Source: Membranipora membranacea
Lineage: Eukaryota; Bryozoa; Gymnolaemata; Cheilostomatida; Membraniporidae
Reading direction: 5' to 3'
DNA length: 64,000 bases
Assembly (NCBI GenBank): GCA_914767715.1
Contig: OU612072.1
Location: forward strand, 16,120,001-16,184,000
The position numbers and the translations under genes were made by a program. Positions 1 to 64,000 of this stretch are shown here, piece after piece. A model generated the notes under the pieces. The model was not told the DNA's origin. It saw only the letters and a list, made by a program, of their open reading frames with translations, and did not search any database. Numbering within the stretch: the first letter of the stretch is position 1; the number at the start of each line of letters is the position of its first letter.

Positions 1-43
1 TCACGACTGAGTAGTAGAGTACTACTCTACTACTCAGTCGTGA
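1..43. repeat. Perfect short palindrome at window start
   Basis: Two 21-bp arms are exact reverse complements around one central base (position 22), built on a 'gagtagtag' core. A related but inverted sequence lies near 10,575-10,615 ('cactcacaactgagtagtag'), and both copies are followed by a similar 'aatgagtagact' or its complement. The pair may mark the ends of an older element into which the MULE later inserted. No target duplication can be checked because the window starts here. Confidence 0.6.
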
Positions 44-640
44 AGAATGAGTAGACTTACAGAGTAGTGTGAGAGTAGCTTACCACTTTATCTGATGAAT
101 ACTTGTTCTTCCTACACTAACTGCCTTCAAGTTGTTTGACACGGTAGTCAAATGTCAATAGATGCCAACATCCTGCTAATCCAATGCCTCAGGTACGTTC
201 TGAAATGTAAGGTACAGTAATCAAAATCAAGCAGATATAATGTTCATAAAAAGTTCCATAGAGGAGTAAAGTATTCATAGGAGGAAATTTTCTTCATTTT
301 GCGCAGGCTTGAAAAAGCAAACTTCAAGAGTAGCAAACATACGCCCACCCTTTTTTTCTTTTTATGGACTTCAACCTTCACTAGCCAAAATTTAATGCTA
401 GCTTACATTAAGTCATCTCAAGACTAGCTAAACTAAACTTTAGCTAATACTTACTCCCAAGGCTATACGTTTAGTTGACTATAAATTAGAAACAAGTTTT
501 ATGCTGTTTAATTTTTTTTAGGGCCTGTGACCTAGAATTACCCAGACACCAACATATGTTGGGAAGTTAAATGCCCCATGATAACCACAATCGAACAATT
601 GAAAATACTTTAAGAGACAGATTTCATTATCATTTCATTC
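44..640. other. Non-coding stretch, nothing recognised
   Basis: AT-rich sequence with short T runs near 350 and 515. I see no long open frame, splice-bounded exon or recognisable repeat. Confidence 0.5.
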
Positions 641-741
641 ACCCCCCCTTCCTTCACCTGCAATCTACCTTATCAATCTAATTAGTTAACCACTAATTAG
701 GTTGATAAGGTAGATAGCAGGTGAAGGGAGGGAGGGGGGTC
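641..741. repeat. Foldback (hairpin) repeat
   Basis: The left arm runs from the C-rich block at about 645 through 'cttcacctgc' and 'ctaccttatcaa' to 'ctaattagt'. It is mirrored by 'actaattag', 'ttgataaggtag', 'gcaggtgaag' and a G-rich block ending near 741. Arms are about 45 bp with a few mismatches and a loop of about 6 bases. It could be a small foldback element or MITE, or simply a hairpin. It has no coding capacity. Confidence 0.75.
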
Positions 742-1548
742 TTTCAATGAGTATGAGATATGGTTACCAATTAGGCTACCGATGGTATCCTTGATTTGGA
801 CAATCAAATACAAATGATCACTGCGTCAGGGTAGCGAAGAGTATATCATGACCCATCATGAATCATAATAATGTAACTATTTGACACTCAGACACTCACT
901 CAGTACATCAAGATTTCTCAGGACAGAATTCAAACCACCAAAGGTTCTGATGCGTAACTCTGCCATTATCATGCCATACTGAATCAGTCTTTCTCCTGTA
1001 TTCTCTGCAACAAATATTTAGTTGATGATGTGATAAAGTACGAATATAATACATTCCAATGTCCTAAGTACATTATTTGCATTCAAATTATTTGCAGTCT
1101 TATAACAAGGCTTTGCTGCTACAAGGTTCATCCCTGGACCCTTCAATTTTCTCTGCATTGAGAGCCTGATTCTAGCATGTTGCCAAATTAAAAATAACAC
1201 ACCACTTAAAGACCTGGTTAAATCTACAATCCCTATGATGTAAACAGATTTGCCAGCCGTTGGTGAAGAAGTTTGTGAAGTTTTATATCTGGTTTCTTGG
1301 AATGGAAACACTCGATCTATAGGTTTGATCAGCACATAACGCCAGCAAGTTTGTAACTAAAATGATCAGTCAAGATAATGAGATGTGGCAAGGAGGGTGG
1401 AATATAGGGAAGAGGTGACTTGATGTTGCGAGATGGAATGAGTTGTTCCCTCCATGAAAAAAAGAGCACAACTCCGATAGTCACTGAACTCCTAATTACA
1501 CTAACTGGCCGGCGTCAATGAAAAATTCTTGCTGAGGCCTGCCAGTGT

Positions 1549-1884
1549 TCAAGCAGTTTTACCAAATTTATGCCATGAGACTTCAAAGATTACACCGACA
1601 CAATTATCATCAGTTAGCCTACACATATCACCTGACATTAATATCATTATATTACTAACGATGCTCGATGCAAGTGTAACAGTGGAGATATCGATGCTTA
1701 TGACCCCAGCCATCTCAAGCCTTTCTGGGTCAGTTCCCTGCTGCAACTTATTCAAATTTTACAACCGAGATTGAAAATTTGATTGTCTGCTTACCTGTTT
1801 GAAATGAGTAAGCTGAACGACTATTGATACTACGAGTTGTATCGCATCTGCTATGAACCACCCAAACACTCTCTTCTTCATTGT
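1549..1884 (-). CDS. Candidate two-exon hydrophobic protein fragment
   Basis: Two minus-strand open stretches join in frame across a plausible intron. The first runs from an ATG near 1,881 to a donor at 1,794/1,793 (exon low edge 1,795) and encodes a start like MKKRVFGWFIADAIQLVV. The second begins after an acceptor at 1,741 (exon high edge 1,740) and encodes a Glu/Asp-containing lead-in and then a hydrophobic stretch (GVISIDISTVTLASSIV) that could span a membrane. Both edges are phase 0. A possible donor lies at 1,631, but I could not connect it to the open frame at 1,018-1,335. I do not recognise the product. It may be a gene remnant or chance. Confidence 0.25.
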
Positions 1885-1968
1885 ACTGTTCTCAGTACTA
1901 TTCTGCGGTCTGTGTTGCTTTACAATGTAGACTAAAATACAAAAAAATCTGCAATCAAAAGGAGTCAT

Positions 1969-2683
1969 TGCTTGTATCTAGGCCCATCTTCTTTTTTCCC
2001 AAATTAACAAGAGGAATAATTAAACAAGCGTTATACTCTAGAGAGCTAGTACCTCTACAACACTTGAATACACCATTCTATTGATGAAGATTTACATTTG
2101 GGAAACTTTTGCAATTGTGTGCAAGCTGGCAATGGTCTAGTTTCTCTCAGTAACCAATTTCTCTACTCTCCAACTATAGACCACTATAACCAATGGTTGT
2201 CAGTGGTTGATCCTGAATTAAGGCGAAGTACATGCTTGCAACTCAAAGAGCCCACACATGTAACATTATATGCAATTCGCCTCCCTCCCCGATCACTGCT
2301 TATTATAATGAAATGACCACTGTGACGCAGTTGAGACTCTGTACAGCCAACAAATCATTTGAATTCAATACCATTGGCAAAAGGCAAGGTCTGCACTGGT
2401 TTCCTTCCTCTGGTGATCGGGGTTGGTATATTCTTTATTACATTATAGACCAGGGGATATTTCAATTAGCATGAGCTGTGCTTTGTAAACCAATTGATCA
2501 TTACAACTTAAATGCTCAATATCCTCGCTTCTTAGATAAATTTATTCGCAAATAGTTCACACAAGAGTGAGCATAGTTCAATTGATTAGTGGCCAATTCT
2601 CGAACGAGGCTAAAAGCAGGTCTCGCCTACTAAGCTAGATGATGATGTACCACTTGGTCTTATATGCGCATGCTTGATCAGTA
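1969..2683. other. Non-coding flank of the transposon
   Basis: No exon, RNA gene or repeat recognised here. It is the left flank of the MULE insertion. Confidence 0.5.
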
Positions 2684-2692
2684 AATAAAGTG
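2684..2692. repeat. 9-bp target site duplication, left
   Basis: AATAAAGTG, directly abutting the left terminal repeat. An identical copy lies at 10,081-10,089. Confidence 0.93.
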
Positions 2693-2820
2693 CGGTAACT
2701 GTAAATTGCTGAACGGCTGAACAGGCTGAACAGCGTTTCTCAGACTAAAAGAATCCTTTTCATCTGATTGGCTGAACATACCAAAGTGTGGACAACTCCC
2801 TAGATATTGCTGATTTTTTT
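2693..2820 (+). repeat. Left terminal inverted repeat of the MULE
   Basis: About 128 bp matching the reverse complement of 9,947-10,080. It contains a 'ggctgaaca' motif in tandem (two copies here, three at the right end), which accounts for most of the length difference. Just inside, the sequence 'cctagatattgctgattttt' is repeated at about 2,799 and 2,833. As in other MULEs, the terminal repeat probably contains the transposase promoter, since the start codon lies only about 115 bp further in. Confidence 0.9.
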
Positions 2821-2934
2821 ATGTGCAATCCCCCTAGATATTGCTGATTTTTTATTTGCAATCCCCCTAGCAGCCTAGCATCCTTTCAGATTCAGAATTC
2901 TTCGATACAAGTCTAGAACTATATAATCGTCATT

Positions 2935-5900
2935 ATGGCAAATAAGAGGTGAGTACGAAATCAATTGCATTTCCATATGGTTCTATTCCTGGGCGTGACA
3001 AGTAGCTGGCGTCACAACTGACACACCTCATGCTGCCCTAGGAACACATTCTGATGCCTATTTTACAACCGCCGGTGTTCACATGCTATCCCGTGGTGGC
3101 AAAAAGGCTTCCGCATGATACTCTGACAATTGCCAGATGCCAAATAGCCATCTGGTCACTGAAAGGCATCCGGGCTGAAATCTGACAGGAGGTGGATGGG
3201 TTGTAGACAACAATCATTACTAGGGCAAAAACTCATCTGGATGGTGTCATTACAGCAAAAATTACCGTTCCCAGCCAAACCAGATGGGTTTTTTCCAGCA
3301 TATGCTACAAGCTCATCCGGACGTGTATTTAGCGACCAACAGTTGCCAAATGGTCATCTGAATGGGACCATGACAGTCACACTTCGAGATTGAATGTATG
3401 ACCAGTAAGCACTGCCTATGTTATGTAATGTCAGTGTCTTTTCCAACAGTTATGTTCATGATAGAATTTTGGAAATGATGCCCTCAGCAACATTGAGTAG
3501 GATGTGGTTATGGTGATTTATTTTAGTTGTGCTCTCTTTGCAAATGACAAGACAACTTTTGTATATTGTGCTTTGATTCATATGCGATCAAAAGTTTTCA
3601 TGGTCTGTATATCCAACCGTTTTTAGAACCAACTTTATTTCCAGCAGGAAATAAAGTCATGCTGTCGAAGATGTGTATGTAATAGCTTCAGTCACATTAT
3701 AATGAATTCAAAATATACTACTTATCCACAGGGACTGAGTATAGTTTATCACAAAGGCATAGTGATATATACACGGATAACGGGTCGAGCTTACCCTGTC
3801 TCACTCACTATAAAGCTAAACATATTTACGATTCTTCCTTTCTGAACCAATTGTTATTACTTGTGGCTAATCAAGGAACATATTTATTCCATAAGTCGGC
3901 ATTCTTTTCTTGCTGTATTGGAAACTGTTATTTTTTTTCTTATTGCAGATTGTTGTGTCACAGCTGTGGGTGGTTTCACCGTGTAACAGAAACATGCATA
4001 GCAGAGGTAAGAAAAAATAAAATATCATTCGGCCTTCATTAGCCTCTATTTGCTATCAGTGGACCAATTACTCAGCCACCACTGGGAGTTTGAATCTATA
4101 ACTTTTTCTTTGTAACGTCAATCCAAGTGTTCTAGCATATGCATGCTAACATTGGTCAATCAAGTCTTTCAGTTTGAATATTCCTTGATGTACGCGGTAA
4201 TGGTAACGATGTTGATAAATTTGTTATAGTAGATCTATTTCAATTTAGAGAGAACAAGTTGAGTCATCTGGGTAAGTGGTTGAAGCTTGTTTTGAATTGG
4301 TTCAGCTTTATTACTTTTTTATTTCAAAACCATTCATGACCATAAACATAAAATACACAGGATCAAGTTAAATATAAGTTCAAAGTAACTTGTGCTGTTT
4401 TCAATGCAAAGCTAGTCAATACAGTTATTGTCTTAGCTGTGTTTAAAGTTTAGTTGACTCACGCAAAGCATATTTATGATTGTAAATTTCCTGTGTGTTA
4501 TTCTTGTCGTGTACTTGTATTTTAGACCAAGAGTGTGGAGTTGTCAGTTTTGCACACTGATAAATATAAACCGTGACAATTGTGAGGCATGTGGTAACCT
4601 AAATGGAAGTAATAGGTGAGTTGAGATTATTAAATAATATATGTACCCCAGAGAAGTAAGTTTTAGCCAGAGTTTAGTTGAGCTTGTTTAAGGGCGACTT
4701 AATGCTATCTTCTATTGGGATTCTATATGAAGGAATGTGATGAGATAAATGTAAGCTAGTCTCTAAATTTAGCTATTTCAATCATTTGTGAAAATATGAA
4801 TTTTTTCTCCTGAAAAATATAAGTTCCTCTAGATTATGCATCACTAATAAAACAGCTGTAGTCCAACAAGAGATAGTCACAACCACAGAGACTGGACACA
4901 TGCGTTTATTGGTAAATCTCCAAAACCATAGATATCCTCAAGTTTATTTTGCATTATTTTCAGATCTTATGCTGACACAATAAAGGCGGATGTTTCGTTA
5001 TCTGAGGCACAAAGTATTGAAAGTAAAGACAGAGGGTGAGTAAAGGCTACTTCACCAATAATTACAATTCATCTGTGATTTGGTTTTATCAGCATCATGT
5101 CCTCAACTGACCGTCAGAGAAGCAAGCCTGTTAGAGCCCTATCTTAATAGGCAGCCTTATTATATTACTGATATTTAGCATCAAGGTAGAATATATTGAA
5201 TATACAGTATTTGTAGTCCTTGTTATTAGTATGCTCTCTGCTGCTACCTACCTAGTCAGAAAGTCTATATCGGGTGAAAACATTATTTTGGATCTCTTTC
5301 TTTCCGATCAGATAACAATTTGTCCGGTTTTAATTGAAAAGTTATTAGCCGTTGTCAAATGTATGCCAAAGGTTTTGGAACATAAAATTATGGATTGATT
5401 CCTATTTCATAAGAGCCAAACATCAATGATGATATTTGCAGGGAATACAGTGAGCTACCAGTGACTTCCAGTGACGAGGACGTATGGCTTTGTAGTGGAA
5501 CGAATTCACCAATCATTCTCAGCTCGGACAGGTAATATTACTTTATCACCTATCGACTGAACTCCACAGTATACCTACAGTTACTTATACATGCAACATA
5601 CATCCTACACCAAGCAACTGTCCGTGCATTAGCCAAAAATCACAATAAAATTTGTTCATCTATACTGTGATTGGTGAATGATAATAGAGAAGCAATATCT
5701 ATCCCTGTCAGGAGTATCATGAAGTGTTGCTAAAGCTGCAGTTCAATCGTCTTTTCAAAGACACCAGCTTGATGAATGTAGGTTTGGTAATGTGTGAATA
5801 TGACAGGAGAAACAGCTGCAGGAGAAATTTCTCTTTTTAGGCAGTTACCGATCATGTGAAAGCATTCTACGTAGATATTGAGCTTTGTTCTGTCATTTTA

Positions 5901-8900
5901 GTGATGAATTCAGCGCTCTGACCCACAGCCCAGTCCGAAGAAAGAGAGCTTTGAATACCTCAACAGATGCAAAATCTCCGTCGCTTAGTCCAGTCCGAAG
6001 AAAGAAAGCTTTGAATACCTCAGCAGATGCAAAATCTCTGTTGCTTAGTCCAGTCCGAAGAAAGAGAGCTTTGAATACCTCAGCAGCTGCAAAATCTCCG
6101 TCGCTTAGTCCAGTCCGAAGAAAGAGAGCTTTGAATACCTCAGCAGATGCAAAATCTCCGTCGCTTAGTCCAGTCCGAAGGAAGAGAGCTTTGAATACCT
6201 CGGCTGTTTCAGAATCTGACAGTGACGTTACTGTCACTCAGGAAAACATGTGAGTACAAATATGAATACTGGGAAAATGCCAAGGCAATTTAATCTTGTT
6301 TACAAATATATAATGTAACAGTTTCAATAATACCCCAGAGGAGTAGAGCATCCGAAGAACCAGTTTCTCTTCACGCAGATGCTTGAAATCCCCTTTTCAC
6401 AAAATCATAAAGTTCAGTGCACTAGCAAGCAAGCTGCATGTTACTGACTGGAATTGTGAAAGCTTTCCTCCTAGGGCCAATAAGAATATGACAGTTGGCA
6501 ATTGATAAAATGATATATGTTAGTTTAGGTATTGTCTTTTCCTGTCCAAAAAGAAGACAACTACTCCACAAAATCACTTTTTGATAAAAAGCAGTTATTA
6601 TAGCTCATATTAAGAAGCTGTTACTCCCTGCTCATATTCACTCGACCCTTCCCAATTAAGCTAGCTAAAATTTTGTGCGTGTTAACATTAGGTCACCCCC
6701 AAATTAGCTAACCTAGACTAAAGCTAATATTCACACATTGACATAACATGAACCCCATCCCGGGCCTCTCCCGCACTTAATAATGGTGAACTGTGTTGTG
6801 TATTTTAGATGGAGCGTTCAGAAACAGCTAGAGAACATGAACATACTTGAAAAGTTACTGGAGAATCCGCCACCTGGAGAAAAATCAGTAGGCAGTATTA
6901 GCAAATCAACAGTGAGATATGTCGATACTCAGAACAAGTGTGTGGGGGATATCATGGCAGATGGACAATGTAAATGGAAGAATGATGGGATTTACAGATG
7001 GTGGTATGTCAAGGATGGTAACACATATAGGTGTACCAAAAGTAAACACCGAGATGGTAACTCTCAGATTCCCTACGATACGTATTGTCTTGTTAAACAA
7101 TATTTTAGTAACAGTGAATTTGATGTCAAGAGATACTGTGTGCACATTCAAAGCTGTAGGCACTCGATTGTGAATAACATTATCGCCATGGGATATCTTT
7201 TTAAGGGTGAGCCTACACAGCTCCGCCCATCTCCACACGGCAACAGCAAATACAACACAAATGCATACACAATGATAAAGCCAAGCATCATAAAAGATGT
7301 GATGGAACTTTCTCAGACCATGTCTGTAACAAGGGCGATAGAGATGCATTGCAGTGCTAAAGGTGGACGCATAGCAATGAAGCCTGAAGAGCGGCCTTCT
7401 AAATCGACTATTTATCGTAAGAAGACTAAGGTAACCTCAACGGAGGACATAGACACACTGCTGGCCTTTGCTAAAGAAAATAGCGGATTAGTCAGGGTAG
7501 TGAAAGCCCATCCCTCCCCGATTTTGGTCATGGCGACTGAGCAACATTCACGAGATATGAACAGGTTTGCGCAAACTGGAACAGTTTCCATAGACCCAAC
7601 ATTCAACCTGGGTAATTTCTTTGTTACCCCAATAACTTATACCGACACTCTGCTAACAAACAAGAGGTATGGCAATAGTGCGGTGTTTTGTGGACCGATG
7701 TTGATACACTTCAGGAAAAATAAAGAAACATACAACAGCTTTTTTGAAGAAGTTAACAAACTGGTAGGCCACGATCAAGCCATAACTTGTTATGGCACTG
7801 ACAGTGAGTTGGCACTGATTGAGGCCCTGGAAGAGACCTATCCAATGGCAACTGGACTGCGTTGTACCAAACATTTCTTGGACAATGCATCAAGACATCT
7901 GGATAATGGACACGCAGGCAAACAGAAGTTCCAGCATGAGCTGAAAACCTTATTGGAGGAGCCCATAGAAGCCTTTGATGATAACCTCACGTCGCTGATC
8001 AGTAAATGGCCGTCTACGGCTAAGTTTTTGAATGATCATGAACAGATCATGCGATACCAAATCCACTCATGTAATCACAATCAGAAGCTGTTTTATACCA
8101 ATGCCAGTGAGAGCGTTAATGCGAAGCTGAAACGCTTCACATCATTCAAACACCACGGACTGCTGGAATTTTTTAAGTTAGTGCAAGAGTTTTTTGTGTC
8201 TGAAGTTGGAGCAGCACATGATGGGTATACAGGACATAGTGAGACCTACGCTCGGTCAGAAGTAACAGTTCCAGGTGTTGGCTCCTTTGATTGGAACAAC
8301 ATATCTGAGAAGGAGCGAAGACAGATACTCAACAACTTAGACACTGTCGACTTAAATGAACCTGAAAATACCACTACCGCCTCACTCCCTAGTACTGACT
8401 TCAATATAAGCCCAGAAAACTGTAAAATTTCTTGCCCGGTGAATGTCATCAAACTCATGTTTTCTAAAGCTGACGAGATTGTATGTAATGGACTTGTCAT
8501 GAAAGCACCCAGTGTTGATGTCAACATAAAAAACTATTCCTGCTGTTCTACATCTGAGCCAACAAAACTTTATACCATAAGTATTAAACCCGCTGGCGCT
8601 GCGGTGTGCCAATGCAAACACTATATGCTCTACCACATATGTTCACATACGATCTCAGCTTCTCACATCAATATGACACTATACGATATGGTAATGTGGC
8701 ACCGCAGAAAATTTAAAAGTCGTGTTAGCAGCAAAGTTCTATGTCAGACAACTGACACACACCGGTCTGGCCTAAAAGCAAACCAAACTACCAGAAAACG
8801 CAAATCAAAAAACACTGTACAAGAGTCTCCAACCATCAAATCTACTATTGACTGCCAGACGGATCACAAGAGTGTTCCGAGGCTTGTGTATATCAAAAAC

Positions 8901-9161
8901 CATACCACGGTCACAAAGTGTCACATTTGTGAAATGGATATACCCACCGCAAGTGATTTATGCATTGGGGAATATGTCATGTCGAGGTCGTATAGAGACA
9001 AATCTAGCAAAAAACTTAAAATGAGTTTCAAGAAGCAATGGGCCTATAGCCATCTCCAATGCTTCGATAACAAGCGAGAAGTCCACATATGTCTTCCCAT
9101 AGCTCAAAATCATAAATCTGAACTCAAAAGAAATAAAATTACAGTAATCGGCGATATGTGA
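2935..9161 (+). CDS. MULE transposase, 8 exons, 1,015 aa
   Basis: My model joins 2935-2948, 3949-4006, 4249-4271, 4526-4615, 4964-5035, 5442-5531, 5902-6249 and 6809-9161. Every junction is GT..AG and the frame stays open to TGA at 9,159. The protein excises and reinserts the element in the nucleus. N-terminal Cys/His pairs (C8, C11, H15, C21) precede a RanBP2-like zinc finger (W36, C38, C41, N45, C51, C54). Five 20-residue basic repeats (exon 7) follow. The catalytic region has candidate acidic residues D494 (IDPTFNLG), D563 (YGTDSELAL) and E666 (NASESVNAKLKRF). A SWIM finger follows (C832-x-C834-x8-C843-x-H845), then a C-terminal CxxC (C936, C939) that may bind zinc. The 23-nt exon 3 rests on phase logic: without it the flanking exons do not join in frame. 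MULE identity is firm; the small 5' exons are less so. Confidence 0.85.
5927..6210 (+). repeat. Exonic 60-bp tandem repeat (5 units)
   Basis: Five copies of a 60-bp unit, the last partial, lie within transposase exon 7. They encode SPVRRKRALNTSADAKSPSL with few changes. Each unit carries an RRKR/RRKK basic cluster flanked by Ser-Pro, resembling a nuclear localisation signal or a disordered phosphorylatable linker. The unit length is a multiple of three, so copy number can vary without breaking the frame. Confidence 0.92.
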
Positions 9162-9221
9162 AATATTTTCATTCATGATGTTGACCTTTCTATGACCATT
9201 AACGGGAAATTCTCATTAACA

Positions 9222-9400
9222 GAAATGTCACTTTGTCTTTTTTTATCGATTATTTTTATTGATGGAATTAGGCCTTCAAAAGTTTTTTATCTGTTAGTGA
9301 ATAAGCAATGTAATATCGGGACATTGTCCTTTTCAGATATGTCACTTTGTCTTTTTTTATCAATTATTTTTATTGACGGAATTATGCCTTCAAAATTATC
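9222..9400 (+). repeat. Divergent direct repeat in MULE 3' region
   Basis: 'atgtcactttgtcttttttt', followed by 'attatttttattga', 'ggaatta' and 'gccttcaaaa', occurs at about 9,225-9,283 and again at about 9,341-9,397, a period near 116 bp. It lies between the transposase stop and the right terminal repeat. The rest of 9,400-9,946 shows no gene. Confidence 0.75.
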
Positions 9401-9946
9401 TAATCTGTTCATTAAATATAAGAATACAATACAATTTGCAATAATACTATAATGTAATTCCAACTGTTATATTAATGATTGCGGGATCAAGCACCCAACA
9501 ACTAGTTAATTTTGCATGATATATGTGTTATCACCCTCAGAAGAGAGTGGATTGTAAGTAATTAATAAGGTGTAAAGTGTCCGCAGTCGCAGTAGACTTC
9601 ACTGGTTGATTGATGGCAGGAGATAATTTTTTTGTTTTGATGCCCGCTCCATCAGTTTATGTCAGAATTGCTTTATTGGTGGCTTAACTTGCCTCAAGTG
9701 GGTGTGACAGTCACGTCTAAGTTTCAACAAGGAGTAAAAGGGGAGCTATTACTCCTTGGTTTCAACCGACTGTGACCAGAGAAGACGGAAGCCATAACAG
9801 GTGTCTATTTTCTTAATATTAGGATCATTGTAAACTATTTGGCTGGATTTCATCAAGCTACTAAAAGTTGCCTGCAATGTTAGATAATAGCCTACCACAT
9901 TAGCTGAATGCTGAAAGAAAGCAGAGGCCGGGATTGTAAATAAAAT

Positions 9947-10080
9947 AAAAATCAGCAATATCTAGGGAGTTGTCCACACTTTGGTATGTTCAGCCAATCA
10001 GATGAAAAGGATTTGGTAGTCTGAGAAACGCTGTTCAGCCTGTTCAGCCTGTTCAGCCGTTCAGCAATTTACAGTTACCG
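9947..10080 (-). repeat. Right terminal inverted repeat of the MULE
   Basis: About 134 bp, the mirror of 2,693-2,820, with one extra 9-bp 'ggctgaaca' unit and a few substitutions near 'gactaccaaat' versus 'gactaaaagaat'. Confidence 0.9.
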
Positions 10081-10089
10081 AATAAAGTG
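10081..10089. repeat. 9-bp target site duplication, right
   Basis: AATAAAGTG, directly abutting the right terminal repeat and identical to 2,684-2,692. Confidence 0.93.
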
Positions 10090-11089
10090 TATACTAATAT
10101 GACTAATATGTATATAGTTTTGCTGTTTGTATTTAAGGGTGGCCCCACCAGTTTCAGACAGTTGGGAATGGTTGACATAAAGCAATAATGATCTGTCAGT
10201 TGCGCCGAGGCAAAGTCTATGCACACACTTTATACAAATACAAAACCCAGCCTACATAGGCTGTATTTGTAGTAAAGAGAGGGGGCATTTCCTTACAATG
10301 TAAAGTATGTAGGCCTACATGTAGCCATAGTAGATTAGCAATAACAGTTCTAGACAATTAGTTGCACGAGAGTTGCACATCTAAACTTGCCACCACCAAC
10401 AAACAACAAAGCGAGGAGTAAGGCGTAAACTCCTTGGACTTGTATGAGCCTCCCCCCTCTTACAACTCTTAGGAGTCCTTCTCCTTGCTTGATATTACAC
10501 TGCACATGTACATTGGTACCATCGGCAAACTACAGAAAGCTACTAGTAGTGATAGTAACTAACAGTTACTAGCTAGACTTCTTAGTCTACTCATTTTTCA
10601 CTCACAACTGAGTAGTAGTGTACCAAATAAATACTAAATACAATAGCATTTATTTACCTGAGAGCTACAACAAATTGATTCAATCAAGTCCATTCACAGC
10701 TGTTCTAAGTTCATTCTTCTTCTTCTTGTGAAGCTGAGTTGGCTCATCATCTCTTCATCGTGGTCTTATGTGTCTGTGAAGTAACTGATTGGTGCCACTG
10801 AGTCTGACTGCTGTTCAGAAAGTTGACTACTAGCAATATCGATAACTAACTCAGTGTTCCCCCAAGCAGTTTGAACTGTAACTCCCTGGTTCCCCAACAC
10901 AGATAATAATATTGTAATCAGTATGAAGTTATTGAACAGGCCAATAAGAAAAAAGTAAGATGTAATGGGCCAATCATATCAAAGCCTGTGAAAATTCGAA
11001 GAGAGAGGGCAACTCTTCATTTTTGAATACATTAACGTGAGAGGGCAATTCGGAACCAGTTACCTTATTACCCTGGAGGAAGATTTATT
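10090..11089. other. Non-coding flank
   Basis: No gene seen. The stretch near 10,575-10,615 resembles the start of the window in inverted orientation. Confidence 0.45.
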
Positions 11090-11431
11090 TTAGACCCTAT
11101 TCAGGGTGAACCTGCGTCTCTGGCATTGACTGATCGGACTGAGTGAACTGAGTGACATTAACTCCACCGCGGTCATGTCGCCTTCGCCACTTTGCCACAC
11201 GATATTATGCAAACTCAAGGTCAATTCTTCTTCGAATGCTGAACAATTGGTATTTTTTAGTGCCATTCTATGAGAAATCATCAACAAGAGAATAGGATTG
11301 AGAGCAGCCATCAGGGAAAACGTTGAAGAGCCTAACCAGGCTAACCAAAAGACGCACCAACCGCCTACTTTACTCACTGCTATTTCAATAAGGTTTGTTT
11401 GCTTCCAGATGTTTCTACTCCATAATACCAA
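11090..11431 (-). CDS. Candidate terminal exon with a hydrophobic segment
   Basis: The minus-strand open frame encodes a hydrophobic run (WLAWLGSSTFSLMAALNP, then ILLLMISHRM) followed by an acidic, Ser-rich hydrophilic tail and a stop. An Asn-Pro pair inside a final membrane helix before a basic/hydrophilic tail is reminiscent of the seventh helix of rhodopsin-like GPCRs. No other helices were found upstream, so that assignment is weak. A possible acceptor is the 'aatag' near 11,384. The exon may be a remnant, and the MULE sits just downstream of it. Confidence 0.25.
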   Translation of the reverse strand: MVLWSRNIWKQTNLIEIAVSKVGGWCVFWLAWLGSSTFSLMAALNPILLLMISHRMALKNTNCSAFEEELTLSLHNIVWQSGEGDMTAVELMSLSSLSPISQCQRRRFTLNRV

Positions 11432-12109
11432 ACTTTATTATCACCAACTATGTCATCAAAATGAACAGTTTGAAATCTGTCAACTGCGAAAAGGTCTTTT
11501 TATGCTTATGAATAATAAAATATAGGTTTCTGTTTGGATGATAGCTAGGAATGCAGAGGTCATAATAAACTGTTTAAAATTAAATTTTGACATTTGCCTT
11601 TCTTTCACAACGGAAATTTTTAATCCAAAAGAATGGGCGTTATGTTTGAATACAAAAGTGTAAATATAGCGTCAATAATCAGTAAATAGGCCATACATGG
11701 ACCTCATATGAGAATAATATAAATTGAATTGAATAATAAAGGAAAATATTATAAATTGAAAAGAAAAATGTAATCGAACATCACTGTTCTGCAAAGTTCT
11801 GCACAGCGGACATATGCCTCTTCCTTAGATAATACGGTCTAATGATGACAATCAGCTTTTTAGAAGAACAAAATCCTATGTAAACTCGCTGCATTTAAAT
11901 TACAATGAACTTGATATGTTAGGGAAGATTATGTTTATGGATGAACTATTTGTTTTTGTCGCCTTATCTTTGGAGAAAAAAGTTTAATGTACAGTGCTCC
12001 CTCAATTGGTTTACTTGGATTTTTATGTTATTATAATATGAGAAAACAATGCTACTACCAGTAACCGGAGAAAGATGAATTTTGGGTGGTCAAAATTGTT
12101 TTGATATTC
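11432..12109. other. Non-coding stretch, nothing recognised
   Basis: AT-rich intergenic sequence. No exon or repeat unit recognised. Confidence 0.45.
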
Positions 12110-12275
12110 TCTTACCAAGTTCTTTGAAGACAGAAATGGCAGCAACAAGGCGTCCTGTAACTAGTGTCAAATTAATTCAATTGTAATTGAAATCTTAACT
12201 CGCAGGCTTGAGAACTTTGAGGGATATGATTTGAACTTCCTGATCTAGGTCATGTCAAATAATAAAATATGTGGA
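12110..12275 (-). pseudogene. Decayed promoter/first-exon copy of NHL receptor family
   Basis: On the minus strand this stretch resembles the 5' regions of the receptor gene (about 23,960-24,110, minus) and its paralogue (about 26,480-26,610, plus). Shared blocks include 'gtcttcaa', 'ggtaagaga' and 'tatcaaa'. 'gatctaggtcatgt' is shared with the 24-kb copy, with one substitution. Where the others have ATG directly before the donor GTAAG, this copy has TTG, so the start is lost. No NHL exon follows downstream on this strand. It is probably a fragment left by duplication and then cut off. Confidence 0.5.
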
Positions 12276-12299
12276 CACATTACTTTAAATCACTCCATG

Positions 12300-12475
12300 T
12301 CAATAGGTAATAATGTTAAATGATGATGAGCAAAAAAATTTGTGCATAACAGCTAAATTTAAACACATATCCAGGTTTTCCAATAGGTCATAATGTTATC
12401 TGATGATGATGAGCAAAAAATGTTGTGCATGGCATCACAATTTAAACACATATCCAGATTTTGTTTTTTACTTTG
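12300..12475. repeat. Divergent tandem repeat, ~100-bp unit
   Basis: 'aataggtaataatgtta' and 'tgatgatgagcaaaaaa', then 'tttaaacacatatccag', occur at about 12,301-12,377 and again at about 12,382-12,460. A further 'aaacacatatccagattt' lies near 13,577. Non-coding. Confidence 0.7.
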
Positions 12476-12654
12476 TCACATCTACAGCAGCAAACAGGAG
12501 AATTTTCTATACCAACATCAGACACAATAACAACATCCAATATCTTAGCCAGCATCATCATCAGTACACTCAAACTCGACTCGAGGACACGCTAGTAACA
12601 GACAGGATATTTAACCTCGATCAAAGTTAAGTGAATCAAAATGAACATCGATCA

Positions 12655-12897
12655 AAGGCAACTGAATTAAATCAAAGTGCTAATTTTAATATCTGTACCC
12701 ACTCTTTGGGCCGATCAACCCACTCTTGGGGCCGATGTGTTTTGGTGTTTTTATTGTGTTTGTTTACTGATGAGCAAGGCAACTGCATTAAATCAAAGTG
12801 CTAATTTTAATATCTGTACCCACTCTTGGGGCCGATCAACCCACTCTTGGGGCCGATGTGTCTTGGTGTTTTTCTTGTCTTTGTTTACTGATGAGCG
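12655..12897. repeat. Two-copy tandem repeat, ~120-bp unit
   Basis: The unit runs from 'aaggcaactg' through 'aaatcaaagtgctaatttta' and two 'cccactcttggggccgat' motifs to 'tttgtttactgatgagc'. Copies lie at 12,655-12,775 and 12,776-12,897 with only a few differences, so the duplication is recent. An open frame crosses both copies at 12,677-13,069, but I see no evidence that it is coding. Confidence 0.85.
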
Positions 12898-13439
12898 TCA
12901 GCAGTTTTTTAATGTGTCTGGAACCATGCTATATAAGAGCATGGTTCACCGATGGAAAAGCATGATCTGCTTGCAACCATCTGGTCAACATGCAGCTCCT
13001 CTTTGTTTGCAACTTCATTTGGAGATAGGTCAGTTTTTAGTCATGGAAGTTTTACAGTTTTTATCATAATATTTTTATTTACATTAGTGATATTTATAGG
13101 GAAATAGAACTTGCCTTATTATTTGATAATGGCACAGTATAACACTCTGTTGGATTATTTGTATCATCAACTAATTTAGTTAAATGAATGATATTGAGCA
13201 TGCATGGCATCATTAACTAGAAAGAATAACTTGTTGAAATCAGACATGTATTGTTAAGTTGAATTGCGTTTGATTTTAAACTTGATAAGAATTAAAAGGT
13301 ATGCTCTTGAGTCAAGTGTTTAATCTTGAATCAAATGAGATCACATCTAAATAAGTCAGTGTCACATAGTGAGAATCATCATGCCGAGCTCATGAGCACA
13401 GATCTCAGTAGCGGAGAGTTAATGTGGTGAATCCATAAC

Positions 13440-13712
13440 CCGTAATCCCACAACTTGCCAACTGTCTTTTCTCATTGCGACTGTGGATGATGAATCGTCT
13501 TTAGATTCACAATAAATGTCTGTTAACATAGCACCTCCCATGAACTGCCAGGCTTCTACTACATTGCTGAATTAAAACACATATCCAGATTTGGTTTTCA
13601 ACTTGGCAATTGTCTTCCCTCTTTATGACTGCGCAGGATGAATGCACTCTTAATGAGCGATATATATGTGTTCACATAGCATCCCCCATGTACTGCCAGG
13701 CTTCTACTAAAT
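13440..13712. repeat. Divergent tandem repeat, ~155-bp unit
   Basis: 'caacttg-caa-tgtctt' through 'catgaactgccaggcttctact' (to about 13,560) recurs as 'caacttggcaattgtcttcc' through 'catgtactgccaggcttctact' (to about 13,710). The units are clearly related but diverged. Nothing coding is recognised. Confidence 0.6.
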
Positions 13713-14037
13713 TAGTTATCAAGATAATACAGTTATCTCAGAAGAGACTGTTTTACCCCAATCAGCCGGCTATAAAAACACCTAATCACTTAGATTTGTC
13801 AGTTCAATACACAGGTACCAATTATGAGGAGCTTCTCACTCTTCTCTTGGTAAAATATCTTGCAACAGATTGAACCGAACAGATTTATTTCACTCGGAAA
13901 CAGAAATTGCATACATCAGAGCATTAAATTTTACATGTATATAAAGTATATATGTATGTAACCCAACATATTGTTCGCTCTCATAGCGCCAGTAACTTCC
14001 AGTTCCAGGAGAAGAGTCCAACGTCCTCTCTCGCAGT

Positions 14038-14199
14038 TCAGCGCAGTTCTGCTGTAACAGCTACTCTGATGGCATCTTTATCCTGGGACATCCTTCTTGT
14101 AAAATTGACATCCCCTGTGACATTCTCAGGTTTTGTTGATCCACAGTGTCTAACTTCATCAGCCTCTTCTATCTTGTGTCTAGCTTGTTCACTACTTTG
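14038..14199 (-). CDS. Candidate terminal exon, hydrophilic 53-aa tail
   Basis: After a possible acceptor (CAG at 14,202-14,200) the minus strand is open for 53 codons to TGA at 14,040-14,038. The product is charged, with an acidic helical start (QARHKIEEADEVRHC) and a mixed end (MSQDKDAIRVAVTAELR). The composition looks like protein rather than chance, but there is no domain I recognise and no upstream exon to attach it to. It could be the cytoplasmic tail of a lost receptor copy. Confidence 0.25.
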   Translation of the reverse strand, partial: QSSEQARHKIEEADEVRHCGSTKPENVTGDVNFTRRMSQDKDAIRVAVTAELR

Positions 14200-14224
14200 C
14201 TGTGAGCACAGTCGTTTTACAGTA

Positions 14225-14560
14225 CAGTGCTATGTCACGATATCTATGGGCTCTGTATGCCGGATGATTCGTTTGTGTCCATCTGCCATCAGTCACTGCA
14301 GTGCAATGTGTTAAGTCTTTATCTCTATATCTATGGCCTCTGTGTTGAAATTGATCAGAGTTTGTGCAACCTTCGTCAGCCATTGCAGTGTAACGTGGGT
14401 AGTCTGTAGCCCTACTTTTATGGACGCTGATGGCCAAATATTAATCTCTGCTGTCAATGTTTGGTACAGCTCTATCCATAGGCTCTATTATCCAAGTAAC
14501 AATTTCTGCTGTCAACTGTAGTGCAGCAGCGCCTTGTTTGTCGGCTCTGTTTGCCAAGTA
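14225..14560. repeat. Degenerate ~90-100-bp tandem repeats
   Basis: Successive blocks share 'ctatgg-ctctg' and 'ctgtcaa/ctgcagtg-aa-gt'. They start near 14,240, 14,330, 14,420 and 14,475 and are strongly diverged. Non-coding as far as I can see. Confidence 0.45.
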
Positions 14561-14756
14561 GTATTTTCCTTATTCCTTGTTCAAATCACATACCATAACC
14601 TTGTTCATCATTATTATATTTTTTATCTTACCTTCCTTGTGTGTTCCCATAAAAAAATTTGCTTACTAATTTTGGTACTGACAGTAAACCAAAGTCTATT
14701 ATCAAAATAACATATATTACTAGATAAAGAGACACCCAGATATCAACATCCAGGAG

Positions 14757-14876
14757 TGTAGCGATAAGTGTATTGAGTTGAGTTGGTTGGAGTTTATGGA
14801 TGACTCGTGCCACTAGTGATATTTTTATTGTCATCCGTAAATTTCATCCAACTCAACTCAATACACTTATCGCTAC
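14757..14876. repeat. Inverted repeat with ~47-bp arms
   Basis: 'gtagcgataagtgtattgag' with 'ttgagttgg' and 'tttatggatgac' is mirrored by 'gtcatccgtaaat', 'ccaactcaa' and 'ctcaatacacttatcgctac'. The central spacer is about 30 bp. It could be a small foldback element. No target duplication is evident. Confidence 0.8.
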
Positions 14877-14879
14877 AAG

Positions 14880-17800
14880 GAGTACTAGCACCAAGGAAAA
14901 CCCAGAATATGTCTTCCTTGCTTATTCAGTTCTGGATGTTCTCTGGTGAACTCCATTCTTCAATATCCATCTCATGACCAGAGAGAAAATATTAAAAAGC
15001 GACCTCTGTACCCCTACGCACAGATTTGCCAACCTCGCCTACACAGTTCCACAAACATGTTATCTCTCATCAAAATGGACAGCAGGAATACATTTGGCAA
15101 CAGGTTTGCTAGGTCATCAAACTACAGAGCAACTATCTCCTTCCAAAAACATCAACACCAACTACTGACTACTTGGCTCAAGTAATGTCCAGGTGTACTC
15201 CGACCAGCCTGCAAAAACTTAGAGCAACTCATCTCCTTAATAAACATTTACTTCTCAATCTTTGAACCGAGACAAGATTTGCGATATAAACCAACTTTAA
15301 CCCACTACGTTTACCAACAACAGCTCAATGAACAACAGGACTGCCAACCCCGCAACGGCTGCGTTCTGGAGTAGATAGTAACTCCATTTTTCACAGGCCC
15401 TCCATAAAAGACTTAGTAGAGTGAGAAGAGGTGAAAACTATATCAGGACAAGTACACCAGCCCCCTATATATAATCTTATCCTGCTTGTACTTAATTCGC
15501 AGGGTTTGTTGTTAGGGTCTTTGCTGTGGGATGTTGTGCTCATGATTTTGTATTGCAATGCATGTGTTTCCATCCCTGGCAAACTTCATCTATCAGTCTT
15601 ACCTGCAATAATTATGCTTAAAGTAGCAGACAACCAACAAAGTTACACTTTGATATTCGATGCATGCGTAATGCTGTTATAAATGCGTGTTATAAATAAA
15701 TATTGAATTAAACTTTTTTAATCATTTCAACTCCAAACACTCATTCACCATTCATTTCGGTAACAGGCAGACCCAATATGATTGGCCAAGTTTTTCTACT
15801 CCCAAAATAAATATATTATTCGAAATTTCTAAATTTATTGTAGAAAAGTCTTTGTTTCTAGAATTAAAGCAGTTATCTTTTGTTTGTTTTTTATCTGAAT
15901 TCCTCAAACAGTCAACTCATTTACAAAATCTTTCAAAAAAACAATATTATTGTTTTCAAGAAGAAGAATGATGCAATTGCTATGAGAGTATAAGCAAATC
16001 ATATCTTGTCAACTTATTTCAGTTTATGGCAGGTATTAGGGTTACGGGGCTGCTGACTGCCCTGTGGCGTAGAACCAGAGCTTATACCTTATACATTTCC
16101 AATGTTCAGTATGTTGCCAATCTGCGAAAGCAAATTGCAAGTAGATTCATTTTTAGTAGCGCCAGGGCCGTCTGCTTCTTTAAATTCAATAAACTATACT
16201 CAGTTAATGCAAAAAAATTAATACAACTATAATGCACTGCGTTCACCTGAGCAGACTCTCAATAGTTGTTGCAGACAATTTCATTGCAGAGTGTGCAGAC
16301 GTGTCACAACGCAATTTATCAATATTTAAGTGGCGGTGACTATTAATTTATGACTAACCAAGCCTTGTCAAAGTCACTGTCGGGATAGAAAAACTATTTC
16401 TGTATTGTGTGACTGTCTAGATAATACTTCTAATGCTAATACCCATGCTAATGATTTGTGCGGCTGTCCGAATGACACTGTACTGATGACGGTCCCGATG
16501 TTACTGTCTAAGATCTAACTGCTGCTATATTTATTGCTACCATAATGATGAACACATGGCACAGTTTTTAAAGTTTCACCTTGGTGATTTTAGTATAAAT
16601 GTCAATGAAGTTATTATAACTTGTAGTTGTCTTCTCTTGGTTTTATAATTAGGTGTGACAGTTGTAGTTGCGTGATGTACAGTGTCCCGTAGTAGTCAGA
16701 AGCGGTTTGAGGTATGGATAGGATATTCATACAATATTGTCATCATTGATGGTTTCAAACGTTCTCATGTTAAGGTCATGATATATCAAAGGAAGGGGTG
16801 GGGCGCAGTATCCAAATCCACAACTATTACGATAAAAACAAATCACTATATAATAAAAAATATATGTGCTCTTCAACCAAAGTTAGTTCTATAAAAAAAT
16901 TCTTGACACCTTAAAATTAAGATATAGTTTAAACTCCATCATTATTTGTAGTGAAAAGAATAACAGATAATGGGCAGGCAGGACATGACAGGCAGGAACA
17001 TATTTAGCAACCTATGCTTGGCAACACAGGCTGTCTCCATAGATATACTAGATGTTCAATATCCTTGTTGTTCAAAATAATACAAACATTCTGTGTAGGA
17101 TGCTGTCAATTTGCTGTCAATTGTGATGGAAATTTAATGCAAAAGCAAGATTTATAAAAAAATGAAGTTGAATTTCTGGCAATTAAGAATTGTTTTAGAT
17201 GTCACTTGTCATGATAATAAGAATGATGTATCGGCAACAACAATTTGCAAAATGCAAAAATTACAAATATGGGGATGCCGTAGGATGATATTTATGCTGT
17301 TGATTAAAGCTGTGTCTGCAGCAACAAATAATAGTAACATAAATAGTACATCTGCCACTTTTGCGAAATAACTTGAATGATGCTTGGATCGAGTAATTTA
17401 TCTGGCATGTCAGTGGGATGGTATAGGATGGTATTTATGATGTAGAGTAAATTAGTGTCTGCATCAACAAATTATTTGCAAAGTAGATCTGCCTTTAGAT
17501 TAGGAAAGGGTTTGCCTTGAAATTATTCACCCTGATACTATTATTGGTTATTGTAGATATGCGTACAAGACAGATGATGATCTTTTATCACTTCCCCTTT
17601 CAATTGTACAGCACTGATTAATAAATTGGTGATACTAATATTGTAATCCATCATGCTCATAACTCCTATCAGGTTCCCAAAATCACTGTTGCTATTTATT
17701 GTGGTCAGTTGATGTCAGTAAGAGGCTTTGATAGGCTTTGGTAGGAAAATGGGCCTGAGGAGACAGCACCACCTTGTTTGCCCTGCATGTCTTCCTGACA

Positions 17801-18835
17801 TAGCAGTAAGCCGCCAAATATTTGTTGCAGACTATCATAGTCCTTCAGGGGAAATACTTGCGAGAGTACAAAGACTTCCTAAATACCCACCACACAACCT
17901 GAGAAGGAAAGATGCAGTGTAGGTATATAATTGGCAGGACTGCCTTTTGATGAGCAAATTTGTTTAGATGAGAATATAAAATACCTTACAAGATGAGCAC
18001 TTGATGAACTTACGGTAACTAAACTAGAACAGCTCACTTTTAAAGATATTGTAATACAGATCTCAAATGGACTTGTTCACAACAATCACTTAGTATCTGG
18101 ACATTGTTAACACCTCTAGCTCAACATTTTACCGGGGCTAATAAGAGTGAGCAAATTTTTGTCGCCATATTGACACTTTATTGGTTAATAACCAAATTAA
18201 TTTTATCATGTTAACACAATGTCACACATTGGACTAATATGAGAGAAATAAAATCAATTCTATAATGAACAATAACATTATATCAAACAAATAGGAAAAA
18301 CCTGTGCAGCAATTCTTTGTCACATCAGCTCGCACCTCTGATTGACTGGAGGGTGGAGCCCAGTCCTCAAGATCTTGGGTCTCAACAATAGCATATAATT
18401 ACTCAGAAGAAGAGCAAACATACAGGTACAGTTATTAAATTATGCTTTACCCATTTAGCATATGTATGGGAAAATGAATTTTGATTGGATATCAATTGTT
18501 TGTATAACAGTAAAGGGTCAAAATGTGGCATCCTGACATAGGTTCAATATAAGATTAATGGTAAGGAAAAATTTAGAATAAAATATATATGAATACCATT
18601 TATTTTCAAATAGAAGTGGTGGTTGATTTGGCTTGTACAGTAATTGCTCCATGAATACCTCATGTATGAACATGGTGGCTGAGGGGGGGGTTGGCGATTT
18701 CTAACACTAAACATGAGTTTTATCCAGAAGTCCCATGGATTGTTCCAGAACTATGTGCCAGACAATATTTCTTTTGCCATTCGATAGAATTTAATTGTAT
18801 ATCATTTCAGTAATTTCAATAGCTTCCCTCACAAC
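14880..18835. other. Long non-coding interval with weak repeats
   Basis: Only short open frames occur, without recognisable products. A degenerate direct repeat is visible near 17,275-17,365 and 17,405-17,495 (shared 'gatg-tatttatg', 'tgtctgca-caacaaat', 'tctgcc'). The open frame at 17,728-17,922 contains CPACLP but matches nothing I know. Confidence 0.4.
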
Positions 18836-21800
18836 TCACTGAGGCAAGCTGTTTAAGGGAGAATCAGGCTGACTCATATCTAGCCCATACTCATCTTCAT
18901 CATCTACATCGACTTGTACATCAACCTCATTCTCATTTACAGCGTCAGCATTGGCAACTTCCATATGAACATCATCACCAACCGGACAGCTGAAATAAAA
19001 TCTCATGTGTTTAAATGTGTTGATAGACAGAAAAAAATTGACAGAAGGATATCCCATAAGAATAAGTTCATGTTCATTAATGTCTGAAGCCATTTCTACA
19101 AATTGAGCCATTTCTCCCTACCTCTGAGCTGAGGATTCAGCAGGTTGATTTGCCCTTAGTTTTAGGATTACTGCTCCAGCGATCAGAATACACAATACAA
19201 CAGCTGCAGCAGTAGTTAAGACGATAACTGTAGGCTTAGTAGTCGAAGGTAGCATCTTCCCTGTTGTTTCATTCAATGTCTCTAGTGCTGTGGAGAAAAG
19301 AGTACATAAAGACATGGATTTAGCAATAATTAATTAGTCCAAGAACAGATGCTTTTTTTGTACACATTGACCGCTCAAGAGTATATAATAAGGACATGAT
19401 ATAGACAATGAATGATGTTGTAGTCTATACATGATATGTCAAATCAATCACAAACCAATTTTGTATAGGGCCTACTTATTGCTTAGCTGACAAATTACCA
19501 AATCTTACCTGATGGAGCAGTTACAGTGGTCAGAGAAGCTTTAGTTGATTGGTTAGTTGGAACAGTGGTATCAGTTGAAGTTATTGGATGAGTGGTATCA
19601 GTAACACTAGCTTGAGTTGTTGTAATGGTTTGAGAGGTTGGATAAAATGCTTTAGGTTTTTCCGGAGGTGTTTGAACAACATTTCCTGTATTAAACAAAA
19701 AGAGTTTAAAGTGAGAGAATGAATATGAGCAGAGTGTGTGTGAACATAACAAGTGATGTAATGCAAAGCCCCAAAAATGTCTATAATGGGAGAGTGAAAT
19801 GGGCAAAATGGCTTCATTTATAATGTGTTCATGAAACATTATTGAATATTTCAACATACTGTGAGTTCTAGCAAGAAGTTCGAGTTTAGAGTCTCTAACT
19901 CCTTGGTTATAGTAATGGGTTGTGTTAGTGAGACTGTCAATAGCAGCCAATGTGTTAGCTCTGATTGATCAGGGAGAAAGAGCCAATGTACGGCCATTAT
20001 GACTTACTTTCAGGAAAGTACTTTATGCCTTGGCATTGCGTACAGTATATCAAATATCGAATATTGTACATGATGAAAATTTTATTTGGATTCTGTCCCT
20101 TTGACTTTTCTATTACTAAGCAGGTAGTTCACGGATCCTGCTATCAGGATAATATGTGATGACAGAGCCCTTTAACAGTGAAAGTAAGAAGCCAGCCCTT
20201 TCACTCCACCCAGCCACTTAGAACAAACACATTGGTTGATCAAAGTTCTGACCTCAAATTTTATATAACAACACCAGAGTGTGCCTTTTTTTATGGTTAT
20301 ATGAAAACTCAATGCCTTCACAGCCTTTTCACAGCTTAAACATACTTGAGTTTTCATTTTGTTCGAGTGCTTGTATATTGTTTAAACACAATTTGAAATC
20401 GATAATTTCTATATCATTAGATAATCTTGGCTGTGGGCATTTTTTCATAAAACCTGATTACTTGCAATATGGAAAGAAAAAGGATTGTCCAGAAGCTAAT
20501 CAGCATTGTTCAAGTGAAATGATTACTCTCTTCGTATTTGAAGAACAATGAAAACTTCTAATATCTTAACTATCCCAAAATGATAGTTAAGAAATGAGAT
20601 TTTTCCATGAGGATTGTTATTACATGATATTAGCTGATATCAGCACAAATGACAACAACAATTGTGATTAATTCTTGGTCACAAGGGTTACCACATGCCA
20701 ACACTTAACACCCTACCTGTACTTACCCTGCACTGATCTTATTCGCTCCCACTCCCCGATATAGAGAGTGTTGTTGAGGATGAGTAGTCCACGCGGACGA
20801 TATAAGCTGCAGGAGGTTAAGTTACCGTCCAAATGTCCAATGATACCTGAGCAAATTTCGAAGCTTCTGTTTGTTTTAAGATCAAGGACTGTGAGTCTGG
20901 GTTTCCGGTCAGTATTCAGAAATACAAGAATGAGGGTGTGGTCATCAAGAATGTCAACTTGATAATAGAATGTTTCAGATTCTATTGTTGCCATGGTGTT
21001 ACCATCAAAGCTGTAATAACCAAGTAGGTTATAACCGGCTACATAAACGTTCCCTTTGCTTTGCTCTTGAACCATATCAAAAATCATGTATGTTCCTATG
21101 TCCCCCTGCCAAATGGTTGATATATTTTTTGTACCAATATTCAGGGATAGCAGAGCGGAATGTTCACCAATAATGAGACGATTGGGATTCTTTACATCGA
21201 TTGAGATTGAAACGGGATAAAAATCATCACGGTAGGCCGTCTCTCCAGGACCATCTGGTGTACAATTTCCTACAAAGTCTGATGTCCTATTTGCTAAACG
21301 ATCAACAGATCTCAGACAACGTTTCCCATAATCTGCAATGACGAGCCAATTAGGAGACAGCTGAGCGAAGCTTGTAACTTCACCATACCATACGTCTCCT
21401 CCTACCACAGCTGTTATACTCCCATCTGTGGTCTTTATCGATCTATGGTCTGAGTAGAGAATATTACCAACTACGTATACGTCAGCCTCCATATGGTTGA
21501 CAGAGCGTGGAACAAATGCGTAAGTTGTCATCTCACTTTCAGGCGTTAATCTACAAAAGGAAACGAAATGTCATCAATCATATTCTGACGTAAGTTTAAT
21601 TTTTCGAGTCATGACAACTCCTGAGGAGATTTGTCTACAAGGTTAATGACACTTGTAACATTTATATATCTCTTGCAGGTTTGTGAGATTCACTTTCCCT
21701 CTAATAAACTGATGGAAAGTTTCAACTCCAAAAGTCAAATTCCTTATCGAAGTAAATCGAAGTAATCAGTGATTGTTTAACATAAAGCCAATCAAGTAAA

Positions 21801-23972
21801 TTTCTCTCGAGTAAGATTATCTCCCCATGTTTTTCGCTGTCTAAGGTATCTCAAATTTCCCAATTTTATCAAGCGATTTCATTTGTTGAGGAATATATAA
21901 GGTGAATACTTACATTAGTCCACAAGCAACTCCTGCCACTAACAGAAAACAGATTGTCCTCTCCTACAATTGATCAAATGAAACTGAAATTAACTTCCTA
22001 TTGAATTGGGGCTGCATATCTTCAGAAAAAAAAATGCCTCCCTGATTCTGCCTGAATGCTCACTCTTGTGGTTGGTTAATCTGCAGGTCTGGTATTTTGT
22101 AATGATAGAATTCATAGGTTTGAGGTTTGTTTAATGATTAGTCTATACTTTCAAATTCATAATTTGTCCGTTTTTGATTTAACATGTTTTGTAAGCCTGA
22201 AATTTTGTTTTGTCTAGCTTTTACCCTAAATGTTTCATCACCAAGTGGAATGTTTGTATTGGGTTTCCATTTTCACAATGAGTAGTAATTAGATTCAAAC
22301 TAAAAATTACGTATCATTTGATTGCTCTACAGGTTATGTGTTCTTCCGTCTTTACATGCCATCTAGTTTAGCTCAAACAAAAAGATTAAGTAACGCAGCA
22401 GTCAGATTTAAATCATATGCCAGGTTCATACTGATTCTGAAAATATAAATAGAAAATTTCTTCATGCCCGTACTCTCATGTTTTGAAACGCTGCGGTACA
22501 TAACTTTCACTTTGAGGAATGCTTTATTCTACGCATAGACTGTCATCCACATAAAGCCATACAATAGAGGACCTAGAATTTAGTAAGTGGTTTTAAGATT
22601 GTGTGACTCGTGAATCACCCTCAGTTCTAATTCTTGACCTTTGCAAGATCATTGTTTCTCTGATTTTGAGATTAAGTCACAATGATATATTTATTCATTT
22701 GACAGTATTTGCGTCAGAATTTTGACAAGCTGTCAATCGACATAATGAACTTTTTTAAGTCCATATTAAAATTTTTTAAACTGATGATCTAGCCTTTTGC
22801 CAGGCACTGTCAATACTAAATGTTTATACAAATGTTTATGATATATTTTGTGTTATTGGATTGGCCTTCAAATGTCATTCATTTTGGAAGCTTGTCACTA
22901 ATAAATCATTCATATATTGCCCTATCTATTCAACGTTATATGCCTGTTTGTGCTTCCTGTAGGTTGTTTTACATTTGCCGCATTTGAAAATGGCGTGAGA
23001 TGCCTTCCCAAGAATGCTCGATAAAATTGCCTTTAACCAGGAACTTGATATCAGATTCACTTTCTCTATCCCTGCTCCAACCAACCACAAATGTGCGCAT
23101 TAAAATACACAACATCATTTTTAATAAGAAAATAAGAATTAAAACTGGGGGAATAACCCCATGAGAAATAATCATGATGATAGGAACTGAACAAACTTTT
23201 TAAGAACGTAAAATTTGAAAGTATAACTCAAAGCCGACTTTTGAAATACCTCAAGTTTTACGAGGGGATGCTGGTGCCCTTTAATGAGATTGCAGCTGAG
23301 TTGTGGATTCTCAGGCTATCAGTGGAAGATGTAAATATATATTGTGAACTTCCTGCTTTTTCAATTGCTTGATAGTCCTGTTTGTTTTGATTGCAGAGAC
23401 ATTATTTTTTTATCTTCTATGTCCCATTTATGTGAATTAAGGAAAAAAGATGACTTTATCCTCCAGTAAATGCTTCAATTAGGTCACCTTATGCTGATGA
23501 GGGATTTAAATTCCATTTATCCCTTCTGAATATAACTCGACTCTCATTAAGAAAAAAAACCAACAAATAAAACGGAAAATGGCCGAATAAAATATAGTAA
23601 TAGCTTCTCGTTTAAGAAGCGTTTAGACAGTTACAGGTACAATCATCGCACACTACTTTTGATTTAACGCTGCAAGCCCTGCATCAACAGCTTCATTTTT
23701 CACTCTAGAACGGCTAAGACTATGATCTGGTGATGAAAAACTACTTTGAATGCTATGAAAATTTATTTTGGTCTGGCTTGTTCCAACAAGACCAATGAAC
23801 TGTGAGAACCTATTTATCTCACTAGCCTTATCTCGAGAGAAACAACCATAAGGAAAAGTTGTGTTAAATCCAAAACTTGTTCATAAGAATGCAACACGTC
23901 TACCAGTAACCTGGTAGTGCTCAAATATTAGGGATAGCTAAGCTGCTCCAAATAGGTTTGATCACTTACCAT
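18836..23972 (-). CDS. NHL/beta-propeller single-pass receptor, 6 exons, 457 aa
   Basis: My model on the minus strand joins 23972-23970 (ATG only), 21963-21914, 21550-20727, 19685-19509, 19287-19122 and 18989-18836. All splice sites are GT..AG and all phases agree. It starts with a short signal peptide (MERTICFLLVAGVACG). The large ectodomain (about 20-292) is NHL-like, with blade-type phrases (VIADYGKRCLRSVDR, LLILNNTLYIGEWERI) and N-glycosylation sites. A Thr/Ser/Pro-rich stalk covers about 294-352. One membrane helix lies at about 371-393 (VIVLTTAAAVVLCILIAG). The short acidic tail ends at 457. It probably displays a ligand-binding propeller at the cell surface, but the ligand is unknown. 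The ATG-only first exon is supported by a matching 'ATG|gtaag' upstream of the paralogue at 26,573. The other five exons are more certain than the first. Confidence 0.75.
21964..23969. other. Putative first intron of the receptor gene
   Basis: About 2.0 kb between the ATG-only exon and the signal-peptide exon. I see no other gene. The minus-strand open frame at 22,969-23,175 has a hydrophobic start but no recognisable product. Confidence 0.4.
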
Positions 23973-24339
23973 GGTCCTCGAAAACCAAGTTTCAGTGACT
24001 AATTGTCCTGTAAACACCTCCTAAGTAATCGAAATCTCCGCTCGCAACTTGAGGAATCTTAGAGACGCAATTATAACTTCCCAATCTAGGTCATGTAAAA
24101 TAATGATATGAACTTGTTATTTTAGATAACTGTATGCCAAAAGGTCATAGGTCACTATTGATGACTGATAAGAGAGTTTGATTTACATATCTGTGTTTTA
24201 TAGTGTGCGATCATGTGCCTGATAGGATTATGTACATTTGTATATTACGTGCAAGAAGCAAATTTGTTTTCAACTTTCCCTTCCCATTTGTCATTCATTA
24301 TCATGCCCATGAATCATGGACTTACCCGCGATATATATA

Positions 24340-25406
24340 TGCAACTGTCAGTGTACGAGGGTTTGCTGTTATAAATGATTCAGATCCTTTGTTGTCCATC
24401 TCAAACAAGAATGAAGTGTAAAGGAGAGGCTAGGGTGAATTTGAGTTATTCGGCTCACAAGTCAAAGTAAAGAGACTATTCCCTATGACCACCTATATCT
24501 GAATAGCTAATTTCACAAAAGCTGACTTTTGAAAAAAAAATCAAAGGGAAAAGCCTTAAAGGTTTAACACTCTGTGTGAAAATCAATAGTAAGAATAAAG
24601 ATAATAATAATAGTACTCACATCGATAATATAGGAGTAGCAGCACCATGAGACCAAAATCTACCTACAATTCATAGTCTGTGAATCTAAAACATGTATAT
24701 CCAGTTAAGGTTAGACTGTGGCGCAAGAGCATTGTCTCAAACTCACCAAGAGAATTCTGTTAGAACAGGATAGATGTCTAACAGGTTATCAGCGGTAACC
24801 TTTCTTTGAACAGCTTGGAGGCACAGTCTCCTGGGTCAGAGAAAGGTCAAGCTCAATATAATCCCCAGGTTAATTACTTTGTGTGGTAGTGGGTACCTGT
24901 TGCGCGTCACTAGAAATTAAAGTTACAGTACTTGCCAGTCAAATTAATGCTGGTAATATATTCAAATTGTCTTATCTTGTTTGGGCGTACAATGAAGATG
25001 CAGCTCCAAATAAAAAACTACAAACATAATATATGTTTGTATTTTTTATTTGAAGTTGCATCCAAACAGCCTGTGGAACAGACGCTAGGCGTGAATGCCC
25101 ACCAGGTAATCCTAATTATGTAGTACTGATGTCATCAGTAGCTGGAGGTAAGGCTACCAGAGGGGCATTCACAGGTGCCATGTCCAGACAGTTTGCGAAA
25201 GCAGATGGTAAAATATCAATACATGACAAAGTGTGGCTGACGCAGTAGTAGATATGGAGAAAGATGAAGCAGCAGATGACTACAAGCAAAATCCAGAAGC
25301 GCTGATTACTCTTCAGAAAAGTCTTATTTTTCCGCCTGGTGTTATCAAACCAGATTCACAGCTGCGTAGTCAGAACCGCCCATCAAAGTCAATATTATTA
25401 TTATAA
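24340..25406 (+). pseudogene. Decayed caspase-like (peptidase C14) gene
   Basis: Three plus-strand pieces resemble a caspase fold in the right order. A possible first-strand piece (VRGFAVIND) lies near 24,345-24,375. From about 25,054 comes a segment with the active-site-like SCIQTACG (candidate Cys codon 25,072-25,074), then NPNYVVLMSSVAGG and GAFTGAMSRQF. After a TAG at 25,246 the frame continues one base out of register with VVDMEKDEAADDY and a small-subunit-like ending TLQKSLIFPPG. The family cleaves proteins after Asp during cell death or inflammation. The stop with frame change and the missing His region mark this copy as broken. Assignment rests on motif likeness only. Confidence 0.45.
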
Positions 25407-25492
25407 ACCAACATATTAATATTGGAAAGTAATCTCAGTGCAGAGTATTACTGGAACCAAATTTAAAGTAGGATGTTGTTGCATACCATGTT

Positions 25493-25544
25493 GGTACCTA
25501 TCTGTGTGTTGCATACCATGTATGCAACACACAGATAGGTACCT
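25493..25544. repeat. Perfect 23-bp palindrome arms with 5-bp loop
   Basis: The arm starting 'ggtacctatctgtgtgttgc' is mirrored exactly by an arm ending 'gcaacacacagataggtacc', around the loop CCATG. An upstream partial direct copy of 'gttgcataccatgt' lies at about 25,478. A transcript would form a strong hairpin. Confidence 0.85.
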
Positions 25545-25549
25545 GATCC

Positions 25550-26480
25550 AATTTGTACTTTGGTGTGGGTCATTGCACAGTCATGGTTGCCATAGTCCTA
25601 ATCTGAGGAGCAGTCAAAAGACTAGATTTATTGTCAAACTTGTCCGCTTGAATTCTTTGCTAATATGATGACGATCTGACTTTAATGTTTGGGCAAACCA
25701 CTAAAACTTTTATGGGTCTGGGCATCAAATGTATCATCTATAATGCGTCTATTTTGATCCGATCTCCCATTTATACTAATTGCCCAAGAATTACTTTGCA
25801 CTAAAATCAGCTATAAAAAATTTCTAATATACATAACTGTCTGCAAGGGGTTATCTTAATTCGTTCCTCACAAATGGCCAGAATGGAGCTCCGCCTCCAA
25901 CGCAAATGGGGGCATTTCCACTCAATCAGGGACCTATTTTAGACATTATGTGTGACCAATTGTCACAATAGAAATGTACTGTTAATAAAATGTTATTATA
26001 TTAGAACATTGAATTCCATATCTGGAATAGCATCATTAGCTTTCTTTTGCAAAACAAAGGGCTTGCAAAAATAGCCAGTCCCTAGTAGCAATCTAGAAAT
26101 GCCCAAATCATTGACACTGTAGGGGTATAATTACTGTTTGCAATTTTGTAAACAAGACAATTTCTCAGGCTAATTATTCATACTACTAGGGACAGCCAAT
26201 CAGATCACAGTCAGATGGGTGCCTGTGTTTAGTGTCCTAACCGTATAACGCTATGATACTATTTCCATTCTATGAGAAGAATCTAATTCAGTGTATTAGA
26301 AGCATCGCAGAAAATCAAGCACAAAATGTTTTGTTCACAATAGCTTAGCATCATAAAATAATGAGAGTTCAAACTGAACTATCTCGTCAGTCAACAATGA
26401 CCTGTTGGCATACAGTTACTTGAAGTCATTTAGATGTTCGTTTCATTATTCCACATGACACTTCTCTTAATGTTATCAAG
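25550..26480. other. Non-coding stretch, nothing recognised
   Basis: No exon, RNA gene or repeat unit recognised between the palindrome and the paralogue's 5' region. Confidence 0.4.
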
Positions 26481-26572
26481 CCCGCAAGTCACAACTTTGA
26501 TTAACTTGGAAGTCTTTTGGCAATAGTCACACTACAGAACAGTTTGATGCGGCCATTATTGTCTTCAAGGAT

Positions 26573-29332
26573 CATGGTAAGAGACATATCAAACCATTTT
26601 GAAGCAGCTTAGGTTTCTCTAATGCTCAAACTTTGTCAAGTAACTGTAAGTAGTATTGTGTTTTCATGATCAAAGACCATATCGAAGAGAATTATTTGTA
26701 GGAGCATCGCTGCATGAAACTCTACTCGCCAGAGATAAGGCAAGTAAAAGAAATAGTTCTAACATATCTCTGGTCGAGATTGATAAGAGCTCGAGAAAAC
26801 ATCTGCATTCAATTTACACGATTAAGATAGAATTAGATTGTTATCCTTTATCAAGGAGGGCAGTTCCACAAAATGCAAGCATAAGAGCTGGAGATGTACA
26901 CTTCATCAAGTTTGAGTATGGATGATGTGGTCTCGTAATCATCCTAATCATTGAGCATTATTCTAGTTAGAGAGAGAGAGATTGTTTTATTGATTGTCAT
27001 CAATGATGAAGCAAAATTATATTGACTGTAAGAAGGCATAATCATTTAGGAGTCTGACACTAAAAGGTATGAAACTGTGTAAAAAACGAGTTGTGCTGCA
27101 CTTAGTTGATAAAAATGTTTTCCTACCTGGAACATAATGATTGTTAAAAATATGGTCTTCATCATTAATAAAATTTACTGCAGTACTAAGAATTTGATCT
27201 GAGATCAGATTAGGAATGTCACAGCTGGTGTTTCCCATGTGTCTACCTGCAATATGAAAATACCATTTTTTTTCATTATCCACAAATTCTCAAAGATGGT
27301 TGACTTGGAGGTATCAATATTTTCAACTTGGTAGTGTACAGCCTATTCCTCAACATTATATACACTCTCACTTTCAGTATTATTAGGATTGTTTAGAGAA
27401 AGATTAAAGTTAACAAGGCAATCATTGATATGTTTTCCAAAATCACTCTTAGTTTTCGACTTATCATCGGCAAACACAACAGGTGAAGAACCGGAAACAC
27501 CAACATCATCATGAATTTGTAATCCTTGATTGAAATGATGATTTATGAATTGTAGGAGCGGACAATATGTATTCTGTTTGCGGCTGGTGTTTATAATGGA
27601 TTAATGTAAGTATCGATGTCATATATAATCCTTTTGCAATGAAATAGGGACATACAGGATCCTGATGCAACTTAAATTTTCGGAGATTAAAATACTTGAG
27701 AAAAGTTTACTCATTCAGCTTAATTTCAAACATAAACTATACTTTTCCATGATGACAGTTAACCTCCGGAGATCAAATTTGCTCTCAGTTTATTGTAGGA
27801 AAAGAATAACTCGTACCTTGGTACACAGATGAAAGTGACAGTATCAATAACTTTGTAGAAACGTTTCATTGTAATTTTAAAAATAAAACTTGCATCAGAA
27901 TATTATTCCATCCCTATTTTGTATGTTAGATTATCCCCTGAAAATGAGATTAAACCGTATGCTATAACTGAATCCAATCGCAATTAAAACCACAGATGGG
28001 ATAACTACATCCTTAATAGCAGGATCAGCACTGTCAAGTGGATATCTGAACGGGATAGGAGCAAACACCAGGTTTGATCATATCTACGGTTTCATGCAGC
28101 TGTCTCCTGATGAGGTTCTCCTAGTTGATTCGTTCAACCATTGTCTGAGATCTGTCGATCGAGCGACAAACCGGACATCCCTATACAGGGAATTGTACAT
28201 CAGGAGATGACACAGATGGAACAGACGGATTATTTAGCTATCCCACATCAGTTTTACTTGATATTAAGAATCCCGATCGTCTCATCATTGCTGAATGCTG
28301 GGGTTTGAGATCGTTGAACCATGTTACAAAAAGCTTTTCTGCCATTTGGCGATTGGGAGGATACATTTATAGTGCATTCCAAGAGAAAAGTACCAGAAAT
28401 AGTTATATAGCTGCCCTCAACCTGGTTGGTTATTACAGCTTTGATAGTAACACTTTGACAACACTAAGTGCTGATGGTGATTATTGGAATGTCAAGTTTT
28501 TAGATGAACACACCCTCCTTCTGTCTGAGCGCAATAAAAAACTAAAAGCCCTCGACCTTAAAATAAACACAACCTCATACATCTGCTCCGGAGTCCAAGG
28601 GCATGTGAGCGGTAACTTAACCTCCTGCAGACTATATTATCCGCTGGCACTGCTTGTCCTCAACAATACTCTCTATATCGAGGAATACCAGCGAATACGA
28701 AAAGTCCAGGGTAAATACATTGAAGGTGTCAAGTTTTAACCTGTTGATATCCCTTGCTAAATTTGATACAAATTAATCAAAACCTATATCAAAATTGACT
28801 CATCTGATATTGAACCACATCAATATATTAATATCATTCGATACTAGTTTATGGTTGACATCAGCTGAATTACCCACATTTTGCCCGTCTGTCACAGAAC
28901 CTTTCAAGCTACGATCACACATATGATTCCTTCAGGCATAATGCCTGACCGTTTTTATTCTATGATATAAGCTACCATCAGATCAAAACTTCAAATACTT
29001 TTGTTTCAATAGCGTTATCAGCCTTCCTTGATCTAACATAGAGATACCTTGACAGCTAGAATTTGAATAGTTCGGCTATTCTATTAGTCAACGGCCATTA
29101 TCTATTTGTAAATGGTCTTTTCAAGTTGAGCAACATCAAGGTCTGGAATTGAAAAGTTTACACTCCAAAAACATTTTACAAGAGGTTAGCAAGTTGTATA
29201 TCATACCATGACGTTACTCGTTGTAGGAGATATTTCTAAGATCTCCATAACAACATACCTTTTGTTCCTATTACAGAATCTCTTGCCACGACATCAACTT
29301 TTGAGGCTCAGACAACCAGTACTAGTTCATTG
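26573..29332 (+). pseudogene. Broken paralogue of the NHL receptor
   Basis: The paralogue points away from the gene at 18.8-24 kb. Its 5' region (about 26,480-26,610) matches that gene's first-exon region and keeps ATG|GTAAG at 26,573. An NHL exon is recognisable from about 27,990 to 28,710 (IKTTDG, HCLRSVDRATNRTS, then NPDRLIIAE, GYYSFDSNTLTTL, LLVLNNTLYIEEYQRIR). It ends in a donor at 28,711 at the same place and phase as the intact gene. The stalk exon follows in frame (29,277-29,332; ESLATTSTFEAQTTSTSSL). Relative to the intact copy, two bases are missing near 28,180, shifting the frame after RTS, and a TAA interrupts the start of the NHL exon. I found no signal-peptide, membrane or tail exon, so no functional receptor is expected. 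Confidence 0.7.
26960..27283 (-). mobile_element. 3' end of a non-LTR retrotransposon (LINE) fragment
   Basis: The minus strand encodes the phrase TTRFLHSFIPFSVRLLND shortly before a stop. R-x-x-x-S-F-I-P-x-x-x-x-x-x-N is the usual C-terminal ending of LINE reverse-transcriptase proteins. The sequence after the stop ends in an AATAAAAC-like stretch and a (CT)n run (plus 'agagagagagag' at about 26,971). It is a 5'-truncated insertion lying inside the receptor paralogue. A further open minus-strand stretch at about 27,350-27,580 encodes a polar segment (DDKSKTKSDFGKHINDCLVN) of unknown origin. Confidence 0.6.
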
Positions 29333-31040
29333 GTTAGTTCATTAGTTCATTGGTATGACTTAGTGTTCTTTCGGTTAGGTCGGTTGTTGTCAAGCTAAGT
29401 ATATCACTGTCTGAGATGCCATAAATACTTCATTCCCTTACCCTGAAATAGTTTTTTATGTACTTAGCAGAGCAAAACCACCATGCATTTATCAACAACT
29501 GTAACATAAACGCTGAAACCTCTGTGCATCAAACGTATCAACAGCTGGTTCCATGTAATTCAAAGAGAAATGATCAGCATGCATAGATCCACATAGATGA
29601 CAACATTTAGAGTCTACTCAAAAACCAAAGCATGTTACAGTCAGGCAGTTACTTACTTACGATAAAGTTGTGTCAGCTTTGCATGGTAGAAAATTCAATG
29701 CACTTCTTGGTATGAATGATTGATAGTGGAAAAGTGTTCCTCCCATAAGGGAAGGTAACTCTTATTCTTTGCATTATGATGTCACAGTGACCAGAATTTG
29801 CAATAAAAGAATCGAGCACTTCCTGTGTTTAATGGTGATGCAGATAATGAGCACACTGATTTCGAGATTACACTATTAACATGGGTATCTCTGATCGATA
29901 GAGCTTCTATCGTAAATATTTGGGCACCTACTTTCGGCTATAGGAAAGGACAACTTTGACTCTGTCAAACAGGCATGATCGAAACAGAGTTACCTAGCTC
30001 TGCATTATTAGCAGACGAGGGTGTGGCTAAAATACCACTCATTGTTTACATAGCAAATCATAGTAAACAAAGTAAATTCCATTAGTAGTGATCAGTTGAA
30101 GAATTTTGTGGATGAAGGAACAATGCCAGACTTTACACATTCAGATTGAGAATATGGTCAGTATTTTACTACATGAGGGTTATTAATACATTTTTATAAC
30201 ATTTTAGTCGAGTTGATTGTGCAGAAAGGGGCTCACACCACCTCAACCCCACTAAGGAGTTATCTAACTGTACTGGGTCAAGGATTGATAGGGGGATGGG
30301 AAAGTGGTATATATAAAGCTTAAATTCATTTGACTGAATGAAGTTTTCTGCATGGGTATGTAAAATAGACTCCCCCAACTCACCTAAGTGCCACTCACAT
30401 TATTATACCACTTTTATATACTTTTCATGTGGATTCAAACTCATATAAAAACAATGGGCAGTATAAATTTGGAGTTATCTGCTCTCAATTTGCTAAAATA
30501 ATTCATTTGACTTTTTACCTGCAAGCTTTTTTTTGGGACTATGATCACCAATGGAGATTATTCAGAAATGCAGAAATTCTCAACTACATAGGAAAATAAT
30601 TTTAATCTTGGCATTGCTTAGTTAATTTTTACCATCAATCATTGTCATCACTCTTATTCAATGCCGAGATTATTCAAGATTGACAAATAATAAATGTTAC
30701 AAGGGTGAGTAGTACAGATCATGAATAAATTAGAAATTGCCTTCCCCTGGTTAACTCTTGATGGAGTATAGTAGTATCTTGCATCTAGCCCCCCCCCCCC
30801 CCCTCTTTAAGTTGTAGTCGTTTACAGACTCTGTGTTGCTTGTTGAGATGTGATTGCTGTTACAAGAAATTGTACTAGATGGCAGAGTGAAAAGAGTTGC
30901 GTAGCTCTAGCTTCATGCTTGACTAGAGAGACCTGTTTTTGCAACACTACTAGTACTGAGTTGTTCAGGCTATCTGGTGTCCAGGATGACTCTTCCAAGA
31001 TATAGCTTGTAGTTGAAGTATTTTTAAACAAACTACATGC
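29333..31040. other. Non-coding stretch with a C homopolymer
   Basis: No exon recognised. I looked for the receptor family's membrane exon here and did not find it. A run of about 17 C residues lies at 30,786-30,803. Confidence 0.4.
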
Positions 31041-31048
31041 ATTTACAG

Positions 31049-33092
31049 TGAACAGTATAGCTGTCAGGGAATTCGGGATTGAAAGGCTGGTACAGTACCA
31101 GGAGGAGGCTATTGCCTCCCTTGTGCAAGAAAAGAAAGATACGTTAGTTAAAGTTCCTACCGGGAAAGGAAAGTCGCTGATTTTCTGGGTATGGTTGTAT
31201 TATAGAGCTTAGTAGTATTTTGCGAAATAAGTGTTTGCAAGACAATTTGTTTTTACGTGCCTAGTGTGTCCATCCATCAAGGGCCACGTTTTATGCATAT
31301 AATGAGGTCTTTGCTCAGGTACATCGATGGTGTTGCAAAAGCGTTTGTTGGTATGTATCGGTGTTATTGTATGCAGGGAGGAATGTTTCGTATGATATGT
31401 TTTGGATGTATGTTATGATAAAACTTTTCGAGTTGTTGTAGCTGCTGCCGTTTCTCATCAACTTGCCAATCGTGGTTGTAGTGCCAACCAACGCACTCAT
31501 CGTTGATCAGGTGCAGAAATTGAAAGAGAAGGGAGTATGTGTTGTTGCCAACAAAGACATAGCAACAGGTATTCCTACAGTGCTCAGCGTCGTCGCTTTA
31601 CTCCCTAATGCTAAGACTGCAAGTTTTACCTTAAAGTTTAACACAGAAGCTATATATGTACTCTGATGCGATCAGAGATGGTTGAAAATCTCAATTTTCT
31701 CTCCCCTAGAGTGTCAGGGAAGACCTCGGTTTTACTTTACCCTACCTGAATGACCTAGGAATAGTTGTCGTCGGTGAATGCCATCTTGTTTTTGATTGGT
31801 AATAAGCACGCGTATTCTGTTCTCTTCGATCTCTCTTACTATCGCTTTGGTTTGTTGTTTTGGTATTGTAGATGTGAAACTGGTGTGAGTTGATGAGCTT
31901 GCTTGACGTACCTTGCCTAAATTAGTACACTTTATGTTAGGGGAACGACATTTAGAAAATCATTCGGCTGTCTTGGAGCTACCATTTGTAGAATGGCCTA
32001 CTGCACTCCATCAGTACTCGGGCTGAGCGCAACACTTAATGAGGAAACCCTAAAGAATGTCTCTAAACAACTAATGCTCAACTCCCCACATATCATCACC
32101 ATACCTCCAAATTTCTCTAAATTTTGTTCCATAAAGAACTTAAACTAACTGTAACAGAAAACTCGCTGCGTAAAATACTTTTACCCGTTGCTGTATAAAT
32201 TAATCTAGATTTATTTGAGTTTCCAAAAACTGTAATATATGCTGGACACTCAGTTATCACCCCAATATCGTATTTCTTTCACCACTTCTTGGGGCCTGCT
32301 CTTTTTGGGTATGAGATGGCCGAGCAAAAGAATCGTGTTGTGTTCCAGTTTCATGGGCAAGCACCTGCCAAACTTCAAGAGGCAATAATCAACTAGTTCA
32401 GATTGGAACGAGGCAGGTTGGTATAGCCTAATGGTGTGTAAACTGTCCAAGTTTGACGATTTAGATTCATACTCACCTCATGACTTCAATTTTGGTGAAT
32501 TTGATCACACTCCTAGCTGACATATGAAGCTTACTTGCTTTTCTCGTTCAATATGTAATCTGACCTATTCCTACATATTTCTCATAACTCAGCTCATGTA
32601 TCAATCATTGAAAAAAATCTGTTCTTATTCAATTTTGAAGGCATAGAGTTGTTATTGCTAGTTCTGATTTTGTACTTGGAGCGGATGCACCAGATATTCG
32701 CCAGATTGTGTTTGTATCACCTCCAAAGTCAACTGCTGACCTTGTTCAGCAGATCGGAAGAGGCGGCCGGGATGGAAATCCGTGTGAAATATATTTGTTT
32801 TACAATAACATGGAGATGGGCAAATGTCAAGAGAAACTCAAAGAATTGCTGCAAAAACCATGTTTGAGAGTTAGTGTCTGTACAAAACCTTTTTACAAAA
32901 ATTGCTTTAGAATAAAAAACCAGAATACAATCCAAATTCGAATGTCCTTGCTTTAAATGACGGTGCTGTGACTTATCTCTAATGGTGATATTTGTTTCCT
33001 TAGGCACAGCTATATAAACAATACGGGCAAGCAACAGCAGATGACAGAGAGGGTATTGAGCGATGCTGTAATCTCTGCTCCCTGTCCCACGA
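31049..33092 (+). pseudogene. Decayed RecQ-like DNA helicase
   Basis: Helicase motifs appear in order on the plus strand in exon-like blocks. These are: Walker A (VPTGKGKS, 31,049-31,188); motif Ia-like VVVVPTNALIVDQVQKLKEKG (31,442 on); motif II as VVGECH instead of DEAH (31,710-31,798); FRKSFGCLGAT and LGLSATL, motif III (from 31,941); FPKTVIYAGHS (about 32,222); motifs V/VI with TADLVQQIGRGGRDGNPCEI (about 32,640-32,870); and a RecQ-type zinc ligand cluster RCCNLC (33,004-33,092). RecQ enzymes unwind DNA 3' to 5' using ATP. Here motif II has lost its Asp, a TAG interrupts at 32,394 (after QEAIIN), and frame breaks occur near 31,640 and 32,140. The copy is therefore dead. Several block edges keep good splice sites and phase (31,188/31,442 and 31,798/31,941), so it descends from an intron-containing gene. 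Confidence 0.7.
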
Positions 33093-33209
33093 GGTGAGAA
33101 TTCTTACTGTGTTAATGCCCTGTAAATATAAAAAAGGAAATGCTGGTCACCTGATATTACAAAAGACAAAACAGAGCATTTTACAAAATACTCTAGCAAA
33201 TGTGAAACA

Positions 33210-33316
33210 GAAACTTATTTATTTATTTATTTATTTATTGAGGTTTTCTAAAAGTTCATAATTAAAGCAAATTAAAAATAACTTGTGGACCTCACACACA
33301 TTAACATAGATATTGA
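33210..33316 (-). repeat. Dispersed repeat with (ATTT)n tail
   Basis: 'ttgaggttttctaaaagtt', 'ataattaaagcaaattaaaa' and 'gacctcacacacattaacat' also occur at about 45,450-45,535 and, inverted, at about 61,140-61,235. Each copy has an ATTT/AAAT microsatellite at the same end. On the minus strand this looks like the 3' end and tail of a LINE or SINE. It is non-coding, and its parent element is not in the window. Confidence 0.7.
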
Positions 33317-34019
33317 CTTACTGTGTTCAGGTCATTATTTGGAGCCATTGCTATTTATGTATGCGCCATGCATTGTATATGTAAAACAAAATTTACTGGG
33401 TGCTGTCTGACAATGGTTTTCATAAAAAGAGTTTCCTTCACTTGCAGGAGTGACTTGATTCTACATACCTGACCTACGGAAGTCCTGCTGGTTCGCTACA
33501 AGATCTTTCACCCTGTTCATAAGGATAGCTCCTGACTCTGCGTGAAAGGTCGATACATTGACCGGGCAAGTTCTTGGTTTGAAGCTCCAGGGGTTGAGCC
33601 TCTTTATCATTGTTGCAGCCTTTCTCAGATCATCAGTAGTACTTTTCTTTTTTTTTGTGATTTTTCTTTCTCCTGCTATCCACAAGCTGTTCCTTCAGCT
33701 GCCCCATAGCTGCAGCACATCCGGTAATAATGCAACCTTGAAAATTGTTTGGTTATTTTGTTTCATAATTATTCAGTCAACATTTTAGAGCAGCTTGGGA
33801 GACAGTTGGGTAAAAAACAGTAACGTCCGTTATTTATGCTCACCCATATCTAGTGATCACGATGGGTTTTCAAGTATACAGCCACAAACAGCTGTGGTTT
33901 TCAGGCTAATATCAGGTTCAAGCTACAACTTTTCCCAAACACATTGTTGAGAGACAAAATAATAAATTTCAGTCATCACCACAAAAACTGATCTACTTCT
34001 CACTACCATACCAGTCAAG
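33317..34019. other. Non-coding stretch, nothing recognised
   Basis: Between the helicase remnant and the hAT gene. It should hold the left end of the hAT element, but I could not find matching terminal repeats. Confidence 0.4.
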
Positions 34020-36215
34020 ATGAGTCAGCCTCAACCTCAAAAGAGGAAAAAAAGTGGAGTGTGGGATTATTTCTCTGTGGTAAATGTAACTGAAGATGCT
34101 TCAAAGAAACAGAATGTAGGCAAAGTAAAGTGTGGCACTTGCCACTCTGAATTGAGTTACTTACAGGGATCAACTACATCAATGAAGTTCCACCTGAAAA
34201 GGATTCATGACATTACAATCATATCAACAACTCATAAAGCCAGTTCCAGCTCGTCTGATGGTGCAAGAAAGCAGCCTAAGCTCAGTGAATTTATGGCAAC
34301 TAAAGCCATGATGAGTAGTGAATCTCCCAAAGCCAAACGCCTAACAAACAGCATTGTAAAGATGATATGCCTTGACCTGCAGCCCCTCTCTATGGTTGAG
34401 GACAGCGGATTCAGATCCCTGATGAGCGAGGCTGAACCCCGATTTGTCATACCCGCTCGAAAAAGTTTGCGGAACAACATAATTCATACATTGTATGCAT
34501 CTGCTACAGCCAAGGTGAAGGACAATATCGCAGAGCACAAACAGAAATATGGTACAAATGCCTTGTATAGCATCACAACAGATGGTTGGACGAGTAACAA
34601 TACTGCAAGCTATATAGCATACACCCTCCATATCATTGAGAATTTTAAGCTGGTGAGTTACGTTATCAGCCTAGCCTCGCTGAGTTCAAAGCACACGGCG
34701 CAAAACGTGCGCGCCCACTTATTTGAGACTTTGCAAAGCTGGGATATCCTTCCTGGCGCTGATGTTGATGCTGCTGGGGATCAGAGTGGTGGAGAGGACA
34801 ATAATATTCTAAACGGTGAGTTTGCTTGGCAATCATAGCAGAACAATGTAGACCTATAATACATCATTATTATTATTATTGATATTGGGTTTTTCGATTA
34901 TCACCTAAATCAGATTACGGTCCGCCTTCCATAGGTCTATTTGGATAAACATAGCAATGACGTGTTGAGTTTGTTGTATGTCATAAAATAAAATTGAGTT
35001 TGGTAGGCATATCATGCTGTGCTAATGCAGTCAATTTCAGTCATCAATCAGGCCCTTCACTTCAATGAAGTTAACAGATTTCCTGATTTTTGTTTTTTAG
35101 CTGGTGATGATGATGATGCAGCTGTTGGCACAGCGTTGATATCTGATGGTGAGATACCCATGCCTGAAGTCATGTCGACTTATCATAAGATGGTTGTAGT
35201 GACATCCGACAATGCTGCCAATGTCACAAAGGCTATCACGGATAGCTCTATGGCCATTGTGAGATGCTTCGCACACACTGTAAACCTCAGCGTGCAGAAG
35301 TTTGTAAAGGTTATAGATGAACAACTACGACACGTACACGCAATCGTGCGCTACTTTCATAACAGCCCAGGAGCTACAGCCGCCCTCAAGGTGAATTAAA
35401 TTAAGATTTGTCCAATGGGATTTACCAAAACTGCTCTCACAAACGCCAATGTAAATGTTTAGGTATGTTGCTCCCTGGATAGCATAACTTTGCAGAAGTA
35501 AATTGTCATCTTTACACGGGGAAGCCATATGAGTGTAACTAGGAAGTAAATTTGGGTTATCCGCCAACTGATAACTACTTTTGTCGTAGTCATAGGCTTC
35601 AACTCGTCCCCTTAGGCCATCAACATCTTCTGTTCTCTCTTCACCAATCTTCAGGCAAACAAAGATAACCTGGACAGCCTCAAGCTCGTCATCGATGTAA
35701 GCACAAGGTGGAATAGCTCATATGACATCAATGACAATGACAATGACGGCGATGACAGTCCTCAAAGTATTCAAAGACGTCACCACCATGATGTCAAGCC
35801 AGACGACAGCCACCGCCTCATTGGTGAAGCCCCTACTATATCAACTCATGCAGATTAGCAAGCCAATGGAAGGTGATGAGCGGGCTATTCATCAAGCAAA
35901 CGTCACACTTTATCACGATTTGGAGTAATGATGGAGGGGCTGCAGTAGAAGTCCAGCGTTACATTGCCGAAAAACCATGTGCAATGGCTGAAGATCCTTT
36001 CAATTGGTAGAAGGAGAGGACCCATGACTATTCCCTGCTCAATCTGTATGCATTGCCACATGTGGCTATACAGGGCACATCAGTCGCATCTGAACGTGTA
36101 TTTAGTAGTGCCGGTGATGTATCACCAAGAAAAGAAATCGTCTAGAGCCTGATATTGTAAATATGATCATGTTTCTGAACCGTAATGGCTCGGTGCTGCC
36201 AGAGTTCTCTGTATA
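34020..36215 (+). pseudogene. hAT-family transposase with BED finger, decayed
   Basis: Exon 1 (34,020-34,815) starts with ATG and encodes a BED zinc finger (VWDYFSVV, then KCGTCHSELSYLQG and MKFHLKRIH). The RNase H-like core follows, with the first catalytic Asp in SITTDGWTSNN. Exon 2 (35,101-35,390) carries VVTSDNAANV (second Asp) and RCFAHTVNLSVQKF. Exon 3 (from 35,655) begins ANKDNLDSLKLVIDVSTRWN. These three exons join in frame. After that the gene is broken: sequence is lost or out of frame around 35,730-35,940, a TAG replaces the second W of the hAT 'NWW' motif at about 36,009, and one base is missing inside the C-terminal dimerisation region after SERVFSSAGDV. Terminal repeats and an 8-bp target duplication were not found. 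It is a fossil DNA transposon of the hAT superfamily (ZBED-like). Confidence 0.82.
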
Positions 36216-36942
36216 GATACCAAGACTGACGGGGACAGGCATGTACGCTGCCTTCCACTTTGACCCTATGACTATATAACTGTGGAACTGGAAAGAACAT
36301 TATTATTTATTATAACTTGATAAGAATATGGACAAGTTTCCTTTCATTTATATTTTCTGAGGCTCTTGCAAAGTCTGGCTGTTATGATGCTGTTGAGGGT
36401 AGATCATCCCTGGAGAGAAGATCACTGTCTTTCTTATCTAAAAGAAGTGAATTTGGTAAGTCACAGATGTACTTTATTAGTTCAAGTAGAGGCAGAGGCA
36501 CTGCCTCTCCTAGAAAGCTAAATGAAGTGGCCTAAAAACTTTATAATTGAAAATTCCATATCAGAATCAGCTCCTCTTGGATTTCCATTTGCCAATTATG
36601 TTGCGGATGAGATTACAGCACCTCTCCTCGTGATGTTTCGGATTCTCCTCATAAATTTGCCTCCCCTTCCATTTTTTCTAAACTACAGCCCTCATTGTTT
36701 TTCTTTGTGAAAAACTCACCACTGAGAACAGACGAGAAGAGATACTACTTTACTATCTCTTTCGAGACGCTGACCACATCATCGATAAATCTTACTTCAT
36801 CAAAGCTGCTCATGCCCAAACGGGACATAGCAGCTGAGCACATCGTGCTCTTTACCATCTTTGGAATATACAAGAGAATCGGGTCTTTAGTGAGTAGTGT
36901 CTATCAAGCCAGTTTCACAATCGTCAAGTTCAATATGATTTT
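36216..36942. other. Non-coding stretch, nothing recognised
   Basis: Downstream of the hAT remnant. Short open frames at 36,317-36,535 and 36,695-36,946 have no recognisable content. Confidence 0.4.
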
Positions 36943-38547
36943 TTAAACCATCCTTGATTTGAGGTGAGAAAGTTTGTTAACATGACATTTATAAAGGTTT
37001 GCAATCCCTGGATAAATAGAAAGATTGTCACTCACCAGCATAAAAAATTCATGATGGGGTCGGAATTTTCCTTTAACCTTCCCAACCACTCTGGACCAGT
37101 TGAGGACATACTTCAGATTCGCTAGCGTACCGTAACTCCGAGCTGTTTCCTCTGAGAACAGCAGGTTGTAGACATTCTCAATCAATAATAACGAAAAAGT
37201 GATTTGCTTGGTATTTAATTGTGCGGGTAGGAATTTCTCATACCCATCGGTAGGCGCATCACATTTAGCAGCCTCCAACAGCTATCAATATTGTGCTTTC
37301 AAGTTTTTGTTAATTTGCCTCTGTTCTAGACTTACCTCGAGCAGATCCTGTTTAGTGTGCCAGGGTGCACACAGAAACAGAGACTGGACCCGCAGACCTC
37401 CAACCTCTCCTCCACATCTTGCCTCATCCCCTGCGCCAAGTTGCAGTTTCTACGAGTGAGCTGGTCACCCTAGCTGGGAATGTTGATGTCCATTGGAACT
37501 GTATACAAAAATGGAGTTATCTGTCACATGAACATGGTTAAATGACTCAATGTTTAATCTAAATAGATAAATTCTAGTATTCTAGATTCTGTATTAGAGT
37601 TGTGTCCAATCACTGATACATATTAATCAAACTTATCCATAAAGTTCCAAACACACAACAGTTTCTTACATCCAGCCTCTTTATTTATTGAATCCAGTTT
37701 TTCTGTGGACTTCTTCAGAAACTTAGTACAGTCCCCGACTTTCATCTGATCCATCATTTCTACAGGCATTGGCCAAAAGCGTGTATCTTCTGACCATAAT
37801 GCATCCTTTAATTCTTTACTGAAATTGAAAATCAAGATTGATTAACCATTATCTTCAATTACTTTGATTAAATTTGATTATTGATCTTAATGTAAGGCAT
37901 ATTCTGATATGTGTCTGTCAGGCGATAGTCATAGTGACAGGATCATGCCATACGGCTAGTGTCTTTGCTTGCAGGCTTAAATCATACACCAGATTTTGAT
38001 ATTATATACATGAGGAAAGCTTAAATCTTGGGTATACCTGATAATCTGCTTTGGTGCCCAAGGCAATCTTGAAGCACTTGTGCTACCAGGCTAGTATATA
38101 CACATCAACAAGTTCTTCTGTTTCACCTGGCGAAAGCAAGAATTGATCAGCTACAGGTAAGGCTAAAAGGTAAAAAAAACCGAATGATGGGCATACAGAT
38201 ACTCTCGAAACATACATGTCATACATGTATCAGATCATTCATTTGATACAAATAACAAGAACAGGATAAAACTGTGCCCCTTGTTCGATACGAATTCACC
38301 TAATAACCAATCATCCAAACAATCTATTTCCACAGTAGACATGAATTACGTTAATGAAGAAGTGTCAATTGAAAGAATATGACAGTTCAAACACGCTGTC
38401 ACTTTTACTTACGCTTTAAACTAGTTTGAGGAGCTAGAGGAATCTGCACAGGGAGGCCCCTCACCCACCAGTATATCCAGTTATGTTGGGTCGTTGACTG
38501 GCCGTTGTTCTGGACTTCACGGTGAACACATATGTTCAGGTTGTCTG
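36943..38547 (-). pseudogene. Scattered exons of a possible DUF6589-like protein
   Basis: Three minus-strand open stretches lie in one order. A well-bounded exon at 38,547-38,413 (acceptor CAG, donor GTAAGT) encodes DNLNICVHREV and TTQHNWIYWW. An open frame at 37,835-37,623 is polar and Lys-rich. A 111-codon frame at 37,278-36,943 encodes SEETARSYGTLANLKYVLN and VGKVKGKFRPHHEFF. The 'DN...HN' and 'GTL..L..V' phrases remind me of the large DUF6589 proteins multiplied in many invertebrate genomes, but this rests on memory of the family's general shape. I could not join the pieces in frame. Either a decayed gene or an unrelated one. Confidence 0.3.
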
Positions 38548-41500
38548 CTGTAAAAATGCAAAGAGGAATGATATTGCGTACCGAGAAACTGAAAAATTAT
38601 GCCTAAAAATAATTGATAAAATTTATTTTCAAAAATATCTTTTTCAGGTTCAATGACTTTCAGTTAATGACACATAAATTTTAAACTTACAAATTGTTGC
38701 TATCCTATTTCCTGTCTTTACATACTCTCCTAGAGTTTGGAGATAGATGCTTCTCCCAGCAGGTCCATAGCCCCCAGTCTGCTATCACAACATGCAGTGA
38801 GCCCGTAGGGAATCAGTGCATCGCAGAGAACAGACGTTCCTCTATGGGCTGCTAGCAACAGGAAAATGCTTTCTTCACCTGGCAAAGCTCTTTAGCTCTG
38901 TTGTTTGCCACTATACTGTATATTAGCATTTGCTATTCACAACTATCTGTAAATATATCAAACGACAAATAATTAAAGTGCCTAATTAAACCTAAAGCTG
39001 TATTACTTGAGATAATAAACACAGCTTGAAAAAATAAATTGCATTGAAAGTCTGTAAATAAAGACTAGCACATTAGTGATAGTACAAATTATTTCTACTA
39101 TGTTTTGGTTTATTCTGTACTTTCATGTTGTTGAATGTAACCACATCTGCACTGGCTAAGCTACAGCTATTTATTGTAACTGATATCAAAATGTTTCAAT
39201 CAAATGCATTGTCACAAAATTTAAGGACGACTAAAATGATCATACTTAGTTACCTTCATATTGCAATAACACCTCACAAAATGACATCGAACTTATTTGA
39301 GGACAGGAATGTGATGATTCCATGTTTCGATATAATGAGACAATTGTGCTCCTGATAAAATATGTGTGGAGGCTGACCTGAGACTGCCTGGTATTGAAGC
39401 ATTAATCTATTGTATCCATGCCATGTATCCTCAACTTTATGAGCTAATTAACATAATTGTAATTGTAATTGTATTGTATTACATTCTGCCATACTCAATA
39501 TACACGTATACGAGATGATATCGAATGTATGTAAGTGTGGGTTAAAAAACTGGTAGCTGCAAAAATAAAAATACATAACTAAAATGATATACTGCAGTTA
39601 GGTACGGTTAAGTACGATACACAAGACCATTATCATGATAGGTCATAAAATAGTTGAAAAAGCTGTTCGACCTCTTTGTTGTTCTGCATCCTTTGTGTCG
39701 CTGGCTCTGCTTGTAGACTGTTGCTTTTAGGATAGAACAACATTGACGATGAATAGGATCACAATAATTTTGCTATGTGATGGGTCATAGCTCATTTATG
39801 CATGAAATTTTTACTAAAGTATTATATCTCAACTCTCTGTTGTCGGTTTAATAGGATCAAATATATAGTCTTGCAAGATTGATTTTAATCACTAGCTGAC
39901 ATTAAATGTGTAAAGTGTGTATTTCTGGTCTCTCAACTCCATGTTTGAACTCATAAACCACTGCTGCCACACAGGCAAATGAGTGCTCATCGAATTCTGT
40001 ATAGCTCCAAACTAATGATATGACAAATTGGTATGAGTTATAAAGCTTACTGTCCTACAAATTGGCAATAATGACGTCATGATCCACTGCCTTGATTTCA
40101 CACCCTGAATTTTAAGATCAGTTTGTGCATGTTGTTTGCCCATTAGGTGACAGTCACTGCATTTCCATGGGTCAACATTATGCTATTTACAGGGCTCCTC
40201 GAGCCGTCAAAACACCTGCTGGTTCGCACTGAGCTCGATGAGAACTTATAATTCACTTATAGGCGGAATGCAAAAATGTAAGTACCTGATAACTAATACA
40301 TTAATGTGCAATTTTATATTATGATGTTTTACCACTTTTAGCTGTTATTTCTAATTTACTTGAGATTATTATAGATTTTCATATTTTAGAGTTTTAGATT
40401 TTACATATTCAAATGTTTGATTTAGATTTCCATTTCATTTTCAACATTCAACATTTCAACATCCAATGGTTATTCATCTAAGTTGTCAAGCGAAGCTGAA
40501 AAGAAATAATAGAAAGATTGATCAATGCCGCACATCTGGAGGACAAAACAGTTAGGATGTTGAAAGATCTCTATCTTAGGAGTAACAATAGTTTCACCTG
40601 AATGGAATGTTCAAGAACTCTCTAGAAATATGGCAAGACCATTGTAAGCGGTAACAAAAAAATGTCAACATTTAAGCGACTCCTAAGATCGAATTAGATA
40701 TAGTAAAGGAACGACGCCTGCTGTGTCCAATGAACTCCCTCTATTCATGTCTGTGACTATATAAAGAGCTGCAGAGACACTTAACATGAGCTCATTTTGG
40801 AACAGCATTGACAAAGGTTGTGTTATGTGCAATTTACTTGGATTAATTTTTATGGAATAATTATAATTAAATAAATATTCCACATCAAGAACTTGGTGAA
40901 ATTCTGAAAAATTGACGAGGTAAGTTTATCACAATTGTGAAAACTCTTATTATTATTGCGTGGCAATATTCAAGGTTGAAATTTGATTGATAAAATAATT
41001 ACTATAAAGCTCCAGTTCAAGGCAAAGGTAAGTCCTTGGTTATATCGACTGATCATCGGTTATAATTTTGTTGAAGCTCCATCGATATTGGCGAGTCTGC
41101 CATTTGTAATTTCCTGCAGAGGATCAAGTGAATCTTGTCTAATTGAAGGTGAAGTTGTCACCTCATACATTGAGTTGTCCTGGCGAGCATTTAGCCAGAG
41201 TATACCCGTTATTTTATTACTAGTCGCGCTACCTTTTGAAAAAATCCAATATTTTATAACTGCAGTCATATTTATCCTCATTACCCATAATTATATTTTA
41301 ATATTGAAATTTAGACGGTCATCTTTACTTTCAGAGTACGGGCAACCGCTTGTTCGCGACTCAACCACATGTTTAGGCCGAACTTTGCGGAATCACACAT
41401 AATCAAGTTAATGATTGCTTAGGTTGATTTCAGAGGTCCATTAAGTTAAGAGTGCTAACCATTACACATTATATAGTAACACCATTACACATACACCATT

Positions 41501-41884
41501 AGACAAAATAGAACCAAAATTTACCTTGTGTCAAACCAATCAAAGCGATAATTATAGTATTAATATTTGAATTTTTAATTTATATGACAAACACAAGAAG
41601 TGTGCAGGACGGGACCTTACACTCCTGTAATTATTATTAAAGTTACGGGAGTGTGGGTTTTTCGTCCCTCACAATAAGCACAACTTTGCCTTAGTGGCAG
41701 CAGTGATTTGAGGGCCTGCACCGCAGCTTTTCACTCTATCTAGGTTTGACCATAGAATCGAGTATTGCATCAATAGCTCTTCTTATATTATTATGTATGT
41801 GTTTCATTTTAGCTCACACTAGAGTGGGAGTCTGCAATGAGAGCCTACTATACGCAGACGCCTTTGCCATATTTTATTTGAAAG
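38548..41884. other. Non-coding stretch, nothing recognised
   Basis: Only short open frames occur. The longest (40,983-41,402, plus) encodes a mixed hydrophobic sequence with no motif I know. No repeats of note. Confidence 0.4.
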
Positions 41885-41887
41885 TAT

Positions 41888-43144
41888 GGAGGAATGGAGT
41901 GGAGTAGCTAGTGGTGCAGACAAGAGCAGGGAGAACTTTGGGAGGCATCCAGCATCAGGCGGTGAGTAAAATTATCCACTTAACATGTGTTACACATCGC
42001 ACAAGCCATGGACATATAATGAGGGGAGAATGAAATTTGTAAGTTTAGAGGTATAATTTGGTTTTTCTTCATTCTGTCTACCCAGTCTACATAGACAAGT
42101 TGACTATCGCAGTTCATTTGATGGGAAAACTTAGTGGAATGTGTTTTCTTTTCCATGCCTTTCCAAGATTGGCCAGTATCCGTTATTCTATCATTTGTGT
42201 TAGTGTTTTATTCTTTGCAAACAAGGAACAAACTAATGACGATCAACACCGTCCCTTTCGTATTAAGTAGTGTAAAATCTTTTTTTTGTATCAGTTGTTC
42301 CTGCTGATTGCATTTAAGTCATGGTAAAACGGAAAATTGGTTGTCGCCATAACATCTGTATTGCAGCGGAATGAGTCTGACAATGCTTGAAGTTGTCTAC
42401 CTCTTGAAAAATAGAAGACAAATCTAGAAAAAAAATTTAATCTTTGCAACAGGGTTCCAATAACATTCAACATACTGCTATTTTTTAGATATAGAGGTTC
42501 CCGAGTGCTTTCTGTACCTTCCACACAACACAACCATATATTACCGTCTCTGAAGCAGAGGTAAGCTTAAAAACATAGGTGATAACCTCAGTTGATATAC
42601 CGCCAAAGCGGTTTACAATTTCTGAAGTGACTATTTCTTTAATCTTGCACAATTTGATTTAGTTACCATTTCTAGTAGCGGGCTTCATTTCATTAACATG
42701 CCATTGCTTTCCTTCTCTCTGACTATTTGAAAAGTTCTTGGCCATCACATTGCGTTATATCGAGTATGATAACTTTGGTTGGCCAATCAAATTCAATTTG
42801 ACTGTCTCAGAATCACTATGATTGGAGGTTTTAATACCATGAGATCTTATCACGCCAGAATCAATTTGACCTGCCTTGTTGACAAAATATTTGTAAATTT
42901 CATTGACAGAATATTACATTTCCGATCTGAGACATTTCTCAGTTGGATGGTGAGAGAAATGTCATGATCTGAAGCCTCACTGATTAAGTTTGTCCTTCAC
43001 AGATATTACCTTATATATTTTCAGGAGATGATCCCAGATGTGATTGTTGAAATATCAGACCTGCCCCCGCATACCGACAAGACTAAGCTATCCCATTATC
43101 TGAGCGCTACAAAAGCAATCACAGCGCAATATTTTCTTCACCAG
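41888..43144 (+). CDS. Two isolated candidate exons, product unknown
   Basis: A start-codon exon at 41,888-41,961 (MEEWSGVASGADKSRENFG, then RHPASGG) ends in a GTGAGT donor. Another exon at 43,025-43,144, with a TTTTCAG acceptor and a CAG|GT donor, encodes EMIPDVIVEISDLPPHTDKT and a hydrophilic continuation to YFLHQ. A third possible exon near 42,491-42,558 contains a stop in the frame that would link to the first. Composition and splice sites suggest real or once-real coding sequence, but I cannot link the exons or name the product. Confidence 0.3.
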
Positions 43145-43145
43145 G

Positions 43146-44893
43146 TCCTGAATTTCAAATATTATTCATCAAACTATTATTTTACCATCGAGTTGGCTTG
43201 AAGGCCTATTAACATTGCTACTAAAACAAGCACAAGGGCTTTGTTGGCTTTTCTGAGCCTGTATGACATTTGCTCAGAGTACTTCAATCTAATCATGTTA
43301 CAATGCAATTGTGTTTTCTGAAACTTTAACCCTCATGACCTTCTTAGCTGCAAATATGGATAATATATTTGTAATTTTATCGCTGTGAATAAATGCAAAT
43401 TTGTCTAGATAGATTGATTGGTATGCCAATTTCAACTAAATACCTTACGCAGAAAGATAAATGGAAACGAAAAACATATTATTATTATTGTATTCTTACC
43501 TTTATCATGGTGAGCCTGCAAAGTAGGCCTTCGCAATTTATTTCACTCAAAGGTCGAGATTTAGCCTTACCTAAACGCCATATCATAATAATTTAATCTA
43601 ATCATGTTAACTTCTTTGTACATACCTAACTGTGAATTTCAACACCACTTTGTTTTCTGATATTTTACACATGTACTCCTTGCAAATTTTGATAATATCT
43701 TGGTCTTCTAACACTGTTAAAGTTTGAAATCAGTTTGAAATCAGATCTAGATGGATTGGTTGGATTTGTTGCTATTAATTACCTCACAGTTTTTTAATTA
43801 GACAGGACAAATTTATTCTATTGTATTGTTATTTTCATCAAGGAGTAATCAATTTTAACTTGCCAAGTGGGCTCTTGCAAATCATTTCACTCAAATGTCA
43901 AGATTATTTCTACCTGAACTGCTAATCATTTATACATTTTTTTGGCATTGTTGTCATGTGTTAAAGCAAAATAAACACGTGATAGGCTATTTGCTATGCC
44001 GATAGTACTCAAGAACAATTGTCTCTTTGCTACAATCTTGTCCACCTCTAAATATTTTCTGATTTACAATCAGCAAAATTGCTGCCAATTATAGCCTGTG
44101 TTCTATCAATTTTGTTAAGCTCCTTCCAACAACGTTCACCTTTTTCATAAACAAGGAACCACAGCTATCATTCAGTGCAGAAATTTTGCACCTGTTAAGC
44201 TCCAGCCTCACAATTATCACCTAGGTGTTATATTGACTGCTATAATTGGGCCTTTTGTTTGCACAAGCATATTCATAACAAGATTGTCCGATACAACAGT
44301 ACAAAGGAAAAACTGATCAAATTGAGGTTCCATATGCCGAAAAAGGTCCCGTATTATGTGACACTCCATTTGTTTTACCCGATATATGGAACCTTTATGA
44401 TAACAGTGTATGTGGTGGTTTTTGTTATCAATCTACATGACCTCGACCAATTACACCACCCAATGAACAATAGCCAAACAACCAGTCAAATTCGATACAA
44501 ACAGCCAATGACAATAACACTGTGTACATGTCATACAGCAGTACACTTGTACACAGCTGGTACATTGAGTAGAAAAAAAGATAAAAGCAAGGATTGATAG
44601 CCATTTTTCCCGACATCACAGTTCAATATTCAGATACATTCAGAGTAAACTGACAAGGCCCCCAATGTTTGGTCTGGAGCCAAGACAATACATCTACTAC
44701 TATACAATCATCCTTTGCTTCGACAATACTCCATTGTAACTCAATCTTGCCCTGGGCTCGGACAATTACTATTGCTATTCAACAAAACAATCGATACCCA
44801 TAGGACACATTCGAAACTATGTGTTTCTGAGCTTATGAAGTTGTATATCATCCAAGATGACAGCCAAGCCTAGAATATCAGTATTTTGCTTGA
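43146..44893. other. Non-coding stretch, nothing recognised
   Basis: AT-rich. The open frame at 44,259-44,597 has a hydrophobic centre but no recognisable content. Confidence 0.4.
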
Positions 44894-45542
44894 CTACCCG
44901 CAAATGTGGTTTCTATCATTATTATGATAAATTGATGGTGATAAGTGAAAGGCAGTGATTTTCAGTTTCTGTGAGAGGTCAAAATTTTTCATTTATCCGC
45001 TTCAGTTTTTATCCACTTTTTCAAAAACAAGAGAAGATTTGTACTTTCAAAAATGGGGTCGTTACCCTTTATCAGATTTCTCAAATTCGAGGTAAAGCAT
45101 CTCAAACTGCAACTGCATTTACATCCTCATCATGATAATTTACTTACAGTTTTCACAATTTAAGTTTCACTTTCATCATAGTACATCATTGTTAAACGGT
45201 GGCAAATAGGCAACTCACTAAGCTCAACATTAAAAGGGCCCATGTTCATAGCACATTATGTATTTCCTACAAAGCTCATTGACTTGCAGCTTTCTGTTGA
45301 TCAAGTTATATCACTTTTATATAGATTTGATTTTCCATTCGTAAAAGAGAACATTAAGTATTTGACATTTTTACACATATATTGGAAATTATCATCACAA
45401 AAATGTGTTTATTTGACCAATGGATCAATTTGCCTAAATTTATTTATTTAATTTATTTATTGAGGTTTTCTAAAAGTTTATAATTAAAGCAAATTAAAAA
45501 TAACTTGTTGACCTCACACACATTAACATAGATACAAAAAAT

Positions 45543-47140
45543 GACTTGGATAATAAGATATAAGCGGTAGGGTGTTACATACTATATAGTGTGTAGGATA
45601 ATGAAATCATGGCATCATAAATTGCGTGAATAAGATGAAAAAAGAAAAGAAGAAACAGAGAGTGGCAAACAATAATACAAGTTAACAACATTAGGTAGGA
45701 TTAAATGATAATGATTCATGAGGCTTGGTTGATTTAGTTACAAATGTATAAAAAATATTTAAAACAGCTGATTTGCCTAGGTTTGATCTAAATAGCAACC
45801 TCACTTTCTTATGTCATTTGCAGATAAGTTTAACGATCAGCAAAAATGGATGTGAGTTTACCACGTGATGAGATAATGTGGTATTCTATCAAACTTGGAA
45901 AAATGCAGCCTCCACATTTCAAAACAAATTGATTGACAAAGTAAGTCACGCTCATCAATCAATCAAAGGGCTATTCATAACATGGCTTTGCTATTACTTA
46001 CAACCACTTCAAAACAGAAGTACATCAACTGATTTGAATACCTATAGATACTTCTGCAATCCAACATGTCTTTTCCTAAAATATTCTCCAACCAAAATAG
46101 AAAGAAACTGTTTTTATCATACTAATGTATTACTGGATCCAAGATGTGTTTGATAAACATCAAACTATGTGTAGTGGCGCTGCATAATGTAATTTATAAC
46201 AAGAATAATATTTTGTGCTCCTTAATTTAGCACGCTATGGTTTTGACTCGCAGTACCTCTCCTCATTACGCCAATAGTTACAACTAAAATGCGGTATAAA
46301 TAATCTTTCAAATATCTGGCACTTTTTGCATCTGATTTTGAGGGTGCAAACACCTCATGATACCTGTTGCTGAGCGAAGGTGACTTAATTATTTTCTAAA
46401 ACAAGGATCAAACACAAATTCAGCATCTCCTCAGAGCCCTTCTTTTCCGTTGATGCATTCATGATAGCTCATTTCAATAAGGTCAATGAGGTGAGTTTGA
46501 TAAAATTTGCATTGTGTTTTATTTAACATGACTCACAAAGAGAAAACTTTCAGTGAAACCATGCAGAGTCAGTTTGTGTTTTTTTAAAATGGTTATAATA
46601 TAATAAAAACAGGAGGGTGTTTATCATCAAAGGAGTCGATATGTGGTCCATATCAAGAAAGAATGCGAAATTCCCACAATTTGCCACAGCAGCAAGAGGC
46701 CTTCTTGGTCTGTTTGATGTATCTAAAACAAAGAGTGAGTGTGAAATTCATTATCTAACTACAGAGTATCCTAGTTAATTTGGTAATTTTTGTGATACTC
46801 AAGCTGTTAACAAGCTGACGAGCAGGTCTTATTCTTTAATAGAGACAGCCGTATACAAATAAACAGTTATATAAGGAGAGGTATACACCCGAGGGTATGT
46901 AACTCACTCTTCTAACTCTAAAAGGAGCAGAAGATGTTAATGGCGTGTGGGATGTCCAGGGAGTACTAAATCTGCATTTCCAAGGAGAAGGAAATCTGCA
47001 AGGAGTAGCAGATATCCAAGGGGTACTCGGTTTCGAAGCACTGCTAAAAACATCCAAAGAATGTCGTTGAATAAACTGACCTTGAAAGTTTATAATTAGA
47101 GTAAATTGAATATTGGTTGGCCTGAAAATCATAAACATAC
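45543..47140. repeat. Left arm, outer duplication unit (A)
   Basis: Shares blocks with unit B at about 47,800-50,004 in the same orientation. 'aggattaaatgataatgatt' and 'gcctaggttt' near 45,700-45,785 match 47,938-48,030. The spliced Cys-cluster exon near 46,630-46,740 matches 49,127-49,260. The TPW repeats near 46,900-47,050 match 49,449-50,004. The mirror unit lies at about 59,800-61,140. Confidence 0.75.
46880..47060 (-). pseudogene. Outer TPW-repeat copy, left arm (degraded)
   Basis: The minus strand reads SKPSTPWISATPCRFPSPW, KCRFSTPWTSHTPLTSSAPF and then an unrelated end. It has one repeat-like block rather than three or four. No signal peptide precedes it: the open frame begins in sequence homologous to flanking non-coding DNA. 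The Cys in the last block is replaced by Phe. It mirrors 59,975-60,120 in the right arm. I treat it as a shortened relic of the intact gene at 56,005-56,469. Confidence 0.6.
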
Positions 47141-48537
47141 ATCAGGAAAACATCTTAAATAAAAACGTTTGTGTGTAGGGTGCTACATACTCAGTGTTCT
47201 GAGTTAGTGGGAACCGGTGGGAACTGAGTTCTCGCACAAAAATAAAGATGCAGAACCTTTAGGACTGCTCTAAGGAAATTAGCGTGTATCTGGGTATCTG
47301 TGGGGTGTTATTATAGTGCCAAAGTGCTCGTCATGTATTGCATTGTATGTCAAGTTGAGTTCTAAGATCTTATAGTTGGAATAGAGATGGAAATAAGGAA
47401 AAAGAGCCAGCTGTTGTTAATGCTTCCATTATTCTCTATTCCCCAACTCAACTGACAGTTAAAATGATGTGGCAAAAATAAATTAACGATGGATCATTTA
47501 TTAGTTAGAAATGCTAGGTGCGTGGTCTTTGATTGAAATGGAATGGTTACCATTGTAATATCTCATCATGACCAGTGTAATTAAAATGTCAACGTGGTTA
47601 CATTTAGGAAACCAATAATGTCATTCTACGGATATAACAGGACACAGCTCCCACTGAGTTCTGTTCAAAAAGAGTGTAAAGTTGTCTCTTTTGACCAAAT
47701 ATCAATCATACTATTACAGATCCATATTTCTGCATAATTTAATCTAGAAATTGCAAAAGATTCTCAAAACTATTCTCAACCCAGAGTGTAGAGTACCGCA
47801 AAGAAAATAGTCCACTTAGACCACTGTACATACTACATAGTGAGTAAGATAAATGAAGCACGTTGCTACCATAAATTACATGACAAAAAAGGAAGGAGGA
47901 AGTAGAAAATGACGAACGCAAATTTCGCAGAATTAGGTAGGATTGAATGATAATAATTCATAAGGCTGGTTCGATTCACTGACAAAATAATGTATGAAAT
48001 ATATTTGAAAAGGCTGAGCTGCCTAGGTTTGTGCTGAATGATGATTTAAATATTGAGCTGTACTGGGATTGGCGTTTCCTGGCTATTGTTTGGGTTCACT
48101 ATCCATTGCAACCAGGTGTAGTGTAGTGTTCTGAACATAATTACAGACAAGTTGGACAGCTCATCTCAGGTTGGCTTTGATTGATTTGGTCTGTGATGCA
48201 GTGAGATTACCATCTCACACAGGGCCGACTGCCAGGCTTTGAACAGGTAGAAAATTTGCCACAACATGTGCACACTCACTGTGATCTGAGTATTAATACT
48301 TATAATCTCAAATTTAGAGAAGAACTGATGGCATCAGTGGTGCTCATCTTAGATCTAAACCGGATTGGTCTTTTGGAGATCAAGTTATAGGGTCAGAACA
48401 CCAATATTTCATGCAGTTAATTTATTCCATTTCTTGAGCTTATCAATCAGTTTATGCTTATCATTTGCCAGTTATTTTACAATTTTTTCATAAAAGAATT
48501 TATGAATTTGAGCTTGACATTGTCAATATTTCTACAG

Positions 48538-48639
48538 CAACTCAACTTCAAAAGAAGCCAATCAGCAGAAGCAGAAGCTTGTAACAAGGTCTTGAAGTTG
48601 CCCTGTCAGTATTTGCCCGAAGGAACAGAAATTCCGTGG
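48538..48639 (+). CDS. 34-codon phase-0 exon conserved in both arms (left copy)
   Basis: Bounded by TTTCTACAG and GTAACA, the exon is 102 nt with both edges in phase 0. It encodes QLNFKRSQSAEAEACNKVLK followed by LPCQYLPEGTEIPW. The right-arm mirror (57,388-57,287, minus) has the same length and sites with seven changed codons. It runs opposite to the TPW gene in its arm, so it would belong to a different gene. I found no partner exons and do not recognise the sequence. Confidence 0.35.
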
Positions 48640-49448
48640 GTAACATTAGGGTTTCTATTGTGATTTTATATTTTTGGTGTACTTAGCTGCGAAGGTGACA
48701 CCTAAGCTTTTCCATCTAAAGATGTGAGTCAATCTCCTTCAAGCTTTGATGGCATGAATATAGCGCTGTGTGTAAATGTTTTTACTATAATTTGCCGGTT
48801 CCAACGTCATCTTGCACACGTTCTCTACTGATACTACTTTATCCACAGAGTTTTGAAAGTAGTATTGAACGAAAAAAAGTTTTCCATTTGACCAAACCCA
48901 GTAAACTTCAAAACATAGGGCAGTAAATCAACTAGAAAATCCTTGAGTTTGCTAATAAAATGGTTTATTTGGATAAATTCAGCTGGAATTTTATATAATT
49001 TGCATTGTGTTTTATTAACATGACTCACAAAGTGAAAACTTACAGTGAGGCCATGCACAGTCAGTTTGTGTTTTAAGGATAGAAAACAATGGTTATGTAA
49101 TAAAAACAGGAGGATGTTCATTTACAAAGGAGTCGATATGTGGTCCGGGTCAAGAAAGAATGTGAAGTTCCATGTTGTCGGTTGGAGATCATGGTTGTCA
49201 CAGCAGCAAGAGGCCTTTATGGTCTGTTTGATGTATCTAAAACAAAGAGTGAGTGTGAAATTCAATGTCTGATTACAGAGTCACCTAGTTAAATTGGAAA
49301 TTGTGCAAATTTAAGCTGCTTTCAAGGTGAAAAGAAAGCCTTAATTTTTGATAAAGTCAGACAAACACAAATAAACTTATATAAATACATATGTAACTCA
49401 CTCTTCTATTGAAGTTGCATCACCACCTGCTGCTGAACATCCGATGAT

Positions 49449-50004
49449 CTAGTGATGTGATTTTTTCTCAGATTTCCGAGGAGTACTAACTCTGCAAGGA
49501 TTATTAGATGCCCAAGGAGTACTAAATGTGCAAGGAGCATGAGATGGTTTAAGAGTTGGAGATGTCCAGGGAGTTCTAGATCTGCAAGGATTATTAGATG
49601 CCCAAGGAGTACTAAATGTGCACGGAGCATGAGATGGTTTAAGAGTTGGAGATGTCCAGGGAGTTCTAGATCTGCAAGGATGATTAGATGCCCAAGGAGT
49701 ACTAAATGTGCAAGGAGCATGAGATGGTTTAAGAGTTGGAGATGTCCAGGGAGTTCTAGATCTGCAAGGATGATTAGATGCCCAAGGAGTACTAAATGTG
49801 CAAGGAGCATGAGATGGTTTAAGAGTGTGAGATGTCCAGGGAGTACTAAATTTGCATATCCAAGGAGTTCTAAATCTGCAAGAAGAAACAGGTCTCCAAG
49901 GTGTACTCGGTCTTGGAGAATTTTTCAGATACCGGGGAGGCCTTGCAATAGCTACAGAGATTCGCCACCAAACAAAACACAGATAATATTGCCATGGCCT
50001 TCAT
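49449..50004 (-). pseudogene. TPW-repeat secreted protein, left-arm copy (frameshifted)
   Basis: Mirror of the intact gene at 56,005-56,469. The start and signal peptide are present (MKAMAILSVFCLVA from 50,004), but an extra base near 49,970 moves the frame and leads to an early stop near 49,870. Beyond it the repeat frame is still open and has more repeats than the right copy: about four 90-bp units (49,561, 49,651, 49,741 and a variant at 49,830) with TSPTLKPSHAPC and CRSRTPW blocks and SNHPC in place of SNNPC. The upstream TATA-like box (about 50,460-50,470) and leader donor (about 50,385) are retained, so the gene may still be transcribed. Confidence 0.75.
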
Positions 50005-52312
50005 GACGAGTGCGGTACCAGCTCTGAAAAGAGAAAAAAATTCATTTAAATTCAAATCTTAATCTATCATCACTTGGTCAATTTGAAAGATACCACTTAA
50101 GTTTATTGCCCAAATAAGATGCTCAAATCAGTGTGAGCTGAATATTAGCACAGTTACAACCTTCATTAACATTGTTGTTAAATTCATTTACATTTAATAG
50201 CAAATTATCAGTAAAATTTAAATAACAACTCAATTATATCTTCTTTGATAGTTTCATTGTGAAATGGTGTCTGGAAATCTGTTGTGGAGGTAGTTTTATT
50301 AAATGATAGTTTTTTGAATATTCAGCGGCTCAAAAAAGTAAACAAATATACATTTTTGAAACTTAGTATGCATTCAGACTATACTCACTCCTTTATCAGA
50401 AATGTTGATGAACTCGATATGCTGCAAGCAGGATAATGTGACATCTGTAAGCAAACCATCCCTTTATATATGTTTATATCCAGATGTAACTCAAAGCACA
50501 GCTGTGCTCACAGTTCCACCTCCGATAACCAGAGTAATTAATGACTTGAACTTCCACATTTCCCATCACTTTAGATTTTAGTGGAGGCTGCAGTTTTCAA
50601 GTTTTGATTGATCATCAAACTATCTCTGAAATACTACCAAACAATCTATTCATGCGGTCAGCTCACATCCATTTTTGCTGAGTAATGGTTATGGACAAAT
50701 GATTTGGCAGGCAGTAGGAGGTTGCTGTAAAGTCAAATTGATTGATCTGTCTGAAAAACTAAATTGCATGTTCATCATTCTAAAAAAATTTATTTCATGG
50801 AGTGTTATTGATATGAATGGTATGACACTTCAAAATAGTAAGATTACCGCTGCAACAAGATGCTGTGTATCATCATTCACTATAATATAAACTGCAAAAA
50901 GACCAAGTAAACCTCATACCAAGTAATGCATATATGAACTGTGACCTTTATAATTGAATAAAATATGGATAACACTCGTATTATCTCATACATCCCCAAA
51001 AATATCCTGTTCGGTCTCACAGCAAAATCCACATGGATTCCTAAATGTTGAGATTGAGTTTGTTTGGTGTTGGAGGGGTGCTAGAGGGAGGATTTAATAT
51101 GAAGTTTTCTAACAATGTGGATCAGAAAAAACGCAATTACATACATAATTAAAATTCTTCACCTTATATTTTGGGACTTTTTGTATCCTTCTTTGCAATA
51201 AACAAAAATAGGGTCAACAACCTTTTAAATTTTTCTTGATTATTTTTCTTATTAAGGAAGTCAATCAATTTAGACTGTCAAAACATACTTCCTGAACATG
51301 ATTTAATTACTCAAAATTCCCTACTTTGATTTGGAATGGATGCATGGTTTTAGCGATAAGAAATTTCAAACAGTAGCAAATGAATATAAATATCAATTTA
51401 GGTTTTCATTACCCTTAAATCAAGCCAATAGAAATTCGAAAGTATTTCAGCCTCCCTGTTTAGCCTTCCATTCCCTTTAGACTTGACCACTTGAACTTGT
51501 AAGTGGAGAACATCCCATGCTTCGATTTCACAACAACTTTAAGAGTTATCAAATCATTGAAATAGCATTGGCACATTTTTTCACCAACTGTTGTGTCCCT
51601 TCATTCTATTTGCGCAACCCTATCCCGTTGAAGCAGCATGAGGGATTAACGGAGGCACCAATGCCTGTGAGACTTGAGGCACGGTTTCAGGAACCAAAAT
51701 CATCCATTCAAATAGAGAGTAGGCAACTTCATTTGAAATGGGACAATGATTGATTGGAATTTTGCTTGTCAGCAGAAGTTGGTAAACCAATATTGAACAG
51801 AAATTGGATGCTTTCTGAATTGGATGTATATAAAGTGAGTGCTGGAATGCCATTATCATTATCATTATCATTATAATAAGGGTATCAGAGGAATGTTTGG
51901 CCGTGTCTCCATGGGAACTCTAGGTTTCAGTCTTGTTACAACATAGAAGAGGGTAATAACTTGCAGAAAATAAAGTGCATCATTCACTTACAGCAACTTT
52001 CTAATGCTAGTGCTAATACAACAATGGCTATTGCTCACGGCAACTGGCCTATTAATCAATATCAATATAAATGTGATTTATAAACAAAAATTTCCCAGCC
52101 CAAGCAGATGTTAACGGAAGATATGTCTGGGTGATTTATGTGATTGAGCTGAACTTTGAAAGTACTGCCTCTATTAATTAAAGATTTCGAAGAAAAAAGG
52201 CGACAAAATTAGTTCAATTCCTAGTCACTAACAATCATCCTAATGTCTGTTTTGTTTCTAAAATGAATCCTAGAGTCGGGAAAAAGTGACTGTCAATAGT
52301 AAGACAAGTATT

Positions 52313-53607
52313 GAGCATAACATCCATTTTCATATGTTTGTACTATGGAGTAACTTACAGAGCAGCCATGCTTACTGTTAAAGAATAGCTCATGACTTGG
52401 ACTTCCAGTTTTTCCATCAATCTTGATTCGAGTTTGCTACAGTATTTAATAAAATCACCAAATACTCTGATGATGTGAAATTTGCTGAGTAATACCTATT
52501 TAGAATTGGCATAGCAATGGGAAGTTGCTGTCAAGTCAAATTGATTGATCTGTCTCATTAACCTTTTGACACCTCATCGTCTTCTAATCGATTTGAAAAG
52601 TGTCAAATTCTGCTCAAATTAAAAAGCTTGGAGTCAATGAACTCATATGGGAGTATGCAATGTACTTTTAACACTGGCCCTACTAATGCTTATCTTAGTA
52701 GGGTGCTCTTTATCAAACAATGAAACAATGAATGACAAACAAACACCATAATGTTCCTTTTGGTGATATGCTATGCGAGACTAGGCAGGGGTTGCAAAAA
52801 GAGAATTTGTCTTTGATAGTATATGTAAATTATGATATATCAGAATATGTCACCTCAATATTTTAGGATTGCTAGAAATAATCTTCTTTGATCCTGTTAA
52901 ATCTGTTATAGGAATTCAATGTCGATCTTTACAAGTATTTTGAGTGCATGAGAATAAAAGGAGGGTTATTGAGGGTGCTATATTCGCATTCGGCAATTGT
53001 TTGAGGAAAATTTGAAGGCCTCTTTGCAATGCGTGGTGCACAAGGTGCATTATTCATTGAGGTTTTGTCTAAGTTGAAGTTTTACAAGATTTTATTTGAT
53101 GTTACTGTTAATCTGTGAAACTAAAATGGTAAAATGCGTTTAATTGAATATGGTGCTAGCATCGGCGCCTCATAAAAATCATGCTGTCAATGAACTACCT
53201 GTGGATTAAAGCAAACTATGGGGAGACAAATATTTAAACACAAGTTTACCGTTATAGGAACCTCGAATTAAGCCCCACAATACGTAAGCTTAGTAAAAAA
53301 ACTTAGCAACAAAATGAGCATGAAAGTAAGAGGAATTGGTGTACACACACCAAGGCTCACTGGGCAACAATGAAGTTAAAAGCTCCCATAACGCTTTAAA
53401 CCAGTGCAGCTATTTGGGCACGAAACAAAATTGCCTGACCCGAACAAGCCAAGTAATTATGACCAATCGACCTGCTCTTAGTCAAAAAGATGATGCACAT
53501 TTATACAACACCAAAAAATCATCCCTTTGTATTCGCTCATATCTTGGAGTCGGTCATCGCCCAGATATGGTTGCTATTCCATAACCGATAACAACATTAT
53601 TTAATGA
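52313..53607. other. Central spacer of the palindrome
   Basis: About 1.3 kb with no reverse-complement partner. The part at about 52,360-52,560 is a diverged direct copy of 50,490-50,760 (shared 'ttgctgagtaat' and 'gtcaaattgattgatctgtc'), the region upstream of the left TPW promoter. No gene seen. Confidence 0.6.
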
Positions 53608-54039
53608 GTATACTTGTCTTACTATTGACAGTCACTTTTTCCCCGACTCTTGGATTTATTTTAGAAAAAACGGACATAAGGGTGATTGTTAGTGACTAGG
53701 AATTGAACTAATTTTGCCGCCTTTTTTCTTCGAAATCTTTAATTAATAGAAGCAGTACTTTCAAAGTTCAGCTCAATCACATAAATCACCCAGGCATATC
53801 TTCCGTTAACATCTGTTTGAGCTGGGAAAATATTGTTTGTAAATGACATTCATAGTGATATTGATTAATAGGTCAGTTACCGTGAGCAATAGCCATTGTT
53901 GTATTAGCACTAGGAAGTTGCTGTAAGTGATTGATGCACTTTATTTTCTGCAAGTTATTACGCTCTTCTATGTTGTAACAAGACTGAAACCTAGAGTTCC
54001 CCTGGAGACACGTCCAAACTTTCCTCTGATCTCCTTTTT

Positions 54040-54088
54040 ATAATGATAATGATAATGATAATGATAATGATAATGATAATGATAATGG
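54040..54088. repeat. Hexanucleotide microsatellite (ATAATG)n
   Basis: About eight uninterrupted ATAATG units. The mirror position in the left arm (51,853-51,880) has only about four, showing that the arms have diverged in repeat number. Confidence 0.9.
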
Positions 54089-55540
54089 CATTCCAGCACT
54101 CACTTTATATACATCCAATTCAGAAAGCATCCAATTTCTGTTCAATATTGGTTTACCAACTACTGCTGACAAGCAAAATTTCCATCAATCATTGGCCCAT
54201 TTCAAATGAAGTTGCCTACTCTCTATTTGAATGGATGATTTTGGTTCCTGAAACCGTGCCTCAAGTGTCACAGGCATTGGTGCTTCCGTTAATCCCTCAT
54301 GCTGCTTCAAAGGGATAGGGTTGCCCAAATAGACTGAAGGGACACAAAAGTTGCGTGAAAAAATGTGCCAAAGCTATTTCAATGATTTGATAACTCTTAA
54401 AGTTGTTGTGAAATCGAAGCTTGGGATGTTCTTTACTTACAAGTTCAAGTGGTCAAGTTTAAAGGGAATGGAAGGCTAAACAGAGAGGCTGAAATACTTT
54501 CGAATTTCTATTGGCTTGATTTAAGGGTAATGAAAACCTAAATTGATAATTATATTCATTTGTTACTGTTTGAAATTCTCTTATCGCTAAAACCAAGCAT
54601 CCATTCCAAATCCAAGTAGGAATTTTTGAGTAATTGATCATGCTTAGGAAGTATGTTTTGACAGTTTAAATTGATTGACTTCTTTATCACGAAAAGTAAT
54701 CAACAGAAATTTAAAAGGTTGTTGACCCTATTTTTGAAAGTACATGTCACCCAGCTGTTTATTGCAAGAAGAATTTTAATTAGGTATGTAATTGTGTTTT
54801 TTCTGATCCATATTCTTAGAAAACTTCATATTAAATCCTACCTCTAGCACCCCTCCAACACCAAACAAACTCAATCTCAACATTTATGAATCCATGTGGA
54901 TTTTGCTGTGAGAGCGAACAGGATATTTTTGGGGAGGTATGAGATAATATGAGTGTTATCCATATTTTAATCAAATATAAAGGTCACAGTTCATATATGC
55001 ATTACTTGGTAAGAGGTTTATTTTGTCTTTTTCCAGATTTTATTATAGTGAATGATGATACACAGTATCTCATTGCAGCGGTAATCTTATTAATTTGAAG
55101 TGTCATACCATTCATATCGATAACACTACATGACACTTTTTCAATTTTTTTAGAATGATGAACATTCAAATTAGTTTATCAGACAGATCAATCAATTTGA
55201 CTTTACAGCAACCTCCTACTGCCTGCCATGTCATTTGTCCATAAGCATTACTCAGCAAAAATGGATGTGAGCTGACCGCATGAATAGATTGTTTGGTAGT
55301 CATTCAAGGTGCAACCTCCACATTTGAAAGTGAATACAAATCATAAGTGACGACATGAGTTGAAAAAAATAATTTGTTTTATTAAATAGTTTGATGATCA
55401 ATCAACATTTGAACACTGCAGCGTCCACTAAAATCTAAAGTGATGGGAAATGTGGAAGTTTAAGTCATTAATTACTTTTGTTATCGGAGGTGGAACTGAG
55501 AGCACAGCTGTGCTTTTAGTTACATCTGGATATAAACATA

Positions 55541-55620
55541 TATAAAGGGATGGTTTGCTTACAGATGTCACATTATCCTGCTTGCAGCATATCGAGTTCA
55601 TCAACATTTCTGATAAAGGA
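55541..55620 (+). promoter_or_regulatory. TATA box and untranslated first exon of TPW gene
   Basis: TATAAAGGG at 55,541 follows a second TATA-like stretch at 55,531. About 80 bp later lies a GTGAGT donor at 55,621, matching an acceptor (TTTTCAG) at 55,979-55,985 just upstream of the coding exon. The arrangement suggests transcription starting near 55,570, a short leader exon and a 365-bp intron. The same box and donor are kept in the mirror position (about 50,385-50,470). Confidence 0.55.
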
Positions 55621-56004
55621 GTGAGTATAGTCTGAATGTATACTAAGTTTCAAAAATGTATATTCGTTTACTTTTTTGAGCCGCTGAATATTCAAAAAAC
55701 TATCATTTAATAAAACTACCTCCACAACAGATTTCCAGACACCATTTCAAAATGAAACTATCAAAGAAGATATAATTGAGTTGTTATTTAAATTATACTG
55801 ATAATTTGCTATTCAATGTAAATGAATTTAACAACAATGTTAATGAAGGTTATAACTGTGCTAATATTCAGCTCACACTGATTTGAGCATCTTATTTGGG
55901 CTATAAACTTAAGTGGTATCTTTCAAATTGACCAAGTGATGATAGATTAAGATTTAGATGCAAATGAACTTTTTTCTCTTTTCAGAGCTGGTGCCGCACT
56001 CGTC

Positions 56005-56469
56005 ATGAAGGCCATGGCAATATCATCTGTGTTTTGTTTGGTGGCGATCTCTGTATCTATTGCAAGTCCTCCCCGGTATCCGAAAAATGCTCCAAGACCG
56101 AGTACACCTTGGAGACCTGTTTCTTCTTGCAGATTTAGAACTCCTTGGATATGCAAATTTAGTACTCCCTGGTCATCTCCAACTCTTAAACCATCTCATG
56201 CTCCTTGCAGATTTAGTACTCCTTGGGCATCTAATAATCCTTGCAGATTTAGAACTCCCTGGACATCTCCAACTCTTAAACCATCTCATGCTCCTTGCAC
56301 ATTTAGTACTCCTTGGGCATCTAATAATCCTTGCAGATCTAGAACTCCCTGGACATCTCCAACTCTTAAACCATCTCATGCTCCTTGCACATTTAGTACT
56401 CCTTGGGCATCTAATAATCCTTGCAGAGTTAGTACTCCTCGGAAATCTGAGAAAAAATCACATCACTAG
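56005..56469 (+). CDS. Intact TPW-repeat secreted protein, 154 aa
   Basis: The coding exon begins after an acceptor at 55,985. The chosen ATG at 56,005 gives a clean signal peptide (MKAMAISSVFCLVAISVSIA) and is kept in the mirror copy. The mature part is repetitive. A lead-in (RPSTPW, SSCRFRTPW, CKFSTPW) precedes about three 30-residue units of the form TSPTLKPSHAPC, TFSTPWASNNPC, RSRTPW. Each unit has two Cys 12 residues apart, three Pro-Trp or Pro-Cys turns and several Arg/Lys/His. The C-terminus is basic (KSEKKSHH). There are no dibasic or Gly-amide sites between units, so a classic neuropeptide precursor is unlikely. A secreted disulfide-linked structural, matrix or defence protein is possible. 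I know no family with this unit. Its frame is the only one of the three with a signal peptide. Confidence 0.65.
   Translation: MKAMAISSVFCLVAISVSIASPPRYPKNAPRPSTPWRPVSSCRFRTPWICKFSTPWSSPTLKPSHAPCRFSTPWASNNPCRFRTPWTSPTLKPSHAPCTFSTPWASNNPCRSRTPWTSPTLKPSHAPCTFSTPWASNNPCRVSTPRKSEKKSHH
56175..56432 (+). repeat. 90-bp coding tandem repeat
   Basis: About three units of 90 bp, each starting near 'acatctccaactcttaaacc'. The corresponding left-arm array has about four units. Copy number therefore changes in steps of 30 codons without frame loss. Confidence 0.85.
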
Positions 56470-56681
56470 ATCATCGGATGTTCAGCAGCAGGTGGTGATG
56501 CAACTTCAATAGAAGAGTGAGTTACATATGTATTCATATAAGTTTATTTGTGTTTGTCTGACTTTATCAAAAATTAAGGCTTTCTTTTCACCTTGTAAGC
56601 AGCTTGAAAATTGCACAATTTCCAATTTAACTAGGTGACTCTGTAATAAGATATTGAATTTCACACTCACTCTTTGTTTTA

Positions 56682-56793
56682 GATACATCAAACAGACCAG
56701 AAAGGCCTCTTGCTGCTGTGGCAACCATGATCTCCAACCGACAACATGGAACTTCACATTCTTTCTTGACCGGGACCACATATCGACTCCTTT
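56682..56793 (+). CDS. Cys-cluster exon downstream of TPW gene
   Basis: After an acceptor (TTTGTTTTAG) the sequence encodes YIKQTRKASCCCGNHDLQ, then PTTWNFTFFLD and DHISTPL with a stop. A GTGAGT donor at 56,518 would join it in the same frame as the TPW repeats, except that TAG at 56,467 intervenes; sixteen open codons separate that TAG from the donor. The exon exists four times, once per duplication unit (near 46,650, 49,180, 56,700 and 60,310). In the outer copies the ending extends past STPL. It is either part of the 3' untranslated region or the relic of a longer protein. Confidence 0.35.
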
Positions 56794-57286
56794 GTAAATG
56801 AACATCCTCCTGTTTTTATTATATAACCCTTGTTTTCTATCCTTAAAACACAAACTGACTGTGCATGGCCTCACCGTAAGTTTTCACTTTGTGAGTCATG
56901 TTAAATATAACACAATGCAAATTATATAAACGTCCAGCTGAATTTATCCAAATAATTATACCATTTTATTAGCAAACTCAATGATTTTCGAGTTGATTTC
57001 CTGCCCTATATTTTGAAGTTTACTGGGTTTCGTACAATGGAACTTTTTTTTTCGTTCAATACTACTTTCAAAACTCTGTGGATAAAGTAGTATCAGTAAG
57101 AGAACATGTGCAAGATGACATTGGAACCGGGAAATCATAGTAAAAACATTTACACACAGCGCTATATTCATGCCATCAAAGCTTGAAGGAGATTGACTCA
57201 CATCTTGAGATGATAAAAGCTTAGGTGTCACCTTCACAGCTAAGTACACCAAAAATATAAAATCACAATAGAAACCCTGATGTTAC

Positions 57287-57388
57287 CTGCGGATATTCTG
57301 TTCCTTCGGACAAATACTGACAGGGCAACTTCAAGACCTCGTTACAAGCTTTTGCTTCTGCTGATTGGCTTCTTTTGAAGATGTGTTG
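57287..57388 (-). CDS. 34-codon phase-0 exon conserved in both arms (right copy)
   Basis: Mirror of 48,538-48,639. It encodes QHIFKRSQSAEAKACNEVLK then LPCQYLSEGTEYPQ between an intact CTACAG acceptor and a GTAACA donor. Every base difference I see from the left copy changes an amino acid (L/H, N/I, E/K, K/E, P/S, I/Y, W/Q). Function unknown, and it may be non-coding. Confidence 0.35.
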
Positions 57389-58269
57389 CTGTAGAAATAT
57401 TGACAATGTCAAGCTCAAATTCATAAATTCTGTTAAGAAAAAAAATGTCAAATAACTGGCAAATGATATGCATAAACAGATTGACAAGCTGAAGAAATAG
57501 AATCAATTAACTGCATGAAAGAGTGGTGTTCTCACCATATTACTTGATCTCCAAAAGTCAAATCCGGTTAAGATCTAAGATGAGCACCACTGATGCCATC
57601 AGTTCTACTCTCAATTTGAGATTATAAGTATTCATACTCAGATCACAATGAGTGTCCAAATGTCGTGGCAAATTTTGTACATGTTCAAAGCCTGCCAGTC
57701 AGCCCTGCGTGAGATGGCAATCTCACTGCATCACAGACCAAATCAATCAAAGCCAACCTGAGATGAGCTGTCCATGTTGTCTGTATTATCAGCATGTTCA
57801 GAACACAGCACTACACCTGGTTGCAATGGATAGTGAACCCAAACAATAACCAGGAAACGCCAGTCCCAGCACAAACCTAGGCAGATCAGCCTTTTCAAAT
57901 AAATTTCATACATTATTTTGTCAGTGAATCGAACCAGCCTTATGAATTATTATCATTCAATCCTACCAAATTCTGCAAAATTTGCGTTCGTCATTTTCTG
58001 CTTCCTCCTTCCTTTTTCGTCATTTAATTTATGGTAGCAACATGCTTCATTTATCCTACCCACTATATAGTTTGTACAGTGGTCTGAAAGGACTTTTTTC
58101 TTGGTGGACACTCTACACTCTGGGTTGAGAATAGTTTTGAGAATCTTTTGAAATTTCTAGATCAAATTATGCAGAAGTAATGATCTGTAATAGTATGATC
58201 GATATATGGTCAAAAGAGACAATTCACACTCTTTTTGAACAGAATTCAGTGGGAGCTGCGTCCTGTAAT

Positions 58270-59763
58270 GTCCGTAAAATGATATTATTGGTTTCCTAAA
58301 TGTAACCACGTTGACATTTTAATTACACTGGGCGTGATGAGATATTACTATGGTAACCATTCCATTTCAATCAAAGACCAGGCACCTAGCATTTCTAACT
58401 AATAGATGATTCATCGTTAATGTATTTTTGCCATATCATTTTAACTGTTAGTTGAGTTCGTTGAATAGAGAAGAATAGAAGCATTAACAACAGCTCGCTC
58501 TTTTCCCATATTTCCATATCACCATCTTACGACCAAACTCACAAGCACTCTTTCACGCTGACTTAGAACTCAACTTGACATACAATGCAATACGTGACGA
58601 GCACTTTGGCACTATAATAACACCCCACAGATATCCAGAAACACGCTAATCTCCTTAGAGCAAATGGTGGAGGACTGCGACGATCTCCGCTGCTCTCAGC
58701 CAAGCGATAATCAAGGACGATCATCTAAGGTGCCGGATGGATTATGTGCCTTCATATTAAATAAATAATATCTACACCGAAGAAGTAAGTTAAACTTGAC
58801 TCTAACAGCCAGACAGCACATCATGACAATATTATCTTCACACAATTAATCTTGCGACACTACTGCTATTACCTAAACTGTCTGGATAGTGACTTTTTAA
58901 ATAATTATTACGCTGCCACGGAATCCTCAACCTGTAAGCTACCGCTCACTACTTCAGATCCGGAGGGATGGTATAATGATATGCTGGCCATCTGAAAGAA
59001 ACAGCATGATTGAAACTGGTTGCCCAAGCGCAAGGGTGAATAATATTGCTGCGGTCCAAGTTGTGGACAAAAACCAGTCAGTGACGCCACCCGTTGTACT
59101 ATGCTTGTCAACTTGCGGATCGGATAACGGATATTGATGAGTACGACTTCATGGCCACGAGCGCTATCCATACTGAGCTGAGGAATAGAGTATACTCGGA
59201 GATTTATATTGTGTTGTTATTTTTTCGTCTTAATGTTGATTTGATGGACTTTTGTTATTTAAACTATCGTACCTTTACATATAAAGAATATGAATATTTT
59301 GCGCATTGATAATTTTAAGATTTGGATGAGCGAGGACTCTCATGTTTTAAAAGCTGGGTGTATGTTATATCCGTAAAATGACATTATTGGTTTCCTAAAT
59401 GTAACCACGTTGACATTTTACTTACACTGGTCGTAGTGAGATATTACTATGGTAACCATTCCATTTCAATCAAAGACCAGGCACCTAGCATTTCTAACTA
59501 ATAGATGATTAATCGTTAATGTATTTTAGCCACATCATTTTAACTGTCAGTTGAGTTCGTTGAATAGAGAAGAATAGAAGCATTAACAACAGCTCGGTCT
59601 TTCCCCTTGTTTCCATCTCACCATCTTACGATCCAACTCACAAGCACTCTTTCACGCTAGCTATAAGATCTTAAAACTCAACTTGACATACAATGCAATA
59701 CATGACGAGCACTTTGGCACTATAATAACACCCCACAGATATCCAGATACACGCTAATTTCAT
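58270..59763. repeat. Right-arm-only duplication flanking a 0.7-kb insert
   Basis: A block of about 385 bp ('tccgtaaaatga' to 'acacgctaat') occurs at 58,270-58,653 and again at about 59,370-59,755, with few differences. Between them lies about 715 bp (58,654-59,369) with no counterpart in the left arm, which has the block once (about 47,290-47,650). The insert has short open frames on both strands (58,908-59,171 minus, 59,094-59,309 plus) that I do not recognise. It accounts for most of the extra length of the right arm. Confidence 0.75.
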
Positions 59764-59974
59764 TATAGCAGTCCTAAAGGTTCCCCATCTATATTTTTGT
59801 GCGAGAACTCAGTTCCCACGGGTTCCCACTGACTCAGGACACTGGGTATGTAGCACCCTACACACAAACATATTTATTTAAGACGTTTTCCTGATGAATG
59901 TTTATGATTTTCAGGCCAACGAATATTCAATTTACTCTAATTATAAACTTGCAAGGTCAGTTTATACAACATCT

Positions 59975-60120
59975 TTGGACGTTTTTAACAGTGCTTCGAA
60001 ACCGAGTACCCCTTGGATATCTGCTACTCCTTGCAGATTTCCTACTCCTTGGAAATGCAGATTTAGTACTCCCTGGACATCTCACACCCCAAAAACATCT
60101 CATGCTCCTTGTAGAGTTAC
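59975..60120 (+). pseudogene. Outer TPW-repeat copy, right arm (degraded)
   Basis: Reads SKPSTPWISATPCRFPTPW, KCRFSTPWTSHTPKTSHAPC and then RVTYPRVYTSPY to a stop near 60,190. It is the mirror of 46,880-47,060 and keeps the Cys that the left copy lost. No signal peptide is joined to it. The open frame starting at 59,894 runs in from sequence that is non-coding elsewhere in the palindrome. Probably non-functional. Confidence 0.55.
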
Positions 60121-61796
60121 ATATCCTCGGGTGTATACCTCTCCTTATATAACTGTTTATTTGTATACGGCTGTCTCTATTATAGAATAAGACCTGATCG
60201 TCAGCTTGTGAACAGCTTGAGTATCACAAAAATTACCAAATTAACTAGGATACTCTGTAGTTAGATAATGAATTTCACACTCACTCTTTGTTTTAGATAC
60301 ATCAAACAGACCAAGAAGGCCTCTTGCTGCTGTGGCAACCAAGATCTACAACCAACAACTTGGAATTTCGCATTCTTTCTTGATATGGACCACATATCGA
60401 CTCCTTTGATGATAAACACCCTCCTGCTTTTATTATATTATAACCACTTTATAGAAACCCAAACTGACTGTGCATGGCTTCACTGAAAGTTTTCTCTTTG
60501 TGAGTCATGTTAAATAAAACACAATGCAAATTTTATCAAACTCACCTCAGTGACCTTATTAAAATGCATTAGTATGATTAAAACAGTTTCTTTCTATTTT
60601 GGTTGGAGAATATTCTAAGAAAGGACATGTTGGATTGCAGAAGTATCTATAGGTATTCAAATCAGTTGATGTACTTCTGTTTTGAAGTGGTTGTAAGTAA
60701 TAGCAAAGCCATGCTATGAATAGCCCTTTGATTGATTGATGAACGTGACTTACTTTGTCAATCAATTGGTTTTGAAATGTCGAGGCTGCATTTTTCCAAA
60801 TTTGATAGAATACCACATTATCTCATCACGTGGTAAACTCACATCCATTTTTGCTGATCTGCAAATGACATAAGAAAGTGAGGTTGCTATTTAGATCAAA
60901 CCTAGGCAAATCAGCCGTTTTAAATATTTTTTATTCATTTGCAACTAAATCAACCAAGCCTCATGAATCATCATCATTTAATCCTACCTAATGTTGTTAA
61001 CTTGTATTATTGTTTGCCACTCTCTGTTTCTTCTTTTCTTTTTTCATCTTATTCACGCAATTTATGATACCATGATTTCATTATCCTACACACTATATAG
61101 TATGTAACACCTTACCACTTATATCTTTTTATTCAAGTCTTTTTTTGTATCTATGTTTATGTGTGTGAGGTCAAGTTATTTTTAGTTTGCTTTAATTATA
61201 GACTTCTAGAAAACCTCAATAAATATAATAATTAAATAAATTTAGGCAAATTAATCCATCGGTCGAATAAACTCATTTTGTGATCATAATTTCCAATATA
61301 TGTGTAAAAATGTCAAATACTTAATGTTCTCTTTTACGAAAGGAAAATCAAATCTATATAAAAGTGATATAACTTGATCAACAGAAAACTGCAAGTCAAT
61401 GAGCTTTGTAGGAAATACATAATGTGCTATGAACATGGGCCCTTTTAATGTTGAGCTTAGTGAGTTGCTTATTTGCCACCGTTTAACAATGATGTGCTAT
61501 GATGAAAGTGAAAATTAAATTGTGAAAACTGCAAGTAAATTATCATGATGAGGATGTTAATACATATAGTTGCACAGTTGCAGTTTGAGATGCTTTACCT
61601 CGAATTTGAGAAATCTGATAAAGGTTAACGACCCCATTTTTGAAAGTACAAATCACCTCTTTTTTTTGAAAAGGTGGATAAAAATTGAAGCTGATAAATG
61701 AAAAAGTTTTACCTCTCAAAGAAACTTAAAATCATTGCCTTTCACTTATCACCATCAATTTATCACAATAGTGATAGAAACTACATTTGTGGGTAG

Positions 61797-62070
61797 CCTG
61801 TTTATTTAGTTTTCCACACAAACACACTCAACTTAACTCCACCAACTTCACACCTACCCAGAAACGTAAGATTTGTGTTTTGACATTTTGTTTAATCACC
61901 ACTGTCTCTTTTGCGCAAAATGTCAGCACTCTCGTCAAGTTACGTCAACAACCGTTTTAAAATCTTTGAAATTTGTGAATTTCATCAAACCCTCAGTTTC
62001 AACAATGTTTCGTCAATTTAGCAAGAAAATTGATATTGCAATTTGATTCCTTATGTTAATAATATTACAG
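61797..62070. other. Interval between palindrome and membrane-protein gene
   Basis: No repeat partner in the left flank. It ends in a splice acceptor (ATATTACAG at 62,062-62,070), so an untranslated exon or promoter of the next gene should lie here or within the palindrome arm. None was identified. Confidence 0.4.
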
Positions 62071-62078
62071 TTGCAGAG

Positions 62079-63024
62079 ATGTATGACTCCGGCCCACCTC
62101 AGGTATGGCTCATAATAGTCTGGGTGTTTATCGGTATAATGGTCTTCCTGATCCCAAATCTCATGTTCTTCTGGTGAGTATAACTATTTTGTTTTACTTT
62201 TTAATCAAATTTATGAAACATTCTGACCGATTTGCATCCAATAGATGCTTAATCATATTTCTCTTGGACCTTTGAATACGATGGGTGCCAAATATTGCTT
62301 ATAATTTGGCTCATTTATGCCACCATCTATCTCAGTCCCCCTCATAAGGCTCTGAGGATACAAACTTTTTAATGGCATCAATCAGCCATCCATCATCCCG
62401 CAAAGATAGATTCTTGCATTTCTGTCTTTGGTAGCATTACTTATAATTTGTAGATTGTAGAATTTGAATGTCGTAGTTGTCTTCACTTTTGACATGAGGG
62501 AATGACTTACTATCATAGTGAAGAAAATAACGAGTTTTAAAGTAAATGTATGCCGGAAAGTGCTGATTTCCCAAATTTTGTTTATTTATAGGTTTGAATA
62601 GGCAACAGGTTCTATTACATGAGTGACGATTTCTATTAAAATTTAAACCAAAAGTAATAGATGTATCAGTAATAAGTTTTATATTTCCAAGAAATTTATT
62701 CATATTTGCCTATTGGTGTTATCCAAGAATTGACTATTATCCGGTTGCTTTCACTACTGTGTTGCTGTGTTTTTCAGGAACACAATTCAAAGGTTGATGG
62801 TCAGATGGACGTCAAAAAGGCGCTCAGTAGTAGTACCACTAAATCATCCTAGGCCTAGAGGTAGCCTCATGAGAGCTTTCAGAGCTAACTCTCTGTTCCA
62901 GCCAACCATTTCAATCAGAAGCAGACTGTCAGCGCCCATCAAACCAGTGAGTATCTCCACTCTCACTGGCCACACAGACATTGAGACTACACAGGTTTCC
63001 GAGTCGTTAGTGTCACTTTTTTGA
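62079..63024 (+). CDS. Small single-pass membrane protein, 2 exons, 113 aa
   Basis: The model joins 62,079-62,173 and 62,778-63,024. The donor is GTGAGT, the acceptor TTTTCAG, and the split codon reads TG|G (Trp). The first exon encodes a short polar start (MYDSGPPQ) and a strong membrane helix at about residues 9-31 (VWLIIVWVFIGIMVFLIPNL). The second encodes a very basic stretch after the helix (RLMVRWTSKRR), a Ser/Pro-rich region and a short acidic end (HTDIETTQVSESLVSLF). The positive residues after the helix suggest N-out, C-in topology. The start is the first ATG after an acceptor at 62,070, so a 5' untranslated exon is expected upstream. I do not recognise the family. A possible AATAAA lies at about 63,483, beyond the SINE. 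Confidence 0.6.
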
Positions 63025-63134
63025 CCACTGACAGCTTTAACACAGCGTGAAGCATAGAGCTACAAGGCTGGAAGCAGTTATGTTGTTTTTTACATGTACA
63101 CACTGCTGAATGTGCTGAACAAATCATAAAAAAA

Positions 63135-63382
63135 GGTTGATTAAAACCCGATGTCTTATCACTCGCCCATCCCGAGGCATGGGCGGCGAAATACTATTGC
63201 CTTATTAACGAGGCCGCAATGTCTGCGCCAATTTGCTCTCTGTTTGCAGGCAGGTCGGAGCACACCTGGGGGACCAACTTATCCCCAGTAGAAGATTGAC
63301 TGTAGTGGGATTCGAACCCACGACCTTCAACACTTGCGTGTTGAAGTCCGGCGCTCTAACCAACTGAGCCTACTCCTACTCC
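63135..63382 (-). mobile_element. tRNA-derived SINE
   Basis: On the minus strand the head has an A box (GGCTCAGTTGG, about 63,370-63,360) and a perfect B box (GGTTCGAATCC, 63,318-63,308) with its T-stem (GTGGG/CCCAC). The anticodon arm is replaced by a 9-bp hairpin (CTTCAACAC/GTGTTGAAG), and the acceptor ends do not pair, so it is not a functional tRNA. A body of about 170 bp follows (GGGGATAAGTTGG, CCCAGGTGTGCTCC, GCCGCCCATGCC), ending in a short T-rich/A-rich tail near 63,135. It would be transcribed by RNA polymerase III and mobilised by a LINE. Flanking duplications were not found. Confidence 0.75.
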
Positions 63383-63385
63383 TGA

Positions 63386-64000
63386 TTCCATGTTAAGTTA
63401 CTGAATGTTATTGTTATTTTTAGCCATAGCAGGGCATTGAAACTCGAAACACTCAAGCTATGGCCCGGTTCATTAAGATTAAATAAAACTTCATAATCAT
63501 TTTTATAATGTGAACAGTGTTATACTACTATAAAAATCCAAAAGGTACCTAACTAACCTTCAGACTATATCATTTGAAACAAAATTGTACATACATTTTG
63601 CCTGCAAAAAGAGGCGTAGTTGTTTTTATTTTGTCTACAGATAAAATAAAATAGATAACTAACTAACTATAAAATCTGTATGCCCTGTGTACATGTAATT
63701 TGCAGTATAGTTGAGTTACGTAACTAACCAGTGGTAACAATGCTCTACTTTACTAATTGCGTCGGTTTAGTTGGCTAATGTTGACACGTTGTGAGTCAAT
63801 TCGGACAAGCTAGTAATCTGTCTGTAGCTGTATTCTTCGCCTACTGGTTCTACTCTTGTCTTAACCTCACAATAACTTGCCTATGTGAATTCACGTGTGA
63901 GTGCGAAAACTGACTTTGATATGAACAGGATTGGTTTCAAACATATGACTCTCTTGTTATCCCAGTGCAGACAGACCATGTGTGTATACCTATAGTTCAG
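63386..64000. other. Non-coding right edge
   Basis: No gene recognised. A short inverted pair ('agccatagcagggc' versus 'caagctatggcccgg') lies at about 63,422-63,470. Confidence 0.4.

Follow-up and report, generated by a model that had tools for sequence, protein, structure and literature searches.

Gene-bearing palindromes are already documented in animals, 11 having been reported in the springtail Folsomia candida and 17 in the rotifer Adineta vaga (PMC5490193, PMC7953838), and they are thus not as rare as the initial annotation of the present locus had claimed. Those blocks are, as here, gene-bearing inverted duplications within one scaffold, and conversion between arms is discussed; the original surveys required five or more genes per block, whereas the palindrome described here has arms of 7-8 kb with one complete-looking gene apiece, and its lowest divergence is confined to that gene. 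The Folsomia authors conclude that concerted evolution does not explain the Folsomia blocks (PMC5490193, PMC7953838). The ampliconic palindromes of mammalian X and Y chromosomes likewise combine inverted gene-bearing arms with arm-to-arm gene conversion, but their arms are >99% identical, whereas ours are 94.6% identical and the likely conversion is limited to ~1.5 kb. The products of sea urchin SpTransformer (Sp185/333) genes are secreted, as is predicted for the product of the gene carried here, TPW. SpTransformer clusters resemble this locus in gene features: the genes are small and grouped together, with repeats inside the coding sequence, and the clusters show duplications and inversions. 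An SpTrf gene has two exons where TPW has three predicted exons, and each is flanked by GA repeats, whereas no GA array occurs among the 23 tandem-repeat rows found in our window (PMC8634487, PMC5491942).

The window, a 64,000-nucleotide stretch of Membranipora membranacea contig OU612072.1, contains an inverted duplication of ~17 kb at 44894-61796, in which two mirror arms enclose a spacer (self-BLAST and arm alignment).

44894..52311, + strand: left arm (self-BLAST and arm alignment)
52312..53609, no strand: spacer between the arms, 1,298 bp, containing two decayed copies of the B promoter region
53610..61796, - strand: right arm, reverse complement of the left arm (self-BLAST and arm alignment)

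Within this assembly the palindrome is genuine: two long arms lie inverted around a spacer on one contig, as in a gene-bearing palindrome or inverted segmental duplication, and each arm is predicted to hold a gene. Self-BLAST and the sharp junctions place the outer limits of the mirror arms exactly where they were first drawn, at 44894 and 61796, with CTACCC(G/A)CAAATG on both arms and unrelated flanks beyond. The arms agree at 6,516 of 6,886 aligned columns (370 mismatches), and the length and identity of the match exclude a chance origin (E = 0 for the longest pieces in self-BLAST). They also differ in size, the largest extra segments being 1,132 bp and 76 bp in the right arm, and 342 bp and one 90-bp repeat unit in the left.

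Each arm carries one complete-looking, outward-facing predicted TPW gene (B on the left, B' on the right) with a TATA box and three predicted exons.

55539..55548, + strand: TATA box of B', TATATAAAGG, identical in the left arm at 50470-50461 (- strand); from motif positions
55620, + strand: end of predicted B' exon 1, donor GTGAGT
55986..56516, + strand: predicted B' exon 2, acceptor TTTTCAG, donor GTGAGT; from sequence and motif positions
56005..56469, + strand: B' open reading frame, 154 aa, predicted signal peptide followed by cationic repeats
56152..56438, + strand: 90-bp tandem repeats of B', 3.2 copies (Tandem Repeats Finder)
56683, + strand: start of predicted B' exon 3; from motif positions
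48986..50470, - strand: B gene of the left arm, from its TATA box, with exon 3 from 49236
49480-49856: 90-bp tandem repeats of left B, 4.2 copies (Tandem Repeats Finder)
49870..50004, - strand: left B reading frame from its ATG, 44 codons, frameshifted by a single additional base near 49961, within the part encoding the signal peptide
49016-49011, - strand: poly(A) signal of left B, AATAAA; the right copy reads AATATA

TATA box, splice sites and start codon are found in both arms, and the initial annotation was correct that one copy is intact and the other bears a one-base frameshift: the right frame is open throughout, and the left is broken by its extra base. As the left copy is predicted to yield only a frame-shifted peptide of 44 residues, the pair may be best regarded as a single working gene with a dead partner, either donor or recipient. 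The further proposal, that both arms are internally duplicated in direct orientation and the whole consists of four copies of one gene unit (A-B-B'-A'), is contradicted by the alignments. A matches B over only ~550 bp (3' part of the coding exon, intron 2, exon 3; 73-75% identity) and over ~220 bp of downstream sequence (70-72%); no counterpart of the B promoter or signal-peptide stretch could be aligned ahead of A or A'. The palindrome thus comprises two complete-looking genes, two 3' remnants and a set of promoter relics.

46493..47040, - strand: A, headless TPW remnant with 3' coding part, intron 2 and exon 3, the last with a deletion
59987..60543, + strand: A', headless TPW remnant, within a surrounding open frame at 59894-60187
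52314..52562, - strand: decayed copy of the B promoter region in the spacer, pointing left, 61% identity
53516..53607, - strand: decayed copy of the B promoter region in the spacer, pointing left, 67% identity
45707..45964, + strand: inverted fragment of the B promoter-upstream region beyond A, 67-72% identity
60730-60857: mirror fragments of that piece in the right arm

A stretch at 53054-52962 was considered as a TPW relic because it lies where the gene belonging to the promoter relic at 53516-53607 should be, and was rejected, its matches being insignificant (E 4.1 and 9.6). The open frame around A' is the same at 96 of 98 residues as P0041, a protein from a 650-bp contig of another record, by which A'-type DNA is, on this match, represented elsewhere.

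Between remnant and gene, the right arm carries a small putative LTR retroelement whose left-arm counterpart is a solo LTR.

58264..59770, + strand: LTR retroelement of the right arm, LTRs 58264-58662 and 59363-59770 (ends also from self-BLAST)
47266..47639, - strand: solo LTR of the left arm, at the identical site and likewise flanked by GTCC

Small non-autonomous LTR retroelements of the TRIM type are short, with TG..CA LTRs, a 4-bp flanking repeat, no recognised coding capacity and solo-LTR counterparts. The right-arm element resembles them in each respect: its direct LTRs end in TG..CA with GTCC on either side as a short target-site duplication, and its interior holds no recognised coding sequence, the frame at 58908-59216 being without a Pfam match. 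Set against that type, it has LTRs of ~400 bp and a 700-bp interior; a TGG lies 2 bp past the 5' LTR, and a clear polypurine tract was not seen. Since the insertion occupies one site common to both arms, the element is likely older than the inverted duplication. The Kimura two-parameter distance is 0.068 between the two LTRs, 0.064 between the arms outside the low-divergence tract described below, and 0.027 within it; the solo LTR stands at 0.085-0.087 from each right LTR.

Divergence between the arms falls from 6.1% to 2.6% over B and B', with onset ~50 bp before the TATA box and end ~65 bp past the poly(A) hexamer.

55489..56974, no strand: low-divergence tract of the right arm, matching left-arm 50520-48950 and covering the predicted B' transcription unit; 39 of 1,480 aligned columns differ

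Outside this tract, the borders of which were set from the data, 331 of 5,406 columns differ, such that arm identity rises from ~94% outside the gene to 97% over the gene with its predicted introns. The lowest 1,400-column window (R55500-56900) has 35 mismatches against 75 expected, a value reached in none of 2,000 permutations (scan statistic), and a two-state HMM on arm divergence gave a likelihood ratio of 31.2, splitting the tract once, at R55948-55986 (5/39 differ). Removal of the 90-bp repeats leaves it low (34/1,149). However, divergence is over-dispersed along the arms (variance/mean 2.45, with 0/5,000 shuffles as high) and the high-divergence windows are equally extreme (1,400-column maximum 114 mismatches, 0/2,000 permutations), so the uniform null is too easy. 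A second low tract at R60622-61106 (11/485) lies without a recognised gene, holding only a promoter-upstream fragment. Locally raised identity over the TPW genes, proposed at the outset as a sign of gene conversion, is present over B/B', non-coding sites included, and not clearly over the A/A' remnants, where 24 of 522 columns differ against the 6.1% background.

The strongest alternative, to which we give a real but clearly smaller chance, is that the gene region is alike between arms through slow evolution under regulatory, splicing or RNA constraint, and was not overwritten. It is consistent with the finding that segments outside the gene which are recognisable between paralogous units are less diverged than the remainder (60/1,344 vs 240/3,688, p = 0.007), against which the gene itself is lower only at p = 0.010. 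The TATA box and exon 1 are moreover identical between arms over 95 columns, and all four copies agree at every base of a 29-bp block at the intron 2/exon 3 junction. Against constraint, the introns are conserved to the same degree as the exons (17/535 vs 18/813, p = 0.30) and differ less than the near flanks do (170/2,303, p = 0.0002), and the A/A' remnant, although recognisable against B, is less conserved. Nor are silent changes in excess: nine of the ten coding differences between B and B' are nonsynonymous, where 24% silent would be expected (p = 0.47), so protein constraint does not explain the fall in divergence. Low divergence from TATA box to poly(A) signal, introns included, favours gene conversion between the arms as the likely cause of the tract. 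Of the suggestion that conversion could repair or spread changes here, the repair part goes unsupported, as the left frameshift is still present.

The lack of a purifying-selection signal also weakens the case for TPW as a maintained protein, and a less probable, still credible reading is that TPW is not such a gene, its open frame arising incidentally from a tandem repeat of 90 bp, a length divisible by three. Further frames of the repeat are open as well, the coding changes look neutral, and one copy is frameshifted. The single B' sequence matched none of 5.8 billion proteins at E <= 1 (8 candidates), and AlphaFold2 on A1 gave a mean pLDDT of 35.4. Exon 3, read as coding in sense or antisense, offers too few differences to decide (16 between B' and A', split 9/3/4 over codon positions). 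Opposed to the by-product reading are the ATG placed directly past a good acceptor and followed by a hydrophobic signal-like stretch, equalled in only one of 12 ORFs of at least 100 aa (presumably B' itself); the gapless 26-residue match between A' and B'; and the TATA box and splice signals in register. As a prediction, then, the small secreted repeat protein first proposed is upheld, in the form of a 154-aa precursor with a signal peptide and Pro/Ser/Thr/Trp/Cys repeats that carry the TPW motif in a 30-aa unit, its last 134 residues including 20 Lys/Arg, 1 Glu, 27 Pro, 8 Trp and 8 Cys.

Pfam and protein searches likewise agree with the initial view that the amplified gene matches no known family. 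Among the 18 ORFs of the window scanned against Pfam, the three TPW frames (B', A and A') all fell below cut-off, and a search with a four-row TPW alignment recovered one match among 5,187 candidates, P0041 (E = 1.8e-29). Membership of the Waglerin family (Pfam Toxin_33) was rejected at 13.9 bits over 11 residues against a cut-off of 25, and a PDB match, 21nr_A (E = 0.0005), was attributed to chance, consisting of four 4.8-bit stretches of a repetitive chain. Of the pattern matches obtained in prokaryote genome contigs and in viral contigs, 0 of 117 and 0 of 5 were confirmed. TPW appears to be a member of a secreted repeat family that is absent from the searched libraries. The window also holds a MULE transposase with a 99% match to protein P0001 and a weak trypsin-like frame (17.1 bits, Pfam scan cut-off 20.6), and its tRNA and Rfam scans returned no matches. 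The trypsin-like frame, together with the TATA and intron signals, suggests animal DNA.

The remaining alternatives concern the palindrome itself, and all are highly improbable. Very polymorphic invertebrates may show ~6% divergence between haplotypes, a range within which these arms fall, such that two haplotypes of one locus might have been joined tail to tail in assembly; yet homology ends sharply at both outer ends against unrelated flanks, the window is free of Ns, and the 1.3-kb spacer between the inverted arms has decayed family copies of its own. Slightly less plausible again is a hairpin-RNA locus producing small interfering RNAs, since inverted arms of >7 kb could pair if transcribed through, but the two identified TATA boxes face outward, away from the spacer, so that transcripts started there would not span both arms; the empty Rfam scan carries little weight, since loci of this kind can be missing from Rfam. 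Least likely is a giant fold-back transposon with the arms as terminal inverted repeats, for despite their common end sequence no target-site duplication was found at the outer ends (longest common flank word 5 bp, out of register) and no transposase family in five scanned frames of the region. The diverged arms and differing insertions argue against both fold-back and haplotype artefact.

We therefore favour, with moderate confidence, a history of a eukaryotic gene cluster in which a block with a predicted TPW gene, a TPW remnant and, probably, an LTR element already in place was duplicated in inverted orientation, and one transcription unit was likely homogenised by conversion. Tandem TPW copies and promoter relics would have arisen first, followed by insertion of the small LTR retroelement, inverted duplication of the block, and finally the reduction of the left-arm element to a solo LTR and the overwriting of one gene copy by the other. 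Counting against this order, the solo LTR distance is somewhat above prediction; the persistent left frameshift counts against conversion. In this history, B' would be transcribed outward from its TATA box, spliced and secreted, and its extracellular product is predicted to be a basic, Cys-containing repeat protein of structural or surface-binding type. More speculatively, and in our judgement doubtfully, the palindrome could serve as a copy-editing device for a fast-changing, lineage-restricted secreted protein: the outward copies would exchange only the transcription unit as the remaining arm sequence drifts apart, and a change to the Trp/Cys/Pro repeats, including the number of 90-bp units, might arise on trial in one arm and then either pass to the other or be erased by it.

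The LTR insertion at one site common to both arms provides an internal clock within the palindrome, by which the likely homogenisation of the gene may be dated against the duplication (0.027 vs 0.064 and 0.068). The locus thereby offers a small test case of whether arm-to-arm conversion in animals is selective for genes or blind.

The initial annotation described a 16.9-kb palindrome at 44894..61796, and self-comparison upholds it, with 44894-52311 mirroring 61796-53610. In a single end-to-end alignment the left and right arms are 94.6% identical, with 370 differences across 6,886 aligned columns (174 transitions and 196 transversions). Homology is lost abruptly at the outer arm ends and the two outer flanks do not match each other, a picture that, judged from sequence, does not resemble the one expected of a fold-back or joined-haplotype artefact. 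The largest indels comprise right-arm excesses of 1,132 bp and 76 bp, and left-arm excesses of 342 bp and one 90-bp repeat. An ATAATG hexanucleotide microsatellite has eight copies in the right arm (54040-54087) and is shorter in the left. A dispersed repeat of about 97 bp lies at 33217-33312 outside the arms, and at 45438-45534, 61148-61241 and 47085-47191 within them, the last being only 70-72% alike. The window as a whole has a GC content of 37% and no Ns; its larger features are as follows.

6747-9161: MULE transposase-like frame
33966-35399: BED-finger/hAT-like transposase-like frame
46493-47040: A remnant, left arm
47266-47639: left-arm single LTR, same site as the right-arm element, same GTCC
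52312-53609: spacer between the arms
58264-58662 and 59363-59770: direct repeats of the right-arm LTR retroelement, TG..CA ends, GTCC both sides
59987-60543: A' remnant, right arm

The MULE frame is long, Mutator-like and 99% identical to P0001, a protein from another source. A second, divergent inverted pair (20682-21363 and 28097-28756; 66.5% DNA identity) carries ORFs at 20713-21570 (-) and 28149-28739 (+), neither with a Pfam family over cut-off; that their products are propeller-like is only an impression. An ORF at 5882-6253, likewise with no Pfam family over cut-off, contains a 60-bp repeat (x4.5) encoding basic units of about 20 aa such as SPVRRKRALNTSADAKSPSL, and a weak trypsin-like frame (13928-14314; E = 0.005) falls under the Pfam cut-off.

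The 1,132-bp excess in the right arm reflects its LTR retroelement, the 700-bp interior of which has listed frames of at most 102 aa, the longest without a Pfam match. The simplest order would be insertion first, then inverted duplication, then collapse of the left-arm element to a solo LTR. K2P is 0.068 between the right-arm LTRs (26/399 sites) and 0.064 between the arms outside the gene tract (331/5,406). The solo LTR lies at 0.085-0.087 from either right-arm LTR, somewhat above the strict prediction of this order, in small samples.

TATA and splice signals can be read in the palindrome region; with the transposase-like frames they mark the DNA as eukaryotic and probably from an animal. Each arm holds one complete-looking gene for TPW, a small predicted secreted repeat protein, oriented outward: B on the left (minus strand) and B' on the right (plus strand).

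55539, +: TATA box TATATAAAGG, read from the sequence
after 55620, +: first donor GTGAGT
before 55986, +: acceptor TTTTCAG
56005, +: start ATG
56467-56469, +: stop
after 56516, +: second donor GTGAGT
before 56683, +: acceptor TTTTAG
56904-56909, +: poly(A) hexamer AATATA

The left arm has the same motifs except the hexamer, which is AATAAA in B. The predicted B' product (154 residues) begins with a hydrophobic, signal-like stretch, VFCLVAISVSIA, and contains repeats such as TPWASNNPCRSRTPWTSPTLKPSHAPCTFS; its last 134 residues include 20 Lys/Arg, 1 Glu, 27 Pro, 8 Trp and 8 Cys. The one-base frameshift claimed for one copy is confirmed as an extra base near 49961 in B, with a stop after 44 codons; thus the right arm combines an open frame with a variant hexamer, the left a broken frame with AATAAA. 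The proposed four copies are reduced to two complete-looking genes, B and B', whereas A and A' are remnants sharing about 550 bp with B at 73-75% identity (the 3' coding part, intron 2 and exon 3); an alignment search found no counterpart of the B promoter or signal stretch ahead of either. An open frame over A' matches P0041, a 98-aa protein on a 650-bp contig of another record, at 96/98 residues, so A'-type DNA has been assembled elsewhere too. Against the 73-75% likeness otherwise, all four copies share a 29-bp block at the intron 2/exon 3 junction without a single difference (49220-49248, 56671-56699, 46706-46734 and 60285-60313); the opposite strand there has an open frame and a GTGAGT resembling a splice donor.

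Divergence between the arms falls over the B/B' transcription unit. Within R55489-R56974, a tract whose borders derive from these same data, 39/1,480 columns differ (K2P 0.027); the tract starts about 50 bp upstream of the TATA box and extends about 65 bp beyond the poly(A) hexamer. An HMM interrupts it for 39 columns with 5 differences, immediately before the exon 2 acceptor, leaving low segments of 459 and 982 columns on either side. The minimum 1,400-column window, R55500-56900, has 35 mismatches against 75 expected (0/2,000 permutations). Divergence is statistically alike in exons (18/813) and introns (17/535; p = 0.30), with exon borders up to three bases off the listed gene-model positions, and introns are less divergent than the near flanks (170/2,303; p = 0.0002). 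Without the 90-bp repeats 34/1,149 columns differ, so these repeats do not account for the drop. The simplest reading is gene conversion of the transcription unit.

Regional constraint is a serious, if less likely, rival, given that divergence along the arms is over-dispersed (2.45) and the maximum 1,400-column window (114 mismatches; 0/2,000 permutations) is as extreme as the minimum. Other paralogue-recognisable segments are also somewhat slow (60/1,344 vs 240/3,688; p = 0.007), the gene differing from them only at p = 0.010, and a second low tract, R60622-61106 (11/485), carries a promoter-upstream fragment and nothing recognised as a gene. The raised identity expected over the TPW genes holds for B/B' but is not clear for A/A' (24/522 columns). 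Constraint on the protein itself fits poorly, as 9 of the 10 B/B' coding differences alter the amino acid, as expected without it. TPW may not be a maintained protein: these changes look neutral, and over 26 aligned A'/B' codons 9 of 10 changed codons are also residue-altering.

The cluster also preserves further relics. A sensitive search recovered inverted pieces of the B promoter region beyond A in both arms (67-78%), and two relics in the spacer.

52314-52562: B promoter-region relic, 61%
53516-53607: B promoter-region relic, 67%

In the reversed-subject control 7/8 query pieces had no match and one had a single match (E = 6e-4); the promoter query had no match elsewhere in the 64-kb window at E <= 0.01. 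Because of these relics, the cluster is likely an old birth-and-death array, with the palindrome a late step.

Palindromic gene blocks are reported elsewhere, 11 in Folsomia candida and 17 in Adineta vaga (PMC5490193, PMC7953838). The Folsomia authors discuss gene conversion but report wide-ranging Ks in the blocks and conclude against concerted evolution as their explanation (PMC5490193). A survey of parthenogenetic animals counts 19 palindromes in A. vaga, 16 in F. candida (15 in its table) and one to four in eight others, while 13 genomes had none; it cautions about scaffolding errors (PMC7953838). The sea urchin SpTransformer clusters offer a parallel in arrangement, as small clustered repeat-protein genes (PMC8634487, PMC5491942). 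The present palindrome is of a kind already known; it carries an orphan gene, and its history can be read unusually well.
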